Origin: a virus
IMG/VR virus record: IMGVR_UViG_3300044981_000338
Location: 106,767 to 170,766 of that record
Strand: one strand, 5' to 3'
DNA length: 64,000 bases
The translations under genes and the position numbers were made by a program. The notes under the pieces were generated by a model that had not been told where the DNA came from, did no database searches, and saw only the letters and a program-made list of their open reading frames with translations. Within the stretch, counting starts at the first letter, position 1. The number at the start of each line of letters is the position of its first letter. Of the stretch, positions 1 to 64,000 are shown in pieces.

Positions 1-2925
1 CCGAGGAACCTGCCCCTCAGCCCCGATGGCGATCTGCGCTCCATCCGAGAAGTTGCCCAGGCAGTAATTGTCTCGGATGGAGATCATCTGGTCCAGAACG
101 GTGCTGTAGATTCCTGTGGTCTGGAAGATGCCGATGATGCCCACGCCGCCGTTGTTGACGCAGCGGGTGCCGATGACTTGCACGTCCCCCATGTTCCAAC
201 CACCAAGCAGGATGCCTGCCCCTGCGTTGTTGGAGTATTCGCCGCCAAGGATCCTCAAGTTGTCCAGCGTCGCGCTGCTGCTCGAGCCGGTCGGAACAAC
301 GAGGCCGACGCCGGTGCTCAGAGCCTTGCAGTTGCGCAGCACGATCCCGTAGGACGCACTCACGGCGCCGTAGTTGATGTAGTAGCCCGTCTCAAGGTTC
401 GAACCAGAGCCTGGACGGAAGTACGACGAATAACAATGCACCAGCTCAACGCCGGACATGGGCTGGATGCCGAAGACGCCGTTGGTTGCCCACCGCGTTG
501 TCCCAGACCCTGCAATGCCCTGGATGACCACGTTCTCGAGGGTGGCGTTGACCTCTCCTGAAATGCCGAACGTACTGTCGATGTTGAGTCGATAGTTCGG
601 CGCAGCACCGCTGCCCGTGGTCACGTAGTTGCTGAACCTGACGTTCTTGATCTTCGTCGACGTGGACCGGCTAAGCGTGGTCGGTGTAGGAGGCAGCTCG
701 AAGCGCACGTCGCACGCACTCGACTGCTGGTTGAACGCAGAGAACGAGACGTTGTCCATCTCGAAGCCGAGGTCTCCTGGAATGAAGAAGCCGGAGAACC
801 CGATCGAGAAGGTGAACTGACCCCAGTCCGCTGCGGAGAAGGTGTTGCCTACGGCCAGCCCTGCAGAGACGGTCTGCGCATTGCCTCCATGCTGGGTGCC
901 CGTGAAGTTGGTGTTTCGGATCCGGATGACCTGCGCACAGATGAATCCCGGCGAGAAGGCACTGGCGGCCAGCGGCGACAACCAGTTGCAGTTGTCCATC
1001 GTGACCGTGCCGATGTTGGTCAGGTGCGCGAGGTTCGTGTTCCCCGGCGCCACGGGGCTGATGTAAAACAAGATGGAGTTGGCGAGCGACGTCACTACGG
1101 TCGCGTTGCACTTCTCCCAGGTGACGTCGGTAACCGTGAAGACGCTCGCCGGTTCCGCTGCCCCCGTGATGGCAATGAGCCCCGTGTTGTACTGGAGGTC
1201 GCTGGTGAGCGTCGCCGTACCACCAAGGATGTACGCGCAGTCCCGGAAGCGAACGTTGCTTACCGTACCGCCTGAAGCACCGTTCGGACCCATGACCACT
1301 GGGGCTGTTCCATCCGAGCACCAGAAGAAGCACTCGTCGAAGAAGAACCCGCTGTGGACCAGGCCATCACCAAGCTCGACGAAGACACCTGCATTGGCCG
1401 CCGTGAGCACACGGAACGTGCAGCGCTGCGCATGGAAGCTGATGCCTCCAGGCAGAAGACCTGGGTTGGCGACCAAGATAGCGAGGTCCACAAGGACCAT
1501 ATCGGTGAGCCGAACGCCGCCCAGCAAGCACTCGACCGCAACGCCTCCTGAAGCCGTGCTGGTCATCGTCATGCTGCGCAAGTCGATGACGCCCGCAGTG
1601 CCCATGACCAGAAGGTCGCCGACCCCTACGTTCAAGAAGGTCGTGTACGCGTGGTGCCCTTCGATGACGAGGTTGCCCGTCACCGTGTAGGTGTTGTTCA
1701 TCGTGTACGTGCCAGACTTGACGGAAATGTGCCCAGAAGCGGCACCCGAGGCGACGTAGAAGGCGATGGCGTGATCCAGCCCGAGCGCTCCGTTGAAGTC
1801 CCCGAAGGTGTTCACTCCATCGCCGACCGTGCAGCTCCAGCGTGCATTCAGCTTCTTCAGAAGGGAATCGGGAGACGTCAGCGAACCCGCCGTCGGAAGC
1901 TGCTCGAGAGTCCGTACCCACTGGTCCCCTTCGGACGCCGTGGCCGACGTCAGAGGAATGGCGGCAACGAAGTGCGTCGGGGGTGTGAGATTGCCGTCCT
2001 CGAGAAACAGCGTCCCGTTCGGCACGCCGAAAGCGCCGCCGCCCGTAGGCTGGAGGTAGCTGCCGGAGATGATGCCGGGGTGGACGGTGCCCGTGGGGTC
2101 ATCGAGCAGCTGGTGAAGAATGAGCGCGTGGATCGTGTTGTCACGCGTGAGCGTCAGAACGGACCGAGTCGGCGAGCCCGAGTCGTTGGGGTCGACCGAG
2201 AAGGTCATGAGGGGGCTCTGCGCGAGCCTCGTACCGTCCGGCGTGGTGAAGATGCTGGCCGAGAGTGATGTGACGGTCGCGCCCACTACACCTGGCGTCG
2301 AGACCTGCTTGACGAAGTCCTCGAAGTCCGCCGTATCTCCGCGGCCAAGTCGGTCAGCAAAGAAGGCGTCCGCCGGCAGCGTGGCGAGGTTGGTTCGACT
2401 CCCGTAGTAGACGCGGTACGTCGCACCTGTCGGGATGGAGAGGTTGAGCGTGAGCGTCACGTTGCCTGCGGAGAAGCCACCGCCCACAGAGCCACCCGAG
2501 ATACTCGCAACGACGATCTTCGCACCCCCGACCTGGATGTCGTTGTCGTTCGCGTCGGTGATCTGAAAGAGTTCGGTCAGCGGTGTGAAAGCCGAGATGC
2601 CGAGGAAGATGCCGGGGCCGACAAGCGTGACGCTCGGGGTGGGGCTACCGGTAGGACCGACATTCGCTGTTACCGTGACTTCTGCGAGGTCCCGATGCAG
2701 CAAGTCGTCGATGAAGTCCGTGTTCGTCGCCAGCGCCTGGCTGGCGCGGTTTGCATCTGCGCTCGTCGCGTCCTCTCCGAAGGCCACGAAGTAGGTGCCG
2801 GCGTTCGGTCCACCCGACTTCTGCCCATCAGCAAACGCCGGCGTGCCGGAGACGGCATTGTTGATGTAGTCGTACCCGGCAGGCAGTCCGCCGAAATAGG
2901 AAGGAGTCGTCAGTCGATGGAACAT
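1..2925 (-). CDS. Tail spike/fibre protein with beta-helix (3' end cut by window)
   Basis: An open frame of 975 codons runs from an ATG at 2925 to the window edge without a stop, so the C-terminus is missing. The N-terminal part looks like a particle-anchoring region. From about residue 340 the chain consists of short Asn/Gly/Val-rich repeats such as LRNCKALSTGVGLVV and LDNLRILGGEYSNNAGAG. These repeats are typical of right-handed parallel beta-helix (pectin-lyase fold) tail spikes. It is the last gene of the tail operon and starts 2 nt after the stop of its neighbour. Role (host-surface binding or polysaccharide degradation) is inferred from fold and position; no catalytic residues could be assigned. 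Confidence 0.8.
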   Translation of the reverse strand, partial: MFHRLTTPSYFGGLPAGYDYINNAVSGTPAFADGQKSGGPNAGTYFVAFGEDATSADANRASQALATNTDFIDDLLHRDLAEVTVTANVGPTGSPTPSVTLVGPGIFLGISAFTPLTELFQITDANDNDIQVGGAKIVVASISGGSVGGGFSAGNVTLTLNLSIPTGATYRVYYGSRTNLATLPADAFFADRLGRGDTADFEDFVKQVSTPGVVGATVTSLSASIFTTPDGTRLAQSPLMTFSVDPNDSGSPTRSVLTLTRDNTIHALILHQLLDDPTGTVHPGIISGSYLQPTGGGAFGVPNGTLFLEDGNLTPPTHFVAAIPLTSATASEGDQWVRTLEQLPTAGSLTSPDSLLKKLNARWSCTVGDGVNTFGDFNGALGLDHAIAFYVASGAASGHISVKSGTYTMNNTYTVTGNLVIEGHHAYTTFLNVGVGDLLVMGTAGVIDLRSMTMTSTASGGVAVECLLGGVRLTDMVLVDLAILVANPGLLPGGISFHAQRCTFRVLTAANAGVFVELGDGLVHSGFFFDECFFWCSDGTAPVVMGPNGASGGTVSNVRFRDCAYILGGTATLTSDLQYNTGLIAITGAAEPASVFTVTDVTWEKCNATVVTSLANSILFYISPVAPGNTNLAHLTNIGTVTMDNCNWLSPLAASAFSPGFICAQVIRIRNTNFTGTQHGGNAQTVSAGLAVGNTFSAADWGQFTFSIGFSGFFIPGDLGFEMDNVSFSAFNQQSSACDVRFELPPTPTTLSRSTSTKIKNVRFSNYVTTGSGAAPNYRLNIDSTFGISGEVNATLENVVIQGIAGSGTTRWATNGVFGIQPMSGVELVHCYSSYFRPGSGSNLETGYYINYGAVSASYGIVLRNCKALSTGVGLVVPTGSSSSATLDNLRILGGEYSNNAGAGILLGGWNMGDVQVIGTRCVNNGGVGIIGIFQTTGIYSTVLDQMISIRDNYCLGNFSDGAQIAIGAEGQVPR

Positions 2926-2927
2926 GG

Positions 2928-3575
2928 TTAGAACCTCACCGTCCAGGCGACCTCGAAGTCGAAGGCGTTGGTCTTGGAGATAGTATCGAACGTGTCAAAC
3001 GCGACACCTGTGTTGTTGAACACGTTGGGGTTCGCTGCAGAAGTGAAGAGCATGACTTCGGAGAGAGGCACCGTCAGAAAGGGCGAGTAGCTGACGTCGG
3101 TCTGCCCGAAGAGGATGCTGAAGGTCACCTCCGTGGCCGTGGCGTGCGTAGCTGGTGCCTGCACCTGGCCCAGCCAGACATCTCCACCAAGACCTGGGTA
3201 GGGGTTCGAGGAGCCGCTGATGCGCACGGGGCGCTCGAGTACCGTAACCGTGGGGTCGGTGTCGGTCTGCAGGTTCGAGCCGGGGTACGCCGTACTGAGG
3301 GGAGGGGAGTTGGCCGTCGTCAGAGCCAGCTGCCGCGTACCGCCGATGCCGAGACCCATATACTTGATGCGGTCGTTTCGCTCGGGTGTGTCCGGACCGA
3401 ACGACACGTAAGCGATGAGGCTCGCCAAATACTCCCGCCCGAGGTTCAGCCAGATGTTGTGGCCCGCGCGTCGAGCGACAATCTTGCCGCGTTCTCGGGC
3501 GATCAGAACGAGGTTGTTTCGAACCTCGACGGTCGCTCCTCGCCGCACCCCCAGCCGCATCCTCTGTTTCCTCAT
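2928..3575 (-). CDS. Virion/tail-associated protein, unknown family
   Basis: The 215-residue product has a basic N-terminus followed by beta-rich, Thr/Val/Pro-rich sequence of the kind seen in phage tail and baseplate accessory proteins. It contains LNLGREYLASLIAYVSFG, a pattern recurring in phage tail-tip accessory proteins. Its start overlaps the stop of the upstream gene (ATGA), and the beta-helix spike follows directly. The structural role is inferred from neighbourhood; I do not recognise a named domain. Confidence 0.75.
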   Translation of the reverse strand: MRKQRMRLGVRRGATVEVRNNLVLIARERGKIVARRAGHNIWLNLGREYLASLIAYVSFGPDTPERNDRIKYMGLGIGGTRQLALTTANSPPLSTAYPGSNLQTDTDPTVTVLERPVRISGSSNPYPGLGGDVWLGQVQAPATHATATEVTFSILFGQTDVSYSPFLTVPLSEVMLFTSAANPNVFNNTGVAFDTFDTISKTNAFDFEVAWTVRF

Positions 3576-4057
3576 GAAGCGCTCCCGACTATGTTACCGA
3601 GTTCCTCGAAGAAGGACGACTGCATCACCGACGAAATCTTGGTGAGCTTCTTCTTCGACGCAATGAGCTCCTTCAGGCGCTCGATGGTGACCTTCGAGAT
3701 GGGACCGAGGAACTTCGGGTCGTTGTAGTGCTTCAAGTAGCCCTTGCGGGCATGGGCTTCGTCTTTGAAACCCAGCATGACCTTGTCCTCGTCGAAACCA
3801 GTACCGTCGCTCTTGTGCTGGTGCACCACGTACGCGTGAGGCGCGTCCTTGTGAGGACCCACATAGGCGTCGACTTCCTCGCCGTCGGCGCCTCGCGTGC
3901 CCCGTATGTAACCGTAGGGGTGCTTCATCACAGTGCGCCAAGGCTTGCCGTCCTTGTCCACGCCCGAACGCATCGAGCCCTTGCGGTTCTCAATCGCAAT
4001 GGGAATGCCTTGGTGCTCGGTGTGCCCTTGGAGCTTGTGTTCTTCTTGTGCAGGCAT
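3572..4057 (-). CDS. Protein with InPase-type polyvalent domain
   Basis: The 161-residue product contains the conserved series GIPIAIENRKGS, HPYGYIRGT, GADGEEVDAYVG and FDEDKVMLGFKDEAHA. This matches the 'inorganic pyrophosphatase' (InPase) domain of phage polyvalent proteins, often found fused to Mu F-like or other injected proteins. Here it is a stand-alone gene inside the tail module. ATG 4057 is chosen because it lies just after the upstream stop at 4060; an earlier GTG would overlap the giant protein. The family assignment rests on motif recognition. The enzymatic activity is a family-level prediction only. Confidence 0.75.
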   Translation of the reverse strand: MPAQEEHKLQGHTEHQGIPIAIENRKGSMRSGVDKDGKPWRTVMKHPYGYIRGTRGADGEEVDAYVGPHKDAPHAYVVHQHKSDGTGFDEDKVMLGFKDEAHARKGYLKHYNDPKFLGPISKVTIERLKELIASKKKLTKISSVMQSSFFEELGNIVGSAS

Positions 4058-4059
4058 GG

Positions 4060-7000
4060 CTACATCACCCGGAACGAGCAGTATGTGCCTGCTGCCAGCG
4101 TGTCGTCGAACGTCCACGGCACCGAGATCCCGGTTTCCACCAGGACACTATCCCATGCGACGGCAACGTCACTCAAGCCAGTGGGAACGATGAAGGCCGT
4201 GAGCACATCTCCCGGCACGACGACGATGCTGACCGGAACTGTCAAAGCCACACTGCTCGACGCAGTAAAAGCCTGGGTCTCGACAGTCGTACCGTTCTTT
4301 TTGATGACGAGGTCGTAAGTGTTCGGCGTCGTCGGGTGCGGGATGACAACTTGCAATGTGAGCGAGTTGATGGTGCCGCCGGGAGAGGGGACCGTCACGG
4401 GCCCTTCTACCTGTAGCCCGGCACCAGGGATGAGCACCTGCGCGCCAGCGCTGAAGTAGATCATGTCGGCCGTGTACACCGGCACGTCGAACTGGAAGAG
4501 CGAGTCGTACGTCACAACCGTCGGACTCGCAAACGTCGTGCAGATGGTGCCGATGATGAAGTCTTCCGGGCACAGGTAGTTCTTGTCGAAGCCCCAGACG
4601 ATGGGGTAGTTAGGCGTCGGGTACGTCGGAGGCGACAGCGGGTCTGCGTTGTGGTCGTACTGGCTGCGCCAGCCACCACCTGCAGGCCGCGGCTGGTCGA
4701 ACATCGTGGCAACGCCCTTGGTGCCGTCGAAGCACGCGCCATCGAAGATGAGCAGCGTGCCCGACAAGTCGACCTCGTCCGAGACGCTGATGTCCGTGTC
4801 ACTGATGGACAGAAGAACGACGAAGACCGGGTACGTGTACGTTGGCTTGATGCGCAGGACAAAGCTTCGCGCAAAGAGCAACGCCTGAAGGTCGAACGCC
4901 GCGCTATCGACCCTCATCAAGAACTTGAAGTACTTCTCGACCTCGAAGAAGACTCCCTGCTCGAGGTAGCCGTGGAACCAGGTCGGGTTGTTCACCCAGT
5001 CCGAGATCTCCACACCGGTGACAAGGGGAGCGAACTGCTGCACTGTGTCGCCGATGGCGTAAGGCGCACCCGTTGCCGGATTGGTCTCGAGAGCCAGGAC
5101 CTTCGGGTAGGTGTACGCACGAACGATGGTCGTGTCGGCTAGATCCTGGACGAGGATCTGTCCCGTCGTCACCGTGAAGTCGTTCCGTATGCCGACGATG
5201 GTTCCTGCTTCTTCTGCGAAAGGCAGCCCAAGCAGGATCTGCGAGCCGGCGCGCAGGTTGAAGACCGTGGGTCCGTTGAAGTAGGCGTACCAGAGACCAC
5301 GCACCGCCGAGAGGTAGTCGACGTTCGACGGCAGCTGTGAGAGCTGGTCGAGCGTGAAGTCCGCAGGGATGCCGAAGTTGTTCTGGATGCGCGTGCTGTT
5401 ATCGAGGTAGCTCGTCTCCGCCCACAGCTGCGCCGGCGGAAGCTGCGCCTGCCAGACATCGGGCCCACCTGCGCCAGTAGGCACGGGCGTGACGAAACGC
5501 AGGCAAGACTGACCACGGAAGGAGTCGAAGAAGAAGTCGACGTTACGGCGCAAGACCTGCGTGTCGTCCGTGCTGACGATGGTCTGCTGCAAGAGGGGCA
5601 CGTCAACGATGAGGGGGTCGAGCGGCATGTACTTGCGCCGCAGAATGCTCTTCAGAAAGACCGCGTAGGTCCCTGGCGTAGCCAAGTAGAAGCCCACGTT
5701 CGTTGCATCGACCGGCAAACTTTGTGTCAGTACGGAAGAAGAACCCAACGCGGGGCCCGTCACTTCCAACAGCGTGTTGGACGCAATGTTCAGGACCTCG
5801 TAGGTAACGATGTCACCCTGCTCACAGAGGCCGTTCCAGAAGTCCAGGTCAGGAGACGTAACCGTTCCCGATATGCTCCAGGCCACATCGACTGGCACAG
5901 GCAGTGGGTCTCGAAGAGTCACACGCTGGAAGGGCCACGTGTCAGACGGGCCGTCGACCACGCTCGCGATGCGATAGGCCACACCGTCAATGCACAAGAA
6001 GTCGTTCAGCTCGATGTCGAGGAACTGGAGGCTTTTCTCGGTACGGTAGGTGCTTACCGTGGCAACGCCAGCGCCTCCCGTACCTTGCGGAGGCGCATTC
6101 ACTGAACCAGGTACAAAAAGCGGGCAGGATGACGTTGAGAGGATCGTGAACGGGAAGGGGGCGTCGATGCGCAAGTGCGTGACCGTACCAGCGCGGTTGA
6201 GGATCGAGCGCACCGCAATCCGCGTGTCGATCTGCGCGAAGATGGACTGCAGCGTCGCGAGAAGCTGCGCCGCTGTGTAAGGGTCCTGCGCCACGAACGA
6301 GATGACGGTCGGTGCCCCAAGTACAGCAAGCTGGATGTCGAGGTGCGTGCTGGCAATGCCGCTGATGCCTCCTGGCGTGGGAATGTCGACCGATTCCACA
6401 CCGCCGAAGACGGCGCGCACCGTCGACTGCTCGAGCAGGAGGGGCGACTCCTGCATCAAGAGGTCGTAGTGCAACCACTTCCTCTGGAACGTGCGCTGGA
6501 TGTCGCGCAGGCTCTTCGAGTAGTCGACCTGCCAGAGGTTGAGCAGCTCGGCCGCCGCAACCTGGGCCATCCCCTGCCAGAAGGTGGTGATGCGCTCCTT
6601 GCCCTCTACGAGGTTCCAGAAGTTCGAGAGGTAGTTCCAGACGAACGTGAGGTCGGGGGTGCATCCGCGCGCGACGGAGGACTCGACGACGTTGACGAGC
6701 GTAGTTTCTGGGAGAGAGTGAAGAACGCCGTCGAAGACGACCAAGTCGAAGAGGTAGATGCCCGGCACGTCCGGGTAGAACGTGGGTTTCGGACTCGTCG
6801 GCGTGTTGAGGCCGTTCTGTGGGAGGTACTTGAACGGCGTGTTCGTCGAGAGGCTGTCAGGAAGCAGGAACTCGGTGATCTGGACGTAGAACCCGTGGCC
6901 GTCGGTGCCCGTACCGGAGATGTCGTAAGGGTTGCCGCCCACAACGATGACATCGTTCGCCAGGATGGGGTGTGTACTGTTCAGCGTCTCCAGCGAGGCG

Positions 7001-8001
7001 GAGTAGAGGCGGTCGGTGAACCCCGTCGGCACCATTAGTGGGTAAGTCAGCCCATCGGCCTCGTCGTAGATGTACTGGCTGCCGAGAGGTGCGTTGATGA
7101 GGCGCCACTTGTACGTGAGCGGAGCGTTCTGCGGGTCGGAGCTCTTTGTGCCATCGAGCTGCAGGATGGAGCAGAACTGGATGGCCTGGTCGAGCCCGGG
7201 GTCGGCGATGGGCTGCAGTGAAGGCAGGATGACGCCCGTACCGAGGCAGATGGCATCGAGCAGAACAACCGTCGGCTCAGTCAGCGAACCTCGCACGCTG
7301 ACCACCGACTGGCTGGGCGGTACAATCGTGGCGCTCGAGGACGGGATGGCCGGCATCACGTAGCGCAGCTGGTGGCCTGTGATGGGAACTTGGCTGGTCT
7401 CGGTGATGTAGATGTAGACAGCTCCCGTAAGGAAGCTCATCGCAATGAGGTAGGTCCAGTACGTGTCCTCGCTAACAAAGGACTGGCTACCTGGCAGAGC
7501 TTGTACCGGCGTCTCGAGCACGAGGTTGTTCGAACCATCGAACGAGACCGAGCCTGTGTAGAGGATGCCAATCTTGGAGATGAAGAGACCGACGCACCCA
7601 CCCGACGGAGAAAAGGTGCCGAAGTACGAGTGCCGATTGGTCAGGTCGAGGAAGTCCTGCGGCAGGTCCTGCCACTTCGCCGTGAACGTGAATGTGAAGA
7701 CTTCCGGAACGGAGACGTCGAAAAAGATGGCGGCGTCGGTCGTCGGGTAGAGCGGACCACCAGAAGCCAAGACCTGGTCCATCGTGAGGAAGTCGATGGG
7801 GAACTGCCCACCACTTCCGATGGTCGATACGTTGCTATACGTGAGCGTGAGCGCGATTTCCTGGCACGTGCCCAGGCAGAAGACGTCGTAGGGAGGGCAG
7901 TTTGGTAGAGGTCCTCCTCCGCCGGAAAGCGTAAGGGACGCCCACGGCGCCATCCCCCAGGGGGCGACGCCCCATCCAGTTGAGTGGGGGGAGGGCGGCA
8001 C
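4060..8001 (-). CDS. Giant virion protein with PKD-like domain (1313 aa)
   Basis: This very large protein has an N-terminal jelly-roll-like half and, near residues 285-440, a PKD/Ig-like domain (ADPGLDQAIQFCSILQLDG, then SDPQNAPLTYKWRLINAP). The middle part (about 450-560) is helical and may contact tail structure; the rest is beta-rich. The extreme C-terminus is another beta-sandwich. It lies between the small SCP2-like gene and the InPase gene in the tail operon. The start is uncertain: GTG 8001 gives the full length and ATG 7953 is an alternative. Likely a baseplate or fibre component, by size, composition and position. Confidence 0.8.
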   Translation of the reverse strand: MPPSPHSTGWGVAPWGMAPWASLTLSGGGGPLPNCPPYDVFCLGTCQEIALTLTYSNVSTIGSGGQFPIDFLTMDQVLASGGPLYPTTDAAIFFDVSVPEVFTFTFTAKWQDLPQDFLDLTNRHSYFGTFSPSGGCVGLFISKIGILYTGSVSFDGSNNLVLETPVQALPGSQSFVSEDTYWTYLIAMSFLTGAVYIYITETSQVPITGHQLRYVMPAIPSSSATIVPPSQSVVSVRGSLTEPTVVLLDAICLGTGVILPSLQPIADPGLDQAIQFCSILQLDGTKSSDPQNAPLTYKWRLINAPLGSQYIYDEADGLTYPLMVPTGFTDRLYSASLETLNSTHPILANDVIVVGGNPYDISGTGTDGHGFYVQITEFLLPDSLSTNTPFKYLPQNGLNTPTSPKPTFYPDVPGIYLFDLVVFDGVLHSLPETTLVNVVESSVARGCTPDLTFVWNYLSNFWNLVEGKERITTFWQGMAQVAAAELLNLWQVDYSKSLRDIQRTFQRKWLHYDLLMQESPLLLEQSTVRAVFGGVESVDIPTPGGISGIASTHLDIQLAVLGAPTVISFVAQDPYTAAQLLATLQSIFAQIDTRIAVRSILNRAGTVTHLRIDAPFPFTILSTSSCPLFVPGSVNAPPQGTGGAGVATVSTYRTEKSLQFLDIELNDFLCIDGVAYRIASVVDGPSDTWPFQRVTLRDPLPVPVDVAWSISGTVTSPDLDFWNGLCEQGDIVTYEVLNIASNTLLEVTGPALGSSSVLTQSLPVDATNVGFYLATPGTYAVFLKSILRRKYMPLDPLIVDVPLLQQTIVSTDDTQVLRRNVDFFFDSFRGQSCLRFVTPVPTGAGGPDVWQAQLPPAQLWAETSYLDNSTRIQNNFGIPADFTLDQLSQLPSNVDYLSAVRGLWYAYFNGPTVFNLRAGSQILLGLPFAEEAGTIVGIRNDFTVTTGQILVQDLADTTIVRAYTYPKVLALETNPATGAPYAIGDTVQQFAPLVTGVEISDWVNNPTWFHGYLEQGVFFEVEKYFKFLMRVDSAAFDLQALLFARSFVLRIKPTYTYPVFVVLLSISDTDISVSDEVDLSGTLLIFDGACFDGTKGVATMFDQPRPAGGGWRSQYDHNADPLSPPTYPTPNYPIVWGFDKNYLCPEDFIIGTICTTFASPTVVTYDSLFQFDVPVYTADMIYFSAGAQVLIPGAGLQVEGPVTVPSPGGTINSLTLQVVIPHPTTPNTYDLVIKKNGTTVETQAFTASSSVALTVPVSIVVVPGDVLTAFIVPTGLSDVAVAWDSVLVETGISVPWTFDDTLAAGTYCSFRVM

Positions 8002-8007
8002 GTGTAG

Positions 8008-8355
8008 CTACTTCAGGAGGAACAGGAGGCCGAACTGCAGGACTTTGTTCTGGTCCCCTTCCGCCTTCACCTTGCCTCGGAAGTACGCCTGGCAGAAGGA
8101 GGCGACGATGTTGGGTGAGGAGAAGACAGCCTTCAAGTCGTCCTCCGACACCGTCATCTTCACCTTGGCGTCGTCCGCCGTCCCTGCGGTCACCGTCGGC
8201 TCCTCGAGGGTCGTGTCGACTACCCAGCTACCACCAGAAGGACCGGGGATGGTCAGCTGGTACTTGGTCTTGGACCGAGAAGCCGGGGACGCATTGTTTT
8301 TGAGCGCCGCGGCAAGGGTGACGTTGAAGTACTTCTGCAAGTTGAGATCCGCCAT
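8008..8355 (-). CDS. SCP2-like small protein in tail module
   Basis: The 115-residue product has the layout of an SCP2 (sterol carrier protein 2) fold. A beta-rich first half is followed by KMTVSEDDLKAVFSSP and then FCQAYFRGKVKAEGDQNKV, which matches the usual 'G-K-(L/V)-K-(I/A)-x-G-D' pattern and terminal amphipathic helix. ATG 8355 has an AGGAAAGGA ribosome-binding site. It sits between two PKD-bearing structural genes, so it may be a virion or assembly protein. Lipid binding is a family property and is not shown here. Confidence 0.75.
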   Translation of the reverse strand: MADLNLQKYFNVTLAAALKNNASPASRSKTKYQLTIPGPSGGSWVVDTTLEEPTVTAGTADDAKVKMTVSEDDLKAVFSSPNIVASFCQAYFRGKVKAEGDQNKVLQFGLLFLLK

Positions 8356-8369
8356 CGAACTGTCCTTTC

Positions 8370-9146
8370 CTACCTGATCTTCCAGTGGACCCCGGTGTCC
8401 ATCCAATCCACGGATATGCTGTTGGTGCGGAGCGTCGCCGTGGGGTTGTAAGAACCAGGGGTGTACGGGTCTTCAATGAGCTTGCCGTTGCCATGCACCG
8501 TGATGTTGTTGGTGAAGCAATCGTCGCCGTCGTCGATGACACTTGCCTCGATTCCCGCCGATGAGGGGTTGGGCATCGCGATGTCACAAGTGCCTGTCGT
8601 CGAATCGCAGAGCCCAATGAGAAGCTCAGTGGGAGGGCCCAGCGTGAGCGTACCGGGCGTCGCGTGGTTGACGTGCAGGAGGCCCTGCTGACGCTCCCCG
8701 ATCTGCTGGAGCAAGTCGAAGTAGATGGTCTGGAACGCCTCGTCCCACCCACGGGTCTGCCCCATGAAGTTCTGTTCGCCGATTACCTCTCCGAGGCCTG
8801 GCAGGCGCCAGCCACGGTTCACCATGTTGCCGTTGGTGTCGAAGCGGACTACGGCAACCAGTACCTGCACGTTGCCTGGCCCGCCGCCATTGGTGATGAG
8901 CTGCACGCGGTAGGTGCCTGGAAGGTCAGGGTTCCACGTTGTGTTGATCAGATTCGTGCTGCTCAGCACCGCGGCGCTGCCGGGCGGGATGTCGAGAAAC
9001 TGCCAGGCGAAGGAGATGTTGCCCCCCGTCGTACAGCGCGCTGTGATGATCCGACTTTGCCACAAGTCGTTGCGCGCAACGCCAGGAGAGCCGAACGAGG
9101 GGGTAGACGGTTGGGGTTGGTCGAAGGCGATTATTGCGCCGGGCAT
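8370..9146 (-). CDS. Structural protein with PKD/Ig-like domain (258 aa)
   Basis: Residues about 30-105 form a PKD/Ig-like unit: FAWQFLDIPPGSAAVLSS, NPDLPGTYRVQLI and VVRFDTNG. This is the typical 'x-W-x-L-x-x-P-x-G-S ... P-G-x-Y' pattern of phage virion proteins. A polar middle and a C-terminal beta region (VHGNGKLIEDPYTPG) follow. The start has a good AGGAGAAG site. It lies upstream of the SCP2-like gene and downstream of the baseplate protein, and is probably a tail appendage component. Confidence 0.8.
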   Translation of the reverse strand: MPGAIIAFDQPQPSTPSFGSPGVARNDLWQSRIITARCTTGGNISFAWQFLDIPPGSAAVLSSTNLINTTWNPDLPGTYRVQLITNGGGPGNVQVLVAVVRFDTNGNMVNRGWRLPGLGEVIGEQNFMGQTRGWDEAFQTIYFDLLQQIGERQQGLLHVNHATPGTLTLGPPTELLIGLCDSTTGTCDIAMPNPSSAGIEASVIDDGDDCFTNNITVHGNGKLIEDPYTPGSYNPTATLRTNSISVDWMDTGVHWKIR

Positions 9147-9169
9147 AGTCTTCTCCTACGTTCTACCTC

Positions 9170-9454
9170 GTGCACTTCAAGCCTCTCAACCCTGAAGTAG
9201 CGGCGAAACTGGTGGAAGGGTACACCAATGAGCTCGCGCCACAGGCCAAAGCGCTCGACGCCTTCTACCGGCAGTTTCGCTGCCCTCGATGCAAGGGACC
9301 ATGCCAGAGAGAACACGTCGAGGGGCACATCTTCAATGACCCCGACACGCTCGTTCCGCGCTCTTGTCTGCGCTGTACGACGCCGGGGTGTGGCTGCCTC
9401 TTCGATCCGCATTCGGGGCTCCTTGTTTCCGGCCCTAAGCAATCCGCCGGGTAA
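9170..9454 (+). CDS. Small zinc-ribbon protein on the opposite strand
   Basis: The 94-residue frame carries two Cys pairs (CPRCKGPCQREH and CLRCTTPGCGCLFDP) ending in a 'DP-x-S-G-L' tail, a pattern seen in many small phage zinc proteins. The minus-strand alternative here has no protein-like character. It starts with GTG, has no clear Shine-Dalgarno, begins only 23 bp from the divergent start at 9146, and overlaps the baseplate gene's 3' end by 20 bp. The coding call rests on the Cys pattern alone. Confidence 0.55.
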   Translation: MHFKPLNPEVAAKLVEGYTNELAPQAKALDAFYRQFRCPRCKGPCQREHVEGHIFNDPDTLVPRSCLRCTTPGCGCLFDPHSGLLVSGPKQSAG

Positions 9455-12400
9455 CAAGCAGAACATCCGGGATGAAAGCAGCCAGTCGGCCTGTGTTGAG
9501 GGCGTTCTGGCTTCTCTCGACCGTGACCGTGCGGTCGACGTTGTGGATGACGGCGATGAGGCTGATGGGGTGGTCGACCGACCGCGCACCGCGCACGCTG
9601 GCCAAGTGATCGAGGTCGCTCACCTCGAACGAGTCGGTGGGGAAGAGCCCCGTGATGAACGTCTGGATGTCGGGGATGAGCACGTCCTCTTTCGACCCGC
9701 CCGTGTACGTCATCGAGAAGCGTACGAAGTAAGGCGTCAGGTGGCGTGCGAGCGTGCTCTCGTTGATGACTCTCTCAGTGTCACTTCGCGCGAAGTTGTC
9801 GACATCGTTTGTGAGCCCGCTGCGCTCGTAGTTGATCTGTAGGTTCTGTCCTGAGAGCTGCGTGGCATTGGCCGGGTCGTCGGTCACGCCCACCTCTAGG
9901 ATGGACCGCGAGATGTGCATCTTCGGCTTCTCGACCGGTGAGAAGGACAGGTCTGGGTCGTCGGTCGTCAGGAAGTAACCATCCGAGCGGTAACCAGTCA
10001 CTGTCATCTGCAAGTTCGCCGAGATGTTGTACTGGTCTCCCGTACCCTCCGAAACGAGCTGCACGTCGAAGAAGTAGAGGTTCGCGCTGCTTGCATCGAC
10101 ATTGACGGCCATCGACGTCGAGACGATGCGCTGCAGCCCTGCGCGGAAGACCTTGAACTGCTGACTGGATGTGGCCGTCGCGTCCGTCGGGAAGGGCGGC
10201 GTGACCTGCAGCTGGTTCGGATTGCCTCCGGGGCCCACGACCTGGATGGTGTAGTTGCCCTTGTCCGGCGAGTCGTTGTTCTGGTCGACGCCATCGACAA
10301 CAGAGAAGCCAAGCAGGCCGTTGGCACTCGAGGGAGAGCTAGAGCCTCGAATGATGACCGAGGCATCAGGATTGAACTGCAGCTGGTTGGTTCCTGTGAG
10401 GCTGCAGATGACCTGCCCCACGATGGCGTTGATCTGGGCAGGTACGCCGGCACGGGTCACATCGGTCGAAGGTATAGAGCCTGCGTCGTGGATGAAGATT
10501 ATGTTTTTGTCGACCCCACCGTTGATGCTCACAACGAGCGTCTTGGTGTTGAGGTTGGCCACAGGGTCGGCCAGTACAACGGTCCCCGTCAGGGGCACGA
10601 AGTCGATGGAGAGCTGATCTCCAGGCTGGATGCTCTTGGCGATGAAGTCGGTCGAGAGCGACTGGAACGTCGCCGGCGACGTCGGAAGCGCACCACCTGT
10701 CGTACCATCCAGCGGCTTCACCCCATTCGGCAGTGGGGGGATGGCTTGGTAGCTGTTGGTCGGGTCTGGGAAGAAGTTGAGCTCCGAGCCGTCTGAGTTC
10801 GTGAGCGTGAAGACGGTGTTCGGGTCCACCTCGAAGCTCGTGGGATCGAGGAAGTAGACGCGCGCCGTGCCAAGAGAACGGGAGCCGACCTGGATGTGGC
10901 GGCCCACCTCAGGGTTGAAGTCGTGTCGCGTGCGCAGCGGGTCGTTCTGCAACGAAGAGAACGGTGTGTTGGGAACGGGCTCGGAGGAGTCGCCAGAGAA
11001 CGCAGGTCCAATCAAGGCGAGAGAGTAGAAACCGATCTGCAGACCGTCGACCACCTGAGCCACGTCGAAGTTCGAGTCGAGTGCGGGTCGAAGAGCAGCC
11101 CAACCTCCGAGACCGCGCACCTCGAGGGAGGTCACGTCCCTGGAAGTGACGACGGGTGTCATAGCCCCGTAGAGAAGGGCCATGGCCGTCCCGCCGGTCA
11201 CGCGCACATTCGGGCCGACAGGCAGAAGTCCTACGCGGTGCCCGTTGTCGAGAACAACAGCGAGAAGGTCGACCGCTCCTGCCGTAGTAGTGAGAACCGC
11301 CGCGTTGATCTGCGCGACCATGGTCGCCGGCGAGATGGGGTTCGGGCCTGAGAACGTCACCGTGAAAGGCGACTGCCCATCCCACCGGATGTTGATGCTG
11401 CGCGTATTCACCGCCAGCCCCACAAGAGGCATGGAGAGTGTCACCAGGCCCAGCACACCGTCGGTCAGGTCGAACTTGATGCCGCGGGCCGCATTCGCAA
11501 AGCCCTGGGACTCGACATCGATGGGGTTGGCGTACGGAATGATGGTTCCCACCGGCTGGCTCGACGTGTCGAGCAGGTCGATGCTGTCGATACGCACGAA
11601 GGGTGGAAGAAGCCCTCCATCAGCGTTCGCACGGAAGATGGAGTACTGGGCTCCGTTGACCGTGGCCGGCAGGTTCCGGTCGACCTGCACATGCGTGAAG
11701 AGCGGCGAGAGGACCTGCTGCACAACGTAGTCGCCGACGATGAGGCCACCCGTTGTGATGCGCAGGATGTCGTTGGGGCCCACACCGTACGTATCAAAGT
11801 CGACACCGCTTATGGTGCTGACGATGTCGAGACCCTGCACCGTCGTCAGGTCCGGACCCTTGACCTTCGTTTCTTTCGGCTCGATGAGGTCGATGAAGAG
11901 GCTCGAGCTGATGCGCCAGCGAGAAGTACCCACCACGACGGCGATGGGCTGGTCCACGGTCAGAACCGGAGAGGACAGCGGCGTTTGAACCACCGCCAGG
12001 ATTCGGTAGTTGCCCGCGTTGGGAGGGTCGAGGATCTGCAGCGAGAGGTTCTCGCTCGATGCCTGCTGCAGCGCCGTATACGTCGAGTCTCCGACCGAGT
12101 AGTCCACACCCAGAACAAGGTCGCCGAGCGTGACCGTCGACGTCGTGGTGTACGTGAGGTCGATGCCGCTGAGCAGAGGGTCGTCGTCGACGATGTCGTT
12201 CAGGACGAGCGTGGCAGGATCGAAGGACTGTCCCCGGATATAGATGTCGGTGGCCCCGCCGATATGCACCTGGTTGGGTGGCACTTCGATGGTGCCCGCC
12301 GGCGTGTCGGGAAAGAGAATGCCGCCGGGGATGTTCGAGAGCGTGAGGGTCATCTTACGCAGCGTCCAGACGATGCTCGTGGCCGACTGCAGAAGGACCT

Positions 12401-13505
12401 GGTCCTCGAGGTCGAGCGTCTGGGTGTCGACGACTGTCAGAACGTCAATGTCGCGAACAAGCGGCAGCGAGCCTGCTTGAAAGGCATCGGCCACAGTGAG
12501 CGTGAAGCCCTCTCCAGAAGACTGCGTGGGTCCGATAAGGGCCGTGAAGTCGACTCCGAGCTCGGTCGTCTTGATGCGGCGCGTGAAGACCGCGTTCTGC
12601 CCGTCAGGCTCGGCAAACATCGCGACACCAGAGGCGAGGATGGGACCGAGTCCTCCTCCAGTCAGTACGTCACGGTGCATCTCCGGGTCGTTGAAGCCGA
12701 TGGGCTGGATGCGCGTCACTTCGGAGAACGCCGCTGTCAGCTGCGCCACGATGCCGCGCTGTGTGACAAGCGACCGCTCAGTGAGCTCCTGGTCCAGCCG
12801 GTCGACGAAGTCGACGGCGCTCTCGTCCGGAGTGCCTGTCCGGAAGCGCAGCTTGTTGGTGATGCGCTGTGCGGCACCCAGATTGGCGATGGTTACGACC
12901 TGGTCAGGGCCGATGTTGTACTGGTCTCCCGCTGCCTCGGCGATGGTGTTGATGTCGAAGAAGTACAGCGTGCCTTCGAGATTCAGCTGCATCTCGTCGA
13001 CGCGGATGCTTTGAATCTCGGTTGGGAAGTAGTGCAGGCCTTGTTTGTCGGTGATGAAGTTCGAGGGAGTGACAGAGGCGTTCTGCGGCTGCGCGAAATA
13101 GATGCGCACGACGCCCGTCGACTTGTTGCCTGCGTTGCGCGCAGAGAAGAGGTTCGCTCCGAGAGCCTCTGCCTCGTCGGTCGTCAGGGTTGTCGGGTCG
13201 GCGAAAGACTGCGCGCCCGCCACGCGCGAGATCTCGCGCACGATGGGGTTCCACAGAACAACGGCGGCCTTGATGAGCAAGTCGGTGATCGCGTCGCCTT
13301 CTTTGGTCGGCATGTCCGGAAACTGCTGGTTGAGCAGCGTCTGGATGAAGAGGCCGATGTCGACGGTGAAAGGATCGGTGCCGAGACGGCGCAGAATCGG
13401 CTGGATGACCTGAACGTCGTAAGGGGAACCTGGGGTCAGGTCGAGCGTGTTGTCGACCTGCTGCAACCGCTGGACGATGAACGCTTGGAGGTCGGCTACG
13501 CTCAT
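9435..13505 (-). CDS. Baseplate J-like giant protein (1356 aa)
   Basis: The N-terminal about 260 residues match baseplate J/gp6-type wedge proteins: MSVADLQAFIVQRL, LTPGSPYDVQVI, a long helical segment, GNKSTGVVRIYFAQPQ and AAGDQYNIGP. A diverged copy of the last block occurs near residues 1120-1175 (LYFFDVQLVSEGTGDQYNI), so the J-type module is duplicated at both ends. The central about 850 residues contain repeated beta units around 'NAGNYRI', 'VGDYVVQQV' and 'DKGNYTIQV'. The gene follows the IPT/TIG protein with a 2-nt gap. It is likely a core baseplate wedge component. Confidence 0.85.
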   Translation of the reverse strand: MSVADLQAFIVQRLQQVDNTLDLTPGSPYDVQVIQPILRRLGTDPFTVDIGLFIQTLLNQQFPDMPTKEGDAITDLLIKAAVVLWNPIVREISRVAGAQSFADPTTLTTDEAEALGANLFSARNAGNKSTGVVRIYFAQPQNASVTPSNFITDKQGLHYFPTEIQSIRVDEMQLNLEGTLYFFDINTIAEAAGDQYNIGPDQVVTIANLGAAQRITNKLRFRTGTPDESAVDFVDRLDQELTERSLVTQRGIVAQLTAAFSEVTRIQPIGFNDPEMHRDVLTGGGLGPILASGVAMFAEPDGQNAVFTRRIKTTELGVDFTALIGPTQSSGEGFTLTVADAFQAGSLPLVRDIDVLTVVDTQTLDLEDQVLLQSATSIVWTLRKMTLTLSNIPGGILFPDTPAGTIEVPPNQVHIGGATDIYIRGQSFDPATLVLNDIVDDDPLLSGIDLTYTTTSTVTLGDLVLGVDYSVGDSTYTALQQASSENLSLQILDPPNAGNYRILAVVQTPLSSPVLTVDQPIAVVVGTSRWRISSSLFIDLIEPKETKVKGPDLTTVQGLDIVSTISGVDFDTYGVGPNDILRITTGGLIVGDYVVQQVLSPLFTHVQVDRNLPATVNGAQYSIFRANADGGLLPPFVRIDSIDLLDTSSQPVGTIIPYANPIDVESQGFANAARGIKFDLTDGVLGLVTLSMPLVGLAVNTRSINIRWDGQSPFTVTFSGPNPISPATMVAQINAAVLTTTAGAVDLLAVVLDNGHRVGLLPVGPNVRVTGGTAMALLYGAMTPVVTSRDVTSLEVRGLGGWAALRPALDSNFDVAQVVDGLQIGFYSLALIGPAFSGDSSEPVPNTPFSSLQNDPLRTRHDFNPEVGRHIQVGSRSLGTARVYFLDPTSFEVDPNTVFTLTNSDGSELNFFPDPTNSYQAIPPLPNGVKPLDGTTGGALPTSPATFQSLSTDFIAKSIQPGDQLSIDFVPLTGTVVLADPVANLNTKTLVVSINGGVDKNIIFIHDAGSIPSTDVTRAGVPAQINAIVGQVICSLTGTNQLQFNPDASVIIRGSSSPSSANGLLGFSVVDGVDQNNDSPDKGNYTIQVVGPGGNPNQLQVTPPFPTDATATSSQQFKVFRAGLQRIVSTSMAVNVDASSANLYFFDVQLVSEGTGDQYNISANLQMTVTGYRSDGYFLTTDDPDLSFSPVEKPKMHISRSILEVGVTDDPANATQLSGQNLQINYERSGLTNDVDNFARSDTERVINESTLARHLTPYFVRFSMTYTGGSKEDVLIPDIQTFITGLFPTDSFEVSDLDHLASVRGARSVDHPISLIAVIHNVDRTVTVERSQNALNTGRLAAFIPDVLLVTRRIA

Positions 13506-13507
13506 TT

Positions 13508-14164
13508 TCAGACCATAATGTTGGCCGTTGCACTACGGCCAGCCTGGGACGTGAGGGTGACGCCCACGATGAGCGCGGACTCGGCGACGTTGTAGTCGGC
13601 GTTGGACACTACAGCGGAGAGCAGGCGCTCGTCACGGGGGATGGTGGGGTCGCGTGCCTGGATGGACATGATCTGCCGTTGGGTCGTCGAGACGGCGATG
13701 ATCATGTCACCGACGATGAGTCCTCCCTGGTCCTCGCCGAAAGTCTGACCGACGTCCTTCAGGGCGTTGCCGCCCACGCGCGGAGCGAAGATGTCCTTTC
13801 CTGGCGTGGTGAGAAGAAGCTTCAAGAAGACCTGTACAAGCCGCAGGATGCCCGAGACTTTGCTCGGCGTCGGGCCGACCTGGAACTTGATGAGCGACTT
13901 GGGTCCGATGGTGAGGTCTCGGGAAGTGACCGCCACCGACGACAGCGCGGTGATCGAGAGCCCCAGCGGCACCTGCGCGAGGAGCCGCGTCTTGGAGAGC
14001 ACCACGACCTGTGGCGCCACCAAGCCGTTGACGGTGACCTGGTCAACTGTCCGAAAGTCTTGGCCAATGACGTCGAGCGTCGCCGGCGAGGCCCCCGGCA
14101 CCACGCGCACGCTATTCAGCTGGATGGCCGTCTGAGGAAAAACCACCTGGAAGTCGACGGACAA
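13508..14164 (-). CDS. IPT/TIG-like virion protein
   Basis: The 218-residue product has an N-terminal IPT/TIG-like Ig fold (VVPGASPATLDVIGQDF, then VNGLVAPQVVVLSKT and RLLAQVP). A beta-rich C-terminal region follows, ending with an alternating polar pattern. The TTG start at 14164 is supported by GGAGG 8 nt upstream. It is the first gene of the tail operon after the terminator at 14213-14245, so a late promoter probably lies in the short gap. A baseplate role is inferred from the next gene. Confidence 0.75.
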   Translation of the reverse strand: MSVDFQVVFPQTAIQLNSVRVVPGASPATLDVIGQDFRTVDQVTVNGLVAPQVVVLSKTRLLAQVPLGLSITALSSVAVTSRDLTIGPKSLIKFQVGPTPSKVSGILRLVQVFLKLLLTTPGKDIFAPRVGGNALKDVGQTFGEDQGGLIVGDMIIAVSTTQRQIMSIQARDPTIPRDERLLSAVVSNADYNVAESALIVGVTLTSQAGRSATANIMV

Positions 14165-14212
14165 GAAGGGCCTCCGCTCGGTGGACCCTACGACCGTACC
14201 AGACGGAAGGCT

Positions 14213-14245
14213 AAAAAAGCAGGGGGTATGGCTGCAACCCCCTGC
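14213..14245 (-). terminator. Rho-independent terminator
   Basis: On the minus strand a perfect 9-bp GC-rich stem (GCAGGGGGT paired with ACCCCCTGC) is followed by a run of six T and AGCC. It lies directly after the stop of the 14249 gene and ends the transcript coming from 15-16 kb before the tail operon begins. Confidence 0.85.
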
Positions 14246-14248
14246 CTT

Positions 14249-14908
14249 TTACTGCGCGGTCATCGACGCGTTCTCTTTGCGCAGCAGAATGGCCCTCGCG
14301 TAGTCGGACTGCCACCCCACGAGCGCTTGCTCCTTGACCCACACGTTGAGGTAGGCCTGCAGGCGGCCACGCGCGTCCTCATGGATGTCCTCGTCGGCAC
14401 CCTCGTACATCTCCTGGTTCTCGAGCTCGCGTTCGAGGATGGACTCAGCGTCCAGCTTGAACTCGTGCGGCTTGCATGCCCAGACGTACTCCGGTACCTC
14501 GAGCCCCTCGGTCTCGCAGTAGTCGAGGATCTCGTCGACGCCACTGAAGTAGCCGTCGCCCAGACCGCCCTCATGACCCTCCCAGTAGACTGGGGCGTCG
14601 GTATAGTCCTCGAGGGAGAGCTTCTCAGCCTTGATGAATCGGGCCTGTTCCTTCTCCTGCTCCATGCGGGTGATACACGCATGGCAGCGCAGCATGTAGT
14701 GCTTGTCGATAGGGTTGCCGCAGACGCACGTCTTCACGCAGTGCATCGAGGCTTCCAGCCGACGGCGCGCCATTTCATCCTCCCCGTCGTTCTTTCGGAG
14801 GATGAACAGCGTGCCGCACTTGGGGCAGGCGAAAGCGACTGGACGATCTTCTCGGCCCCTGACGATGATGTCGAGGGCCTCACTCATCAAGGTGATGGAC
14901 TGGGTCAT
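14249..14908 (-). CDS. Zinc-ribbon phage protein (219 aa), unknown function
   Basis: The N-terminal third carries Cys pairs CPKCGTLF, KTCVCGNPID and LRCHACI. The C-terminal half contains VWACKPHEFKLDAESILE and LQAYLNVWVKEQALVGWQSD, a signature recurring in phage proteins of unknown function. The start overlaps the previous stop (ATGA). It is the last gene before a terminator. Zinc binding is inferred from the Cys spacing. Confidence 0.8.
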   Translation of the reverse strand: MTQSITLMSEALDIIVRGREDRPVAFACPKCGTLFILRKNDGEDEMARRRLEASMHCVKTCVCGNPIDKHYMLRCHACITRMEQEKEQARFIKAEKLSLEDYTDAPVYWEGHEGGLGDGYFSGVDEILDYCETEGLEVPEYVWACKPHEFKLDAESILERELENQEMYEGADEDIHEDARGRLQAYLNVWVKEQALVGWQSDYARAILLRKENASMTAQ

Positions 14909-15330
14909 GGAGTTCCTGTTGTACCAACCACAACCTTCGGTGAGAAGTGGCCCGTGACCTTGAAGTAGAGGTTGCTCTCTTCACGCGTGCAAGTGAACGT
15001 GCAGGGGATACCCGTAGGCGCCTGACCGTGGCACTCGTACTGAAAGCCCTCGCCGGGGAGGTCGGACGACCCGAAGTAATGCGACCCGCAGCGAGGGCAA
15101 GTGAACTGCGTGCCCTCGATCATGTCCGGAGCCATCTTTCTCTCGGTCAGCTCGACGACGCTGGTCGGCGCGATCTGGATGACCCGCTCGTGCATCTCGA
15201 AGCCTGGCACGTCGAGTTCGACTTCGAAGACCTTCGCCCCTTCTTTCAGTGGGTAGCTCTCCGGGTAGTGGTGACAGATGTACGGCCGGTCGGCTCCCGG
15301 CTCGAGGATCAAGTAGAGCTGGACGTGCAT
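14905..15330 (-). CDS. Small zinc-ribbon protein
   Basis: The product has 141 residues and starts at ATG 15330 after TTGGAGAAGG. A beta-rich N-terminal half is followed by a ribbon with FTCPRCGSHYFG and later Cys at CHGQAPTGIPCTFTC. It overlaps the 3' end of the RNase HII gene by 22 bp. No named family was recognised. Confidence 0.75.
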   Translation of the reverse strand: MHVQLYLILEPGADRPYICHHYPESYPLKEGAKVFEVELDVPGFEMHERVIQIAPTSVVELTERKMAPDMIEGTQFTCPRCGSHYFGSSDLPGEGFQYECHGQAPTGIPCTFTCTREESNLYFKVTGHFSPKVVVGTTGTP

Positions 15331-15905
15331 GCCTTCTCCAAGAACTTTCTGATGGGTTCGTAGCTCCGACGGTGTAGAGGCGTCACGCCGTACTTCTCCA
15401 GTCCCTTGCGGTGAGCTTCGGTGCCGTACCCAACGTTCGTTGCCCACGCGTAGTGAGGGAACTGCTCGTGGTACTGGCGCATCACGAAGTCGCGGTTGAC
15501 CTTGGCGACAACACTGGCTGCGCTGACTGGGGCGAAGATGCTGTCCGCCTTCGGCACGCACCTCGTTCGGTCAGGCAGACCAGGTGGTCTTAGCACGCCA
15601 TCGATGATGACGTGAGCATCCGGGTAGACCTTGAGCATGTCGAGCACGGCGGCTGCGTGCGCCTCAAGAAGTGCCTTGTGCACGCCAACCTCGTCGATGT
15701 ACCCGCTCTCGACAAGCTTGATGGCCATCGGCAAGTGCTGCAAGTGCTGCCCGTAGAGCATCACGCGTGTTGTAGGATCGAGCTTCTTGGAATCGTCGAG
15801 ACCACTAGGTCGATTCCACGTGGTGGGCACCGCCACGGCGCACACGAAGAGTGGTCCTGCCCACGCGCCGTAACCAACTTCGTCGGACCCGATGATGTAC
15901 TCCAA
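15309..15905 (-). CDS. rnhB: Ribonuclease HII
   Basis: The 198-residue product starts IIGSDEVGYGAWAGPLF, the DEXGxGxxAGP motif of RNase HII with its first two acidic catalytic residues. It continues with LDDSKKL, HVIIDGV (third acidic residue), SIFAPVSAASVVAKVNRD (fourth) and GYGTEAHRKGL. The enzyme cleaves RNA in RNA-DNA hybrids and may remove primers during phage replication. The TTG start at 15905 has GGAGGAG just upstream. All catalytic positions are intact. Confidence 0.95.
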   Translation of the reverse strand: MEYIIGSDEVGYGAWAGPLFVCAVAVPTTWNRPSGLDDSKKLDPTTRVMLYGQHLQHLPMAIKLVESGYIDEVGVHKALLEAHAAAVLDMLKVYPDAHVIIDGVLRPPGLPDRTRCVPKADSIFAPVSAASVVAKVNRDFVMRQYHEQFPHYAWATNVGYGTEAHRKGLEKYGVTPLHRRSYEPIRKFLEKACTSSST

Positions 15906-15930
15906 AGCTCCTCCATTGCGCGCACACGAT

Positions 15931-16158
15931 TCACGCGGTTGCTGAATACACCGGGTCGCCAATGACCACGGTCTCGGTGAACCGCTCCACGCATGCGCGG
16001 GCATCGTGTGTGGCCTTCGCCACGTGGCGCGCACCATCCTCCGTGTCCCATGCGGACCCGTTCTCACGTCCCTCTACCCAGTGCGCCGGAGCCCCCACGA
16101 GGTACTCCCTCTTCGCACCAACTAGCCGCGTCACGCGGTATCTCGTCACCTCGCTCAT
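15931..16158 (-). CDS. Small hypothetical protein
   Basis: The 75-residue product begins MSEVTRYRVTRLVGAKREY with an AAAGGAGCGG site. It is basic at the N-terminus and has a helical C-terminal half (RHVAKATHDARACVERF). A GCGCG repeat element lies directly before its ribosome-binding site. Function unknown. Confidence 0.7.
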   Translation of the reverse strand: MSEVTRYRVTRLVGAKREYLVGAPAHWVEGRENGSAWDTEDGARHVAKATHDARACVERFTETVVIGDPVYSATA

Positions 16159-16165
16159 CGTCCGC

Positions 16166-16206
16166 TCCTTTCGTGAATCTTCGCGCGCAACGCGCGTACT
16201 GGGTTC
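16166..16206 (-). repeat. GCGCG start-associated repeat, copy 1
   Basis: GTACGCGCGTTGCGCGCGAA then GATTCACGAAAGGAG lies between the 16212 stop and the 16158 start. It is one of eight related elements in this window placed just 5' of ribosome-binding sites. Confidence 0.6.
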
Positions 16207-16211
16207 GTCCT

Positions 16212-16571
16212 TCACGTGGCAACCGCGTAGTAGCTCGCACCTTGGCCCATGATTTTCTGCCGTCGCTCGATCTCGTCGAAGATGCGCCGTGCGGCCCTGT
16301 TGACCGGCGTCAGCTCGCGGTGCCCGAAGCATGGGCCGTTGTCGACGTCTCCACCGGGCTTCCACGCGGCGAAGACAATGGTGCAGTTCAGGCAGCACGC
16401 CTTGGCGTTGTACACGTACGCGCCTAGGTGGCCGGAGTAGTCGAGCCCACTGCAATCGGGGTCCACCCACGTCACCTTGAACACTGCGCCGTGCGGGCAC
16501 CACGGCAACCTGCTCACGACGTGAACGGCGATTCCGGCCAACATGGCGGCGAGGAAGTTCCTTCGGTTCAT
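16212..16571 (-). CDS. Putative exported or membrane-anchored protein
   Basis: The 119-residue product opens with MNRRNFLAAMLAGIAVHVV, an 'RRNF' start plus hydrophobic stretch resembling a twin-arginine or Sec signal. The rest has scattered Cys (WCPHG, ACCLNCT) that might form disulfides after export. An AAAGGGACTGAG sequence precedes the ATG. Function unknown; export is inferred from the N-terminus only. Confidence 0.75.
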   Translation of the reverse strand: MNRRNFLAAMLAGIAVHVVSRLPWCPHGAVFKVTWVDPDCSGLDYSGHLGAYVYNAKACCLNCTIVFAAWKPGGDVDNGPCFGHRELTPVNRAARRIFDEIERRQKIMGQGASYYAVAT

Positions 16572-16577
16572 CTCAGT

Positions 16578-16620
16578 CCCTTTCGATCGGTTCGTGAATC
16601 TTTGCGCGCACGCGGGTCAC
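16578..16620 (-). repeat. GCGCG start-associated repeat, copy 2
   Basis: GTGACCCGCGTGCGCGCAAA followed by GATTCACGAACC lies between the 16617 stop and the 16571 start. It shares GCGCGCAAAGATTCACGAA with copy 1 with a single mismatch. Confidence 0.6.
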
Positions 16621-16910
16621 GTAGTTTGCACCGACCGCGACGCACGCTCGCGCAGCAGTGCCTCCAGTTGCCTCTTGCATACGAAGTGTCGGTGGTCGGT
16701 GCCGCCGCTGTCACGTCGGTGAGGCTTGTCGGCCCATTCGCGCAAGTGCGACTCATGCTCTTCGTCGGAGCACGCCTTGACCAACGTGCAGTCGGCTACC
16801 CTGGCGACCCCTTCCGGCCAACCGGACCACGCGAGGTCGGGTCCGTCCACGTATGCCACTACCCAGGTCTCCCCGGTCGGTCCGTGCTTCACATGGTCTC
16901 CGGTTCGCAT
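16617..16910 (-). CDS. Small hypothetical protein with SH3-like start
   Basis: The 97-residue product begins MRTGDHVKHGPTGETWVVAY, a KOW/SH3-like beta opening, and has Cys residues at DCTLVKAC and an Arg-rich C-terminus. ATG 16910 follows GGAGGAGAAG; an in-frame GTG 8 codons upstream, inside a GCGCG repeat, is an alternative. Function unknown. Confidence 0.75.
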   Translation of the reverse strand: MRTGDHVKHGPTGETWVVAYVDGPDLAWSGWPEGVARVADCTLVKACSDEEHESHLREWADKPHRRDSGGTDHRHFVCKRQLEALLRERASRSVQTT

Positions 16911-16913
16911 CGT

Positions 16914-16938
16914 CTTCTCCTCCTTCGCGCGCACGGGG
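16914..16938 (-). repeat. GCGCG start-associated repeat, copy 3
   Basis: CCCCGTGCGCGCGAAGGAGG sits between the 16940 stop and the 16910 start and supplies the Shine-Dalgarno sequence itself. Confidence 0.5.
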
Positions 16939-16939
16939 T

Positions 16940-17224
16940 TTAGTTTGGCACTCGAACGTATTTCGCGCAGACGGACCCGCAGTCGTTCTCCGGATGCGGT
17001 CCGCCGTCACTCCAACGGATGACGTCTGGGGGAGTCTGCACGTAGCGAAAGCGGTGCTTGATGCCGCAGTCGTCGCACATGAAAAGCGGCTCGCCACACG
17101 TCACGCACGATGGCCTTGACGGTTTGCGTCGCGTCCGCCTGCCGATGCTCAAGCCGAGCAGCGCACCAAGCACGAACCCGAGCAAGACGATTGCTCGCGG
17201 AATCAGAATGAGATCGAAAGTCAT
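16940..17224 (-). CDS. Single-pass membrane zinc-ribbon protein
   Basis: The 94-residue product has a transmembrane segment at about residues 5-27 (LILIPRAIVLLGFVLGALLG) followed by a basic stretch. A ribbon follows with CVTCGEPLFMCDDCG and later Cys at NDCGSVC. The Cys domain is probably cytoplasmic by the positive-inside rule. Function unknown. Confidence 0.75.
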   Translation of the reverse strand: MTFDLILIPRAIVLLGFVLGALLGLSIGRRTRRKPSRPSCVTCGEPLFMCDDCGIKHRFRYVQTPPDVIRWSDGGPHPENDCGSVCAKYVRVPN

Positions 17225-17252
17225 GGCCACTCCGGTGACGCGCGCAGATGGT

Positions 17253-17402
17253 CTAGCGCGCCATTCGTTGTTTCTTCGTGGCCGCCCTGCGTAGCTTTCG
17301 ATTGGGTACGGCTCCGTTCACACCGTTTCCTGTGCGCACCGCGAAATTGTTCAGCCACCACTCACGCTCGAGCTTAGACAGCGGCTGTGACCAGGTGCGC
17401 AT
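17253..17402 (-). CDS. Small basic protein (49 aa)
   Basis: The product starts MRTWSQPLSKLEREWWLNNF at ATG 17402 and ends with a strongly basic tail (KLRRAATKKQRM). It lies in the small-gene run between 16 and 18 kb. The ribosome-binding site is weak. Possibly nucleic-acid binding by charge; function unknown. Confidence 0.6.
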   Translation of the reverse strand: MRTWSQPLSKLEREWWLNNFAVRTGNGVNGAVPNRKLRRAATKKQRMAR

Positions 17403-17412
17403 GTAACAAACC

Positions 17413-17673
17413 TCAGCGCACCGCGGCACGATTGACGGCGTAAAGTAGCTCGTCGATGCCACGAGACGGGGCGTAGGGCAACGAGACAGCGAAGAAAGAT
17501 CGTCTGTCGGCAGCAACACATTCTGTTAGCCGCTCGAGCGCCTCGAGGTAGTCCTTCTGAACAATCACACCCAGACAACGAGAAGGGCCGGTGATCTCGA
17601 CCGTCTCTATCTTGATCTTCTCGAGCTCGGCGATGATCTCGTCGCGTGTTGCATCAGGCTGGAGTGTTGACAT
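17413..17673 (-). CDS. Small hypothetical protein (86 aa)
   Basis: The sequence includes DEIIAELEKIKIETVEITG and LEALERLTECVAADRR, predicting an alpha/beta/alpha unit. ATG 17673 overlaps the end of the upstream gene by 20 bp; a TTG eight codons earlier is an alternative. Function unknown. Confidence 0.7.
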   Translation of the reverse strand: MSTLQPDATRDEIIAELEKIKIETVEITGPSRCLGVIVQKDYLEALERLTECVAADRRSFFAVSLPYAPSRGIDELLYAVNRAAVR

Positions 17674-17971
17674 CTCGGTTCGGATCCTGGTCAGCAAAAG
17701 ACTCCGGTGGCAGTGCTTTGATCTGCGCTACGGCCTGGGTCAGGTTTGTGAGGATGTTCTGAACGCGGTGCAACTCGTTCGGCCGCGTCTGTGTGTCGGT
17801 CCCCGAGATGCGCTGAATCTGCTGGTCGGCGAGGTCCTCGAAGGTGAGGGCGCTGAACGACTGTACGGCCTTGTTGCCGTTGACGGCCGCGTAGGCATCG
17901 TTCAGCGCCGTGCGCAGCGTGAGGTTCTGCGACTGCAGCTGCGGGTCATCCTGACTGTTTCCGTTGGCCAT
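17654..17971 (-). CDS. Small hypothetical protein, helical
   Basis: The 105-residue product is mostly helical (LTLRTALNDAYAAVNGNKAV, RVQNILTNLTQAVAQI), with a Gln/Asp-rich start. It starts 3 nt after the stop of the upstream gene. Function unknown. Confidence 0.75.
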   Translation of the reverse strand: MANGNSQDDPQLQSQNLTLRTALNDAYAAVNGNKAVQSFSALTFEDLADQQIQRISGTDTQTRPNELHRVQNILTNLTQAVAQIKALPPESFADQDPNRDVNTPA

Positions 17972-17974
17972 GGC

Positions 17975-18502
17975 TCACCCCAGAGGCTTGTCTTCGTCGT
18001 GCAGGTCTTCGGAGAAGGCCTTGAGCAACGTGGAGAACATCGGCAGCTCGAACTTAGTCATTGCCACGGTCACGATGCTGACCGGGCAGACCGGTGCGAC
18101 GCCCTGAACCATCGGCGCGTCCATGTGCACCTTCACTGCACGCAGCGCTTCTACGAGGGAAGGGAACGACTTCTGTTTGGTCTTGCCATCCTCGATGAAG
18201 TGGTAGAGGACTTCTTCTGTCGTCGTACCTGTAGGACGCGCAGGCGACTGAACGATACGACGGCGTTCGTGTGGAGGAGGCTGCGTCTGGTTCTTCTGGA
18301 AGAAGCCGTCGGTCATCTCGACCTTCTGCCCCGTAATGATGACCGAAGAGCCGCGCATGACCTGGTTGATGATGTTGAAGCCGCCATCGGTCAGCTCCTG
18401 CAGAGAAGACTCGAGCGACTTGGCGAACTGGAGCGGGTCATCCCCCGTTACTGCCACCGTCTTCCACACGGCCTTCGGCTGAGGCGGTTGTATTTTCGAC
18501 AT
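17975..18502 (-). CDS. Hypothetical protein (175 aa)
   Basis: The product begins MSKIQPPQPKAVWKTVAVTG and contains LTDGGFNIINQVMRGSSVII, an alpha/beta pattern. A C-terminal half with CPVSIVTVAMTKFELPMFST follows. It overlaps the upstream gene by 65 bp in another frame. Function unknown. Confidence 0.75.
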   Translation of the reverse strand: MSKIQPPQPKAVWKTVAVTGDDPLQFAKSLESSLQELTDGGFNIINQVMRGSSVIITGQKVEMTDGFFQKNQTQPPPHERRRIVQSPARPTGTTTEEVLYHFIEDGKTKQKSFPSLVEALRAVKVHMDAPMVQGVAPVCPVSIVTVAMTKFELPMFSTLLKAFSEDLHDEDKPLG

Positions 18503-18806
18503 CCTGGACCTGCTGCTGCTCATTGTACCTGCGTTCGCACGGGTCGTCCTCCAGCTGCTTCTTCAGAGGGTCGTCGATGATGACTTGTATCGGCTGCGAT
18601 GGTGAGAGGTATTCGTAGGGCACCTTCAACACGCCGGCCATCTGGTGCACGAACCTGTCGAGGTCTTCTTTCAAGAACGCCCGTGGTGCAGTCATCCACT
18701 GCTCGGTCTCGGCGATGAGCCGCTGCTTGGCCCTCCGAGCCCTCTCCTCCCGACTCACCGGCAGGTTCGCCAGCTTGCGTAGGAGACGGCGCTTACGGTT
18801 CGACAT
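18438..18806 (-). CDS. ETERKM-motif protein A
   Basis: The 122-residue product has a basic N-terminus (MSNRKRRLLRKLANL). It then has RLIAETEQWMTAPRAFLKED, a variant of the ETERKM motif shared by three other proteins in this window. The C-terminus is acidic. It overlaps the neighbouring genes at both ends. Function unknown. Confidence 0.75.
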   Translation of the reverse strand: MSNRKRRLLRKLANLPVSREERARRAKQRLIAETEQWMTAPRAFLKEDLDRFVHQMAGVLKVPYEYLSPSQPIQVIIDDPLKKQLEDDPCERRYNEQQQVQDVENTTASAEGRVEDGGSNGG

Positions 18807-19326
18807 CTTCTTTCAACCACTGCGCAATGTCGTTCCATACCTGCTCTGACATAGTCGTGCGTGACTTGGGATGGGGAAAGACGTCACCATTCCTGTTCGG
18901 CGGTGGTGCCGTCATCTTGCGCTCGGTGTCCTCGATCAGGTGCTGCAGGTCTTCTTCTGGTGTGGTGGGGCGCGGTCTAGGAAGAAGCTTCCCATGCTCG
19001 GCGATGATGGTGCCTTTGCCGAGGGGCTTGCCGAGGAGCGTCTTCAGGAAGTCCGTCTCAAGTTCGTGAGGCATCATCGCGTTCTGCTCGGACAGGCTGG
19101 GTTCGCGGTGCACTTCGAAAGCTAGTTGAAAGCCAGGGTCCGGGCCCTCGTAGTGCGTAGGCCCGGTGTTGAGGATGAGTTCTTCTGCCTTGTCACAGTT
19201 GTACTGCCTTTCGGCCTCCTCGATGGTGATGCTGCGCGCTTTGGCGAGCAGTTCGATGAAGCCGGGGATGCCCAACCGATTGCGCGCATTGTCTCCCGGC
19301 ACGTACCGCGGCTTTACTTCGGCCAT
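18793..19326 (-). CDS. ETERKM-motif protein B
   Basis: The 177-residue product contains LQHLIEDTERKMTAPPPNRN near residues 125-145, matching the shared ETERKM motif. Upstream it has GIPGFIELLAKARSITIEEA. It overlaps protein A by 14 bp and protein C by 13 bp, so the three form one unit. Function unknown. Confidence 0.75.
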   Translation of the reverse strand: MAEVKPRYVPGDNARNRLGIPGFIELLAKARSITIEEAERQYNCDKAEELILNTGPTHYEGPDPGFQLAFEVHREPSLSEQNAMMPHELETDFLKTLLGKPLGKGTIIAEHGKLLPRPRPTTPEEDLQHLIEDTERKMTAPPPNRNGDVFPHPKSRTTMSEQVWNDIAQWLKEDVEP

Positions 19327-19757
19327 GCGCCCCTCACCAGTTCGCGCAACTCGGTGTGCGTGGGCGCACGGCCATACCGTAGAATGAAGCTTCGCACAGT
19401 CTCTGGTGGCAGGGTGATCGGCTTGGCCATCTCACCATCCGGCCGCAGCTTCACCTCGCTCAGGTCTGACGGCGGCGGGAGACCGAGCATCTTACGCTCA
19501 GTCTCAGCAATGAGGGCGTCGAGAGAGGCGTCGGGGATGGACGCAATGGCCTCCGCAAGCCGGACTTGTACAGACGACGCCGGGCTGCCCGTCATCATGC
19601 GCAGCTCGGTCGCCGTGAGGGTCTTGAGGTGCGGCGCCTTCGGGTCGATGTTGTCCCGGCGGTCGATGCCGCGCGCCTTCTGTGCCGCCGCCCGCTCCTC
19701 GCATGACTCGTGAAGGCGCTGCATGCGAGGGTCGTCAGGGAACTTGATATCCACCAT
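19314..19757 (-). CDS. ETERKM-motif protein C
   Basis: The 147-residue product contains LDALIAETERKMLGLPPPSD followed by a C-terminal helix pair (PPETVRSFILRYGRAPTHTE). The start at ATG 19757 overlaps the previous stop as TGATG. Residues before the motif are helical and polar. Function unknown. Confidence 0.8.
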   Translation of the reverse strand: MVDIKFPDDPRMQRLHESCEERAAAQKARGIDRRDNIDPKAPHLKTLTATELRMMTGSPASSVQVRLAEAIASIPDASLDALIAETERKMLGLPPPSDLSEVKLRPDGEMAKPITLPPETVRSFILRYGRAPTHTELRELVRGAWPK

Positions 19758-19948
19758 CACGACCCCAAGGGCCGCGGCTTCTTTCCGATGACGATGCCCC
19801 CATGCTCACGCCCACCCGGTGCGTCCATGATGTCGTCGACCTCGTAGCCGCTGCCCTCGACAGTGTTGAGCGTCTCCTGCAGGTCATGCGCGAAACGCTG
19901 CACACTGCCGGCTTCGACAGGTTGTACGGTCCACTCGAACTTGTTCAT
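19757..19948 (-). CDS. Small hypothetical protein (63 aa)
   Basis: The product starts MNKFEWTVQPVEAG after a strong TAGGAGAAGGAG site. It contains FAHDLQETLNTVEGSGYEVD and ends VIGKKPRPLGS, resembling small phage proteins with a ferredoxin-like beta-alpha-beta core. Function unknown. Confidence 0.75.
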   Translation of the reverse strand: MNKFEWTVQPVEAGSVQRFAHDLQETLNTVEGSGYEVDDIMDAPGGREHGGIVIGKKPRPLGS

Positions 19949-19958
19949 TCTCCTTCTC

Positions 19959-20549
19959 CTATAGTACCCCCCGTGCATGACGGCGCACGAACTCGCAGAG
20001 GTCTGACCAGTCCTCGGCTTCGAGGGCGAGTGGTTCGCGCGGGTCGTCGATGGTGCGGTCGGTCTTCCAGAGGATGCCACGTGCTTTCGGGTTGCGCCCC
20101 GAACGCTGCCAGTAGGCGATCCAATCTCGGACGTGCTCGGTCTTGTCGTCGACGAAGAGGTCGCCGTGGATGCGCTCCTTGTGCCGCGCGTGGATGACCT
20201 GCTCGATCTGGAAGTGCTTCTCGAGCCAGATCTCGCGCTCGTGCGCCCACGTCGGCGAGCCCTTGAACGGCGAGGTCACGACGATGATGTTCGCCAGCTC
20301 ACGAAGCCGCGCCACTCCCTCTAGAGCAGGCTCGTAGACGGGGATGCCGAGACAACCGCCGGCGCCCTTGAGGATGCGGTAGACCTCTTTCTGTGCCGCG
20401 GGCTCTGGGATTGAGTCAAATACTTCCCAAGTGCGCACGTCGCTTGGCTGGTAGCGACGCCCGGTCACCTCGAAGACGAGCTCGAGGGCCGCTGCAGTGA
20501 AATCGGCGATGACGCCGTCGGCGTCGAGAAGAACAGTAGGCTTGCCCAT
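19959..20549 (-). CDS. 5'(3')-deoxyribonucleotidase-like HAD phosphatase
   Basis: The 196-residue product opens VLLDADGVIADFTAAAL, the HAD motif I DxDG(V)xxD. It continues with IIVVTSPFKGS (motif II Ser/Thr) and DLFVDDKTEHVRDW (motif IV acidic pair). This matches NT5C-type nucleotidases, which dephosphorylate deoxynucleoside monophosphates. It lies next to a MazG-like gene, forming a nucleotide-pool pair. The start overlaps the previous stop as TGATG. Confidence 0.85.
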   Translation of the reverse strand: MGKPTVLLDADGVIADFTAAALELVFEVTGRRYQPSDVRTWEVFDSIPEPAAQKEVYRILKGAGGCLGIPVYEPALEGVARLRELANIIVVTSPFKGSPTWAHEREIWLEKHFQIEQVIHARHKERIHGDLFVDDKTEHVRDWIAYWQRSGRNPKARGILWKTDRTIDDPREPLALEAEDWSDLCEFVRRHARGVL

Positions 20550-21199
20550 CAGATCTTCTTCCCACCGTGACGCTCCGAACGCGTCCTATTGTAGGCCTCC
20601 TTCTCGTCGATGGCGGCCCAGAGGTCGATGTTGTGGAACTTGCAGAAGTCGAACGTCTGGTTGATGCAGTTGGCGAGGTTGCGCAGCACCATCTCCTTCT
20701 TTTTCTGCTGAACGTAGGCATTCGACAGGTCGAGGTGACGCTCCGCCAAGAACAGCGAGAAGTCTGCGTACAGCGGTCCAGCCCCAAGCTCTGTGCAGCA
20801 GAGGTCGAGCCTCGCCGCATCACCGTCGGTACCCACCCGCTGGCAGATGCGGATGACGAGGTCGGCGAGCTCGATGGGGATGCCCTCAGGCTTGGCGTCG
20901 ATGAACTCCGTACCGCGGCCGTACTTGCTGTCGAGCGCCTTGACTGCAGGCAGCTGGTCCTTCGCGCACTTGCCCGTGACGATGTCCACCGCATCGTTCT
21001 TTGTCTTCACCGTGTAGTAGATCTCGTTCAACGGCTTGTGGTCTCGGTACTCCTCGAGCGCCTCGGAGAGCTCGGAGTGCATGAGGGAGATGGTCGTGTG
21101 GAAGGGGCGCGGATCGCCGTCTTTCACCCAGCCTTTGCTGCGAGAGATTGCGTCAGAGCGCTGGCAGAGGGCGACGATGGTGTGCTCGGGTGTGGTCAT
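20549..21199 (-). CDS. MazG-like nucleotide pyrophosphohydrolase
   Basis: The 216-residue product has the all-alpha NTP pyrophosphohydrolase pattern: LMHSELSEALEEYRD (ExxE metal-binding helix) and GIPIELADLVIRICQR (ExxD helix). It ends with AYNRTRSERHGGKKI, the usual 'N-x-x-R-x-x-x-H-G-G-K' tail. It probably hydrolyses a (d)NTP or alarmone. An insertion with a Cys pair lies between the helices. It follows the coiled-coil gene with a 4-bp overlap. Confidence 0.85.
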   Translation of the reverse strand: MTTPEHTIVALCQRSDAISRSKGWVKDGDPRPFHTTISLMHSELSEALEEYRDHKPLNEIYYTVKTKNDAVDIVTGKCAKDQLPAVKALDSKYGRGTEFIDAKPEGIPIELADLVIRICQRVGTDGDAARLDLCCTELGAGPLYADFSLFLAERHLDLSNAYVQQKKKEMVLRNLANCINQTFDFCKFHNIDLWAAIDEKEAYNRTRSERHGGKKI

Positions 21200-21447
21200 G
21201 GTTTGTTCCTCAGGACGGTGAGTTCGGCTTCTTGTTGTTCGACGCGGGACTTGAGTTCGTTGACCTCGTTGTTCTTCTGCTCGAGGAGGTCGACGACCTT
21301 CTTCAGGTTGCTCGTGAAGAGCGACTGCGCTTGCATGGCCATGAGAACGCAGTCGACGAGGTCCTCTTTCTCCATCGTCAGGAGCTGCTCTTTGGTCAGA
21401 GTAGGCGCGGTTGGCGCCGGCGCCGTCTTGTCTTCTTCTGGAAACAT
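21196..21447 (-). CDS. Small coiled-coil protein (83 aa)
   Basis: The product has a Pro/Ala-rich start (EEDKTAPAPTAPTLTKEQ) and then a heptad coiled coil over about residues 45-78 (LKKVVDLLEQKNNEVNELKS). ATG 21447 is preceded by AAGGAGATCGC. Function unknown. Confidence 0.75.
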   Translation of the reverse strand: MFPEEDKTAPAPTAPTLTKEQLLTMEKEDLVDCVLMAMQAQSLFTSNLKKVVDLLEQKNNEVNELKSRVEQQEAELTVLRNKP

Positions 21448-21457
21448 GCGATCTCCT

Positions 21458-21634
21458 TCACACGAACGGGGAAAGCGGAAAGAGCGGCTTGTCGAGTGAG
21501 AGGATGGCCTGCTCGATGGCCTGCTCTTCCCAACGTGAGCGTGCAGGGTCGTCTGTAGCAAACCCGACCGCTTCGATCTGCTTCTTCTTTCGCCGGAGGA
21601 GGCCGATGACGAAGCCGCGCTCCTGCCGAGTCAC
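21458..21634 (-). CDS. Small basic protein (58 aa)
   Basis: A GTG at 21634 overlaps the upstream stop as GTGA. The frame encodes VTRQERGFVIGLLRRKKKQI, then a helix with RWEEQAIEQAILSLD, and stops at 21458. It fills an otherwise empty gap, and the tight coupling supports translation. Function unknown. Confidence 0.65.
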   Translation of the reverse strand: MTRQERGFVIGLLRRKKKQIEAVGFATDDPARSRWEEQAIEQAILSLDKPLFPLSPFV

Positions 21635-21951
21635 TTGCGCCTACGAAAATTGGCAGCCTGTGTCAGCTGAGCGATGTCGTTGGCCGTTGTCTCTTTGGCG
21701 AACTCCCGGAAGACTTCTAGGTCGACGGTCTCCCAGGTGCCTGTCGTGCCGTCGTAGAAGACCCAGAGCTTGAGCTCCTCCCGCACCCGTCGGCAGACCA
21801 CGAGGTCGGCCTCCGGCAGGGGGTCCATCAGCTTGAAGGGTCGGTCTCGTACGCCCTCGAGGACCTCGTGTAGGAGGTACTCCCCCCAACCATTGGCATT
21901 CCAGCCCTCGATGAGAGCGATGACGTGGGATACGAGCGGGTGGTGATCCAT
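21631..21951 (-). CDS. Hypothetical protein (106 aa)
   Basis: The product starts MDHHPLVSHVIALIEGWN at ATG 21951 after AGGAGGGCT and contains VVCRRVREELKLWVFYDGTT and TVDLEVFREFAKETTA. The alpha/beta pattern is that of a small soluble protein. Function unknown. Confidence 0.75.
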   Translation of the reverse strand: MDHHPLVSHVIALIEGWNANGWGEYLLHEVLEGVRDRPFKLMDPLPEADLVVCRRVREELKLWVFYDGTTGTWETVDLEVFREFAKETTANDIAQLTQAANFRRRK

Positions 21952-21991
21952 AGCCCTCCTGGAGGACGCCGATTCGTCCATTCCAGGGCGC

Positions 21992-22222
21992 TTATGCCCT
22001 ACCCGGGCGAGGAGTTGCTAGGCTGTCCCACGACGCTGTCGGGAGGGCACCAATGAACCCCCACCCTCGAGCGAGGTCGTTGGCGCTGGCGTGCTCCCGC
22101 GCCAGGGCCTGCTCGGCCCGGTGCTGATCGTCGAGCGCCCGGCAGAGCGCGGAGAAGTCCCTGGCCGCGCGGGTGCGGGCGCGCAGAGCAGGGAGCCGGT
22201 CGGCAGTGCGATCGATGACCAT
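21992..22222 (-). CDS. Small hypothetical protein (76 aa)
   Basis: The product starts MVIDRTADRLPALRARTRAA after AAAGGAGAAA and is an Ala/Arg-rich helix up to about residue 50. It lies downstream of the putative lysis genes. It might be a lysis accessory, but the sequence does not show this. Confidence 0.65.
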   Translation of the reverse strand: MVIDRTADRLPALRARTRAARDFSALCRALDDQHRAEQALAREHASANDLARGWGFIGALPTASWDSLATPRPGRA

Positions 22223-22234
22223 CAAATTTCTCCT

Positions 22235-22552
22235 TTACACGAAGGCTGCGTGACGGGCGACGGCGAGTAGGAACAGCCCCATCCCCAACAGACCGCCCAG
22301 AAGGTAGAACGCGAAGTCCATCGCGCTGTCCGACCAGCTGTCGCCCTCTCCCCAGCTCGCCGTGTCGAAGACGAACTCCTTGAGCGCCGCAACGAAAAGC
22401 CCGAGGCCCAGGGTGACCCACATGACCGTGTGACCGCCGAAAGCGCCCAGCACGAACACGACCGAGAGCCCTCCGAGGAAGTGGCCGACCTGAGCCAAGT
22501 ACTGCGGGTTGCTCATCCAGTCGAACGCATGCGTGGCTTCAGTCTTGTCCAT
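22235..22552 (-). CDS. Membrane protein, possible holin
   Basis: The 105-residue product has three hydrophobic segments: about residues 26-40 (LSVVFVLGAFGGHTVMWV), a second right after it (LGLGLFVAALKEFVF), and a C-terminal one (YLLGGLLGMGLFLLAVA). It lies directly downstream of the endolysin candidate. Size, topology and position fit a holin or holin-like protein, but holins have no reliable sequence signature, so this is inference. ATG 22552 has GAGGG 8 nt upstream. Confidence 0.75.
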   Translation of the reverse strand: MDKTEATHAFDWMSNPQYLAQVGHFLGGLSVVFVLGAFGGHTVMWVTLGLGLFVAALKEFVFDTASWGEGDSWSDSAMDFAFYLLGGLLGMGLFLLAVARHAAFV

Positions 22553-22563
22553 GGTCATCTCCC

Positions 22564-23193
22564 TCAGAACATCGCCGTCACAGAGCGTGGTGTGGAATGC
22601 AGATCGGTCTCCGCCTGGTCGATGTCCACGAGCACCTGCGCACCCACAGGGCCAATGAGAACGTTACCTGGGCGCGTCTGGAGCAGGGCGTAGCCGCACG
22701 GCAGCTCAGGCACGACCGAGCAGCTCCGCCAGTAGCGAGTGAAGCCAGGCAGGCTGTAGAGCTGCTGGCCGTTGAGTGGCTGCGCCGCGCCCACGTAGAA
22801 CATCGCCAGCCACTTCGAAGTGACCAGGGCGGGCCACTCGGAGCCATAGGCGATGGCCTGCATGGTCGTCGTCGACGCCGCGCACCCCTCGAAGTCGCAC
22901 GAGATGGTGGTCCCAGGCTCGATGCCGAAGTCGTTCGCAAGTCGAACCGTCTCGAGCCCGTCCGCCTGGCCCTCCGCCCCGTTGGGTATCCAACCAGGCA
23001 GGCGCACGGTGCGAATGCAGAAGAGTCCGAGGCCACGCTGGCGCAGCCGCGCAATCTCCGTGAGCGACAGGTTGTCGAGGTAGCGCCCTACCGCCGTGTA
23101 CTTGTTCTCCACAAGCCAGTCGGCGAAGACGTCCGTGATGGGCGTGTAGGTGTCGATGATGCGATCGACGTTGGTAAGGGCGCGGACTGTCAC
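22564..23193 (-). CDS. Glycoside-hydrolase-like (DUF1906) endolysin candidate
   Basis: The 209-residue product follows the Rv2525c-like DUF1906 layout of a TIM-barrel glycoside-hydrolase-like domain. It shows DTYTPITDVFADWL, YTAVGRYLDNLSLT, EIARLRQRGLGLFCIR, TISCDFEGC (strand with an acidic residue), WLAMFYVGA and GYALLQTR. It lies between a lipoprotein and a membrane protein, which suggests cell-wall lysis. It starts at GTG 23193, overlapping the upstream stop as GTGA. Confidence 0.75.
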   Translation of the reverse strand: MTVRALTNVDRIIDTYTPITDVFADWLVENKYTAVGRYLDNLSLTEIARLRQRGLGLFCIRTVRLPGWIPNGAEGQADGLETVRLANDFGIEPGTTISCDFEGCAASTTTMQAIAYGSEWPALVTSKWLAMFYVGAAQPLNGQQLYSLPGFTRYWRSCSVVPELPCGYALLQTRPGNVLIGPVGAQVLVDIDQAETDLHSTPRSVTAMF

Positions 23194-23639
23194 GGCGACT
23201 TCACCGGCGTGAGCTTGAGCGCCGTGACGCGCGCCTTGAACGAGTCGTACCCGGGAGGCACGGCCGTGCCACGGAACTGGTCGACGATGGCGAGCACCTT
23301 CTGAAGCGCGTCGGTGACTGCTGCAGAGAGTGCAGAGAAGTCGGGGTTCGGGTTCTGCGTCTGCTGGGCCACGGTGATGGCATCGTTCAGCGTGCTGAGC
23401 GAATCGTTGACGACCACCACGGCCGCATCGAAGAGCTGCTGGTCCTGCGCGGCAGCTGCAGGCGGTAGCAAGGGCATCACACCTGCCCAGACCACTTGAG
23501 CCGTAGAGAGCGCCACCTGTACCCCGGTCTCGAAAAGCTGCACCGCGGTGATGGCCTGCGGAACCGCCGGCGTCTTGCATCCAGCGACACCCAGAGCAGC
23601 AGCGGCAGCAAGAAGTACGATGGCGATGCGAGTCTTCAT
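23190..23639 (-). CDS. Putative lipoprotein of the lysis cassette
   Basis: The 149-residue product starts MKTRIAIVLLAAAAALGVAG followed by Cys, a type II signal peptide with lipobox L-G-V-A-G-C, so the mature protein should be lipidated at Cys. The rest is helical with Pro-rich stretches. ATG 23639 has AAGGAGAAC. It precedes the endolysin candidate. A spanin-like function is possible but is not shown by the sequence. Confidence 0.8.
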   Translation of the reverse strand: MKTRIAIVLLAAAAALGVAGCKTPAVPQAITAVQLFETGVQVALSTAQVVWAGVMPLLPPAAAAQDQQLFDAAVVVVNDSLSTLNDAITVAQQTQNPNPDFSALSAAVTDALQKVLAIVDQFRGTAVPPGYDSFKARVTALKLTPVKSP

Positions 23640-23662
23640 GGACGTTCTCCTTACGCCTGAGT

Positions 23663-24265
23663 CTACCAGCGCCTCTTGGCTTTCCAAGCCGCATCGGCCG
23701 AGCGACACATCTCCGACATCTGCCCATCGTCAGAAGGAAGGTGGCCCTGCTTGAACATGGTCGACAGAATGAGTCCGCACACGCGAGCATCGTCCGTCGC
23801 CCTGTGGGCGCCATTCTGCGTAACGCCGAAGCGCGCGGCGACGTCCTGCAGCTTGTTCTTGCCACCGCCCGTGTTCAAACGGGAGGCTAAACCAAGCGTG
23901 CACACAGAGAGCTGCGGCGAGAGCGCGGGTCGGCTCAATCGCTGCAGCTCCTGGGTCAGCATCCTCAGATCGAACTCCATGTTGTGCGCCGCCCACACGT
24001 TGCACGAGAGCTCGACGAGAAGGTCAGGCAGGACCTCCTCGAAGGTCGGTTTGCCGCGAAGCTCGTCGTAAGTGAGCTTGTTGACGGCGAGCGCCTCCTG
24101 CACCTTGAGGCTCGTCCAGTCCACGTCGGTCGGGCAGAGAAGCCGCGACCACTCGCGCACCGGCTCGCCCTTCGAGAAGGTCACGACCGCGACTTCGAGG
24201 ACGCGCGCGGAAGTTCCCACGCCTGAAGTTTCTGTGTCCAAGGCGACGTACTCGTCAGCCCACAT
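23663..24265 (-). CDS. DnaQ-like 3'-5' exonuclease (DEDDh)
   Basis: The 200-residue product shows Exo I (VALDTETSGVG), Exo II (WAAHNMEFDLRMLTQE) and Exo III (HRATDDARVCGLIL, with H and D at the usual spacing). These are the features of the DEDDh family, which includes the DNA polymerase III epsilon subunit. No polymerase domain is attached. It may proofread for a polymerase elsewhere or trim RNA/DNA. ATG 24265 follows AGGAAGG. Confidence 0.9.
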   Translation of the reverse strand: MWADEYVALDTETSGVGTSARVLEVAVVTFSKGEPVREWSRLLCPTDVDWTSLKVQEALAVNKLTYDELRGKPTFEEVLPDLLVELSCNVWAAHNMEFDLRMLTQELQRLSRPALSPQLSVCTLGLASRLNTGGGKNKLQDVAARFGVTQNGAHRATDDARVCGLILSTMFKQGHLPSDDGQMSEMCRSADAAWKAKRRW

Positions 24266-24732
24266 CGGGAACACCTTCCTGCCCTGGCACTGGAACCGAT
24301 GGCGAGGGCCTCGCGAGACGCTTGCACAAGAAGCGGAGGACCTTCTGCTAGTACAACGCGTTCTGTCAGAAGAGAAGAGATTTCTTCCGATGTCGCGATG
24401 TAGTAGCTCGCGGAGAAGGTCGCAGCCAGTCGAAACGGTAGCATCTGGTGCTTGAGGCACTGTCGCACCGAGGTCTCGACAAGAACGTCGCCGTAGAGAA
24501 GCCCTGCGCCAAGTAGAAGATGTACGGGCTCCAAGGACTGCTCGCCCTTCATGCCTGAGAGAATATTGGCGCGCAGACCCTCGAAGCCACGACGACGCAT
24601 CATCATGTTCATCGCGCGTGCACTGTTGTGACGGCGGCTGCGGTGATCCATGTCACCGCTCGTGTCGTTCACAATCTTGCACCCAGCCCAATGCTGCAGG
24701 ACGCACAAGAGTGCCGGTAGCGTGTCACTCAT
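24181..24732 (-). CDS. Hypothetical protein (183 aa)
   Basis: The frame from ATG 24732 (ATGA overlap) encodes MSDTLPALLCVLQHWAGC and a helical middle (HLLLGAGLLYGDVLVET, LPFRLAATFSASYYIAT). The last about 28 residues overlap the exonuclease gene by 85 bp and look less protein-like, so the true end may be earlier if a frameshift is present. Function unknown. Confidence 0.65.
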   Translation of the reverse strand: MSDTLPALLCVLQHWAGCKIVNDTSGDMDHRSRRHNSARAMNMMMRRRGFEGLRANILSGMKGEQSLEPVHLLLGAGLLYGDVLVETSVRQCLKHQMLPFRLAATFSASYYIATSEEISSLLTERVVLAEGPPLLVQASREALAIGSSARAGRCSRCGLTSTSPWTQKLQAWELPRASSKSRS

Positions 24733-24950
24733 CGCAGAAGGGGTGGGTCTTCTTCTCCCTTGACCGGGTCGTACGCCCTAGCGAGTACGTTGTACAAGCT
24801 GATGCGCTTGCCGGTCCGGAAGCTGTGGCGTAGCACGGCGAGCACTTCGTTGAAACGCCTGTCGGTCTCGTGCGCCTCTTCGACTTCGGCCGCCTCGACA
24901 GGGCGTACGTGCGACGGCTCTTCTTCCTCGAAGTCTTCGAAGCCTTCCAT
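24729..24950 (-). CDS. Small acidic protein
   Basis: The 73-residue product starts MEGFEDFEEEEPSHVRPVEA at ATG 24950, overlapping the previous stop as TGATG, with GGAGGAA upstream. The C-terminal half is helical and basic (EVLAVLRHSFRTGKRISL). Function unknown. Confidence 0.75.
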   Translation of the reverse strand: MEGFEDFEEEEPSHVRPVEAAEVEEAHETDRRFNEVLAVLRHSFRTGKRISLYNVLARAYDPVKGEEDPPLLR

Positions 24951-25255
24951 CAGCACTTCCTCCACTGATGTCCTTCGTCGAGGTAGCCGTGCCAGCCGTC
25001 GCTCACCTCCCCATGTAGCTCAGTGTGCCGGTCGCCAAGCGATGCACGGATCTCCAGGCTGCCGTCCGGGCACTCCCTGAACTTGTGCGGAGGGGAGACT
25101 ACGTGGTGAATCGCGCGTGCGATCCGCGGCGCATCCTTGTCTCGCGCGTTTGGCTTGAGGAAGAACACACAAAGCTGCCCATCGTGCATGATGGGGCCCA
25201 TGTAGTCGCCCGGCTCCGTAGGCCACGTGCCAAGGGGCAGGCGGCGGCCCTTCAT
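24950..25255 (-). CDS. WHGY-motif protein A
   Basis: The 101-residue product has a domain with DGQLCVFFLKPN, an alpha/beta middle, then SLEIRASLGD and C-terminal SDGWHGYLDEGHQW. The same 'W-H-G-Y' ending occurs in the next gene upstream, so the two are probably diverged paralogues. The start overlaps the previous stop (ATGA). Related short phage proteins resembling DUF6527 are common; function unknown. Confidence 0.75.
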   Translation of the reverse strand: MKGRRLPLGTWPTEPGDYMGPIMHDGQLCVFFLKPNARDKDAPRIARAIHHVVSPPHKFRECPDGSLEIRASLGDRHTELHGEVSDGWHGYLDEGHQWRKC

Positions 25256-25611
25256 CGAACCTCTCCAGAAACTATGTAGCCGTGCCAACAGCTCGGCTCC
25301 CCGACGTCGATCGATGGCGTCAGCGTGAGGTCCGAGAGGCCCGTACCACGCGCGATGTTCCAACGCGTCTTGGTCTTCCCGTCCCGGCCCGTGATGCCAA
25401 AGTTGGCCTGAACGATGGACGCGTTCCGGGGGTTAGCAAAAGGGACGATGAGCCCGTGCGCGCGGCTATCCTTGCCGAACGCGCACGGGCACCACAAGAA
25501 GAGCAGCTGGGCGCCGTCGATGACGCCACCTTGCCGCGTGAAGGACCCTCGTTCGGTGCCCTTCCCACCAAACTCCGCTTCAAACCAAGGGTCCGTCAGA
25601 CGCGCGATCAC
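25252..25611 (-). CDS. WHGY-motif protein B
   Basis: The 119-residue product contains LLFLWCPCAFGKDSRAHGLI, WNIARGTGLSDLTLTPSI and the C-terminal SCWHGYIVSGEVR. This layout (CPC near the start, DLTLTPSI, CWHGY near the end) recurs in small phage proteins of the DUF6527 type. GTG 25611 is used; the 3' part of the upstream gene overlaps it by 32 bp. Confidence 0.75.
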   Translation of the reverse strand: MIARLTDPWFEAEFGGKGTERGSFTRQGGVIDGAQLLFLWCPCAFGKDSRAHGLIVPFANPRNASIVQANFGITGRDGKTKTRWNIARGTGLSDLTLTPSIDVGEPSCWHGYIVSGEVR

Positions 25612-25792
25612 TGCAGCTCAATCGTACCTCAACACGGCAGAGAGCGCCGTGCACGTCAGCGAGGCAGATGTAGGTCCCGTCGAACTGCTCGAGCGCCTTG
25701 CCGATGAGTTTCACGCCATGCGTTCTGTCGACCAGGCCGTCGACGTCGAACTCCAGTGGCTTGGAGAGGCGGAGGTGGAGCTGCTTCATCAT
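25580..25792 (-). CDS. Small hypothetical protein (70 aa)
   Basis: The product starts MMKQLHLRLSKPLEFDVDGL at ATG 25792, overlapping the previous stop as ATGA, and contains ALEQFDGTYICLADVHGALC. The compact beta/alpha pattern suggests a small soluble fold. Function unknown. Confidence 0.7.
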   Translation of the reverse strand: MMKQLHLRLSKPLEFDVDGLVDRTHGVKLIGKALEQFDGTYICLADVHGALCRVEVRLSCSDRASDGPLV

Positions 25793-26043
25793 GCTTGGCT
25801 CCATTCTCCCCAGGTGTCCCCTGTCTTCTCTCGCACCTGCAAGTGCCGCCTCTCCTCGCTGCTCTTGCCTGTGTAGTCGCTGCCCACCCAGCGCAGCTCG
25901 ATGGAAGGGTCCGCATCGACAGGGGCTTTGTTAGCGATGACCTCGTCGCCGTAACGCTTCTGAGCGTACGTCTTGGTATCCATCCACGTGGGTGCCTCGA
26001 TGACCGCGATGGGTGAAGTCGGTGAGTACACGATGAACTTCAT
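25789..26043 (-). CDS. Small hypothetical protein (84 aa)
   Basis: The product starts MKFIVYSPTSPIAVIEAPTW and has a beta-alpha pattern with a basic C-terminal segment (EERRHLQVREKTGDTW). The start is firm (CGGAGC upstream). It overlaps the 3' end of the upstream frame by 113 bp, which is best explained by a frame problem in that upstream gene. Function unknown. Confidence 0.75.
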   Translation of the reverse strand: MKFIVYSPTSPIAVIEAPTWMDTKTYAQKRYGDEVIANKAPVDADPSIELRWVGSDYTGKSSEERRHLQVREKTGDTWGEWSQA

Positions 26044-26446
26044 GCTTGCTCCGGTTCAGGACCCCCGTAGTGTCCAAGGTGTGACCTTCTGGGGGTGGTG
26101 ATCTCTTGATGTCTCCTGTGCGAATATCGGTTGCCGTGCGTTCGCCGGTGGTCATTAGAAGCTCCACGGCGGCGATCTTGTAGTCCTGCGCCGTGGGGAT
26201 GTACCGGTAGATCACACGCAGCGGAAAACGCTGCATGCGTAACCAATCACCGTCGTGGCGTCGAGCGCGCTCATGTGGAAGATCGACAACCAGAAGCACC
26301 CCTACGTGTTGCCTCTCCGTGCGCATCCGCACGAGCTCGTGCATGGCGATGCTCTTGTTCTCCGTGACGCGCTCGCCAGGGCGTACTTCCTTCTTTCGCT
26401 TCAGGTTCTTGTTCGAGACCGCGACGTGAGGGAAGTAGGCCTTCAC
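25931..26446 (-). CDS. Hypothetical protein, 3' end probably frameshifted
   Basis: GTG 26446 overlaps the previous stop (GTGA). The 5' part encodes a convincing protein (YFPHVAVSNKNLKRKKEV, LVRMRTERQHVGVLLVVDL). After the run of five G (plus-strand C at 26062-26066) the frame reads into the next gene for 113 bp. Adding one G at that run would give TTGGPEPEQA and a TGA at 26040, overlapping the ATG at 26043 as ATGA. The natural end is therefore probably 26040. Function unknown. Confidence 0.65.
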   Translation of the reverse strand: MKAYFPHVAVSNKNLKRKKEVRPGERVTENKSIAMHELVRMRTERQHVGVLLVVDLPHERARRHDGDWLRMQRFPLRVIYRYIPTAQDYKIAAVELLMTTGERTATDIRTGDIKRSPPPEGHTLDTTGVLNRSKHEVHRVLTDFTHRGHRGTHVDGYQDVRSEALRRRGHR

Positions 26447-26712
26447 GCGAAGAGTCCCGCACAGATCGAGCAGATGCCAGTGCGCTCGAGGGTGAAGTCC
26501 CCTGCCCTGGCCTGCGCGCAGTGAGGACACATCTTGAACCTGCCTGACATGGCCCTCTCCGTGTCCCCAACAAGATGTACGCGTCCAAGTGGCGTACTCG
26601 GGTCGACCGTACGCAAGATCTTCTTCTCGGTCAGGTCCACGACCTTGGCGAGCCTGTTCTCCTCGAGCCGCGCCTTCTCGTTGGTCGTCAACTGCTTCTT
26701 ACCGAAGGACAT
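26443..26712 (-). CDS. Small protein with C-terminal zinc ribbon
   Basis: The 89-residue product has a basic helical first half (KKQLTTNEKARLEENRLAKV) and a C-terminal ribbon with MCPHCAQA and GICSICAGLF. ATG 26712 has GGAGGG upstream and overlaps the previous stop as TGATG. Function unknown. Confidence 0.75.
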   Translation of the reverse strand: MSFGKKQLTTNEKARLEENRLAKVVDLTEKKILRTVDPSTPLGRVHLVGDTERAMSGRFKMCPHCAQARAGDFTLERTGICSICAGLFA

Positions 26713-26912
26713 CAGGCAGCCCTCCATTTAGGTGGCCAGCCAGGCAGAAGATTGTGCCCGCCTAGTATCTTGAGTTCGGTGTGCTGTACAAACCGACGGC
26801 GGCAAGGAATGCAGGTCACCTTCGTCGGATCGTCAGAAGCCAGCAGATCTGCCCGTCGTTGTCGACCGCAGCCGAAACAGAAAACAGTCCCGTGCTTCCA
26901 ATGAACCTTCAA
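26712..26912 (-). CDS. Small zinc-ribbon protein (66 aa)
   Basis: The product has two Cys pairs, FCFGCGRQRR and TCIPCRRRF, consistent with one zinc ribbon, then a Trp/Pro-rich tail (GWPPKWRAA). TTG 26912 overlaps the previous stop as TTGA, with GGAG upstream. Function unknown. Confidence 0.75.
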   Translation of the reverse strand: MKVHWKHGTVFCFGCGRQRRADLLASDDPTKVTCIPCRRRFVQHTELKILGGHNLLPGWPPKWRAA

Positions 26913-27373
26913 AACTCAGGCTCCGCAGGTGGCTCTCCTGCTTCTGCTTTCTGTGAGCACACCGAGCCGCAGTACTTCGCGCCCGGGTAGGCGAGAGGCT
27001 TCGTCTTGCACTGAGGGCAGACCTTGGGCAACGACTGCTGGAACTTGAGCGCGCCTTGAGCCATAGCCTTGATCTCTCCGAGGTTGTGCATTGCCTTTCG
27101 GTAGAGCGTTGGGTCGAGGATGGGACCCGTCGTCTCGGCGCGGTCGATCATCAGAAGGAAGTCCGAGAGCGGCAGCAGACGGATCATCCGCGCGCAGCTG
27201 AGGAGAAGGGCCTGGGTGCCCATGTACTCCTCGCCGCTCAGCGTGCGCACGTCTTTGTGCTGGCAGTGCGGGCACTCTTTGCCCGGCGTGTAGATGCCGC
27301 GGTAGGTCTTGCCTTCGGCGGTGACCGTCGGGTAGCCGCACATGGGGCAGTGGGCTGCTTCTCTTTGGGACAT
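26909..27373 (-). CDS. Two-ribbon zinc protein (154 aa)
   Basis: An N-terminal ribbon (HCPMCGYPTV and ECPHCQHKDV) and a C-terminal ribbon (KVCPQCKTKP and KYCGSVCSQK) flank a helical middle. ATG 27373 follows GAAGGAGGAC. Function unknown, but dual ribbons suggest nucleic-acid or protein contacts. Confidence 0.8.
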   Translation of the reverse strand: MSQREAAHCPMCGYPTVTAEGKTYRGIYTPGKECPHCQHKDVRTLSGEEYMGTQALLLSCARMIRLLPLSDFLLMIDRAETTGPILDPTLYRKAMHNLGEIKAMAQGALKFQQSLPKVCPQCKTKPLAYPGAKYCGSVCSQKAEAGEPPAEPEF

Positions 27374-27654
27374 GCGTCCTCCTTCTCGTGGATGTAAAGC
27401 TGCTCGAGCTCCTTGCACAGCCGGAACAAGATCTGCGCGCCGCCATCGAAAGGCGGCGTGGACGCTCGGTACGTCCTCACGAGCTGTTCGAGCTTGTCCA
27501 GAACCCTGGCGCGCTCACCATCGAGCGCGTTCATCCCGGTCATGATGCGCACAGCGCGCTCTTTGTCTGCGTTCGTGATGAGGCTCAGCCAGAGCTCCTT
27601 CCAAGCCTTCTCTGCGCGCTGCGCTAGCTCACGTGGAGTGAACTTCTTACCCAT
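27238..27654 (-). CDS. Helical hypothetical protein (138 aa)
   Basis: The product starts MGKKFTPRELAQRAEKAWKE after GGGAGGG and is helical to about residue 95 (VLDKLEQLVRTYRAS, LFRLCKELEQLYIHEKED). The last about 45 residues lie in a 136-bp overlap with the next gene and are Thr/Ala/Arg-rich, probably not part of the natural fold. Function unknown. Confidence 0.7.
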   Translation of the reverse strand: MGKKFTPRELAQRAEKAWKELWLSLITNADKERAVRIMTGMNALDGERARVLDKLEQLVRTYRASTPPFDGGAQILFRLCKELEQLYIHEKEDACPKEKQPTAPCAATRRSPPKARPTAASTRRAKSARTASTKTCAR

Positions 27655-28457
27655 TACCAGCACCCTCCCCCAGCACGCAGGTCCGCCGTGCCCCACGCCC
27701 AGATGTGCTTGATGCCGAAGCACTGCCTGCGCAGCTCGTCGCGCCTGTAGTGGTTGCTGCCGTAGCCTTTGAATATGTCGACCAGGGCGACATCGACCCC
27801 CTTCATCTTCGGCAGCTCCTTGTAAGCGTCGCCGATGATGACCTCATCGACAGGGCGCGCCATGTGGAGCCGGATGCGCGGCAGCAGCCAGTCCACGAGC
27901 TCTCGGCTCTCCTCGACGAGGATAATCTTCTTGACCTGCTTGCGCCTGGAGACCTCGATGAGCTGGTGCCCTAGCCCAAGGCCGACAACCGCAGTCGTCC
28001 CCTTGGCGAGCTTCGTCCCATTGCGCAGCGTGAAGATCTCCATGGGTGTAAGACTCATCCACGGAACAACACGCCACCGCGTGCCGCACGAGTCCATGTC
28101 GTGCAGCGCGGGGATGACGACAGGACCGTCGAAGAGAACCGTGCCCTTGTCTCGCCCGTACACGGTCTCGAGGACGTCGCCGCGCTTCAACTTCTTCTCG
28201 CAGTAGAGGAACTTCTTGTTGGGCGAGAGCACCGCCTGCGCGGACGTGCAATCGTTGCAGTCGTTCGAGTTGACCGCTCGAACCAAGAAGAGGCTGAATG
28301 GCTTGTATGTGTCGGCCAGAATGTTGAGCTCCGGCTTCCACTTCATGAGCGGGTCCCACGGCGCGCAGGCTGCGAGACGCCGCTCGACCTCCCGCTTCAT
28401 CCGGTCTTCACGAGCCTTCCGCATGGAATCGGACAGAAGAAAGTCAGGTAGCAGCAT
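27654..28457 (-). CDS. SAM-methyltransferase/spermidine-synthase-like protein
   Basis: The 267-residue product has a Rossmann-type core: TAVVGLGLGHQLIEVSRR (glycine-rich loop), KKIILVEESRELVDWLLP (strand 2 with acidic end) and DEVIIGDAYKELPKMKG (strand 3). VDVALVDIFKGYG (strand 4) follows. This is the spermidine synthase/class I methyltransferase pattern. The N-terminal domain has NDCNDCTSAQ. The substrate is unknown. It is not clearly a DNA methyltransferase because no NPPY-type motif is visible. Confidence 0.75.
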   Translation of the reverse strand: MLLPDFLLSDSMRKAREDRMKREVERRLAACAPWDPLMKWKPELNILADTYKPFSLFLVRAVNSNDCNDCTSAQAVLSPNKKFLYCEKKLKRGDVLETVYGRDKGTVLFDGPVVIPALHDMDSCGTRWRVVPWMSLTPMEIFTLRNGTKLAKGTTAVVGLGLGHQLIEVSRRKQVKKIILVEESRELVDWLLPRIRLHMARPVDEVIIGDAYKELPKMKGVDVALVDIFKGYGSNHYRRDELRRQCFGIKHIWAWGTADLRAGGGCW

Positions 28458-28460
28458 GGG

Positions 28461-29057
28461 TCATCCCTTTTCCTTGGTGAGGGCGGCAATCTCGGCCTGC
28501 GCAGCGGCCCTGATGTCAGGACGCGCTTCTTGGAGGGCCTTCAGCATATCGGCTTCCTTCTCAAGCTCCTGCTTGAGCAGGGCAGCGAAGCGAGGCCACA
28601 CCTTCGTGCAGAAGCTCCACACGTCTGGGTTGGGCTTGTAGCAAGCGTACTCGCTTGCCTGAGAGAACAACGTCTCGGACTGCCAGGCCATGTAGGCCAT
28701 CTCGTCCGGCATGTCGAAGGCCTTGAGCTTCTCGACCTCGCCTTCATAGGCACTCCAATGAAGCCCAGTGTTCTCCTCACTAGCGTCGTTGGCCTCTTTC
28801 AACGCCTCGAGCAGCGCCTTCTTGGTGGCCTCCTCGTCGAAGACCTTCGCGTCTCTGCGACCATGCGTCAGCTTCTTGCAGAGGTAGTCCGCGTCGAGGT
28901 CGGCGAGGAACGCGCGGAACTCTCTGCCAGGGCTACGCCAGACGTAGGCGTAGTTGCCCCAGTCTGAGACGGTGCTGAAGAAGCCGATCTCGGTATCGAT
29001 GACGATGATGGCCCAGCCTTCGTTCTTGACGGACGGGAGGTTGTAACGCTTGAGCAT
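28461..29057 (-). CDS. Conserved phage protein (198 aa)
   Basis: The product begins MLKRYNLPSVKNEGWAIIVI and contains TVSDWGNYAYVWRSPGREF and FLADLDADYLCKKL, a signature found in phage proteins of unknown function. The C-terminal part is a long helix. ATG 29057 follows AAGGACAAGG. Function unknown. Confidence 0.8.
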   Translation of the reverse strand: MLKRYNLPSVKNEGWAIIVIDTEIGFFSTVSDWGNYAYVWRSPGREFRAFLADLDADYLCKKLTHGRRDAKVFDEEATKKALLEALKEANDASEENTGLHWSAYEGEVEKLKAFDMPDEMAYMAWQSETLFSQASEYACYKPNPDVWSFCTKVWPRFAALLKQELEKEADMLKALQEARPDIRAAAQAEIAALTKEKG

Positions 29058-29578
29058 AGTGCCTTGTCCTTTGGTTCGTTCCTCATCGTGGTGGCCATCG
29101 GCAGATGACGCTTGCCGAGGAGCTTGTCGTTGAACTTGGCCATCTCCTTCGGGTCCCACGTGCAGTCGGCGAACTCACAGTCGTGGCCGTTAGGGTAGCG
29201 ACGGCACATGTCGGGGCGCTCATCGTAGATGCTGCAGTCGCCGTTGAGCAGGACGTACTTGCATGCGTAGAAGTGCTGCGCTTGCTGCCGGTGCGTGTAA
29301 GGGTTTCGCGCCTCCACCTCCATCTGCAGCTGCGCGTTGTTCTTGCTGTCCTTGCTTGCGATGCGCAGCCCCTTGGCCGCCCAGCTCTCCCCTTTGAGGC
29401 GCATGAGCGGGTTCGCGGGGAAGTCGCCGAGGTAGATGAGCATCGAGTGGAGCTTGTCGATTTCAGGCCAGCGCTGCGGGTCGTCCTTCGGAAGCGAGAC
29501 GTGGTGCAGCACCTCGGCGGGCGACAACGAGATAGAGAACGACCGGCAGCAGTGGCCCGAACATGTACGCTTGGACAT
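28868..29578 (-). CDS. YkgJ-like Cys-cluster protein
   Basis: An N-terminal CSGHCC is followed by ACKYVLLNGDCSIYDERPDM and CRRYPNGHDCEF. This is the Cys pattern of YkgJ-type (Fe-S or zinc binding) proteins. The family part covers about residues 1-155. The remaining residues to the stop at 28868 overlap the next gene by 190 bp and are Ser/Thr-rich, so the functional C-terminus is uncertain. ATG 29578 overlaps the previous stop as TGATG. Confidence 0.75.
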   Translation of the reverse strand: MSKRTCSGHCCRSFSISLSPAEVLHHVSLPKDDPQRWPEIDKLHSMLIYLGDFPANPLMRLKGESWAAKGLRIASKDSKNNAQLQMEVEARNPYTHRQQAQHFYACKYVLLNGDCSIYDERPDMCRRYPNGHDCEFADCTWDPKEMAKFNDKLLGKRHLPMATTMRNEPKDKALCSSVTTSRPSRTKAGPSSSSIPRSASSAPSQTGATTPTSGVALAESSARSSPTSTRTTSARS

Positions 29579-29931
29579 CAGTCTTCTCCTAGCTCACCTG
29601 GGTCGCCTTCTCCGGCAGCCCTAATGAGCGCTTTCTTCTCAGCGGTCTCTTCACCACCGAACGTGTGAAAGCAATCCGGGCAGTAGAAGTACCTGCGCGT
29701 GTTGCCCAGGTAGTACTTCAGCTGCTTGTTCGGATGGCCGCAGTTCTTCACCTTCTCTTCGAGCTTGCGCTCGACTTCCGCGAGCTCGAGCTGCTGCACA
29801 CCGAACTCGAAGTGCCTCTGCGCCTCCCAGTCCGTGCCGTCATCGAACATGGGCGTGGGAAAGAACCAGCGGTACAAGCCTGCCACGAAGTGCCGGGTCG
29901 CCATCTGGTAGCAGCGCTCTACTCCGGTCAT
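29578..29931 (-). CDS. Zinc-binding small protein (117 aa)
   Basis: The product starts MTGVERCYQMATRHFVAG and is helical in the middle (EVERKLEEKVKNCGHPNKQ). It has a Cys pair YFYCPDCFHTFGG that with NCGH could bind zinc. The start overlaps the previous stop (ATGA). Function unknown. Confidence 0.75.
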   Translation of the reverse strand: MTGVERCYQMATRHFVAGLYRWFFPTPMFDDGTDWEAQRHFEFGVQQLELAEVERKLEEKVKNCGHPNKQLKYYLGNTRRYFYCPDCFHTFGGEETAEKKALIRAAGEGDPGELGED

Positions 29932-30167
29932 CGGCTGCGTCCGGCGCGCTTGGCCTTCTTGAGCGCGCGCTTCTCTGCGAGCTCGCTGCGGATGATGGTC
30001 TCGCAGACCATGGTGGCGACGGTGCTGAGCGGCAGGGTATAGAGCCGCCGGCGTCGGCTCGGCCTCACGTGGAAGTCGCCGGTGTCGCGGTCGATGAGGA
30101 CCGTCCCCTTGTGCCGGCCACCGGCGCCGTCGAGCGAGCCGGTCACGGGGAATCGCGCAACGGTCAT
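29928..30167 (-). CDS. Small basic protein (79 aa)
   Basis: The product has a beta-hairpin-like start (KGTVLIDRDTGDFHVRPSRR), then a helix and a basic tail (KRALKKAKRAGRSR). The start and stop overlap both neighbours by 4 bp. It may bind nucleic acid by charge; function unknown. Confidence 0.75.
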   Translation of the reverse strand: MTVARFPVTGSLDGAGGRHKGTVLIDRDTGDFHVRPSRRRRLYTLPLSTVATMVCETIIRSELAEKRALKKAKRAGRSR

Positions 30168-30358
30168 CGCTGCACCTGAGCGAGAACACGCTGCATGACC
30201 GCGAGCGGGTCGACCTCGCTGTTGTGCGTGTCGGGCAGCGGATACTTCTTGTCCGACACGACGTACGCCTTGTTCCCCACGAAGGCGAGGACAAGGTCTG
30301 CCTTGTTCAACGTCTCGTCGACGGACGCGAACGGCAGATGGTTGTTCACGATCGGCAT
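30164..30358 (-). CDS. Small hypothetical protein (64 aa)
   Basis: The product starts MPIVNNHLPFASVDETLNKA at ATG 30358 after GGAGGTGC and contains DLVLAFVGNKAYVVSDKKY, a compact alpha/beta unit. Function unknown. Confidence 0.75.
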   Translation of the reverse strand: MPIVNNHLPFASVDETLNKADLVLAFVGNKAYVVSDKKYPLPDTHNSEVDPLAVMQRVLAQVQR

Positions 30359-30374
30359 GAGAGCACCTCCACAG

Positions 30375-30680
30375 TCACTGGACACCTTGCGTGCGGTTGG
30401 GGCTCGCGTCGGTGATTCGGTCAACACCGAAAGGACCCGTGTCGTTGAAGCGCGAGCCGCAACTCGCGTTCGAGCAGATGTAGTTGATGGAAAGCCCACC
30501 GTGCGGACCCTCACACACAGGCTCGAGACAGTCCGGGCACGCGGCGCGCGTACGGAAGAGCGTCTCTTCTCCCCTGCTCAACGGCTGCCCTGACTTTGTT
30601 GTCGGTTCGCCAGGATCTTCTTTCTGTGGTGCGGGCTCCGGCTTACCGACCAAGCGCTTGATTGCCCCCAGTAGATTCAT
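30375..30680 (-). CDS. Zinc-ribbon protein (101 aa)
   Basis: The product has a polar Pro-rich N-terminus, then CPDCLEPVCEG and ICSNASCGSRF, a four-Cys ribbon. ATG 30680 overlaps the previous stop (ATGA) and is preceded by a GGATAAGAAGCATGGAGG element. Function unknown. Confidence 0.75.
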   Translation of the reverse strand: MNLLGAIKRLVGKPEPAPQKEDPGEPTTKSGQPLSRGEETLFRTRAACPDCLEPVCEGPHGGLSINYICSNASCGSRFNDTGPFGVDRITDASPNRTQGVQ

Positions 30681-31069
30681 GAGAACACCTCCATGCTTCT
30701 TATCCCCGGAATCGGGGCATCATGTGCAAGGAAGAACGAGGCCTGCTCAGGGAGTGGTGAGACGCGCACGAAGCCGAGGCGAGGCAACATCCTCTCAAAG
30801 CGCTCGTTGAGCACACTCTCGACGTAGAGAGAGAAACCGCGTCCGTGAAGTTCTTCCACGAGCCGCGTGAAAAGTCCTCTACCTGGACGGCGCACCGTCA
30901 CGCTCGCGATGTCGAGCACGAGCGGATGCAGGACGCCCAGGATGTACCTCGGACCTAGCCGCACGTAGAGCGCCTCGAACCCAGTCTTTCGTACGTACGC
31001 GTTGCTGCTTCTGCCCGCGGGCTTCTTCTTGTGGTCTTCGATGAACTGGTCGAGTGTCCGCAGACCCAT
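30677..31069 (-). CDS. GNAT-like acetyltransferase
   Basis: The 130-residue product shows strand VLDIASVTVRRPGRGLF, helix TRLVEELHGRGFSLYVES, then VLNERFERMLPRLGFVRVS. This is the GNAT motif A to B layout with 'R-x-x-G-x-(G)-x' spacing for acetyl-CoA. It is short and lacks a clear N-terminal strand pair, so activity is unproven. The start is 4 nt from the next gene's stop. Confidence 0.65.
   Translation of the reverse strand: MGLRTLDQFIEDHKKKPAGRSSNAYVRKTGFEALYVRLGPRYILGVLHPLVLDIASVTVRRPGRGLFTRLVEELHGRGFSLYVESVLNERFERMLPRLGFVRVSPLPEQASFFLAHDAPIPGIRSMEVFS
30688..30707 (-). promoter_or_regulatory. Start-associated element S1, site 1
   Basis: GGGGATAAGAAGCATGGAGG lies at the end of the acetyltransferase gene, ending 7 nt before the start at 30680. 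It is one of eleven related copies. A small inverted repeat (CCCCGATTCCGGGG) abuts its 5' side. Confidence 0.55.
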
Positions 31070-31073
31070 CGCG

Positions 31074-31400
31074 TCAGATCCCCTTGTTCTTCGTACGCTC
31101 GAAGTGCGTGATGAGGTCGCCGTCGTCGTTGTACCGCGCCGTGATGTAGCCGTAGCCCTCCTTCACGCCGTAGAGCTCCCTGTCGACGCCCACCAAGCCG
31201 TTGAGCAGACCGAGGAAACCAAAGACGGGCAGCGCACCGCTGTCGCCTTGCGCGGTCTGGATGGTGGGGTGGTTCACGGTCTTCTCGGAGCACTGGACGC
31301 GTCGCTCAACGAGACGGCTGATGTCTGTGCGTACCTCCGGGTCTTCGAGAAGGACGTTCAAGCGCTTGATGATCTCGTCTGCGAATTCGTTGTCGTTCAT
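31074..31400 (-). CDS. Hypothetical protein (108 aa)
   Basis: The product starts MNDNEFADEIIKRLNVLLED after ACAGGAGGCC. It contains SALPVFGFLGLLNGLVG-type hydrophobic sequence (around residues 55-72) and a beta C-terminus (YGYITARYNDDGDLITHFER). Function unknown. Confidence 0.75.
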   Translation of the reverse strand: MNDNEFADEIIKRLNVLLEDPEVRTDISRLVERRVQCSEKTVNHPTIQTAQGDSGALPVFGFLGLLNGLVGVDRELYGVKEGYGYITARYNDDGDLITHFERTKNKGI

Positions 31401-31747
31401 CGCGGCCTCCTGTGGGGCGGGAGCTTTGGCAGGTTCTCTGGCCTGAGTGACTCGGGCGGCGGTACTTCTTTGCCTCGAGGCACCTGCCCCGAGCTCACGA
31501 GGTTCTCGTACTGCGCCTCGCCGCAGAACCGCTCGAAGCAGTCGGACACGTACGAGCGCTGCTTGGCGTTGAGGATGTGCAGGCGTCCCGTCTCCATGCG
31601 ATTGAGCATGTCGTGGAAGGCGTTGGCGTGCTTACGCAAGTTCTCGTCATCACCGTCGTAACCGTCGAAGTGCTTGCCGAGCGCGCGCAGGCGGCTCAAG
31701 TCTTGCTGGATCTGTTCCTCTTCGGTGAGGTCCTTTTTGGTGAACAT
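31397..31747 (-). CDS. Hypothetical protein (116 aa)
   Basis: The product is helical (LTEEEQIQQDLSRLRALGKH, NLRKHANAFHDMLNRMETGR) with a Pro/Arg-rich C-terminus. It starts at ATG 31747 opposite a divergent plus-strand gene, with GAGGGG upstream. Function unknown. Confidence 0.75.
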   Translation of the reverse strand: MFTKKDLTEEEQIQQDLSRLRALGKHFDGYDGDDENLRKHANAFHDMLNRMETGRLHILNAKQRSYVSDCFERFCGEAQYENLVSSGQVPRGKEVPPPESLRPENLPKLPPHRRPR

Positions 31748-31792
31748 GTGCCCCTCTTGGGTTTTTCGCTATCGAGCTGGTAAAGGTAAGGA

Positions 31793-32146
31793 ATGACGGA
31801 AGCCACTGCCGCCCAGGAACCCGGTCACGAGCCCTCGGACGCCAGCGACCCTCCTGCGTCACCGGACGCCGTCACGATGGAGTTCCTCGCACAGAGGATG
31901 AACGCCCTGTTCACCCAGCAAGAGACGCTCATCAGGGTGGTCAACAGAAACTCCGAGCACGTTCTCAAGCTGCATCAGACCATCGACCCCCTCACGTGGA
32001 AGTCGCGCGCTGCCCTCCTCTTCGGCGGTGCCTTCACCGGAGGAGGGACAGCGGCTTTCTTGGCGCACATGTTCCTGCACGCTGCTCTAGGGGCACCTCC
32101 CACGCCCCAATTCCCGCTTCGCCCGGCGGTCTCTATTACGCCTTGA
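31793..32146 (+). CDS. Membrane-anchored protein on plus strand
   Basis: The 117-residue product has an acidic N-terminus, a coiled helix (FLAQRMNALFTQQETLIRVV) and a hydrophobic segment near residues 80-100 (ALLFGGAFTGGGTAAFLAHM). Pro-rich residues follow. AAGGTAAGGA precedes the ATG. It is divergent from the 31747 gene, with 45 bp between them, and overlaps the minus-strand 32136 gene by 11 bp. A holin- or Rz-like role is conceivable but not shown. Confidence 0.65.
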   Translation: MTEATAAQEPGHEPSDASDPPASPDAVTMEFLAQRMNALFTQQETLIRVVNRNSEHVLKLHQTIDPLTWKSRAALLFGGAFTGGGTAAFLAHMFLHAALGAPPTPQFPLRPAVSITP

Positions 32147-32309
32147 GCGAGGGTTTGTTGGGGCAGCCGTGCTCGTGGCACGGGACGCCGTTGATGGTGG
32201 CCGCCTCGCACTGCGAGCACCGCACCCGCCAGCGCTTCTGGCTGTTGTCGTAGAAGCTCCCGTCGAACCCCGCGGCACGCAGCTGCGCAACACGGCTCGG
32301 CTTAGCCAC
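32136..32309 (-). CDS. Small zinc-finger-like protein (57 aa)
   Basis: The frame from GTG 32309 encodes VAKPSRVAQLRAAGFDGSFY and then VRCSQCEAATINGVPCHEHG with a final CPN. This 'C-x-x-C-E-A-A-x-I-N-G-x-x-C-H-E-x-G-C-P' signature recurs in small phage proteins. It overlaps the upstream stop by 8 bp. Function unknown. Confidence 0.75.
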   Translation of the reverse strand: MAKPSRVAQLRAAGFDGSFYDNSQKRWRVRCSQCEAATINGVPCHEHGCPNKPSLKA

Positions 32310-32538
32310 CGCCCTGCGCCTTGGCTGTGCAGATGGTCGCCGCGGCCTCTAGGCCGTCCTTGGCCACGGCTTTGATGAGGGCCACGGCCGCACGCTGGTC
32401 GGCGCCACGGCCCATGTTCATGTGCACGAGCGTGGCGATGCGCAGCGCCTGCTCGTCCTCTGTGCGTGCCGGGGAACCACGCTGCGCGCGGATGAACTCC
32501 CCGACCGCTTCCCCGTACAAGGTGACGCTCTTGCCCAT
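32302..32538 (-). CDS. Small hypothetical protein (78 aa)
   Basis: The product starts MGKSVTLYGEAVGEFIRAQR and is helical to a Lys/Gln/Gly tail. It starts 3 nt after the previous stop. Function unknown. Confidence 0.75.
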   Translation of the reverse strand: MGKSVTLYGEAVGEFIRAQRGSPARTEDEQALRIATLVHMNMGRGADQRAAVALIKAVAKDGLEAAATICTAKAQGGG

Positions 32539-32541
32539 GGC

Positions 32542-32946
32542 CTAGTCCTCGTCTTCCTCCTCACCGCCCTTGATGAGGTACTTCTCGACGTCCTCGGTCG
32601 AGACCGTGATGGTGTCCTGGTGCGAGATGGCGAGCTGCCGGAGCAGCGCCTTGATCTTGTTGATCTGCTCGTCGCTGGGGTACTTCGGTACCGGCGGCGC
32701 GCCGATGAAGAAGGCCTGCACGTCGAGACCGGTCGCCGTGTACCGCCGCTCTTTCTGCAGCGAGGTCTTCGACATCTTGAGGATGCGGTCTGACCCTGTG
32801 TTGTGCAACCAGACCACCATGTCCTTGCGCCACTGGGCCAGAAGCTTGTCGTATACGACGATGTCCTTCTTGCGCTTGGCCTGCAGCTCCTTCAGCCGCG
32901 TGTGCAGGTGCCTCGAGTACGCCAGGGCCTTCATCTTCGTTTCCAT
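32542..32946 (-). CDS. Coiled-coil hypothetical protein (134 aa)
   Basis: The product has a basic coiled N-terminus (HTRLKELQAKRKKDIVVYD) and a middle with LHNTGSDRILKMSKTSLQK. It ends with an acidic tail (KGGEEEDED). ATG 32946 overlaps the previous stop as TGATG. Function unknown. Confidence 0.75.
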   Translation of the reverse strand: METKMKALAYSRHLHTRLKELQAKRKKDIVVYDKLLAQWRKDMVVWLHNTGSDRILKMSKTSLQKERRYTATGLDVQAFFIGAPPVPKYPSDEQINKIKALLRQLAISHQDTITVSTEDVEKYLIKGGEEEDED

Positions 32947-33317
32947 CACTGCCTCTTTCTTTGTTTGCCGCCGGGTGGGAAGACGGACTTGTCGTCCGTC
33001 CAGTCGACGCTGTATTTCCTGTCATGCCGCGTTGTGTAGTAGGCGTCGTAGCGCTGGAGGGCGCGCACGAGCGATTCCACCACGAGTTGCTTTTCGGTCA
33101 CCTGCCGCATGAGCGTGAGCTCGGGCAGCGAGATGAAGCAGAGTGAGTAGAGGTCCTCTAGCGCCTCGAGCAAGCGGTACTGCGTACACTTACGAAGCTC
33201 GACTTCTTCTCGCGGCGCACTGCTGAGACGAAGCCGCGGTCCGAGGATGGCTACTTCTGCCTTCTGGATGTCTTTGTCGAGGGAGAGCCCTGCGAGGGGT
33301 AGGTGCTCTTGAGCTTC
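32946..33317 (-). pseudogene. C-terminal half of a split gene (frame -1)
   Basis: This frame encodes convincing protein from about 33310 down to 32946 (PLAGLSLDKDIQKAEVAILG, LEALEDLYSLCFISLPELTL) but has no ATG, GTG or TTG at a sensible place. One extra A in the AAAA run at 33318-33321 would join it to the upstream gene as REIQKEAQEHLPLAG. It is therefore probably the second half of that gene, split by a sequence deficit or read by -1 frameshifting. Confidence 0.6.
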
Positions 33318-33877
33318 TTTTGTATCTCCCGCACGATGTCGGCATCCACTGTCGACGCGATCTCCGAGGCCATGCTGTCCTCCACCGCCCGTGCTGCCTC
33401 TGCCAGGGTTCGTATCCTGTCCTCTGGCGTCAGAGCCATCTTCTCTTCCGCGAACTTCACCCATCGCTCGACGTCCTCTTTCTTCAGCCCCTCGAGCAGC
33501 CCCTTGGCCGCGCGCAGGTGGCCGAACGTGATGGAGTAGTTCTCCATGAGGTAGTAGCAGTTGAGGGCCACCCCTTCTGCGTCCGTGATGCGCGGGTCGC
33601 CTTCCACCACTGGAGGCAGGCACTCCGCGAACGCAGCGAACGGCTCGAGCGCACCGCGAAGGTCGACGAGCTGCTGGACCAGCCGGTTGATCTCGGACTG
33701 GGCGATGGTCTTCACAGCGTCAGCGACCATGCACTCCTGGCTGCACCAAGGATTGCCATTGGTGTCGAAGAACTTCGCCGTCAACTGGCAGCCTTTGAGA
33801 TCGTCAGGGTCGGAGTTCTTCAGCCCCGAGCAGGGGATGCCGCCCTTGAGTAGTTCCTCTTGTTCTTGCTGGTTCAT
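33251..33877 (-). CDS. Cys-containing protein, N-terminal part of split gene
   Basis: The 208-residue product has an N-terminal Cys cluster (IPCSGLKNSD, GCQLTAKFF, WCSQECMV) and long helices (INRLVQQLVDLRGALEPFAA). The last about 15 residues (PSQGSPSTKTSRRQK) are low-complexity and out of character. This suggests the natural protein continues in the -1 frame described for 32946-33317. ATG 33877 overlaps the previous stop (ATGA). Confidence 0.75.
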   Translation of the reverse strand: MNQQEQEELLKGGIPCSGLKNSDPDDLKGCQLTAKFFDTNGNPWCSQECMVADAVKTIAQSEINRLVQQLVDLRGALEPFAAFAECLPPVVEGDPRITDAEGVALNCYYLMENYSITFGHLRAAKGLLEGLKKEDVERWVKFAEEKMALTPEDRIRTLAEAARAVEDSMASEIASTVDADIVREIQKKLKSTYPSQGSPSTKTSRRQK

Positions 33878-34041
33878 TGTCCGCCGGCGTCAGCTTTCTC
33901 ACAACGCGTGTGGAGCTCGCAGGTGCACGTCGGGAACACCACCAGGAACAGGAAGAAGACTGCGAGCACGAAGAGGTACCAGAGCACCCACTTCTTCCCA
34001 TCATTTAGCGACTGAAGGCTGTCGTCCGGGCCGTTGTCCAT
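33874..34041 (-). CDS. Small membrane protein (55 aa)
   Basis: The product has one transmembrane segment (VLWYLFVLAVFFLFLVVF) and then a Cys-rich tail (TCTCELHTRCEK). ATG 34041 has GAGAAGGAC upstream, and the stop overlaps the next start (ATGA). Function unknown. Confidence 0.7.
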   Translation of the reverse strand: MDNGPDDSLQSLNDGKKWVLWYLFVLAVFFLFLVVFPTCTCELHTRCEKADAGGQ

Positions 34042-34258
34042 GTCCTTCTCTCATCCGCCGACGCGCGGCGTTCACAAGCGGCAGCATCGCATCGGCATGC
34101 ACCGAGAACCATTCAGGCGCGTCGAGCGCGTCGAAGCGTTCGAGCAGGCTCTGGTTGTCCGCCAGCAAGAACATCCTGCGAATGTGGTTGCGGTGGAACA
34201 TCGCCATCGGCGTTCTACAATGCTCCTCGCAGTAGTCGATCAGCTCTTGATCTGTCAT
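34001..34258 (-). CDS. Small hypothetical protein (85 aa)
   Basis: The product starts MTDQELIDYCEEHCRTPMAM and is helical throughout (LLADNQSLLERFDALDAPEW), ending in a basic tail. An ATG 4 codons earlier within GGGGGGAG is an alternative start. Function unknown. Confidence 0.75.
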   Translation of the reverse strand: MTDQELIDYCEEHCRTPMAMFHRNHIRRMFLLADNQSLLERFDALDAPEWFSVHADAMLPLVNAARRRMREGHGQRPGRQPSVAK

Positions 34259-34272
34259 GTCTCCCCCCATGG

Positions 34273-34458
34273 TTATCGTTTCCGTCCTCCACGCGCATCG
34301 TACGCGGCTTCAAGGCGCCTGAAGTACAAACCGTACAACCTTCCGACCATCTCTTCTGCTTGCAGCGGGTCATGCTTCCACACGACGCGCGTTGCACGTT
34401 CAGCGTCAGCCAGTGTGATACGTGGCGATAGCACCTGCTCGAGTAAGTCGCGTCTCAC
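34273..34458 (-). CDS. Small helical protein (61 aa)
   Basis: The product starts at GTG 34458, overlapping the previous stop (GTGA). It reads LLEQVLSPRITLADAERATR and then EEMVGRLYGLYFRRLEAAYD with a basic end. Function unknown. Confidence 0.7.
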   Translation of the reverse strand: MRRDLLEQVLSPRITLADAERATRVVWKHDPLQAEEMVGRLYGLYFRRLEAAYDARGGRKR

Positions 34459-34730
34459 CGCGGGATGCCCTTCTGCGACTCGGCCTGCTTGTAGAACTTC
34501 TCGGCGAGCTCGCGGGTGAGGCGAAGAATGAGGCCCTTGTCACTGGCTGCCGTGCCATCGTAGCCGCTACCCCTGCCCGTCTCCCAGCTGACGACGAGCA
34601 GGCGCCATGCGCCGACCGTGGCGCTGAAGCCTTTGGCGCCTGGGGGTGCGTTGTCCATGGAGATCCATCGCGCGTCCTCAGCAGCCTTGTCGACCTCCTC
34701 AAGCACCTTCTTCACATCCTCCTGACTCAC
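34455..34730 (-). CDS. Hypothetical protein (91 aa)
   Basis: GTG 34730 overlaps the previous stop (GTGA). The product contains DVKKVLEEVDKAAEDARW and WRLLVVSWETGRGSGYDGTA, then a C-terminal helix. The alpha/beta/alpha pattern suggests a small domain. Function unknown. Confidence 0.75.
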   Translation of the reverse strand: MSQEDVKKVLEEVDKAAEDARWISMDNAPPGAKGFSATVGAWRLLVVSWETGRGSGYDGTAASDKGLILRLTRELAEKFYKQAESQKGIPR

Positions 34731-34939
34731 GGCTTTACTCCATGCTGCTTCTCGAGCCACTCGTAGACGCCGTGCACACTCGGTCCGCATGACGTCTCAC
34801 CCGCGATGTACTGCTTCTGCTTCTCGTCGTAGGTGACCGTAGCCTCAACGCCGCGAAGCTTGCAGAGCTTCGTCAGGCTCTTGGCCGTGTCGTGCTCGAG
34901 CTGGAACCCATCAAGCACCACGATCTGCATGTGCGACAT
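34727..34939 (-). CDS. Small hypothetical protein (70 aa)
   Basis: The product begins MSHMQIVVLDGFQLEHDTAK and contains a beta-alpha-beta stretch with VEATVTYDEKQKQYIAGE. The C-terminus is VHGVYEWLEKQHG. ATG 34939 is just after the previous stop. Function unknown. Confidence 0.75.
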   Translation of the reverse strand: MSHMQIVVLDGFQLEHDTAKSLTKLCKLRGVEATVTYDEKQKQYIAGETSCGPSVHGVYEWLEKQHGVKP

Positions 34940-34941
34940 GT

Positions 34942-35124
34942 CTAACCCCACTCCTGGTTCTTGTTGTTGATGTGCTTCCCCTTGTGCGCTCTGCCCTGCA
35001 CGCATTCGCCGTACGACGCGCTCCACGCGAGGCAGCGGTGGTCTGCGCAGTACTCAGTGCGGTCTTTGAGTGTCACCACGTTTGGGCAGCCAGGCGCCAC
35101 GCAGTAGCGCCTACGCCTAGCCAC
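34942..35124 (-). CDS. Small zinc-finger protein (60 aa)
   Basis: The product starts at GTG 35124 and reads RRRRYCVAPGCPNVVTLKDR then EYCADHRC and YGECVQGRAH, a Cys/His pattern suited to one zinc site. A basic start suggests nucleic-acid binding. Function unknown. Confidence 0.7.
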   Translation of the reverse strand: MARRRRYCVAPGCPNVVTLKDRTEYCADHRCLAWSASYGECVQGRAHKGKHINNKNQEWG

Positions 35125-35497
35125 GGTGCCTCAACCGCGCAGTCTTGTCTTCTCCCAGCTTCACCTCGAGTGTGTCGAAGAGCATCGAGAGGCTGTTCGT
35201 GAGACGACTGACGGCGCCCGTAGCGATGGCAGCGTTGTTCGCGGCCTCGAGGGATTCGGTGAGCCGGCGTTCGGCCCACTTCAGACGCTCCTTGAGCTCC
35301 TCGTTCTCTTTGCAGAGCGCCGCACACTTCCCAGCCTGTGCAGCGGTCTCGTTCGCTGACTGCTGCAGAAGCTTGTCGACGTGCTTGAGCGACGCCTCAC
35401 GCTGCTCCAGAGCGACTTCCAGGGCGCGCTTGTCCTTTTCCAGAGCAAGGACCTTCTGTCGGTAGATCTCGAGTATCCGTTGTTCTTTTATGCTCAT
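35117..35497 (-). CDS. Coiled-coil protein (126 aa)
   Basis: A long heptad pattern covers about residues 5-100 (ILEIYRQKVLALEKDKRALE, CKENEELKERLKWAERRLTE). ATG 35497 overlaps the previous stop (ATGA). A scaffold or spacer role is plausible; function unknown. Confidence 0.8.
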   Translation of the reverse strand: MSIKEQRILEIYRQKVLALEKDKRALEVALEQREASLKHVDKLLQQSANETAAQAGKCAALCKENEELKERLKWAERRLTESLEAANNAAIATGAVSRLTNSLSMLFDTLEVKLGEDKTARLRHRG

Positions 35498-35667
35498 GGC
35501 ATCCTCGGCGCTGGCCATCGCTGATCACGCAGGAAAGGAACGCGCAGGACCTCCAGAACGAAGGCGCCCGCTAGGAAAGGAGAGACCGCCACGAGCACGC
35601 CGAGCAGACCAAGCGTCTGCCGGCGTAGCTCGGGGGTGTCACCTAGCCAGGTGACCGGGCGGCTCAT
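35494..35667 (-). CDS. Small membrane protein (57 aa)
   Basis: The product starts MSRPVTWLGDTPELRRQTL and has one transmembrane segment (LLGVLVAVSPFLAGAFVLEV). Its start and stop overlap both neighbours (ATGA). It is in a run of three small membrane or coiled-coil genes. Function unknown. Confidence 0.7.
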   Translation of the reverse strand: MSRPVTWLGDTPELRRQTLGLLGVLVAVSPFLAGAFVLEVLRVPFLRDQRWPAPRMP

Positions 35668-35933
35668 GGCGACGGCACGGATACGTTGACGGTCTTCTTG
35701 TCGTAGAGAGAAGAGCCTGGCGGAGGTGCGAGGGTCTTGGCCTCGTTGATGGTGGGTGCGGGCCACCGCAATGCTTTGGCGCGCTGGGACCTTTGCTGCG
35801 CGCGCACGAGGCGCCGAGCATCGCCGTAGACGCCGAAGTGGAACACGAGGAAGCCGCCTAGCGCTCCGCTGGCGTAGCCGATGAGAAGTACGAGAGAGAA
35901 CAGCGTGCGATGGTCTTGAATCATCTGGAACAT
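35664..35933 (-). CDS. Small membrane protein (89 aa)
   Basis: One transmembrane segment near residues 10-32 (TLFSLVLLIGYASGALGGFL) is followed by an Arg/Gln-rich helix and a Pro-rich tail. ATG 35933 has AAAGGAGAAGG. Function unknown. Confidence 0.75.
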   Translation of the reverse strand: MFQMIQDHRTLFSLVLLIGYASGALGGFLVFHFGVYGDARRLVRAQQRSQRAKALRWPAPTINEAKTLAPPPGSSLYDKKTVNVSVPSP

Positions 35934-35948
35934 GGTCCTTCTCCTTTC

Positions 35949-36140
35949 TCAGAGGGATTGTCCGAACTTGTCGTAAATGAGGCAGCCGTCGACGTCCGTG
36001 TACGCCTGCAGCGTTCTGTTGTACTTCACCCCTCGCGCCTTGGCCGCGCGCTTGTTGACCTCGTGGTCGGGCGAGAAGTCGGGGTCGAAGCTCACGAGCG
36101 TGGATGTAAGCGTGTCTCCTGGTTTCAATTGAGTTTGCAT
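35949..36140 (-). CDS. Small hypothetical protein (63 aa)
   Basis: The product starts MQTQLKPGDTLTSTLVSFDP, with beta-rich sequence and VKYNRTLQAYTDVDGCLIYD. It is preceded by an S1 start-associated element whose GGAGG acts as ribosome-binding site. Function unknown. Confidence 0.75.
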   Translation of the reverse strand: MQTQLKPGDTLTSTLVSFDPDFSPDHEVNKRAAKARGVKYNRTLQAYTDVDGCLIYDKFGQSL

Positions 36141-36145
36141 GGGGG

Positions 36146-36164
36146 CCTCCATGCTTCTTATCCC
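36146..36164 (-). promoter_or_regulatory. Start-associated element S1, site 2
   Basis: GGGATAAGAAGCATGGAGG spans the stop of the methyltransferase gene (its TAA is inside the motif) and ends 5 nt before ATG 36140. It is nearly identical to sites 1 and 7. Confidence 0.6.
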
Positions 36165-36841
36165 TCGCCGACGTCCAGGATTGCGTACCGCCCGCCCCTA
36201 CCTGGCCCGTACAAGAACCAGGCGTACTCGGTCGCGTCGGTCTTGCTGACCGTGACCGAGAAGCCGCAGAGGGGGCAGCCCTCGGGCCGCGGCGCCTCGA
36301 TGGGCAGGATCTCCTCGTAAGTGCAGCCGTACTTCTTACGCTGCGAGCACTTCACGCTCATCACGAACTCGGGGCGCTTCGAGAGCACGAAGATGTCCGC
36401 CGGGTGCGCGATGTGGAACTTCGCCCTCTTGTCGCTGCCGAGGAAGTTCAGGCGCAAGAGAAAGGCTGCATGTGCATGAGGTAGCATCCTGAAATACATC
36501 TCGATGAACTGCCGCGCCAAACTGTATGGAGGGTTGGTGCAAACGCGCGTGGCACCTATCCACAACGTCGGCCGTTCTAAAGCATCACCAGGCAGGACCT
36601 CATAGCCTCTGCTCCCCGCAGTCGCCGCGCGTCCCTCATTCAGCTCGATGCCCTGCGCACGACAAGAACCGTAATCAGAATGAACCACGTCGAGAACAGC
36701 GCCCGTTCCGCAGCACGGGTCCAGCACAACGTGCTCCTCACCTGGCGTCAATAGGTACGGCAGGATGGCGCGTGTGCACCACGCCGGCGTGGAGTAGAAG
36801 TCGTCAGCCTGCCGTACGTCGCTGCGCCCTGTTGCGCTCAC
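36158..36841 (-). CDS. DNA N6-adenine methyltransferase-like protein
   Basis: The 227-residue product shows DDFYSTPAWCTRAILPYL, then VVLDPCCGTGAVLDVVHSD (SAM-binding motif I) and CTNPPYSLARQFIEMY (NPPY catalytic motif). It also has a C-terminal GCPLCGFSV pair. It probably methylates adenine in DNA, which could protect the phage from restriction or regulate it. GTG 36841 overlaps the previous stop (GTGA). No target-recognition domain is obvious. Confidence 0.8.
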   Translation of the reverse strand: MSATGRSDVRQADDFYSTPAWCTRAILPYLLTPGEEHVVLDPCCGTGAVLDVVHSDYGSCRAQGIELNEGRAATAGSRGYEVLPGDALERPTLWIGATRVCTNPPYSLARQFIEMYFRMLPHAHAAFLLRLNFLGSDKRAKFHIAHPADIFVLSKRPEFVMSVKCSQRKKYGCTYEEILPIEAPRPEGCPLCGFSVTVSKTDATEYAWFLYGPGRGGRYAILDVGEG

Positions 36842-37341
36842 TTGGGTGCCGTGACCTCGCCGTACTGGAACTCACCCTTGTTCCGGATGACGTTCTGGAG
36901 GATGGCGACGAGGCGATCCTTGTCATCTCTGTACGTAGTGAACCAAGGCTCTAATCGGTTCTCGAAGGCGAGCTCCATGAAATCGATCTGGTCAGGCGTG
37001 AAGTAGTCGGTCAGCTGGTCGTCGCTGTAGTCAGCCAGATCTCTCACCGTGACGTTGTTGAACCGCACCGCCTTGGCGACAAGTAGCGCACCCTTCGCGC
37101 ACACTATGCACGCACCGAGGACAACGTCACGTGCTTGCTTACGAGAGCCGTCCTCGCTGAAAGCATCTGGGCCATTCGCCTTGTGGAAGATGTCCAGACC
37201 GATCGTGTTCACGTACACGCCCTTCGTCGGGACGAGTGCGCCAGCCTCGATCCACTTGAGCGCGTCTTTGGCCATCGCCACCCGCTTCTCGGCAGGCGTC
37301 ATGTTGTCGAACTTCGCGTTGTTCTTCTCGGTCTTCGTCAT
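36838..37341 (-). CDS. Hypothetical protein (167 aa)
   Basis: The product is helical with KRVAMAKDALKWIEAGALVP and SRKQARDVVLGACIVCAKGA, then DDQLTDYFTPDQIDFMELAF. An S1 element precedes ATG 37341. It resembles phage proteins of unknown function ('W-I/F-x-x-G...YFTPDQ'). Confidence 0.75.
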   Translation of the reverse strand: MTKTEKNNAKFDNMTPAEKRVAMAKDALKWIEAGALVPTKGVYVNTIGLDIFHKANGPDAFSEDGSRKQARDVVLGACIVCAKGALLVAKAVRFNNVTVRDLADYSDDQLTDYFTPDQIDFMELAFENRLEPWFTTYRDDKDRLVAILQNVIRNKGEFQYGEVTAPK

Positions 37342-37351
37342 GGCTGCAGTG

Positions 37352-37371
37352 CCTCCACGTTTCTTATACCC
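37352..37371 (-). promoter_or_regulatory. Start-associated element S1, site 3
   Basis: GGGTATAAGAAACGTGGAGG ends 10 nt before the start at 37341. A short inverted repeat (TATACC paired with GGTATA) sits at its 5' side and the preceding stop TAA is inside the motif. Confidence 0.6.
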
Positions 37372-37636
37372 GCCTGGTATACGCGACCTGCGGCCGGCGC
37401 CTGCCGTCCGAGTCGTACCATCTGCCCTTGAGCAGGCCTAGTTTCTTCGCTTCGTTGTGCCGCCAGCCGTGGCACCACTTCACCTCGCGCGGACGGCCCA
37501 CCCCGTTCCAGCGCGCCAGGCAGTTCTTCCCGGGCTTGGCCTTGCAGACAGGACAAGCCACTCGATGCACGCGCGCTAGCAGGTCCTCTCTGTACTCTGC
37601 GAGCTTCAGACGAAGCCCGCGGGACATGACGGCCAT
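37364..37636 (-). CDS. Zinc-finger phage protein (90 aa)
   Basis: The product contains VACPVCKAKPGKNCLARWNG with His residues near WCHGWRHN, matching the phage 'CPxCxAxPGxxC' finger. It starts at ATG 37636 with TGATG overlap. Function unknown; likely nucleic-acid or protein binding. Confidence 0.75.
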   Translation of the reverse strand: MAVMSRGLRLKLAEYREDLLARVHRVACPVCKAKPGKNCLARWNGVGRPREVKWCHGWRHNEAKKLGLLKGRWYDSDGRRRPQVAYTRRV

Positions 37637-37815
37637 CAGCGGTAGTGCTTCACGCCGCAGTCGCAGATGATGACGCGGTCACGCTCAACGAGTCGACGAC
37701 CTGGCTTTGAGTGGAAGCTTGTCCACAGCCAGAACTTCTTGCAGTTCTTGCAGACGAATCGCTGTGAACCGCGACCATGGAACTCCGTCGGCTTCAAGTC
37801 ACCACGTCTTCGCAC
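37636..37815 (-). CDS. Small zinc-ribbon protein (59 aa)
   Basis: GTG 37815 has GGAG upstream. The product reads RFVCKNCKKFWLWTS and VIICDCGVKHYR, a four-Cys ribbon. It fills an otherwise uncoded gap and ends in a TGATG overlap. TTG 37797 is an alternative start. Confidence 0.7.
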   Translation of the reverse strand: MRRRGDLKPTEFHGRGSQRFVCKNCKKFWLWTSFHSKPGRRLVERDRVIICDCGVKHYR

Positions 37816-38053
37816 GGATGCTCCATCCTTTCTTCTTGAGCCACTCGCTGAGGTACTCCCAGCTCCCCGTGCCTTCGGGATTCTCCCTGAAGTACAGCTC
37901 GTAGACCCGGTCGAACGTCATCTCACCAGGCGGTGAGTGCCCGCAGTGACAAGGCAACGACGGCGGCTGCTCGCCCTCGAAGTTGAGCGTCCCATCAGGA
38001 TGACGGGCCTCGAGGACGACCTTCTGGTCGCCCCGGTACGGCTGCATCGACAT
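37799..38053 (-). CDS. Small hypothetical protein (84 aa)
   Basis: The product has PSLPCHCGHSPPGEMTFD followed by RVYELYFRENPEGTGSWEYL and a basic C-terminus (LKKKGWSIRAKTW). ATG 38053 has TGGAGG upstream. The Cys/His cluster may bind metal. Function unknown. Confidence 0.75.
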   Translation of the reverse strand: MSMQPYRGDQKVVLEARHPDGTLNFEGEQPPSLPCHCGHSPPGEMTFDRVYELYFRENPEGTGSWEYLSEWLKKKGWSIRAKTW

Positions 38054-38054
38054 C

Positions 38055-38351
38055 TCAGACCTCCACTCCCAGCTTCTTGGCCTTTGCCTCGAGCTCCTCG
38101 AGGAACTTCTTCTGCCCCTCGAGGTGCTCACGTGCGCTGACCAGGTTCTTCTTCACCTCGCAGACACGGCAGAGACTCTGACCGCCGAGGCGACTGACAC
38201 CGGTGCCTCCGCACTCGATGCACGTGCAGCAGACCTCAGCGAACCGCTTGTGCACGTCGATGCCGTCCTTGATGAACGGCCTGGGGGGCTTGGGGAACGT
38301 CTTGCCGCACGTTCCACAAGCCCACGCCCTGACGACCGTCGGCGCGGTCAT
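38055..38351 (-). CDS. Zinc-ribbon protein with coiled-coil (98 aa)
   Basis: The product has ACGTCGKTFPKPP, a second p-ribbon-like block (CCTCIECGGTG, SLCRVCEVK) and a helical C-terminus (LVSAREHLEGQKKFLEELEA). The start is a TGATG overlap. Function unknown. Confidence 0.75.
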   Translation of the reverse strand: MTAPTVVRAWACGTCGKTFPKPPRPFIKDGIDVHKRFAEVCCTCIECGGTGVSRLGGQSLCRVCEVKKNLVSAREHLEGQKKFLEELEAKAKKLGVEV

Positions 38352-39175
38352 CAGAAGAGCTTCCAGGGAGGCAGCTCCGAGAGGAACCCCGCCGAGTTCT
38401 TGTGCCCGCCGCCCCCGTAGATGCGCGCGATGTCCGAGGCGTCGACCGCACTCGTAGCGCTAGAGCGCAACGAGTAGACGAACTTGCCGTCGGCGCGGTG
38501 ATACCAGCCGACCGAGAAGGCCTCCTTCTCTGCGAGCTTCTGCAGCAGCTCGCTGATGTTGATGTACGGCGCGTTGACGATGGGTACGTGCGAGCCGCAG
38601 ATGGTGACCTTCTGCGCGATGGCGGACATCTCCTCGACGTAACGGTCGAGAGCTGTGAGCACGGCGGCGCCACTATCGGCAGCGCGTTGCACACCGGCAC
38701 GATCCAGCTCGCTCCAGGCCTCGAAGCTCGTACGCTTCTGGGCCCCGATCCAGGCGTTGGCTGCCTTGGAGAGCGACAACCTGAAGCGCCAGAGGTCCCT
38801 GTCTTCGACGTAGTTGATGAGCCAAGGACGAAGCCCTCCTAGGCGCCCGAAGTACTGGTCCCACGCGAGACCAGCGCCCGAGCGCTCCATGTCGAAATGC
38901 GCGAAGTCGAGTCCACTGAGCTCCGCCTCCGCGGTCTTGTGGTGGTCGAGCACGATGAGGTGCTCGGCTATCTCGTGCATCGCCTTGAGCACGTCGCGCT
39001 TGTACGAGAAGTCGACGATGATGACGTCCTTGCCGCCCACATTGGGTGGCGCATCGCCGTACTTGGCCGGGATGTACTCGGCGTCGTCGCCGAACTTGCG
39101 CCACACGGCCCACGCTGCCGTGAAGCCGTCGATGCAATCACCGTGGTAGATGCAGACGATGTTCTTGTCGGTCAT
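38351..39175 (-). CDS. DHH-family phosphoesterase (NrnA/NrnB-like)
   Basis: The 274-residue product shows IYHGDCIDGFTAAWAVW (motif I with Asp ligands), VIIVDFSYKRDVL (motif II), HLIVLDHHKTAEAELSG (the DHH motif) and the C-terminal IYGGGGHKNSAGFLSE (DHHA1 GGGH). Members cleave nano-RNA, pAp or cyclic dinucleotides. It may degrade cyclic-nucleotide signals or short oligonucleotides, but its substrate is not readable from sequence. All metal ligands appear intact. Confidence 0.9.
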   Translation of the reverse strand: MTDKNIVCIYHGDCIDGFTAAWAVWRKFGDDAEYIPAKYGDAPPNVGGKDVIIVDFSYKRDVLKAMHEIAEHLIVLDHHKTAEAELSGLDFAHFDMERSGAGLAWDQYFGRLGGLRPWLINYVEDRDLWRFRLSLSKAANAWIGAQKRTSFEAWSELDRAGVQRAADSGAAVLTALDRYVEEMSAIAQKVTICGSHVPIVNAPYINISELLQKLAEKEAFSVGWYHRADGKFVYSLRSSATSAVDASDIARIYGGGGHKNSAGFLSELPPWKLF

Positions 39176-39183
39176 GGTTTCTC

Positions 39184-39270
39184 CTAGAGGCTCTGCCCGG
39201 CCATGAGCTTCGCGCGGTTCGTGATGGTCTCGTCGCTCGGTAGCAGGCCGACGAACGCGAAGCGGTGCAC
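39184..39270 (-). CDS. Short frame continuing past an amber stop (28 aa)
   Basis: After the TAG at 39277 the same frame continues for 31 codons to another TAG at 39184. It encodes VHRFAFVGLLPSDETITNRA from a GTG at 39270. No Shine-Dalgarno is visible. It may be a separate micro-gene or a readthrough extension of the preceding gene. The call is tentative. Confidence 0.3.
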   Translation of the reverse strand: MHRFAFVGLLPSDETITNRAKLMAGQSL

Positions 39271-39276
39271 TTTCGA

Positions 39277-39600
39277 CTAGCCGCCGGCGGCTCCCTCGTT
39301 GGGGATCGTCAAGATGTCGAGCCAGCCGTCCTGGTCGTCCTCCCAGCCCAAGAGCGGGCGCACGTTCGCGCCACCGTAGGTGTGGCTGATGTAGACGACC
39401 ATCGGCCGTCGCGTCTCGTGGTGGGTCACGAGCATGAGCGCCGTGTAGAGGCCGCCCTTGTAGTGCCTGTAGAGCCCCGGCTTGAAGTTCGCCGCGGCTC
39501 GTTCAACTTCGTTCATGTAGTCCTCCTTCTCGCGCTTCTTGCGCTGTTCTTCGCACTCGGTCTCGCAGCTGCACGGATAGCCGGTCTCAGGGCAACGCAT
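39277..39600 (-). CDS. DUF1653-like protein
   Basis: The 107-residue product has a Cys-rich N-terminus (MRCPETGYPCSCETECEEQR). Next comes FKPGLYRHYKGGLYTALML and HHETRRPMVVYISHTYGGA with VRPLLG, the DUF1653 pattern of 'PG-x-Y-x-H-(Y/F)-K-G' and 'V-x-Y-x-x-x-Y-x-x-x-x-x-x-R-P-L'. ATG 39600 follows GGAGGCAAG. Function of the family is unknown to me. Confidence 0.8.
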   Translation of the reverse strand: MRCPETGYPCSCETECEEQRKKREKEDYMNEVERAAANFKPGLYRHYKGGLYTALMLVTHHETRRPMVVYISHTYGGANVRPLLGWEDDQDGWLDILTIPNEGAAGG

Positions 39601-39843
39601 CTACTTGCCTCCCTTCTTCTTATTCCGCGCTAGCGGCACATCTACGAAGCGCGTCTCCTTCTTCACGAGGCGCATGGGCTTGCCGCAGTGCATGAACACG
39701 TGGTCCTTGGGCCGGTCCCAGTAATCGCCGGCGTGCGCCGAGTTCTGCTCGAAGCACTCATCGCAGAGTAGAAAGATCGGCTGGCTGTTGTTCAGCAGGT
39801 CGGGCAAGTCCTGCACACGCACGCCCTTCGAGGCCTCGGCCAT
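39601..39843 (-). CDS. Cys-containing small protein (80 aa)
   Basis: The product contains FLLCDECFEQNSAHAGDYWD and FMHCGKPMRLVKKETRFVDV, with a basic tail. The CDEC and HCG could bind one zinc. ATG 39843 has GAGGAGGATG upstream. Function unknown. Confidence 0.75.
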   Translation of the reverse strand: MAEASKGVRVQDLPDLLNNSQPIFLLCDECFEQNSAHAGDYWDRPKDHVFMHCGKPMRLVKKETRFVDVPLARNKKKGGK

Positions 39844-40758
39844 CTACTCATCCTCCTCGTCGCGATGCTTGTTGAGCTTCTTGGCCGCCAGGCGCAGCCG
39901 GTCCTTGTCGTCGTCCTCGCGCGTGATGATGTCGTCCATCAGGTCCTTGTCGACCAGGGCGTCGAGCTCCTTCTTGATTACCTGGGCGAGCACGTTGGGT
40001 GGCAGAGCGTCGACCTCCCAGGAGTGGTTGCCGTGCTCCTCGATGTACGCCGCTGCGCGTGGGTCGGTGATCTTCGCTGGGTTGGGCGGCGGCTTGTACT
40101 TGCGCACCTGTGGCATCGTGAGCGCGACCTTCTTCACGTGCAGCTCGGCGCCGAAGAGAGCCAACCGGTCGCGCACGTCGCGCACCATGTCCTCACCTGA
40201 GGGGTCGTGGTCCCCCAGGTAGAGCAGGTGGGCCGACTTGCGCAGGTCGTCCTCGCTCTCCTCCCCACAGTTCTCGACGAAGCGCTTGGCGCTCTCGTAC
40301 ATGGCGCTCGCAGAGGAGTAGCCGCGGTTGACCATCAGCGTGATGTGGTACTCGCGTGCGATGGGCTGGAGCACGCCGGCGAGGGCGTCCTTCTCCACCC
40401 ACAGCTCGACGTAGTTGTCCTGCCCCTGCCAGCGAGGCAGGCGGTAGGCGTTCAAGGCCACCCGTACGAGCTCCTCGATGTCCTTGAAGTCCTGCACAAC
40501 GCGCGGCTGTCGAACGCGGTCCTCGATGGCCTCCCAGTCCATCAGGCCCGCCATGCGCGCATCGGTCACGAGCGTCGAGAGGTTCTTGTAGCTGCGCTCG
40601 AGGTTCGGGATGAGGTTCTTGGTGACCAGCTGGTAGTAAAGCTGCCGGAGGGTGAGGCGTAGGCCCTGCGCCTGGTAGTCCTCGATGATCTCGTTGCACT
40701 TCTCGATGCGGTCGAGCGACTCGGGCTTGAACTTGATGTCCTTGAACCACTCTTTCAC
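39844..40758 (-). CDS. Spo11/topoisomerase VI subunit A-like TOPRIM protein
   Basis: The 304-residue product has an N-terminal winged-helix-like part with LRLTLRQLYYQLVTKNLIPN, resembling the CAP domain of topoisomerase VI A/Spo11 where a conserved 'R-x-(I/L)-Y-Y' carries the catalytic Tyr. A TOPRIM region follows with NYVELWVEKDALAGVL (the acidic residue of the first strand) and HLLYLGDHDPSGEDMVRD (DxDxxG-like). DNA double-strand cleavage is a family-level prediction. GTG 40758 overlaps the previous stop (GTGA). Confidence 0.75.
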   Translation of the reverse strand: MKEWFKDIKFKPESLDRIEKCNEIIEDYQAQGLRLTLRQLYYQLVTKNLIPNLERSYKNLSTLVTDARMAGLMDWEAIEDRVRQPRVVQDFKDIEELVRVALNAYRLPRWQGQDNYVELWVEKDALAGVLQPIAREYHITLMVNRGYSSASAMYESAKRFVENCGEESEDDLRKSAHLLYLGDHDPSGEDMVRDVRDRLALFGAELHVKKVALTMPQVRKYKPPPNPAKITDPRAAAYIEEHGNHSWEVDALPPNVLAQVIKKELDALVDKDLMDDIITREDDDKDRLRLAAKKLNKHRDEEDE

Positions 40759-41240
40759 GCGAGCACCTTGGACAAGTACTTCACCGCGTCCTGCATCGAC
40801 TGGAAGATGCGCACGGGCACCGTGAGCATCAGGTTGTCCACGAGGTCGAAGTCCTCGACCTCGTGGCCGTCGTTGATCTTGTGGGCGGCGACGCGCTCCT
40901 TGTACGTGCTCGGGTCCGAGCAGTAGCCGGCGATGGGCATGCCGCGCGCGTACCCGTAGCCCATCTCCCACGCCGTGCCGACGTCCATCGAAGGCCCACG
41001 AAAGGCCTCCATGTTCGCGAGCATGGCGTTGCAGCTGTTGATGAACCGCACGTTGGCCAAGAAGATCTGCGCGGCCATCAGGTGCGGCACCTTGATGCTG
41101 TCGAGGACCGCATCGAGAGGGAACACGCCCTCCATCCCGTAGGTCGCACACTCGCTCTTGATGGCCTTCGCCTGCTCCTTCGCGGTCGTGTAGAAGACGT
41201 CCGGCCCGGCCAAGTAGATGCGCTTCGCTCTGTTGTCCAT
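40755..41240 (-). CDS. Nucleoside 2-deoxyribosyltransferase-like protein
   Basis: The 161-residue product shows KRIYLAGPDVFYTTAKEQAK and NAMLANMEAFRGPSMDVGTA, then WEMGYGYARGMPIAGYCSD. This is the layout of the nucleoside deoxyribosyltransferase/DNPH1 family, which transfers deoxyribose between bases or cleaves nucleotide glycosidic bonds. ATG 41240 has AGGAGC upstream. The active-site Glu of the family is not unambiguously assigned here. Confidence 0.85.
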   Translation of the reverse strand: MDNRAKRIYLAGPDVFYTTAKEQAKAIKSECATYGMEGVFPLDAVLDSIKVPHLMAAQIFLANVRFINSCNAMLANMEAFRGPSMDVGTAWEMGYGYARGMPIAGYCSDPSTYKERVAAHKINDGHEVEDFDLVDNLMLTVPVRIFQSMQDAVKYLSKVLA

Positions 41241-41280
41241 CGCTCTGCTCCTGTCACTGCGGCTGGTATCATCAGCATCC

Positions 41281-41709
41281 ATGAAGATTCTTCTCGTGGA
41301 GGACGACGCCACGTTCCGGCGCGCCCTGGTGCGCCTGCTAGAAGAAGCGGGCCACACGGTGTGCTACGCGCCGCGATTCTCGGACGCGATGCTGCATCTG
41401 GTCAACGAGAAGGACCTCGACATCGTCCTTCTCGACATCATCCTCGGGGAGAACGAGCTCACGGGGCTCGATGTCGCCCGCGCGATGCGTGAGCACGAGG
41501 CGTGGCGTCGCATCCCCGTCATCGTCACGAGCACGCTCCGGCCCACCGTCGTACGCACGCGCGCCAGTACGTACGCCTTCGATGGGCTGAAGTGCGTCAT
41601 GCTCGAGAAGACCGACTTCGCCGGCAACTTCGAGCTGCTGCTTGAGACCATGACGAAGATGGTCAGTCCACCGTCTGAACCACAAGCTCCTCCGGACTCG
41701 GATCCTTAG
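41281..41709 (+). CDS. Response regulator receiver-domain protein
   Basis: The 142-residue product is a stand-alone REC domain: MKILLVEDDATFRRALVRLL (acidic pocket DD) and LDIVLLDIILGENELTGLDV (phospho-acceptor Asp). It continues with IPVIVTSTLRPT (Thr/Ser switch) and KCVMLEKTDFAGNF (conserved Lys). No output domain is attached and no kinase gene is visible. It is on the plus strand and divergent from the deoxyribosyltransferase, with a TATCAT-like box about 10 bp upstream, so it may be leaderless. Possibly a phage modulator of a host two-component system. Confidence 0.85.
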   Translation: MKILLVEDDATFRRALVRLLEEAGHTVCYAPRFSDAMLHLVNEKDLDIVLLDIILGENELTGLDVARAMREHEAWRRIPVIVTSTLRPTVVRTRASTYAFDGLKCVMLEKTDFAGNFELLLETMTKMVSPPSEPQAPPDSDP

Positions 41710-41960
41710 CCCCGCTCGACCTTCACCCGCACCTTCGCACCGAGCGGGTAGAAGCCGAGCTCGTCACGCGGAATGAAGAGTGAGACTCCGCGGTGCATCT
41801 TGCCTCCCAACTTCTCGCCTACGAGGTCGATGCGACTCGTGCCGCGCGCCGCTTCATCGAAGGCAACGCCACCAGCCACCTTGTACTCCCCCAGTGAGGT
41901 CACAACGAACGGCGTCTCGGGCGCCGGCTTCTTCTTGGTCTTCTTAGCTTGCTTGCCCAT
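41706..41960 (-). CDS. Small beta-rich protein (84 aa)
   Basis: A basic N-terminus (MGKQAKKTKKKPAPETPF) precedes beta-rich sequence with SRIDLVGEKLGGKMHRGVSL and FYPLGAKVRVKVERG. It overlaps the response-regulator gene by 4 bp tail to tail. Start as TGATG. Function unknown. Confidence 0.75.
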   Translation of the reverse strand: MGKQAKKTKKKPAPETPFVVTSLGEYKVAGGVAFDEAARGTSRIDLVGEKLGGKMHRGVSLFIPRDELGFYPLGAKVRVKVERG

Positions 41961-42202
41961 CACTTCTCCTTTGGCTTGCGCGCTCGGCGCACCAGCATGA
42001 CCTCGTCGCCGTAGATGTGCACGACGTAGTCCGCCTTCTCGTGCTGCGCCTCGTACACCTCATTACCGATGAGAAAGCCTCGCAGGTTCTTGACGATCTT
42101 GTACTTGCCGCCACGCAGCCCAGTCTTTCTTGGAATGCCGGGGCGCGTCTTGACGATGTCGCCATGCCTGAACGACTGCTTCTTCACTCGCTTGGTGGCC
42201 AT
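41960..42202 (-). CDS. Small basic protein (80 aa)
   Basis: The product starts MATKRVKKQSFRHGDIVKT and contains RTGL-like SH3 sequence (GLRGGKYKIVKNLRGFLIGN) and HIYGDEVMLVRRARK. TGATG overlap at both ends. Function unknown. Confidence 0.75.
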   Translation of the reverse strand: MATKRVKKQSFRHGDIVKTRPGIPRKTGLRGGKYKIVKNLRGFLIGNEVYEAQHEKADYVVHIYGDEVMLVRRARKPKEK

Positions 42203-42510
42203 CACCCCTCCTTTCGCAGCAGTGGCTTGCCGAAAATGAGATCCTCGCGCGTCATCCCGAGCTCCTTACACACCCGGTCTAGTGCCTTCTGCTGGTTCTC
42301 TCCCACCTTGATGGCAGCTTCCAGCGCACCCCGGTTGATGGCACGGCTCTGTGCGAGCTCCTCACGCAACGCAGCCAGCTCCGCCTCAAGCTGCTTCGAG
42401 TAGGCGTAGTAGGACTGCACGTCGAGGCAGACGTCGCAGTAGCGCTGCATGGCACCGTCCTTCCAGACGTGCTTCCCAGGCTCACACTGCTTTACTCGTT
42501 CGGTGGCCAT
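42202..42510 (-). CDS. Cys-pair plus coiled-coil protein (102 aa)
   Basis: The product has CEPGKHVWKDGAMQRYCDVC (a likely zinc site) followed by a coiled coil (SKQLEAELAALREELAQS). ATG 42510 is chosen; a GTG at 42531 is possible. Function unknown. Confidence 0.75.
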   Translation of the reverse strand: MATERVKQCEPGKHVWKDGAMQRYCDVCLDVQSYYAYSKQLEAELAALREELAQSRAINRGALEAAIKVGENQQKALDRVCKELGMTREDLIFGKPLLRKEG

Positions 42511-43100
42511 CGCCAGGTGTTCTCCTTCCACTCGTTCTCCGGAGCCTCATACAATTCGAGTGTCTTGAGCTGCATGGGATGGTCCTCTGGCGCGAAGAAG
42601 ACCTGCACAGCAATCTGCCCCTCATCCTTCTGGATCACGCGCGCTGGTCCGACGCGCGTCACGATAGCCGGGCGGATGCTGAGCGCACTACGGCCTGTTA
42701 GCACCATCACATGGACGATGTTGCCGATCCTAGGCTTTCGCGACTTCGCGAAGGTGTAGCTTCCTACCCACGGCTTCTTTGTCACCAGGTCTGCCGGTGG
42801 AGCGTCTGCGCGCACGTGGGCTGCGAAGTCACGGACGTCCTTGATGAAGGCCTTCTCGGACGCGAGGTCGTCCTCGTCGTGGTCGCAGTCGGCCACGATG
42901 ACCGACATCGCGTCCTCGAGGCGAGAGGCACACTGCTCAAGGAACAGAGCGATGTCCTCCTTCAGAGGACCGGGCATTTTGTTCTCTGGCTCGTCGCGCT
43001 TCAACTCCCTGATGTCGCCAGCCAAGCAGTGCCCGGCCACAATGTCCCGCCGCTCAATAAGCTGCGCGGCTTTCTCTATCGCGTCGTTCCATTCGCTCAT
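42492..43100 (-). CDS. Hypothetical protein (202 aa)
   Basis: The product starts MSEWNDAIEKAAQLIERRD after GGCGGAGAAG, with helices to about residue 100. A beta-rich C-terminal half follows (RIGNIVHVMVLTGRSALSIR, QIAVQVFFAPEDHPMQLKTL). Function unknown. Confidence 0.75.
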   Translation of the reverse strand: MSEWNDAIEKAAQLIERRDIVAGHCLAGDIRELKRDEPENKMPGPLKEDIALFLEQCASRLEDAMSVIVADCDHDEDDLASEKAFIKDVRDFAAHVRADAPPADLVTKKPWVGSYTFAKSRKPRIGNIVHVMVLTGRSALSIRPAIVTRVGPARVIQKDEGQIAVQVFFAPEDHPMQLKTLELYEAPENEWKENTWRWPPNE

Positions 43101-43102
43101 GG

Positions 43103-43444
43103 TCACTTCTCCGCCTGTGTTGTTGACGCCTTTGCCGGCTTCCGTGGGACCCTTCCATTCGCTCCCGGCTGAACAAGTCGGTGAAGCAGCATCGCTTCGG
43201 TCAAGATGATGATGGTGTCTTCCACCAGCTGACCAACGTCGATGACGTGGACTACCTGGGAACGGTGCTTTCGCATCAGAACCAATACATCCCGCTCGGT
43301 CTCTTCGACACACCGACCGTCCGACAAGAGAAGGAACACCTTCTCTACCCTCATACGTGCCCAGCCACTGCTTCGCTTCTGGATGTCAGCACAGGCCGCA
43401 TTGAGCAACGAAGCGCCGGTGTTCGACCCCAAAAAGCGGGCCAT
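43103..43444 (-). CDS. C-terminal half of a split gene
   Basis: From ATG 43444 the frame encodes MARFLGSNTGASLLNAACAD and a helical tail, but the protein-like sequence continues upstream in this frame (WLVVARTITQLHLFSSFLKG) with no start codon. One extra T in the run at 43513-43517 would join it to the upstream gene. It is therefore most likely the 3' half of that gene. Function unknown. Confidence 0.6.
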   Translation of the reverse strand: MARFLGSNTGASLLNAACADIQKRSSGWARMRVEKVFLLLSDGRCVEETERDVLVLMRKHRSQVVHVIDVGQLVEDTIIILTEAMLLHRLVQPGANGRVPRKPAKASTTQAEK

Positions 43445-43713
43445 ATCACGGAGCCCCTTGAGGAACGAGGAGAAGAGATGTAGCTGCGTGATCGTTCGCG
43501 CAACAACAAGCCAAAAATGTGCGGCTGGCCCTTACCCTTCGCTCGCCGAACGCTGGGTCGCAACAAGCCCTTTGCGATGTAGAAGCCGAGACTGCCCTGG
43601 GGCATGTCAGAGAACGCGGTGAGCTGGGAGGCAGTGAGACGGACTTGCAGGGCAGGTAATGCGTAACCTAGCTGCTCGTCAGACAGAACAACTGGCGGGC
43701 GGCTCTTCTTCAT
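43351..43713 (-). CDS. N-terminal half of a split gene
   Basis: The product starts MKKSRPPVVLSDEQLGYALP (ATG 43713, ATGA overlap). It is protein-like until KGKGQPHIFG, after which the frame becomes Arg/Ser-rich and overlaps the next gene. The natural continuation lies in the -1 frame after the T5 run (plus-strand A5) at 43513-43517. Together the halves give about 200 residues. Function unknown. Confidence 0.65.
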   Translation of the reverse strand: MKKSRPPVVLSDEQLGYALPALQVRLTASQLTAFSDMPQGSLGFYIAKGLLRPSVRRAKGKGQPHIFGLLLRERSRSYISSPRSSRGSVIWPAFWGRTPALRCSMRPVLTSRSEAVAGHV

Positions 43714-44105
43714 GACTTCAAGTCCTTCAGGTCGTGCCCGCAGAACGGACAGTAGTTGATAGTGAGGTAGCTGTTGCCACCGTCTTTGATGGGCATGCCG
43801 TAACCAATGAGGTGGTCGAGGTCGTAGCGCGGCACGATGAGGATGTCCGGGCACTGGCTGCGAGCTGAATACATGTGGTGCCTACAGTCCGGCATCTCGA
43901 GCTGCTTCTCCATCTGATAGCAGCAGTACTTCTTCGCAGAGCCAACCTCGCGCACCTTGCAAATGCAGGCCGTGAAGCGCCCACCACCGTCTTCCCGGTA
44001 GAACGAGTACTCGCCGAGTGGCTCGCCCTTGGTGATGCGGAACTCGACTGCTGCCTTCACCCACACGCCGCCTACTTCTACTTCAACGACGACGCCCTTC
44101 TTCAT
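43710..44105 (-). CDS. Hypothetical protein with C-terminal zinc finger (131 aa)
   Basis: The product has an SH3-like start (MKKGVVVEVEVGGVWVKAAV) and Cys-rich middle parts (ACICKVRE, YCCYQMEKQ). It ends NYCPFCGHDLKDLK, a frequent C-terminal CPFCG motif of small phage proteins. ATG 44105 has AAGGAGAAC. Function unknown. Confidence 0.8.
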   Translation of the reverse strand: MKKGVVVEVEVGGVWVKAAVEFRITKGEPLGEYSFYREDGGGRFTACICKVREVGSAKKYCCYQMEKQLEMPDCRHHMYSARSQCPDILIVPRYDLDHLIGYGMPIKDGGNSYLTINYCPFCGHDLKDLKS

Positions 44106-44116
44106 GTTGTTCTCCT

Positions 44117-44506
44117 TCAGCCGTACGTCCGGTAGCCGTGGATGAACATCGGCTTCTCGTCAGCGCGTGCGATCATCGTGTCCGAGAACGTCACGCGCCA
44201 GATGCGCTCCACGGGAAGACCTGTCTCGATGTTCCAGAGGATGGCGATGCTCTGGACAGGCAGGTCGTACGCATGCAGCGCAGCGAGCGCACGAAAGCCC
44301 TCGGCATCGCTCCATCCTCTCGGCGGGATGTCTACCGTCGGTTCTGCGTAGGAGTGCCCCTTGCCACCCTCACACGACTGGCAGGTGTAGATGCCTGCTG
44401 CGTGCAGCACCCTCACCGCGAAGCGAATGCCCTTGTCGAGCCCCTTGTAGAAGTTCTCCGGCTCCATGATGTCACGCATCACGGTCTTCACCGCTTTGGT
44501 CGCCAT
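44117..44506 (-). CDS. Conserved phage protein (129 aa)
   Basis: The product reads FYKGLDKGIRFAVRVLHAAG and then YTCQSCEGGKGHSYAEPTVD and LPVERIWRVTFSDTMIAR. This recurring phage signature combines 'K-G-I-R-x-A-V', 'C-Q-S-C-x-G-G-x-G-H' and 'P-T-V-(D/E)'. An S1 element lies before ATG 44506. Function unknown. Confidence 0.8.
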   Translation of the reverse strand: MATKAVKTVMRDIMEPENFYKGLDKGIRFAVRVLHAAGIYTCQSCEGGKGHSYAEPTVDIPPRGWSDAEGFRALAALHAYDLPVQSIAILWNIETGLPVERIWRVTFSDTMIARADEKPMFIHGYRTYG

Positions 44507-44512
44507 GTTGTT

Positions 44513-44531
44513 CCTCCGTGGTTCTTATGCC
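44513..44531 (-). promoter_or_regulatory. Start-associated element S1, site 4
   Basis: GGCATAAGAACCACGGAGG ends 6 nt before the start at 44506. CCTCCG just upstream is complementary to the CGGAGG in the motif, so the ribosome-binding site could be sequestered in a hairpin. Confidence 0.55.
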
Positions 44532-44544
44532 GCGGAGGCTACGA

Positions 44545-45072
44545 CTACTTGTCTTCGCGCATGGCATCCAGGCAGCGCTCGACCTCTTGCATCTGCGCGA
44601 CGTTGCCCTCGAAGATGGCGCGCAGCGCCTGAACGGGAGGCCCTGCCACATCACCGCCGCGGTCATGCAATTCGCACCCTTTTCGAATGACCGGAGGCTT
44701 GTCCCACAAGCGGCAGCCGCACGGCAGGTCGGGTGGTAGAGGCCGCGGCCCCAAGCCCTCGCGCCCAGGCCCAGAGACCAGCGCCTCAGGGTTCTTCTTG
44801 ATCTCCTCGAGCTCCTTCTTGGACTGCGTGAGGAGCTTGTTCTTGCTCACCGTCACGTGAGGCACACCATCGGGGCCGACCGAGACGTTGACTGGCCCTA
44901 GCTCCGACATCTTGCTCAGCTTGCGATTGAGCAGACGGTTGAATGCCTTCTGCTTGCGTCGCCCGTGACGGTTGCCGTTGGGCTGCGTCTGCGTCGAGAG
45001 CTTCGCTTCTTCCTGTGCGTTCGCCGTGGTCTCAGTGAGGTATGTGAGCGCGCGAACACTACGAGTCTTCAT
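44545..45072 (-). CDS. Hypothetical protein (175 aa)
   Basis: The product has an N-terminal Arg/Lys-rich helix (NRHGRRKQKAFNRLLNRKLS), a middle with LLTQSKKELEEIKKN and a C-terminal helix. It also has a Cys pair (PCGCRLWDKPPVIRKGC). ATG 45072 overlaps the previous stop (ATGA). Function unknown. Confidence 0.75.
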   Translation of the reverse strand: MKTRSVRALTYLTETTANAQEEAKLSTQTQPNGNRHGRRKQKAFNRLLNRKLSKMSELGPVNVSVGPDGVPHVTVSKNKLLTQSKKELEEIKKNPEALVSGPGREGLGPRPLPPDLPCGCRLWDKPPVIRKGCELHDRGGDVAGPPVQALRAIFEGNVAQMQEVERCLDAMREDK

Positions 45073-45311
45073 GGGGTCGACTCCTTCACTGCGGGCTTTA
45101 GCCAGACCACCCGCGAGGCTTCAGTCTCAGGGATCACGTAGTACCCGAAGGAACCGCACTCCCTGCACCAGAAAGCACACCCACCATCGTTGATCGTCCT
45201 CACCCCCTCCGTGATGACCATGCTGTAACCCTCGATGTGGAGGATGCCCGGCCTGTCCGTAGGCTCTCCTTCAACGCCGCGGTTGTTCTCTTTCTCATGG
45301 GCGCATGCCAT
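45069..45311 (-). CDS. Small Cys-pair protein (80 aa)
   Basis: The product starts MACAHEKENNRGVEGEPTDR and has CAFWCRECGSFGYYVI, a likely single zinc ribbon. ATG 45311 has TAGGAGAAG. Function unknown. Confidence 0.75.
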   Translation of the reverse strand: MACAHEKENNRGVEGEPTDRPGILHIEGYSMVITEGVRTINDGGCAFWCRECGSFGYYVIPETEASRVVWLKPAVKESTP

Positions 45312-45320
45312 GTTCTTCTC

Positions 45321-48300
45321 CTACTGCTTGCCCGACCCTGTCGAGCCAGTGGTTGTTCCAAAGGTGCTCGGCTCCCCGAAGTCCGTCGGTGGATCGACAG
45401 GAGCCCCAGGGATGGCCTCGTTCAAGTCCGAGCCCGTGAACTCGAAGTCCGGCGAGGCTGCGGACGTGAGGAGCTGGCTGTTCTGCGTCTCCGGCCTGTT
45501 GATCTTGCGCACCGGCAGGTCGTTCATCGCCACCGCGCGCGTGGCCGACTGGAAGGCGCCGGCGTAGCTCGCCTCCTCAGCCGTGAGGTTGAAGAACGTG
45601 GAGAACTGCCCTTGCAAGAGCAGGTCGTTCGCGCGGTCGCTGCCCTTCTGGGCGAAGCTCTGGATGAGGGTATCGACAGCGGGGATGGGTTCCACGGTGT
45701 ACGTCTGCACGATGCTGTCGAGCGCTTGGCTCGGGTCCTGGCTCTGCGCAGTAGCCGCTGCCGCCGTCAGGAACACGAAGAGCGACTGCAGCATGTTGTA
45801 CGCCGCGGCGACCTGCAGCGCCGTCGGGTTCTGGTTGGCCAGAAGAGGGTTCACGACGCGACTGAAGTTCTCGAAGAAGAGCGGCTGGTTCACGCTGCGC
45901 GAGAGCCAGAGCTCGAAGGACGTCTGCACCGCCGTGAAGTCGTTCTTGATGCCGTGGCGCAGGCGCGCGAAGGGCACGGGCTGCACAGAGAACTGCCAGC
46001 TCGCATTGCTCGGGATGCCGAGGCCCGTGTTCTTGTCGACGCCCACCTGGATGATGTTCAGGCCGGCCACAACGTTCACGAGCTCGAAGGACAGGGTCGG
46101 CAGTGCATAGTCGGTCGGGTAGTACTCGAGGATGTCGCCAGCCTGCAGGCCTCGAGGGAGGCTTGGCAGCTGCATCCAGGGCGTCGAGCCGACCACGGTC
46201 GTGGGCCCCGAGAAGAACAAGGTCACGGCGTTGCCGGCGATGACCAGCGCGCTCGCCGTGGTTGTGTTGAGCGACGACAAGGTTAGGTACATGTCCCCCA
46301 GGCTGGCCGTGATGGTCACGGGCTGCAGCGTCGTGCCCTGCTGCGTCTGGGGCAGGTTCTGAAGGAGGATGGCATCGATGGCCGTGTCCCCCTGGCCGCT
46401 CACGAAGTAATCGCCTGCGTTGGGCCCACCCGTGATGGTGACCACGCGGTACTTGGTCAGGACAAGCGTGGGGCCGAACTCCGCAGACACACCAGTGCCT
46501 GCCACACCCACGAACGTGCCGTTGGCATCAATGCTGTCGCCCACCGCCAGCGTGTGCCCTGTCGCCGTCACGCCGTTGATGGTCGCGATGGTGTAGCCAT
46601 TACCTGGGCTTGGCCCGCCTCGCAATGCGATGGTGTCACCCGTCGAGATGGTCCCACCCATCGTTACCGAAGTCACAACGAAGGTTACTTGCGGTCCCAC
46701 GAAGGACGTCGTGCCCGTAGCTGCCGCCGTCGAGAAGGCCACATGCGTCGGTACAGTGGCATCAGTGTGCGCCGTCGCAACGGGGCCGACAGAAGGGACG
46801 GTCACAGTCCCCGCTGACACCACCTGCGTCTTGGAGTTGATGTCGTTGGCCACGACGTCGGGCGTGGTCCTTCGGCAGTTGACCACGGCGCCATTGACGA
46901 AACCCAGCGTGCTGCAAGCGTTGGTGCTCGGTGTGTCGTCACCGAAGACGCTGAGCGAGGTCTCGGGCCCGAGCTGGGTCGAGGGGCTGTCCAAGCGTAC
47001 TCGCACCTTGCGATGAACGGCGCCGATCTCCACCTCCGCCCCCGGTTGGACCACCACCGTGCCCGTCACGGTGATGGAAGTAGGGGTCACCGCCGAGATG
47101 GGCAGCGGTCCGAGGGCAGCGTTGGCCCCTGACTGCACGGTCACTGTGTCCTCAGGCGCCACGCCGAGCTGCGTGAGGTCGGTCACCGGGCCACCTGTGA
47201 CCGTCCACGTTGTGTTGGTGCCCGCAGGGATGTCCATCGCCCCGGAGAACTTGAGCGGGGAGTAGTAGGCCTCGGCAACCGCACCTGCCGGAAGAACGGC
47301 CTGGATGTCCGCTGCCACCTGGTCTGCCGTACGCGTACTGTCGCCCCCTGCCGCCGACTCCTGGTTGGTGAAGCCGAGGATGCTGTTGGCCGTGCCTGGA
47401 AGAACCGTGACCGTCGTCGTAGAGCTTACGCCGATGGTTGTAATGACCACGCGGTTGCCCACAATCGAGGCCGTACCGAACAAGGAGATGGCGGCATTGA
47501 GCTGAGCAAGCAGCGCCGTCGAGTCGGCAGGCGCCGTGAAGGAGCCCGACTCCACCGTGAGCCCATTGAAGAGGAAGCTGAAGGTCTTGCCATTGAGGGT
47601 GCCCCCTCCTCCGTACCACCCTGCCGTCGTTGTATCGCCCGTGCCTGTCAGTACTGCGTGCGTCGGGGCGCCTGAGAGCGTGAGGGTGGCGACGTAAGTA
47701 GTACCCCCCACGTTCACCTTGACCTTGTTGTTGTTCGGGTAGGAGCCGCCAGGGCCTACTTGATGTGCCCCATCGCCGATGACGAAGGTCGAGTCGTCGC
47801 GTGAGCCATCGAGCTCCGCCATGATGGAGGGGTTCAGAACAAGGTCGAAGGGCGCCGCGCCATCCACAGTCAGATGAAGGGTGTCGCTCACGCCCGCAAT
47901 GATGGCTGCGCCGCCACCGATGGTCGCTTCGGCTAGAGCCGGCACCGCCAGATGGTTCACGTCCGAGTAGGCGGTGCCGAGGCCATCGAGCGAGTAGAAG
48001 TCGCTCGGCCCGGACACCACACCGAACGTATTGACCACCGCCTGCGTCGTCAGAAGGTTCAGTACTACTTGCCGGATGTCCGCGAGCCGCTGCGTGGGCG
48101 TCAGGCTGTTCAAGGCTGCCGCGTCTTTGCCGACGAGAGCTGCGCTGTTTGACAGGATGCTGCCCGCGACCACGCTCGGCAGGTTCATGCTGTTGTAGTC
48201 GTCGATGCCAGCAGCCAGCCCTTGTACGGTCGCCACGAGCTGGGCGTGGGCTTGTTGTACTTGCGTCAGCAGTCCTGGGATGGAGGCCCTTGCTCCTTGT

Positions 48301-48785
48301 GGCGTCTGCACGATGGCGCCGTTCTCCTTGACCGCCTGACCCGGCCCTCCCAGAAACTGGCCCACGTTCGAGGTGAACTGCTGGTAGGCGGGCGCCTTGG
48401 TCACGTCGACGATGGTGGAAGAACGACTGGCCGCTGCCGAGGCGAGGGCTTGCAGCGAGGCTTGCACTCCGAAGAGGGGCGAGACGTCATCGACCGGCAG
48501 TACCTTCCTCCCGAGGGCCTGGATGTCCGACAGGAGCTGGCTGATGAGCGCAGACTCTGCGGTGATCTGGTCGTTCAGCCGCTGGCACCCTAGGAACAGA
48601 ACGTAAAAAGGCGCGTTCGGGTAGAGCAAGAACACGCCCGCAGCAGCTTGTTGTACATCACTGAATGAAACATCCGTGCGGAGTACACCTAAAGTATCAA
48701 CCGGCCTCCGGATGGTTGACAGTACAAGCGACGTGACCGCGCTCTGGATCTCGTCGTCGGTGTAGCCGGTGGTGTTCTGGGTCAT
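45321..48785 (-). CDS. Giant virion protein (1154 aa)
   Basis: The N-terminal 240 residues are helical with AAAGVFLLYPNAPFYVLFLG and ASLQALASAAASRSSTIVDV. The middle is beta-rich, Thr/Gly/Val-rich, with repeated units near TATINGVTATGHTLAVGD and GPNAGDYFVSGQGDTAIDAI. The last 250 residues are helical again. 'NAGDYFVSG' resembles 'NAGNYRI' in the baseplate protein, so the two may share a repeat type. It is separated from the main tail block, yet composition and size suggest a structural role. ATG 48785 has AGGAAG. Confidence 0.8.
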   Translation of the reverse strand: MTQNTTGYTDDEIQSAVTSLVLSTIRRPVDTLGVLRTDVSFSDVQQAAAGVFLLYPNAPFYVLFLGCQRLNDQITAESALISQLLSDIQALGRKVLPVDDVSPLFGVQASLQALASAAASRSSTIVDVTKAPAYQQFTSNVGQFLGGPGQAVKENGAIVQTPQGARASIPGLLTQVQQAHAQLVATVQGLAAGIDDYNSMNLPSVVAGSILSNSAALVGKDAAALNSLTPTQRLADIRQVVLNLLTTQAVVNTFGVVSGPSDFYSLDGLGTAYSDVNHLAVPALAEATIGGGAAIIAGVSDTLHLTVDGAAPFDLVLNPSIMAELDGSRDDSTFVIGDGAHQVGPGGSYPNNNKVKVNVGGTTYVATLTLSGAPTHAVLTGTGDTTTAGWYGGGGTLNGKTFSFLFNGLTVESGSFTAPADSTALLAQLNAAISLFGTASIVGNRVVITTIGVSSTTTVTVLPGTANSILGFTNQESAAGGDSTRTADQVAADIQAVLPAGAVAEAYYSPLKFSGAMDIPAGTNTTWTVTGGPVTDLTQLGVAPEDTVTVQSGANAALGPLPISAVTPTSITVTGTVVVQPGAEVEIGAVHRKVRVRLDSPSTQLGPETSLSVFGDDTPSTNACSTLGFVNGAVVNCRRTTPDVVANDINSKTQVVSAGTVTVPSVGPVATAHTDATVPTHVAFSTAAATGTTSFVGPQVTFVVTSVTMGGTISTGDTIALRGGPSPGNGYTIATINGVTATGHTLAVGDSIDANGTFVGVAGTGVSAEFGPTLVLTKYRVVTITGGPNAGDYFVSGQGDTAIDAILLQNLPQTQQGTTLQPVTITASLGDMYLTLSSLNTTTASALVIAGNAVTLFFSGPTTVVGSTPWMQLPSLPRGLQAGDILEYYPTDYALPTLSFELVNVVAGLNIIQVGVDKNTGLGIPSNASWQFSVQPVPFARLRHGIKNDFTAVQTSFELWLSRSVNQPLFFENFSRVVNPLLANQNPTALQVAAAYNMLQSLFVFLTAAAATAQSQDPSQALDSIVQTYTVEPIPAVDTLIQSFAQKGSDRANDLLLQGQFSTFFNLTAEEASYAGAFQSATRAVAMNDLPVRKINRPETQNSQLLTSAASPDFEFTGSDLNEAIPGAPVDPPTDFGEPSTFGTTTGSTGSGKQ

Positions 48786-48792
48786 GTTCTTC

Positions 48793-49005
48793 CTACATGC
48801 TGAGAGTGAGGCTGTGCCCGTTAGGCAGAGTGACGGTGACCTTGGTGCCGTTCGCCTCTAGGCGCGTGTCCTGACCGAAGGCTTCCAGGAGTAGACCACG
48901 AAGGCGGTCGGCATAGTGACTGAGGTCGAGGTCGTGCGGACTGAGGGCGTTCTTTACTGCCGCCCTGGCCTTGGCCAGTTCTTCTTCTGTGGCGGGCTGG
49001 GTCAT
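48793..49005 (-). CDS. Small hypothetical protein (70 aa)
   Basis: The product starts MTQPATEEELAKARAAVKNA with GGAGAAAC upstream. It is helical and then beta (TKVTVTLPNGHSLTLSM). ATG overlaps the previous stop (ATGA). It precedes the giant virion gene. Function unknown. Confidence 0.75.
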   Translation of the reverse strand: MTQPATEEELAKARAAVKNALSPHDLDLSHYADRLRGLLLEAFGQDTRLEANGTKVTVTLPNGHSLTLSM

Positions 49006-49217
49006 CGGTACAGTTTCTCCGGTACTACGTACGGGGGCACACCGCGCTGAATGCGGTCTTTGTAGTCCTCGCCATCCGCGTCGATGATGACCTCGCCGGC
49101 CTTGGCGCGGTAGACCTTGATGCTGCGAAAGACGCCTTCCCAGCTTGCAACTACGCGCGCATTCTTCGGCTGCTTCTGCAGGAGGGCAATGAGCTCCTCT
49201 ACGGTCATGTCCTTCAT
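49002..49217 (-). CDS. Small hypothetical protein (71 aa)
   Basis: The product starts MKDMTVEELIALLQKQPKNA, then IKVYRAKAGEVIIDADGEDY, an alpha-beta-beta unit. ATG 49217 has GAGAGGAAG. Function unknown. Confidence 0.75.
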   Translation of the reverse strand: MKDMTVEELIALLQKQPKNARVVASWEGVFRSIKVYRAKAGEVIIDADGEDYKDRIQRGVPPYVVPEKLYR

Positions 49218-49226
49218 GTCTTCCTC

Positions 49227-49448
49227 TCACGCGCTCAGCTGGTACTCGCTGATGTCGCCGTCCTTCCAGACGTTACCGCATGCGCGGCAGGTCAGCTTCC
49301 CTTGCGGCACTTCCCCGCACGACTTGCCAGGAAGACGCCCTTGGCAGTCGGCGGGGCACTCGCTGGCCTTGTGGTAGACGGGCGCGTAGCCGGTGAAGAC
49401 TACGGCGACGTTCGAGCTACTGCACTTCCAGCAGGTGGGCTGGCTCAA
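49227..49448 (-). CDS. Zinc-ribbon protein (73 aa)
   Basis: TTG 49448 overlaps the previous stop (TTGA), with GAGAGG upstream. The product has TCWKCSSSNVAVVF and LTCRACGNVWKDGDISEY, a C4 ribbon with an insert (CPADCQGRLPGKSCG). Function unknown. Confidence 0.75.
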   Translation of the reverse strand: MSQPTCWKCSSSNVAVVFTGYAPVYHKASECPADCQGRLPGKSCGEVPQGKLTCRACGNVWKDGDISEYQLSA

Positions 49449-49797
49449 GGGAACCTCTCGTCGTTGGCTGCTGCTTCGTTGTCCTGCCTGCACTGCCTGT
49501 AGCCGGCGGTGAAGCCCTTCTGCCAGATGCACGCGGTACAGAGGCACGTGCATTCGGTGCCAGGCGCGATGCAGCCATCACGCGATACATGCGACTTGCC
49601 TTGATGATGGAATGCAAGCTGTCTTTGTGGTCCTCGAGGTAGAGGTCCCACTGCCCCTCGTGCTTCTTCCACCAGAGGGTGGCCGTTTCATCGAGCTCGA
49701 CGCTGGCGGCGCACCCCAAATGCTTCTCGCGAAGACGCTCCGCAGCCTGAAGCAGTGCTGCGTTCAAATGTTCGGTCAGCTCATCAAGACGCTTCAC
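49417..49797 (-). CDS. Hypothetical phage protein (126 aa)
   Basis: GTG 49797 overlaps the previous stop (GTGA). The product reads LNAALLQAAERLREKHLGCA, VELDETATLWWKKHEGQWDL and SLHSIIKASRMYRVMAASRL, a signature of small phage proteins ('A-E-x-x-L-x-x-x-x-x-G-x-x-A-S-V'). The last about 25 residues overlap the next gene and are less protein-like. Function unknown. Confidence 0.75.
   Translation of the reverse strand: MKRLDELTEHLNAALLQAAERLREKHLGCAASVELDETATLWWKKHEGQWDLYLEDHKDSLHSIIKASRMYRVMAASRLAPNARASVPRASGRRASPPATGSAGRTTKQQPTTRGSLEPAHLLEVQ
49445..49588 (-). CDS. Small Cys-rich protein, start unclear
   Basis: The frame ends at 49445 and encodes SRDGCIAPGTECTCLCTACI and then a tail with RQCRQDNEAAANDERFP. 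The Cys spacing looks real. No ATG, GTG or TTG lies close upstream in this frame, so the start is either unusual or reached by frameshift from the 49797 gene. Its TGA overlaps the next TTG start. Confidence 0.4.
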   Translation of the reverse strand, partial: VSRDGCIAPGTECTCLCTACIWQKGFTAGYRQCRQDNEAAANDERFP

Positions 49798-49940
49798 CAC
49801 CCACCATCGTGGTCCTTACACAAGGCTCGGTCCGTCTGCGTGCCGCACTCGCGGCACGCCTGCATCTTCCGCTTCGATCCGAACCAGAAGATGACGGTCA
49901 GAACTAGTAGAAACGCGGCCCACATCCATAGCTCGTTCAT
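49794..49940 (-). CDS. Small membrane protein with Cys pair (48 aa)
   Basis: The product has a transmembrane segment (LWMWAAFLLVLTVIFWFG) and a ribbon-like tail (ACRECGTQTDRALC). ATG 49940 has AAGGAAGGG. It fills a gap between neighbours, with a GTGA overlap at its end. Function unknown. Confidence 0.65.
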   Translation of the reverse strand: MNELWMWAAFLLVLTVIFWFGSKRKMQACRECGTQTDRALCKDHDGGW

Positions 49941-49974
49941 CGACTTACCCTTCCTTTCTTGGGGGTGTTATTAC

Positions 49975-50014
49975 TATTCCGTTGCGCGCACGCGGGTGGC
50001 GCGGATCGTCACTA
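49975..50014 (-). repeat. GCGCG start-associated repeat, copy 4
   Basis: ACGATCCGCGCCACCCGCGT and GCGCGCAACGGAATAG follow the stop of the 50015 gene. It resembles copies 6 and 7. Confidence 0.5.
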
Positions 50015-50281
50015 CTAGTACCCACGGGGCGGGCGAACCGCCGACAGCCCCGCATTGGTCAACTTGACCCAGTCGGGTGCCCTCGTGCGCTTGACCAGCC
50101 CGAGGGCCACAAGCTCGTTCGCGACGACGTTCTCCTTGGTCCACAACCGCACCTCCGATGACGGGGTGTCGGCAACGATGGTCAGGACGCGCATCTGTTC
50201 CGGCGTAAGCGCCGGGTCCAGGTCTGCCCCATCGTGGTCGCCGTCGTGATTCCCTCGGCACGGGTCGTTCATCGTTTGCAT
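50015..50281 (-). CDS. Winged-helix-like small protein (88 aa)
   Basis: The product has an acidic, His-rich start (NDPCRGNHDGDHDGADLDPA). It then has ALTPEQMRVLTIVADTPSS, ELVALGLVKRTRAPDWVKLT and NAGLSAV, the layout of a winged helix with a beta wing. ATG 50281 has AAAGGAGGACGAG. A DNA-binding role is inferred from this pattern; function unknown. Confidence 0.7.
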   Translation of the reverse strand: MQTMNDPCRGNHDGDHDGADLDPALTPEQMRVLTIVADTPSSEVRLWTKENVVANELVALGLVKRTRAPDWVKLTNAGLSAVRPPRGY

Positions 50282-50313
50282 CTCGTCCTCCTTTGCGCGC
50301 ACGATGCACGCGG
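50282..50313 (-). repeat. GCGCG start-associated repeat, copy 5
   Basis: CCGCGTGCATCGTGCGCGCA with AAGGAGGA lies between the lipoprotein stop and the 50281 start. Confidence 0.5.
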
Positions 50314-50415
50314 TTAGTCGGCACCGTTGACCACGCACTGCATCATCGGGTTGCGTACGCAGTCGCAGGCGACGAGCGCCGACGCTGCAAGGATGATCGC
50401 TACGATTCGCTTCAT
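50314..50415 (-). CDS. Small lipoprotein (33 aa)
   Basis: The product is MKRIVAIILAASALVACDC plus a short tail ending CVVNGAD. The lipobox is A-L-V-A-C, so it should be processed to a tiny lipid-anchored peptide. ATG 50415 has AAAGGAAAAGG. It resembles entericidin-sized or o-spanin-like lipoproteins, but no partner is evident. Confidence 0.6.
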   Translation of the reverse strand: MKRIVAIILAASALVACDCVRNPMMQCVVNGAD

Positions 50416-50477
50416 CGCCTTTTCCTTTCGAGCGTTGCGCGCAGCCTACGCGCGCGGATCGTTCCTACTTGCGCCAT
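50412..50477 (-). CDS. Arg-rich micro-ORF inside repeat (21 aa)
   Basis: A frame of MAQVGTIRARRLRATLERKR with AAAGGAG just upstream ends in an ATGA overlap with the lipoprotein start. It spans a GCGCG repeat copy, so its coding status is uncertain. Listed because of the ATGA coupling. Confidence 0.25.
   Translation of the reverse strand: MAQVGTIRARRLRATLERKRR
50416..50460 (-). repeat. GCGCG start-associated repeat, copy 6
   Basis: ATCCGCGCGCGTAGGCTGCG, then CGCAACGCTCGAAAGGA, directly before the lipoprotein's ribosome-binding site. Confidence 0.55.
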
Positions 50478-50489
50478 CTCCTTTGCCAC

Positions 50490-50666
50490 TTACGTCTCCA
50501 GCGCCGTTGTCCTATAGACTGGGCGGCCCCAGCAAAATCCGACCAGGTCGAGTCGGTTGTTGTCCGTGTCGTAGAAGAATCTCGGATGCGGGCGGCGGGC
50601 GACCATGGGCCTAGACCACCAGACATCCCCCTCGATGATGATCACTGGCTCCAGCTTTTGCTTCAT
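50490..50666 (-). CDS. Small hypothetical protein (58 aa)
   Basis: The product starts MKQKLEPVIIIEGDVWWSRP and continues with RFFYDTDNNRLDLVGFCWGR to a stop at 50490. The ATG has AAAGGACGGAGG upstream and overlaps the previous stop (ATGA). Beta-rich sequence; function unknown. Confidence 0.7.
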   Translation of the reverse strand: MKQKLEPVIIIEGDVWWSRPMVARRPHPRFFYDTDNNRLDLVGFCWGRPVYRTTALET

Positions 50667-50875
50667 CGCCTCCGTCCTTTCGTGACTCGTCGCGCGCGGG
50701 TGGCGCGTACCGCCGACAGCTCAGGCACCGTCCCCACGCCGTCCTCGATGAGCATCCGTCCCATGAGAAGGTGCTCGACGATGGCGCCCGGTGAGCAGTT
50801 GTCAGCGATCGTGAGGGAGTCGAGGCGGTTCGCCGCTTCCTCGCTCAGGTTCACCACGACTCTCTTCTTCGCCAT
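50663..50875 (-). CDS. Ribbon-helix-helix-like protein (70 aa)
   Basis: The product starts MAKKRVVVNLSEEAANRLDS (basic strand then helix) and reads NCSPGAIVEHLLMGRMLIED (second helix after SPG). This is the CopG/Arc-type layout of a dimeric DNA-binding domain. The C-terminal end VRATRARRVTKGRRR is basic and lies on a repeat copy. A repressor role is likely by fold. Confidence 0.75.
   Translation of the reverse strand: MAKKRVVVNLSEEAANRLDSLTIADNCSPGAIVEHLLMGRMLIEDGVGTVPELSAVRATRARRVTKGRRR
50671..50710 (-). repeat. GCGCG start-associated repeat, copy 7
   Basis: GTACGCGCCACCCGCGCGCG and ACGAGTCACGAAAGGA, inside the 3' end of the RHH gene and ahead of the 50666 start. Confidence 0.5.
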
Positions 50876-51009
50876 CGTCTCCCGTCTCCCCTTTCTTCGC
50901 GCGCAGCCTACGCGCGCGGTGGGACCTTTCTGACTAGGTTCACCTCCAGCACCCTTTTCCCTGATGCCTTCCTCTGCGGCCCGCTCCCGTCGTTTCTTGA
51001 CGCAGGTGT
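50876..51009 (-). other. Short intergenic gap (134 bp) with GCGCG repeat, copy 8
   Basis: Between the 51010 stop and the RHH start at 50875 there is no convincing gene. Part of it is GCGCGCGTAGGCTGCGCGCG, a close match to copy 6, followed by AAGAAAGGGGAG before the RHH start. Confidence 0.5.
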
Positions 51010-51261
51010 CTACCTAGTGAGGCCTTCATCATCTGGCGCCTCGATCATGCGCTTGCGTTTGGCGCGGTCTGTATCAGACGGTGCCGGCATCTCGAGCGAA
51101 GAGAGAAGGCGATCCTGGATACCGCGCAGCGCTCTCTCCTTGGCCAAGATGCGGCGCTTGAGTGTGCCGATGCTACTGAGCTGCTCGTAGAGCTTCTCGT
51201 AGTCGTCGTCGATCTCGCGCTTCAGTCTGCGCCCATCCTCGAGGAGCTTAGTGTCGTTCAT
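51010..51261 (-). CDS. Coiled-coil hypothetical protein (83 aa)
   Basis: The product starts MNDTKLLEDGRRLKREIDDD and has a heptad pattern (KLYEQLSSIGTLKRRILAKE). ATG 51261 overlaps the previous stop (ATGA). Function unknown. Confidence 0.75.
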   Translation of the reverse strand: MNDTKLLEDGRRLKREIDDDYEKLYEQLSSIGTLKRRILAKERALRGIQDRLLSSLEMPAPSDTDRAKRKRMIEAPDDEGLTR

Positions 51262-52553
51262 GTCAGTGGCTTCTCCAAGTCATGCGAGCGCACCAAGATA
51301 GGCGCATCCTCGGGACCCTTGAAGTGCGGCTCGATCCAGATGACCTTGCGCAGACTTTTTTGCGGCCCGTGTGGTTGATTACGAAGGTGGCCGCGCACGA
51401 GCCATTGAAGCGATGCAGTACCGCGCCGCTTGCCGTGTACGTACTGGCGTACTTCCTCACGGCAGTCCACTGTCACGGGACGTCCGACTTGGTAGACACG
51501 ACAGACGGGCTCTCGCGTCTTGCGTGCCATGGCTACTTCATCGGAGGCTGGGTGACCCAACGGCTTCACGTCCTTCTTCTCGGTCATCAGGACGCAGGTG
51601 TTGACCAGAAGACGCGTCAGCAGGTTCAAAACGCGGTCGTCTTGCTTGGACAACTCTTGCTGGAACGCGCCCCAGGCCGCTCGCTCCATATCCTCCAACT
51701 CCTCTGGTTCTGAGAGCAGCTCCTTGTACGTCTGGCGAATACGATAGACTGTCGTGCCGTCTTCGCACCACCCAACGAACGTGCAACCTGGTTGCACAGG
51801 CTCGTCTTCACGACGCGTGGGGTGGAAGCACGCCATGATGTAGCGCACCTCAACCTGCTCTCCGTTGATTGAACTAGCAACAGACAGAAGACGGTCAGGC
51901 ACCTCGATGAGGAATGTGGGCCATGGCGCGTGTAGCTCAATGTCCTTCGGGATGCCCGTCGACATAAGAGCAGCAGCGTACTTGTGCCCCTGGTAGCGCA
52001 CCGCAGGGAAAGCGTAGTGCGTCCAGTGGGACGCCATGAACGCCAGCAAGTTGCCGTCCTCTGTACGAACCCACTGAGAGGCTAGCTCTGCCTGATCGGG
52101 TGGCATGGAATCGATGCCGCGCTGAATCCCGTTCGAGAAGCCATCGGTGTCGGAAAGGGCGCAATGTGCCAGAGTGAACTGCCACCAGAACATGCCGATG
52201 CGCATGAGGTCTTCACGCTTCCAATGCCCCTGCGTCAGAGGTTGTCCTCTACGCTCCATATTCTTCTTGAAGAGGTAGGAATTATAGAGCGCTTCGTAGC
52301 GCATCCTATCTACTTCCTTGAAGCTCTTCTTGTAATCTTCGAGCGCCGCTGCGGGGTTGGCTTTCGCGCGTGCGATGAGGGTCCGCAACGCCGCTACTAT
52401 TCCTGGAATGTTTTCTTCTGGTAGAGGCTCTAGCAGCTGTGCGCGCGAGGCCTCTGGGCACATACGGAGCATGGCGTCGGCACCGGCCTCCGCATATTCC
52501 ACGGAGGCACCTTCTTCAAGACGCACTTTCTTTGCGAGTTCGTAGAAGTTCAT
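51258..52553 (-). CDS. AcrVA2-like protein, anti-CRISPR candidate (431 aa)
   Basis: The product has an N-terminal helical region, then DLMRIGMFWWQFTLAHCALS and MASHWTHYAFPAVRYQGHKY. It ends with LQWLVRGHLRNQPHGPQKSL and VIWIEPHFKGPEDAPILVRS. The order 'ASHW-T-H-Y-A-F', 'RGH-x-R-N-Q-x-(H/Y)-G-P' and 'I-W-I-E-P-(H/Y)-(F/W)-K-G-P' matches what I recall of the AcrVA2 family, whose founding member impairs Cas12a biogenesis. Homology is argued from motifs only; many AcrVA2-like proteins lack demonstrated activity. The start is at ATG 52553, next to an S1-like element. Confidence 0.7.
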   Translation of the reverse strand: MNFYELAKKVRLEEGASVEYAEAGADAMLRMCPEASRAQLLEPLPEENIPGIVAALRTLIARAKANPAAALEDYKKSFKEVDRMRYEALYNSYLFKKNMERRGQPLTQGHWKREDLMRIGMFWWQFTLAHCALSDTDGFSNGIQRGIDSMPPDQAELASQWVRTEDGNLLAFMASHWTHYAFPAVRYQGHKYAAALMSTGIPKDIELHAPWPTFLIEVPDRLLSVASSINGEQVEVRYIMACFHPTRREDEPVQPGCTFVGWCEDGTTVYRIRQTYKELLSEPEELEDMERAAWGAFQQELSKQDDRVLNLLTRLLVNTCVLMTEKKDVKPLGHPASDEVAMARKTREPVCRVYQVGRPVTVDCREEVRQYVHGKRRGTASLQWLVRGHLRNQPHGPQKSLRKVIWIEPHFKGPEDAPILVRSHDLEKPLT

Positions 52554-52572
52554 GTCACTATTCTTATACCCG
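52551..52572 (-). promoter_or_regulatory. Start-associated element S1, site 5 (weak)
   Basis: CGGGTATAAGAATAGTGACA keeps the GGGTATAAGAA core but lacks GGAGG. It overlaps the AcrVA2-like gene's start. Confidence 0.4.
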
Positions 52573-52577
52573 AGCGG

Positions 52578-52907
52578 TCACGGTCCTTGTGTAGACGGAC
52601 GCTCCTGCAAGTCGACGGTCTGGCCCTTCAAGTCGTGAACGCTGTCGCCGTGGAAGATGAGCTTCCCGTTGGTCAGGTTCAGGTGGCAGCGCCGCTGCTT
52701 CGGGTCGGGGTGCTTCTCACACGTGTTTAGCAGCGACGGCGTGAACGTGGGCGCCACCATGTTGCCGTTGAACTCCCACGCTGGCGTTGGACCGTTCTTG
52801 GTCTCCCAGCTCTTCGTGTAGAAGATGTGGGTGTGCTTACAGCCAGGGCAGTAGAAGACGTAGCCCACGATCACGCCGTTCTCGTCGGGCTTCGGTTGTA
52901 GCTTCAT
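52578..52907 (-). CDS. DUF6527-like protein
   Basis: The 109-residue product reads GYVFYCPGCKHTHIFYTKSW, AWEFNGNMVAPTFTPSLLNT and CHLNLTNGKLIFHGDSVHDL, then GQTVDLQ. This is the recurring 'C-P-G-C-x-x-x-H ... F-N-G ... P-T-F-x-P-S-L ... C-H ... G' layout of DUF6527-type phage proteins, probably zinc binding. ATG 52907 overlaps the previous stop (ATGA). Function unknown. Confidence 0.8.
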   Translation of the reverse strand: MKLQPKPDENGVIVGYVFYCPGCKHTHIFYTKSWETKNGPTPAWEFNGNMVAPTFTPSLLNTCEKHPDPKQRRCHLNLTNGKLIFHGDSVHDLKGQTVDLQERPSTQGP

Positions 52908-53179
52908 GGCGCCTTGTACCCCTCGAGCTTGATCATCACGTGCCAGGTGCAGCCTGTGCGTGTACACACCCAGCTCGGCTTCACCGTACCGTCTGTCTCG
53001 ATAGAGTGCACTCGACTCGTAAGCCGAAGAGTGTGCCCATTGGCGCAGGTCACAAGGGCCAGGTCGTGCTCAAACATGCTGCCTTTGGGCGTGTGCTTGG
53101 CGTAGTCCCACGTGCACGGCTCAGCGTGGGTTCCGTGATCAGGGATGCGCTGGTCCGCTCTTCGAAGGAGGATGGCCAT
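52904..53179 (-). CDS. Small Cys/His protein (91 aa)
   Basis: The product starts MAILLRRADQRIPDHGTHAE and has EPCTWDYAKH, TCANGHTLRL, SWVCTRTGCTWHVMI, a likely zinc ribbon. Its ATG lies 4 nt after a terminator-type hairpin and there is no Shine-Dalgarno. Expression might be controlled by this hairpin. Function unknown. Confidence 0.7.
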   Translation of the reverse strand: MAILLRRADQRIPDHGTHAEPCTWDYAKHTPKGSMFEHDLALVTCANGHTLRLTSRVHSIETDGTVKPSWVCTRTGCTWHVMIKLEGYKAP

Positions 53180-53183
53180 GGCT

Positions 53184-53207
53184 AAAAGAAGGGGCGAGGG
53201 CCCCTTC
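53184..53207 (-). terminator. Rho-independent hairpin abutting a start codon
   Basis: On the minus strand GAAGGGGC pairs with GCCCCTTC over a 4-nt loop, followed by TTTTAGCC and the ATG of the 53179 gene. It may terminate the 53214 transcript or attenuate the downstream gene. Confidence 0.7.
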
Positions 53208-53213
53208 AGTGTA

Positions 53214-53375
53214 CTACGCGCCTCCACCTACCACCAGTTCAGGGCAAGGCGACTCGAGCTCAGCCAGCATCTCCTCTTCGGTGCGTTCGTCACGCGCCGC
53301 TCGGAGTAGCCATTGAAACTCGGGGTTGCAGTCCGCGATGTCTTCGAGCGTGATGGGTTCTTGTACTTTCGGCAT
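53214..53375 (-). CDS. Small hypothetical protein (53 aa)
   Basis: The product starts MPKVQEPITLEDIADCNPEF and is helical and acidic. An S1 element precedes it. Function unknown. Confidence 0.7.
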   Translation of the reverse strand: MPKVQEPITLEDIADCNPEFQWLLRAARDERTEEEMLAELESPCPELVVGGGA

Positions 53376-53383
53376 GGCAGGAG

Positions 53384-53403
53384 CCTCCATTGTTCTTGTT
53401 CCC
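53384..53403 (-). promoter_or_regulatory. Start-associated element S1, site 6
   Basis: GGGAACAAGAACAATGGAGG ends 8 nt before ATG 53375. It lies in the short gap after the 53426 stop. Confidence 0.6.
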
Positions 53404-53425
53404 GAAAGGCCCCTGGAATTGCCCG

Positions 53426-53893
53426 CTACGCGGAGCGAACGATCATGTCCTCCTTCTTGACGGCGCACTCGAGCATGCGCTGTGTGTCATCGGGGGACGT
53501 GTTGCTGGCCACGCCGACGAAGGCGCCTTCTTCGTCGGTGACGACAACAACGATGCGTCCGCCCTTTGGCATCTGCCAAACAGTGTCATCAACCACGCCT
53601 CGCGCAAAGGAGGCCAGCTCCTTCCGTGTAGCAGGCCTTGGCGGCTTCTTTTTGGGCGGCTCCTCGGAAATAGGTCCTTGCCTGTAGCTGTTCGGCACTT
53701 GATGAAGGACCTGTCCTACGCATCCGATGTCCTTCCAGCTCGTGCCATGCACCGTAGGGGAGGACGTTACGCAGGTGACGAGGACGTCGGCACCATCAGG
53801 TGTGGTGTACTTGCAGGAGCCTCCGACCTTGGCCTGGCTGTACGAGAACCAGCCATAGAGCTTCTCGCTGGGGTCCTTCTGCTTGCGTATCAC
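53426..53893 (-). CDS. Hypothetical protein (155 aa)
   Basis: GTG 53893 overlaps the previous stop (GTGA). The product has beta-rich N-terminal sequence (YGWFSYSQAKVGGSCKYTTP), a Lys/Pro-rich linker (SEEPPKKKPPRPATRK) and a C-terminal domain (RIVVVVTDEEGAFVGVASNT). Function unknown. Confidence 0.75.
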   Translation of the reverse strand: MIRKQKDPSEKLYGWFSYSQAKVGGSCKYTTPDGADVLVTCVTSSPTVHGTSWKDIGCVGQVLHQVPNSYRQGPISEEPPKKKPPRPATRKELASFARGVVDDTVWQMPKGGRIVVVVTDEEGAFVGVASNTSPDDTQRMLECAVKKEDMIVRSA

Positions 53894-54213
53894 AGTCCCA
53901 GCGCTCCCTTGGCAATCTGCTCAGCAGCCATAAAGGCTCGAGCACCCATCAGCACGAAGCGCTCTCGGTCGGCGCTGATAGCAAGGATGGCCTCGAGGGC
54001 CTTCTTCAAGTTCGCCGGTGCCTTGAAGCCCTTGCTGAAGAGAGCTGCCTTGATGTCGCCCGCGAGCTCAGGGTCGGCGTCCTTGTAGTCCTCAGCCAGC
54101 TCCCATAGGGCGCGCTGCGCATGCGGGTCCTTGAAGCTGAGTACGATCTTGCCAGCAGGCAAGTCGGGGTGCTTGTCACTCTTGAACTCTCCCTCAATTA
54201 GATGATGGCCCAT
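53890..54213 (-). CDS. Helical hypothetical protein (107 aa)
   Basis: The product starts MGHHLIEGEFKSDKHPDLPA and has VLSFKDPHAQRALWELAEDY, then long helices (KKALEAILAISADRERFVLM). The GGAGG of an S1 element lies 7 nt before ATG 54213. Function unknown. Confidence 0.75.
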   Translation of the reverse strand: MGHHLIEGEFKSDKHPDLPAGKIVLSFKDPHAQRALWELAEDYKDADPELAGDIKAALFSKGFKAPANLKKALEAILAISADRERFVLMGARAFMAAEQIAKGALGL

Positions 54214-54218
54214 GGTGT

Positions 54219-54237
54219 CCTCCATGCTTCTTATGCC
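54219..54237 (-). promoter_or_regulatory. Start-associated element S1, site 7
   Basis: GGCATAAGAAGCATGGAGG lies at the end of the 54231 gene (its TAA is inside the motif), ending 5 nt before ATG 54213. Confidence 0.6.
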
Positions 54238-54449
54238 TTCTGCTCGTCGAGGGTTGCCTGCGCCTCTTCCTCGTCCTCTTCCCCACCACGCCGATCACAC
54301 TCTTCTACGAGTTCGTCGCGTGCACGCTCGAAGGCCAGGTACTCCTTCGAACCCTCCGCGATGTCGTCGGGGAACAGGTTGTCGCCGTTCTCCCGGAGGT
54401 AGTAGGCGAGCTCTCGAAGGAGCTTCTTCTTTGCACGGGCCTTGTTCAT
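54231..54449 (-). CDS. Small acidic helical protein (72 aa)
   Basis: The product starts MNKARAKKKLLRELAYYLRE, with a Glu-rich C-terminus (CDRRGGEEDEEEAQATLDEQ). AGAGGAACT precedes the ATG. Function unknown. Confidence 0.75.
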   Translation of the reverse strand: MNKARAKKKLLRELAYYLRENGDNLFPDDIAEGSKEYLAFERARDELVEECDRRGGEEDEEEAQATLDEQKA

Positions 54450-54464
54450 GTAGTTCCTCTGGCT

Positions 54465-54495
54465 AAAAGAAGAGGCGCGTATTGCGCACCCCTTC
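54465..54495 (-). terminator. Rho-independent hairpin near start codon
   Basis: On the minus strand an imperfect stem (GAAGGGGTGCGC with GCGCCTCTTC) is followed by TTTTAGCC, 15 nt before the 54449 start. It shares its flank with the other terminators. Confidence 0.6.
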
Positions 54496-54501
54496 CCTAC
54501 T

Positions 54502-55071
54502 TCACTCCGGTGACCAGGTGGCTGACCAGAGCTGCTTCACCTGTGCTTCTCGCTCGGGAGACACGCTTCCCAAGTTGTACAGCAGCGCACGCGTATTACG
54601 CACCTCTGATGCCAGATGGTCCGCCCACGCTTTCTCCCACTGCGGGTTGTTCTTCTCTTGGAACCGACGCGCAAGAATGTGTCGGCGCATGGCGATGACC
54701 GCATCCTGTCCCAGCAACGTGTTCGTGAGAAGCGCGTTGATCTGGAGGATGCGCAGAAAGAGCTCCAGGATCTCGAGGAAAGGGTACTCGCGCAACCTCA
54801 GTGCGAGCGCACGCGGGTCTCCCTTCGGAAGAACGTCGAGACTGAGAGGCGGTAGCGTGGACTGGTTCTTCGCGACTTGCGCGAGAGCCTGCACGACGTG
54901 CATGCGGTGCGGCTTGCACAGCCCGGAGCAGAGGGTCGTGAAGATCTTCTGATCCGAGCAGAGCGCGAGAGTAGCAGCGCAGTCTGCAGCGTCTTCCGTG
55001 TTCTTCGCGCGGCAGATGACGCATGCCTTGTTGTCTTCGGTGACGGTCGTCGGTACTTGGTGGGTGTTCAT
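54502..55071 (-). CDS. Hypothetical protein (189 aa)
   Basis: The product has NKACVICRAKNTEDAADCAA and LCSGLCKPH near the N-terminus, then long helices (FLEILELFLRILQINALLTN). ATG 55071 follows an S1 element. The Cys cluster may bind metal. Function unknown. Confidence 0.75.
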   Translation of the reverse strand: MNTHQVPTTVTEDNKACVICRAKNTEDAADCAATLALCSDQKIFTTLCSGLCKPHRMHVVQALAQVAKNQSTLPPLSLDVLPKGDPRALALRLREYPFLEILELFLRILQINALLTNTLLGQDAVIAMRRHILARRFQEKNNPQWEKAWADHLASEVRNTRALLYNLGSVSPEREAQVKQLWSATWSPE

Positions 55072-55077
55072 GAGGGG

Positions 55078-55097
55078 CCTCCAGTACTCTTGTTCCC
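55078..55097 (-). promoter_or_regulatory. Start-associated element S1, site 8
   Basis: GGGAACAAGAGTACTGGAGG lies just after a strong terminator and ends 6 nt before ATG 55071. Because a transcript should end at the terminator, this supports the motif being part of a promoter. Confidence 0.65.
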
Positions 55098-55118
55098 GAA
55101 TCGTACCTTCTTTTGCCT

Positions 55119-55157
55119 AAAAAGAAGGCCCCCGCCGCCATAGCGGAGAGGGCCTTC
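55119..55157 (-). terminator. Strong rho-independent terminator after array A
   Basis: On the minus strand GAAGGCCC pairs with GGGCCTTC, with an inner GC-rich loop, followed by TTTTTAGGC. It is placed directly after repeat array A and before the S1 element of the next gene, so it ends any transcript of the RAMP-like gene and array A. Confidence 0.85.
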
Positions 55158-55169
55158 AAGGCAGGGCGG

Positions 55170-55725
55170 GACTCGAACTGGCACGTCACGCGCTACGGGT
55201 CGACGTGGCATGTCTAGCGGGCGGGCTTGTGCAGGCGCGGCTTGTCACCTCGCGTAGTAAGGGGTGGGGTTGGCTTGTCACCTAGACGCGGTATGAGAAG
55301 ATTGGGCTCGTCGCGAGGAAGGACGCGGTCGGACGGGACTTCGGCATGGTTCGTCGCCAGGGATGTTCCGACTGGGGTTGGCTTGTCACACGGCTGGCCT
55401 GGGCATGGTTTGTCATGTCGGGATGGTGGAGTACGACACGTCGCACGTGATGGAGCGACTTGGCGCAAGATGGCTCGTCACCTGGGCAGGTCCTATGAGA
55501 CTAGGCATGTCGCTGGGGACGACTGGACTTGGCTCGTCGAGGGGGGGTGGCTAGTCTTGGCACGTCACGAGGCATTGTTCGGGACGGAATGTCTCCTGGC
55601 CTGGAAGATCACGGTGTGGTCAGGGATGTCATTCTGGTGCGACTCGGAGTGGAGAGGCTTGTCTCGTGGAAGGGATCGGGTTGGGCAGAGAAAGCTCGTC
55701 GCCGAGGCTAGTACTGGTGCGTCGC
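55170..55725. repeat. Degenerate repeat array A (about 17 units)
   Basis: A 556-bp region without a credible gene holds about 17 copies of an 11-base core. On the plus strand these read GGCNNGTCRCG (examples GGCACGTCACG, GGCTTGTCACC, GGCTCGTCGCG, GGCATGTCGCT, GGCTCGTCACC). Start-to-start spacing is about 27-43 bp, with purine/G-rich unconserved spacers. It lies between the RAMP-like gene and a strong terminator, so it would be its 3' untranslated region. Plus-strand long open frames here show periodic low-complexity translation and are rejected. Confidence 0.7.
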
Positions 55726-56499
55726 TCAGTTCTCGGCGGAGGCTTCGGAGGGCGCCTTCTTCTTACCGCCCTTCTCCTTCTTCTCCCCATTCGAGGCTTC
55801 GTCCTTGTCCTCATCCTTGGTCGTGACCTTCACCTTCTGCACCACGGTGAAGTCGGCGACGTCGAACTTGCCCATGCCCTGACTGCGGTCGGCGCCGATG
55901 CCGTCCTCCTGACCGAACGTGAGCATCTCGACGATGTCCTTCTCGCCGAGGTAGCGTGAGTCGCTCGGGTGGGTCTTGAGCACCCAGATCTCGAAGGTGA
56001 GCTCGACGCCCTCGCAGTAGTCGACCTTCTTCAGGGCCGTGCGCGGGCCCAGCGGCGTCTGCACGTGGATGGGACCTTCCTCGTTGCCGTCGGGCTCCTT
56101 GCGGTCGAGATAGTGGCGCTGGCCGCCATCCATGGCCTTGATCTCGAAGCCGTGCTGGAGCAGGTCTTTCGACCCGCGCTTGTTCTTGGTGAAGCGCAAC
56201 ATGGTCGCGCACTCCTTGAAGAGCGCCTTGATCTGCCGCGATTCGATGAACAGGCCCTTCTCCGGGTCGGCCTTGAACGTGTTCCAGCTCTTCTCGGTGA
56301 CCTTGTCGGTCAGGTCCTTGAGCGCTTCCTGGGTCTGGACCTCGGTCTGCTTGTCGTCGAAGCCGGTGCCGGCCTTGATCCAGTCCTTGATGAGGTCCGG
56401 GTTCTTCGGGAAGCCGCCGCAGATCTTCTCGCGGAAGCGGACGGTCACCTTGTAGATGTCGTAGAGAGCGCGGGACGAGAAGTCGTGGGTCGTGGTCAT
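55726..56499 (-). CDS. RAMP-like protein (Cas5/Cas6/Cas7-type loop)
   Basis: The 257-residue product has an N-terminal strand-helix-like start (IYKVTVRFREKICGGF) and RQIKALFKECATMLRF near residue 92, where RAMP proteins have their first helix. The C-terminal half has TALKKVDYCEGVELTFEI and, near residue 207, GIGADRSQGMGKFDVADF. That is the glycine-rich loop typical of CRISPR-associated RAMP proteins ('G-x-G-x-x-R-S-x-G-(F/Y/M)-G-(K/R)'). The C-terminal 30 residues are a Lys/Glu-rich tail. It is the only gene between two repeat arrays. ATG 56499 has TAGGAGAAC. RNA binding is a family inference; no cas genes are nearby. Confidence 0.7.
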   Translation of the reverse strand: MTTTHDFSSRALYDIYKVTVRFREKICGGFPKNPDLIKDWIKAGTGFDDKQTEVQTQEALKDLTDKVTEKSWNTFKADPEKGLFIESRQIKALFKECATMLRFTKNKRGSKDLLQHGFEIKAMDGGQRHYLDRKEPDGNEEGPIHVQTPLGPRTALKKVDYCEGVELTFEIWVLKTHPSDSRYLGEKDIVEMLTFGQEDGIGADRSQGMGKFDVADFTVVQKVKVTTKDEDKDEASNGEKKEKGGKKKAPSEASAEN

Positions 56500-56549
56500 G
56501 AGGTTGTTCTCCTAGGTGGGGGAAAAAGGAAGAAGGATAGGCAGGTATC

Positions 56550-57383
56550 GGCGTGGCCTGTCGCACGGAAGGGGTGCGGTTGGGCATGTCACGCAGGTGA
56601 GGCGAGCATCGGCGTAGATAGTCGCGAGGGCTTGTCCAAAGTCGACTTGTGTTGTCACAAGGGATTGGTGCAGATGGTCACGAGGCTTGGACGGACGCGG
56701 ATAGTCGTGATGGCCCGTGACGGGTTGCTTCGGCATGTCGCAACGGTGTGACTAGTACTGGTCCGCGGCAGGTGTGGTCAGTCGCGGCGGCTTGAGTCGG
56801 CACGGCATGTCGCGCGGTTGGGTAAGGTGTGGTTAGTCGCCGAGACGAGGAAGGTCCTGGGTTGCGATGGGTAGTCGCCGTGGTTTGTTACGAGACGAAT
56901 CGGCATGTCACCAAGGCAAAGGTTGGCGCGGCATGTCGCATCGGCGGGATATGGGAAGGCACGTCGCAACGGATAGAACAGGTTCGTCGCATGTCGAGGT
57001 GCGGTCCAGTTTGCCGCTACGGCAGGGGCGAAGTTAGAAACGGATCGTCGCGAAGACGTAGCTCAGGAAGGCAGGTCACCTAGACGAGAAAGGGATGACC
57101 AGTCGCGAAGGGGAGGACTGAAGAGACGAGGCATGTCGCGTGGTCCAGCATGCGTCGGATCGGCCCGTCGTGCAGGCGTGAATGGACTAGGTATGTCGCG
57201 AGGTCGGGATAGGGCTGGCTTGTCGCGCAGACTCGAGTGGGAATGGACTGTCGCCTGGTTCGGTAGGAAGTGGACTGTCACTACGGGACGGGTAGGGTTG
57301 GCACGTCGAGATGGATGGGTTGGGGCCGACTCGTCACGCAGACTGGGAAGGGGAGGCACGTCGTGAGGGAGCGGGCTGCACTG
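56550..57383. repeat. Degenerate repeat array B (about 28 units)
   Basis: An 834-bp region without a gene holds about 28 copies of the same core as array A. Examples are GGCATGTCACG, GGCATGTCGCG, GGCACGTCGCA, GGTATGTCGCG, GGCTTGTCGCG and GGACTGTCGCC. Spacing is close to 27-28 bp for the eight units nearest 57383 and less regular elsewhere. A 12-base stretch around CTAGTACTGGT recurs in both arrays. It is immediately 5' of the RAMP-like gene. Confidence 0.7.
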
Positions 57384-57671
57384 TCACACGGGAGCAGAAA
57401 GGCTTGGCTTGATTGTCCCGTCAGTGAGATCGACGAACCCGACGAAGTAATACCTCCATCCCATGCCGTGCTCGGTGTCCTTGGGGTACTTCTCCGGCGG
57501 CTCCGTGAATGTGCAGCCCTCACCCACCTTCAAGAACTGCAGGTGGCCAAGGCTCGCGCTGTCCATGGCGATGTTCTGGAATGCGGCCCATGTACCACCG
57601 CGCTCGCGCATCTGCTCGAGCGCTTCTTCTGCAGGCGTAGCGTCTCCCAGAAGAGGGTGCGGCTTGATCAC
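57384..57671 (-). CDS. Hypothetical protein (95 aa)
   Basis: GTG 57671 overlaps the previous stop (GTGA). The product has LEQMRERGGTWAAFQNIAMD, LGHLQFLKVGEGCTFTEPPE and GMGWRYYFVGFVDLTDGTI, an alpha/beta domain. It is the last gene before array B. Function unknown. Confidence 0.75.
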   Translation of the reverse strand: MIKPHPLLGDATPAEEALEQMRERGGTWAAFQNIAMDSASLGHLQFLKVGEGCTFTEPPEKYPKDTEHGMGWRYYFVGFVDLTDGTIKPSLSAPV

Positions 57672-58123
57672 GGAGAGGCCCTCAAGGCCGTGAGCAGCCG
57701 GTCGTACTTTAGGTACACCGACTCAATGCTCTCATCGGAGTTACGTAGACCTGCGTAGAAGCGAACACCTACGTCATCGATAACGACCTGATCGATCTCT
57801 GTGCGCTCCACGTCTCCAAGGGCTTCTTCGAGCACCGAGGCACGCGACGAGTCAAGAAAGAGAAGTACCTCCTCCTGCTCGAACGTCGCCAGCTCCGACG
57901 TGTTGAGCACATCTTCTAGATCAGCGTTCTCGTAGTAGCAACAGGCGGTGTCGTCGGCGAAGAACATGTCCCAGAGCCCGTCGTCCTTGCTCCGAACCAT
58001 CTGAAAGAGCTCTTGACGTACAAGCAGCTTCTGGATGTTCTCCTTGCTGAGATCGACGACCGCGACTCCGTGCCATCCAAGAGTGGCGCCGTCCGTAGCA
58101 CTCACTTCCAGAATGAACTTCAT
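57668..58123 (-). CDS. Hypothetical protein (151 aa)
   Basis: The product starts MKFILEVSATDGATLGWHGV and has GDVERTEIDQVVIDDVGVRF with helices between. TGATG start overlap. The beta-alpha pattern suggests a compact alpha/beta fold. Function unknown. Confidence 0.75.
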   Translation of the reverse strand: MKFILEVSATDGATLGWHGVAVVDLSKENIQKLLVRQELFQMVRSKDDGLWDMFFADDTACCYYENADLEDVLNTSELATFEQEEVLLFLDSSRASVLEEALGDVERTEIDQVVIDDVGVRFYAGLRNSDESIESVYLKYDRLLTALRASP

Positions 58124-58344
58124 CAGAGTCTCCCTTCTGCGCATATGCGCTGAACTTCCTTCGCGACGGCGATGAAACCCTTGGCGAGAAATGACTGTGT
58201 CCTACGCAGCTCACCCCACGAGGCAAGCCGTATGCGTATGCCGGTACCGCGCCTGTAGACCTCCCACAACTTCTTTGCGAGGCGTTCTACGCGTGCTTCC
58301 TCGAGCTTCTTGTTTGTCTTTTTGGCGGTCCTGTTCAACGGCAT
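58123..58344 (-). CDS. Small basic helical protein (73 aa)
   Basis: The product starts MPLNRTAKKTNKKLEEARVE and has a helical basic body ending VAKEVQRICAEGRL. That end resembles the KLRAEGRL end of the next protein upstream. Function unknown. Confidence 0.7.
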   Translation of the reverse strand: MPLNRTAKKTNKKLEEARVERLAKKLWEVYRRGTGIRIRLASWGELRRTQSFLAKGFIAVAKEVQRICAEGRL

Positions 58345-58353
58345 GATGAGCTC

Positions 58354-58659
58354 CTACAGGCGCCCCTCAGCGCGCAGCTTCTTCATGATGTCGGCGATGT
58401 CGAGGCACGAGTCGAGCCTGGAGAGCTCCCCGCGCTGAAAGAGCAGCTCGGTCACCTCGGCGGCGCTCGCGCCTTGCCCAGGGCCGTTGGTCTTGGACGC
58501 ATCGCGCCACGCACGCAGGACCTTCTCCTCATAGGTCTCCCCGGGCCGGGTGGGAGTGAGGGTTGCCGCGGTCTTCTTTTTCACGACCTGCGGGATGTAG
58601 TCGCGAGCACGCATAGAGCGAGGCGAGATGTCTTCGGATGGAACAGTACGAACGCGCAT
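58354..58659 (-). CDS. Small hypothetical protein (101 aa)
   Basis: The product has a Ser/Arg start and a helical C-terminal half (LSRLDSCLDIADIMKKLRAE). An S1-like element precedes ATG 58659. Function unknown. Confidence 0.75.
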   Translation of the reverse strand: MRVRTVPSEDISPRSMRARDYIPQVVKKKTAATLTPTRPGETYEEKVLRAWRDASKTNGPGQGASAAEVTELLFQRGELSRLDSCLDIADIMKKLRAEGRL

Positions 58660-58671
58660 GGTGGGTTGGGT

Positions 58672-58692
58672 CTCCTCAAAGTTCTTTTACCG
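58672..58692 (-). promoter_or_regulatory. Start-associated element S1, site 9
   Basis: CGGTAAAAGAACTTTGAGGA has GGTAAAAGAA and GAGGAG in the S1 order. It lies just before ATG 58659. Confidence 0.45.
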
Positions 58693-58716
58693 TGCAGCAT
58701 GCCAGAGTTGCAGAGG

Positions 58717-58794
58717 CTAGTGAACAACGTACAGGGCCGAAGCCCCGACGCTGCTCAAGGTACTACGTGGGCACAGTCGACGTTTCGCGGCCAT
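58717..58794 (-). CDS. Possible micro-ORF (25 aa)
   Basis: ATG 58794 with GAGGAGG upstream starts MAAKRRLCPRSTLSSVGASA and ends at 58717. The Shine-Dalgarno sits in the arm of an inverted repeat. No homologue is known to me. Confidence 0.3.
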   Translation of the reverse strand: MAAKRRLCPRSTLSSVGASALYVVH

Positions 58795-58800
58795 GTGGGC

Positions 58801-58878
58801 CTCCTCGGGAACAGTTGTGGCTGTAGTGATGGCTGTAGGGAGAAGAAGAACCTCTCCATCACTCTTTTACCCGAGGAG
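58801..58878 (-). promoter_or_regulatory. Nested inverted repeats (structured leader)
   Basis: In the 230-bp gap after the helicase gene, CTCCTCGGG at 58801-58809 is complementary to CCCGAGGAG at 58870-58878. Inside it AGTGATGG at 58825-58832 is complementary to CCATCACT at 58856-58863. These 9-bp and 8-bp stems nest. The outer stem covers the Shine-Dalgarno of the 58794 micro-ORF and the GGGTAAAAG part of an S1-like motif (58851-58872). A riboregulatory element is inferred. Confidence 0.55.
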
Positions 58879-58893
58879 TTTGTATTTTTGCTG

Positions 58894-60324
58894 CTACTGC
58901 AGCACCACCAAGTACTTCGAGCAGCGCGTGATGGCCGTGTAGATCCAGCGCTTCCAGTCGTCGTACGAGATGCGGTTTGGCTTCTCGGCCACCACTACGA
59001 CGTGCTCGAATTGGCTGCCTTGGGCTTTGTGGCAGGTCAAGGCATAGCCGTAATCAAGCAGCAGCCCCACCTGGCTCCAGTTGTTCGGCCGATGTCCAGT
59101 GGCCGCGTGGTACTCATTGAAGTCCTTGAAGGTGGTCGGGTGGCCGAGCTGCGGCGCGCTGATGCTGCCCGACACTTCAATCTCGTCATCCTCGAAGAGA
59201 ACGCGCCCTTCGTAGACGTACCGAGCGCTTTCCTCGATCTCCTGGATGGTGCCGCGCATCCCGTTGAAGATAGTGGCGTCGGTATTGCGGAGACAGATGA
59301 CCTGGTCGTCGACTTGTGGAGGATCAGCCCATGACGACTCCCAGCGCGTAACACGCGCTCGGTTGTTCAAGTCAACGCGAGTCTCATTCTTGTAGCAAAG
59401 CATCGCCACGTCGTCGTAGCGCACGCCCGGCGCCGTGAAGAGCTTCTGCACAACCTCGTTGACCTGGTTGTGCTCGAGCACCTGCACCTCTTCGCAGTCG
59501 GCCATCCTCGGTACCTGTCCCGTACGCCGCACGAACTCGCTGAGCGCGAGGATGGGGCTGTCCTCAGCTTGCCTGTGGATGGTCTCGAGCTTCAGGTGCG
59601 GCTTGTCCATCAGGCTAAAGCTGCCGAAGACCGGCGGCAGCTGCCCGTGATCGCCGACCGCGAGTATGGGGATGCCGTAGCTCTGGAGGTCGGTGAAGAG
59701 CTCCTCGTTGAGCATCGAGGCCTCGTCGACGACGATGAGGTCGTAGGGCAGCCTCTGGCGCTTCTTCCATCCGCGAATGCCTCCCGTCTTCTCGTTCGGG
59801 ATGGGGTAGTAGATAAGGCTGTGCAGCGTGCCAATGTCGAAGGCGCCCTTGACGATATTTGCCTCGTAGAATTTCTTTCTTAGTACCGACGTCGCCTTGC
59901 CGGTGAAGGCGCAGAAGGCGGCCTGCACATCGAGGTACTTGTTGGCGAACACCGAGAGCAGCGTGCTCTTACCTGTACCGGCATAACCGCCGACCTTCAG
60001 CAAGTCGCTCTCCTTTCGCTCATACCATTTGCTCATGGTGTCGAAGACCTCCCGTTGCTCCTTCGAGAGGCTGTTCTCGGTGAGCTTGCCGCCCATCTTG
60101 CGCTCGCCCTCGTTGAGCAGCTCATGCGGCTTCTTGTCCGTCTTGGGGACGAACTTGAACCGGTAGTCGCTGGTGGGCTTGTCCTCCTTTGGAGGCGTCT
60201 CAAAATCAGGCGTGGGAGCCACAGTGTACGGGTTTGTATACTTGCTCTTGGTAACGCTGGCAGCGTGCTGCCTGAACGAGCCAACCGCATTGAAGTTCGA
60301 CTTGTCGTTCTTACCGAAACTCAT
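58894..60324 (-). CDS. SF1 DNA helicase (Dda/RecD-like)
   Basis: The 476-residue product has a Walker A motif GGYAGTGKSTLLSVF (about residue 113) and Walker B DLIVVDEASML. It also has motif III AVGDHGQLPPVFGS, ETIHRQAEDS, and the C-terminal motifs YALTCHKAQGSQFEHVVVV and RWIYTAITRCSKYLVV. The first 85 residues are a low-complexity basic leader. This matches T4 Dda/RecD-type 5'-3' helicases used in replication initiation or recombination. It follows a small gene with a 14-bp overlap. Confidence 0.9.
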   Translation of the reverse strand: MSFGKNDKSNFNAVGSFRQHAASVTKSKYTNPYTVAPTPDFETPPKEDKPTSDYRFKFVPKTDKKPHELLNEGERKMGGKLTENSLSKEQREVFDTMSKWYERKESDLLKVGGYAGTGKSTLLSVFANKYLDVQAAFCAFTGKATSVLRKKFYEANIVKGAFDIGTLHSLIYYPIPNEKTGGIRGWKKRQRLPYDLIVVDEASMLNEELFTDLQSYGIPILAVGDHGQLPPVFGSFSLMDKPHLKLETIHRQAEDSPILALSEFVRRTGQVPRMADCEEVQVLEHNQVNEVVQKLFTAPGVRYDDVAMLCYKNETRVDLNNRARVTRWESSWADPPQVDDQVICLRNTDATIFNGMRGTIQEIEESARYVYEGRVLFEDDEIEVSGSISAPQLGHPTTFKDFNEYHAATGHRPNNWSQVGLLLDYGYALTCHKAQGSQFEHVVVVAEKPNRISYDDWKRWIYTAITRCSKYLVVLQ

Positions 60325-60721
60325 GCAGCCTCTCTTCCAGGAGTCCTAGCAGCCATGTGACGACGTCGTACTGTATCTTGAGGCCGATGTCGCGCGGCGT
60401 GTACCGGTTGGGCATCGTCAGCACGGACGCCACGAGCTGCACAGGCGGTATGCGTGCCACCGTGTACACGTCCAGAACGTGCCCTCGTGGCGTGACGCAC
60501 CACGAATGCTGGGCACCAACCTCGTAGATGCCGTCGACCACCTCGAGGGTCTTGCCTATCTGCTTGTGGGTGCGCCTCGAGACGACACGCGCCAGCTCGT
60601 GGCAGCGAATGTACTCACCGCTCCTGTCGAGCCGAGGCATCACGCCGACGATCCGCGTTGCCTCGTGAAAGATCAGCAGGTCCTCGTGGGTGAAGACTTC
60701 GTGTTCGCTGTACGTCTTCAC
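60311..60721 (-). CDS. Hypothetical phage protein (136 aa)
   Basis: The product starts at GTG 60721 (GTGA overlap) and contains VFTHEDLLIFHEATRIVGVM, SGEYIRCHELARVVSRRT and AQHSWCVTPRGHVLDVYTVA, then RIPPVQLV. This signature is common in phage proteins of unknown function. Function unknown. Confidence 0.8.
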   Translation of the reverse strand: MKTYSEHEVFTHEDLLIFHEATRIVGVMPRLDRSGEYIRCHELARVVSRRTHKQIGKTLEVVDGIYEVGAQHSWCVTPRGHVLDVYTVARIPPVQLVASVLTMPNRYTPRDIGLKIQYDVVTWLLGLLEERLHEFR

Positions 60722-60972
60722 AGGTCGCGCTTCTCGTAGCCGAGCTCTCGCAGCCAATCCTGTCCGACAGGTGAGCCGAGCCACTGGATGACGGTCGCAG
60801 CAACTACTTCATCATGTCCGGTGCACGTCGTAGCATGCACAGTATCAAGTAGTTGATCCAAGGTCGAAGCGTGCCCACCCAAGCGCTCGTTCAGCTTGTC
60901 CCAAGCCTCAGCGAATTTCTTCTCTTCGGGGTTGTTCTTGAAACGGTGCGTGTTCAGCCCTTTGACCTTCAT
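60718..60972 (-). CDS. Small hypothetical protein (84 aa)
   Basis: The product is helical (NPEEKKFAEAWDKLNERLG) with a C-terminal part (VVAATVIQWLGSPVGQDWLR). ATG 60972 lies after a short gap. Function unknown. Confidence 0.75.
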   Translation of the reverse strand: MKVKGLNTHRFKNNPEEKKFAEAWDKLNERLGGHASTLDQLLDTVHATTCTGHDEVVAATVIQWLGSPVGQDWLRELGYEKRDL

Positions 60973-60981
60973 GACCTCTCC

Positions 60982-61356
60982 TCATTCTTCGCAGGCGTGT
61001 GGGTTGGGAGACGGGTTACCGACTTTGCGCTCGTACTCGCACGCCAGGCACACCTCCGGCGCAACGAAGAGTTTCTTCAACGCCTCGTTGGTCTTGATGC
61101 GCACCTCTTCTCGAGCGGGAGTTGAATCCTCCGAGTAGAAGCTGATGTGAAACGAGTCCGGCGTGCACCAGAACTTGCCCCCGAATCCTAAGCGGCCCAT
61201 GAAGCGAAACTCTGTCGTCTCGTACGGGTTCTCGCTCCAGGCTACATGCCGTTGTACAAAGTACTCTCGGTTACTCTCAGGCGCGCCGGCGTTTGCTACC
61301 AGCGCGCTGTAAACTTTGTCGAACAGCTCATGCGTCCTTGGTCGCTGAAGCGGCAT
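60982..61356 (-). CDS. Hypothetical protein (124 aa)
   Basis: The product reads HELFDKVYSALVANAGAPES and FVQRHVAWSENPYETTEFRF. It has a beta-rich middle (GKFWCTPDSFHISFYSED) and a C-terminal Cys pair (VCLACEYERK). Function unknown. Confidence 0.75.
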   Translation of the reverse strand: MPLQRPRTHELFDKVYSALVANAGAPESNREYFVQRHVAWSENPYETTEFRFMGRLGFGGKFWCTPDSFHISFYSEDSTPAREEVRIKTNEALKKLFVAPEVCLACEYERKVGNPSPNPHACEE

Positions 61357-61362
61357 GTGATC

Positions 61363-61635
61363 CTACTTCTCCTTGATGACGATCTTGCTCCACACGATGA
61401 GCACGTGGTCGGGGCTAGGGGGTTCGTCTTCTTTGTATTCGCCGAGCCACCACTCGGGACCGAGCATCCTGGCCTCGGTCTCGTCGACCTTGTTCTCGAA
61501 ACGCAGACCGCCACAGTTGACGTTCCGCTTCCAGCGCTTGCCGACGGTCTTGCCAGTAGGAATCGACGTCGAGTACGCGGGCAGCGACGTGAATTCGGCT
61601 TGCGTCAGTTCCACCAACCGTGTCGATGATGACAT
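61363..61635 (-). CDS. Hypothetical protein (90 aa)
   Basis: The product starts MSSSTRLVELTQAEFTSLPA and has TGKTVGKRWKRNVNC, then EWWLGEYKEDEPPSPDHVLI. The upstream gene overlaps it by 221 bp in another frame. ATG 61635 has AGGAGAGACC. Function unknown. Confidence 0.7.
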   Translation of the reverse strand: MSSSTRLVELTQAEFTSLPAYSTSIPTGKTVGKRWKRNVNCGGLRFENKVDETEARMLGPEWWLGEYKEDEPPSPDHVLIVWSKIVIKEK

Positions 61636-61975
61636 AGGTCTCTCCTGTTGCCGCCGTGAAAGACGCACCGACGAGGTTCATTCCATCGAACATCTTCTCG
61701 TAGATCTGCAGCGTGACACTGGCATCCTCCGGCGCGTAACGCTGCAGCTGGTGCTGACCGTAGTTCTGTGCGAACTGCAAGAGCTTGCCTTGCTGGCGCA
61801 CTTTGAACTCCACGGATGTGAAGCTGCCGATGGTCCCGTCCCAAAACCCGCTCGGGATGGAGACGGACGGGTCGATCATCTTGCGTTCGGTCTCCCGAAC
61901 GAGATTCGCAAACTTATCCTCCGGCGTCAGATGAACGATGGAGCGTTCAACCATCTCCGGCGTCAGAGCGGTCAT
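61415..61975 (-). CDS. ETERKM-motif protein D
   Basis: The product contains FANLVRETERKMIDPSVSIP near residues 23-42. This matches the shared motif of the 18.4-19.8 kb proteins, and is followed by beta-rich sequence (SFTSVEFKVRQQGKLLQFAQ). The last about 70 residues lie in the 221-bp overlap and are Arg-rich, so the functional protein probably ends near residue 120. ATG 61975 is preceded by acidic CAGAG. Function unknown. Confidence 0.65.
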   Translation of the reverse strand: MTALTPEMVERSIVHLTPEDKFANLVRETERKMIDPSVSIPSGFWDGTIGSFTSVEFKVRQQGKLLQFAQNYGQHQLQRYAPEDASVTLQIYEKMFDGMNLVGASFTAATGETYVIIDTVGGTDASRIHVAARVLDVDSYWQDRRQALEAERQLWRSAFREQGRRDRGQDARSRVVARRIQRRRTP

Positions 61976-62342
61976 TCTTCTTGATCTGGGCAAGTTCTTC
62001 CTCCTGCTCCTTCGCCTTTCTCTTCTCGTACTCCTCGATCATGTTCTTGTAGCGTCTTAGGGTGAGGGTGCTACCGAAGCCCATCATCCTGAGCTGCGTT
62101 TCTCGGAGCAGCTTGTTCTTCTCCTTGAGGAGAGGAAGCGCGTTCTGGATGCCCTGACGACCGAGCATGTTGATGGTGTTGAGCAGGTGCCGGTCGTCCA
62201 TCAACTCAATGCGCGTGATGCGGCCGTTCTTGCTGCGCCAGTAGTGCGGGTCCTTGAGTTTCGGCTTCGTCTCCTCGTCGTAGTGCTGAAGAAGCTCGGC
62301 AAGTTCGGCGCCATCGTTGTAGTAATCGCTCATCTCTCCCAT
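61947..62342 (-). CDS. Conserved phage protein (131 aa)
   Basis: The product contains DPHYWRSKNGRITRIELMDD and HLLNTINMLGRQG, a signature found in phage proteins ('W-R-(S/T)-x-x-G-R-x-x-x-I ... H-L-x-N-T-I'). A basic helical C-terminus follows. ATG 62342 has GGGGAG. Function unknown. Confidence 0.75.
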   Translation of the reverse strand: MGEMSDYYNDGAELAELLQHYDEETKPKLKDPHYWRSKNGRITRIELMDDRHLLNTINMLGRQGIQNALPLLKEKNKLLRETQLRMMGFGSTLTLRRYKNMIEEYEKRKAKEQEEELAQIKKNDRSDAGDG

Positions 62343-62345
62343 TGT

Positions 62346-62768
62346 TTACTCCCCGTAGAGCACCTTGCGGATGGAGTCGATGCGCGAAAAGAGCTGCTCC
62401 ATGATGACCATGGTACTTCCTCCCTCATGGTTGTGGGGGGAGAGCCAGTCGTAGAGCTCTTCCAGCGACCGGCAGAGAAACTCGAGGTCGCTGCGGTACG
62501 GTGGGAAGTGCGCCGGCGCGTAGAGGTTCAGACGCTTCTGCAACTCCGCCCAGGACTCCGGCGTGATCTGCCCTGCCTGACTCTCCTGCATGACCTGCCA
62601 CGCGCTATTGGCCACCATGGCTGCGATGCGGTAGCTGCGGAGCAGCGTGACAATCTTCTCGGCGCTCTTCTGCGTACCAACCTGCATAATGAAGGCGCCC
62701 ATCTGGGCTTCGTCGAGCTTCTCGAGGTCCCGGATCTCGCCTTCCTTCATCCACGTCGTTCGGCTCAT
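62346..62768 (-). CDS. Helical hypothetical protein (140 aa)
   Basis: The product starts MSRTTWMKEGEIRDLEKLDE, then long helices (AEKIVTLLRSYRIAAMVANS, FLCRSLEELYDWLSPHNHEG). ATG 62768 has AAGGAGACTCC. Function unknown. Confidence 0.75.
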   Translation of the reverse strand: MSRTTWMKEGEIRDLEKLDEAQMGAFIMQVGTQKSAEKIVTLLRSYRIAAMVANSAWQVMQESQAGQITPESWAELQKRLNLYAPAHFPPYRSDLEFLCRSLEELYDWLSPHNHEGGSTMVIMEQLFSRIDSIRKVLYGE

Positions 62769-63208
62769 GGAGTCTCCTTGGATGCCTGATACAAATCCCA
62801 GCAAGGTGTGTGGTACACCGCACCAATCTTGCTCCAGCACGAGTAGCTGCCTGGCAAGATCATGGTGCGACACAGCTGGCACTTGACCGGCTGCGATAGA
62901 AGAACCCTTCTCGGGACCTCTTTGGTTGTGGACTGCGCCGTGCGCCTCGCGCGGACCTCGGCAGCTACTTGCTCCTCACGCGCGCGCCTTGTGGCGGCAG
63001 CAAGCATGTCGTTGATAGAAGAGAGGTCCGAGAAGATGTCTGAGAAGTCTACCGATGGCGGAGGAGGCTTGGGTGAGTTCATGTCGAGCAGCTTGTGCTC
63101 GACAATGAGCTTGCAGGCGATGACGGCCATCGAACGCTGCTCCTCCCCTTCGGGCAGTCCGTTGACCATCGCGAGCAGTCGTCGGACCCGCTCTCTGTAG
63201 TCGGGCAC
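62765..63208 (-). CDS. Hypothetical protein with Cys motif (147 aa)
   Basis: GTG 63208 gives VPDYRERVRRLLAMVNGLPE, helices, then KCQLCRTMILPGSYSCWSKI with VYHTPCW, a possible zinc site at the C-terminus. The start site is weak. Function unknown. Confidence 0.7.
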   Translation of the reverse strand: MPDYRERVRRLLAMVNGLPEGEEQRSMAVIACKLIVEHKLLDMNSPKPPPPSVDFSDIFSDLSSINDMLAAATRRAREEQVAAEVRARRTAQSTTKEVPRRVLLSQPVKCQLCRTMILPGSYSCWSKIGAVYHTPCWDLYQASKETP

Positions 63209-63210
63209 GG

Positions 63211-63723
63211 CTACTGAAGCTGCGCGCGCGCGGCGACCTTCAACATCTCGGAGACGGCCTTCAGGATTTCTGGCAGGCTGCATTCGCTGTCTGCGTCATG
63301 CGTCCTGGCGTGTGCCTCCGCCTCGCGAGCGAACTCCTCTGCCGCAGTGGTCAGCTCGTCGGCGTTGAAGCCGTGCAAGAGGCCAGGCATCTTCTTCTGC
63401 ACTGCTTCCAGAAATGGCTTGGCCTCCCAGCTGTCACCCGAAGCATCCATGATCCGGTTGAACAGTGCCTTCGTTCGAGGGTTGAACTTGAGCGCCGCGG
63501 GATGAGCACCCTGAGGGCGTAGATGTCCTAGTAGCGCAGACAATGGGTTCTCTTCTCGGAGAACCCCGAAGAGGATCGATCCATCGTCCTGGTCATGCAG
63601 CTGGAAGGTGTAGCCGTCCGCATCCAGCTTGTTCGCCGCCGTCTCGATGGCCGCGGCATACGTCGGCATCTTCTTGTTGTACTGTACACCGACGACGCGA
63701 AACTTCTTCTTCTGTGAGGTCAC
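63211..63723 (-). CDS. Hypothetical protein (170 aa)
   Basis: GTG 63723 has AAGGAGGAGCC. The product reads QYNKKMPTYAAAIETAANKL, YTFQLHDQDDGSILFGVLR and a helical C-terminal half. An S1 element lies upstream. Function unknown. Confidence 0.75.
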   Translation of the reverse strand: MTSQKKKFRVVGVQYNKKMPTYAAAIETAANKLDADGYTFQLHDQDDGSILFGVLREENPLSALLGHLRPQGAHPAALKFNPRTKALFNRIMDASGDSWEAKPFLEAVQKKMPGLLHGFNADELTTAAEEFAREAEAHARTHDADSECSLPEILKAVSEMLKVAARAQLQ

Positions 63724-63751
63724 TGGCTCCTCCTTGGGGGACAGAGCGCGC

Positions 63752-64000
63752 TCAGCGCTCCATGGTTCTTATCCCGCAACCCCGCAAAGAACTAGAACTG
63801 AGCATGCAGAGTACCCAACGGTTGCGCTTCTTCGAGTTGCACTTGCCGCAAGCCGGCACGATGTTCTCGGCCGTTGTTCCGCCCCCGCGAGAGACAGGGA
63901 TGACGTGCTCCTGTGTCAACTTCAACCCCGTCCGCAAGCAGTACGCGCAGGTCCAGTTGAAGTACTCGAGGATCTCTAGCCACTCCTGCTGAGTGAGGGT
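63752..64000 (-). CDS. HNH endonuclease (5' end cut by window)
   Basis: The frame is open at the right edge. It shows NWTCAYCLRTGLKLTQEHVI and PVSRGGGTTAENIVPACGKC followed by NSKK: the H-x-(I/P) and N-x-x-x-x-C-x-x-C-N layout of HNH nucleases with zinc-binding Cys pairs. Whether it is a homing endonuclease or a packaging-related HNH protein is unknown. The stop is at 63752, within an S1-like element. Confidence 0.85.
   Translation of the reverse strand, partial: TLTQQEWLEILEYFNWTCAYCLRTGLKLTQEHVIPVSRGGGTTAENIVPACGKCNSKKRNRWVLCMLSSSSLRGCGIRTMER
63757..63776 (-). promoter_or_regulatory. Start-associated element S1, site 10
   Basis: CGGGATAAGAACCATGGAGC lies near the HNH stop and about 34 nt upstream of GTG 63723. 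It is farther from the start than the other copies. Confidence 0.5.

Follow-up and report, generated by a model that had tools for sequence, protein, structure and literature searches.

A phage RAMP gene between GTC-punctuated pentanucleotide arrays is very probably a divergent VIPR system

TIGR-Tas systems are carried by phages, are guided by RNA and have their guides in tandem arrays; their Tas proteins have a Nop domain and not the RAMP fold. Another phage-borne system, VIPR, was described in a 2026 preprint from the Doudna laboratory (PMC13142463). According to that preprint, VIPR consists of a phage RAMP protein and of vrRNAs built from GGY/NN pentamers. The NN pairs read duplex DNA and pass over one base between them, in most cases the wobble base of a codon; the targets are competing phages and satellites. 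The described examples come from Escherichia phage SUSP1 and a Pseudomonas fulva prophage, and the preprint distinguishes seven types, among which are staggered arrays and variants of the consensus (its figs S17 and S18). The vrRNAs described there carry 9-16 repeats, with a structured 3' tail in the SUSP1 clade, and an accessory vap gene is typical but not universal (PMC13142463). Class 1 CRISPR systems, in which pairing is disrupted at each sixth guide position, offer an analogy to the skipped base, as PMC13142463 also sets out.

Here we describe a locus of an uncultivated phage in a 64,000-nucleotide stretch of DNA (the window), which comprises bases 106767-170766 of the 170,766-base virus record IMGVR_UViG_3300044981_000338. 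In this locus a gene for a small RAMP-like protein lies between two long noncoding arrays (Table 1). A first-pass annotation, made from the letters alone, knew of no described RAMP protein with such arrays; that statement has been overtaken by VIPR, which is a RAMP with this kind of flanking repeat RNA (PMC13142463), and we conclude that the locus is very probably a VIPR system and a divergent new member of that kind.

Table 1. Features of the locus, in window coordinates
Feature	Position	Strand	Description
vipr-like RAMP gene	55726-56499	(-)	257 aa; G-loop GIGADRSQGMGKF, residues 200-212; charged C-terminal tail
Array A	~55165-55725	(+) G-rich, opposite to gene	18 units of GRNNN pentamers, GTC-delimited
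Array B	~56540-57405	(+) G-rich	28 units of GRNNN pentamers, GTC-delimited
Example unit	56839-56876	(+)	GCCGA GACGA GGAAG GTCCT GGGTT GCGAT GGGTA, then GTC boundary
Intrinsic terminator	55118-55157	(-), gene strand, just beyond array A	stem GAAGGCCC...GGGCCTTC then TTTTT; MFE -34.9, z -2.5

The first-pass annotation called the protein RAMP-like and had the gene end in a loop of the RAMP kind. The loop is indeed present, but some 45 charged residues follow it, so that it is not the C-terminus of the 257-aa protein. The assignment to the RAMPs holds, as judged from a predicted structure and from sequence profiles. When an AlphaFold model of the protein (pLDDT 84.4, pTM 0.76) was used in a fold search of the PDB, the top matches were Cmr, Csm3 and type VII Cas7 (E 1e-7 to 1e-6), and all 50 of the matches listed were CRISPR RAMP subunits or complexes. 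Because TM-scores to PDB RAMP subunits are just ~0.4-0.55, the similarity to Cas7, Csm3 and Cmr is one at the level of the fold. The protein is a RAMP homologue with an RRM core and a G-loop. Searched on its own against Pfam and PHROG, the protein fell into no credible family, and a scan of viral contigs with this single query gave zero relatives; a multi-sequence alignment was therefore needed to find them. Its homologues in a Microcystis phage and in gut phages, used as seed, led to 37 viral and 28 genomic loci, and the homologues keep a GIGxxRxxGxGxF loop. A 40-member profile of this family matched Cas7 (3.4e-5) and Csm4 (1.3e-4) among sequence families, and hhalign gave a modest match to four SUSP1-type Viprs (E 1.5e-4, probability 52%) over 119 columns that include the G-loop. 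SUSP1 (KT454805.2) served as positive control, and the display used for the window showed GGYNN arrays beside Vipr there too; its Vipr, at 28474-29061 of that record, was assigned here from the G-loop and the flanking GGYNN arrays.

Looking for a vap gene, we found no neighbour of the window gene with a homologue near other vipr genes, and the neighbours lack a credible Pfam family. The window also encodes a Dda-like helicase (58894-60324(-)) and a DNA topoisomerase (39844-41151(-)), in keeping with a phage or provirus, together with three ORFs of 1154-1356 aa without a PHROG family (4060-8001, 9435-13505 and 45321-48785, all (-)), the last of which has no relative among 50,697 phage records.

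The arrays had been described at first pass as about 17 and about 28 copies of a core, GGCNNGTCRCG, spaced roughly 27-35 bp and with no genes inside. Hand curation of the core positions gave a count of 18 GTC-centred cores for array A and of 28 for array B, in good agreement with these numbers, and we found no credible gene there. On the + strand, GG[ACT]NNGTC[GA][CT] occurs 31 times in the ~1.5 kb of the arrays, and the 62.5 kb of the window outside them contain it 16 times, so that the core is ~80 times denser in the arrays; a scan for the core in the 106.8 kb of the record beyond the window revealed no further cluster, and the two arrays are unique within the 170.8-kb phage record. At the same time, the core is not the basic repeat it was taken for but sits where one run of GRNNN pentamers gives way to the next, and the rule that the first-pass annotation missed is a guanine each 5 bases with a register reset at every GTC. 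Instead of scattering between 27 and 35 bp, nearly all core spacings are 2 or 3 modulo 5 (22-23, 27-28, 32-33, 37-38), and the autocorrelation of + strand G at lag 5 is 0.23 and 0.26, with more peaks at 10, 27-28 and 32-33. With the cores aligned, G positions fall at -15, -10, -5, 0 and +5 upstream and at +13, +18, +23 and +28 downstream, and GTC therefore represents a register reset of ~3 bases between pentamer runs. Position 0 of the window pentamers carries 1.27 bits (G), position 1 carries 0.30 and positions 2-4 carry 0.04-0.05, that is, the pentamers have one fixed base and a hypervariable remainder. Both the lag-5 lattice and the GRNNN composition are those of flanking noncoding pentanucleotide arrays as they are found in VIPR, where the repeats follow GGY/NN or a related consensus. 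Most window units contain 4-7 pentamers, corresponding to 8-14 specifying bases, and the longest regular one (7 pentamers, 38 nt) is the example in Table 1. The last dinucleotide ahead of GTC is biased to [AT][CT], and with so few pentamers per unit this means that few specifying bases remain in each.

Given a RAMP fold of the Cas7/Csm4 kind, one might read the arrays as a CRISPR-related array, or as an anti-CRISPR built of CRISPR-like repeats. We regard this as hardly credible: CRISPR repeats cannot be reconciled with the pentamer lattice, the arrays show no alternation of identical direct repeats with unique spacers, an Rfam search with them gave no match, and folding of array segments was no better than that of shuffles (z 0.4 to 0.6), with no repeat hairpin. 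Folding also gave no structured vrRNA tail at the window arrays, which counts against the VIPR reading.

Gene and arrays co-occur in relatives, a check that the first-pass annotation had proposed. In 65 of the 68 homologue loci, our detector for 5-base lattices of G or C found one at most 2.5 kb away from the gene. As controls, other viral contigs gave 21 detections in 2.83 Mb (~1 per 135 kb), far flanks gave 4 in 218 kb and the window's own record gave 1 in 162.5 kb. Strand-polar repeats of ~28 bp that are noncoding and unique in the record look like iterons, and a different DNA-binding protein might thus use the arrays as double-stranded DNA sites (iterons, a centromere or sites for packaging), the RAMP gene being a mere neighbour. 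This seems very unlikely, given that arrays accompany the RAMP gene in those 65 loci of unrelated phages and prophages, with a clade-specific orientation, and that the lattice fits an RNA already described (VIPR, in PMC13142463, and the SUSP1 control). The survey is thus independent evidence that arrays of gapped guides keep company with RAMP genes in phages and prophages of very different kinds. The G-strand lies opposite to the gene in the window, in Mae-JY09, in L018-L023 and in Streptacidiphilus (L055), and these nine loci form one group with support 100/100. The window is the deepest member of this clade, and its exact place there is unsure because of its long branch.

The vipr-like gene of Microcystis phage Mae-JY09 (PP395641.1, 37713-38459; L009) is annotated as hypothetical (WWT39994.1) and is followed directly by a pentamer array; this phage is an isolate and usable for laboratory tests. 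L056-L082, from Clostridia and other prophages, have vipr-like genes with large arrays, often close to a cI-like repressor gene. Two near-identical gut vipr loci, L077 and L082, have arrays that differ at scattered positions, and the pair is suited to measuring which pentamer positions vary.

A guide in a sister array of the window's clade, L023 (IMGVR_UViG_3300010375_000438, ~6470-6530, minus strand), has 11-12 pentamers and allowed a decoding test. Targets were scanned for as exact patterns on viral contigs, with NN at pentamer positions 3-4 and a one-base skip, and the decoded guide matched at least 120 contigs. Nine consecutive dinucleotides spell HDDCV[IM]ALA, each skipped base being codon position 3. 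Among the matches listed, the longest frame is in this register in 103 of 120, the dinucleotide for H, which was not part of the seed, matches in 101 of 120, and the long ORFs in the frame where the skip is the third base (116/116) all belong to a single homologous cluster. We take this cluster to be the terminase large subunit, by the HDD motif and protein length. At the same time, the guide reads TG after ALA where known terminases carry another codon, which counts against the VIPR reading, and with this mismatch the exact target phage of the guide was not found. The scans of viral contigs with L023 unit 1, L023 unit 3 and the L018 guide serve as controls for the terminase result; unit 1 and the L018 guide gave nothing beyond chance and unit 3 gave 6 scattered matches only, and these outcomes, too, count against the VIPR reading. 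The agreement with the terminase HDD motif checks the one-base skip rule from outside and, coming from one guide, supports the view that the published rule holds in the window's own clade. It also suggests that the packaging enzyme of one phage may be targeted by another, at the codons that are most conserved.

These results bear on a further explanation, in which the arrays would be an RNA scaffold or decoy, coated by the RAMP at each G and otherwise filler without targeting information, for example titrating host or CRISPR factors. Such an RNA would agree with G alone being strongly constrained in the window pentamers, and with window units that are too short for safe targeting and are without a found target. 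We consider it improbable, because filler would not spell nine consecutive terminase codons by the published rule. The flanking arrays almost certainly encode gapped guide RNAs; that they may be RNA guides was among the first-pass suggestions, and with a sister guide that decodes to terminase it is the best reading.

For the window's own units, scans of viral contigs assigned no target, which counts against the VIPR reading. A local target search with array runs under 14 pairing rules gave nothing above shuffles except homologous arrays, and a codon-likeness test of the window dinucleotides gave no signal. The unit ending at 56874 (7 dinucleotides) has at least 120 matches, and 25 of them form a cluster around a phage protein of 457 aa; with just 14 specifying bases, we do not claim this protein as the target. 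The unit ending at 56621 spells [HQ][DE][DE]SV[Y] and, with GC added, matches a few terminase-like proteins (QDDSVYA). Since this unit was chosen after the resemblance had been noticed, the matches are not evidence. Several window units may act together as a single guide that spans the resets, the guides may simply be short, or the array may be read in another way.

By analogy with VIPR, the window's Vipr would bind RNA transcribed from the arrays, and the functional RNA is most likely the G-rich + strand, opposite to the gene. Because the region closes with a strong terminator for the gene strand (Table 1), array A may also be transcribed along with the gene, from that strand; we saw no conspicuous sigma-70-like promoter at the locus. 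Each protomer would hold one pentamer via the conserved G and present its last two bases to duplex DNA, so that a target would be read NN-skip-NN-skip, and in coding DNA the skipped base could fall at the third codon position. In a host that it shares with rival phages, satellites or prophages, the complex might then bind their genes and silence them. Transcription, RNA binding, the strand, a processing step at GTC and what the window units target are all inferred, as is the silencing of rivals, for which the basis is PMC13142463 and one decoded sister guide.

Compared with known systems, the window shares with TIGR-Tas a phage-borne, presumably RNA-guided organisation with tandem guide arrays; we rejected this identity, as no Nop domain was found and the PDB fold matches listed are all CRISPR RAMPs. 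The Class 1 CRISPR RAMPs Cas7, Csm3, Csm4 and Cmr resemble the window protein in fold and glycine loop, whereas the window has no CRISPR array, no cas genes recognised adjacent to it and a pitch of 5 and not 6 bases. The VIPR-like loci of Clostridia prophages (L025-L082 except L055) have a homologous protein and adjoining pentamer arrays but, unlike the window, carry G on the gene strand, in G-M-N-N-N pentamers, with a register shift of +1 at GCAAYG|G boundaries. VIPR, as set out in PMC13142463, and the window have in common a small G-loop phage RAMP, long noncoding flanks of 5-nt repeats, and a fixed G with variable bases, and the sister array follows the VIPR one-base skip rule. In that account, however, GGY-NN is strict while the window is relaxed to G-R-N-N-N, and single vrRNAs of 9-16 repeats with a structured tail stand against many short GTC-reset units (5n+3 or 5n+2 nt); the window also differs in its G-strand, which is opposite to vipr, and in having no recognised vap gene. 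Of these differences, the shortness of the units, the relaxed consensus and the missing vap gene speak against the VIPR reading, and so does the modest profile match to SUSP1 Vipr. A guide logic of units acting together across register resets is not spelled out in the available part of PMC13142463, and we suggest only tentatively, as a rather doubtful possibility, that the window and its relatives make up a VIPR type of their own, in which the staggered arrays are antisense and punctuated by GTC and the units, too short to serve as guides singly, act jointly across resets. The kind of system is already described, as VIPR, and the unexplained part is the short staggered units of the window, an unusual array architecture whose reading is directly testable.
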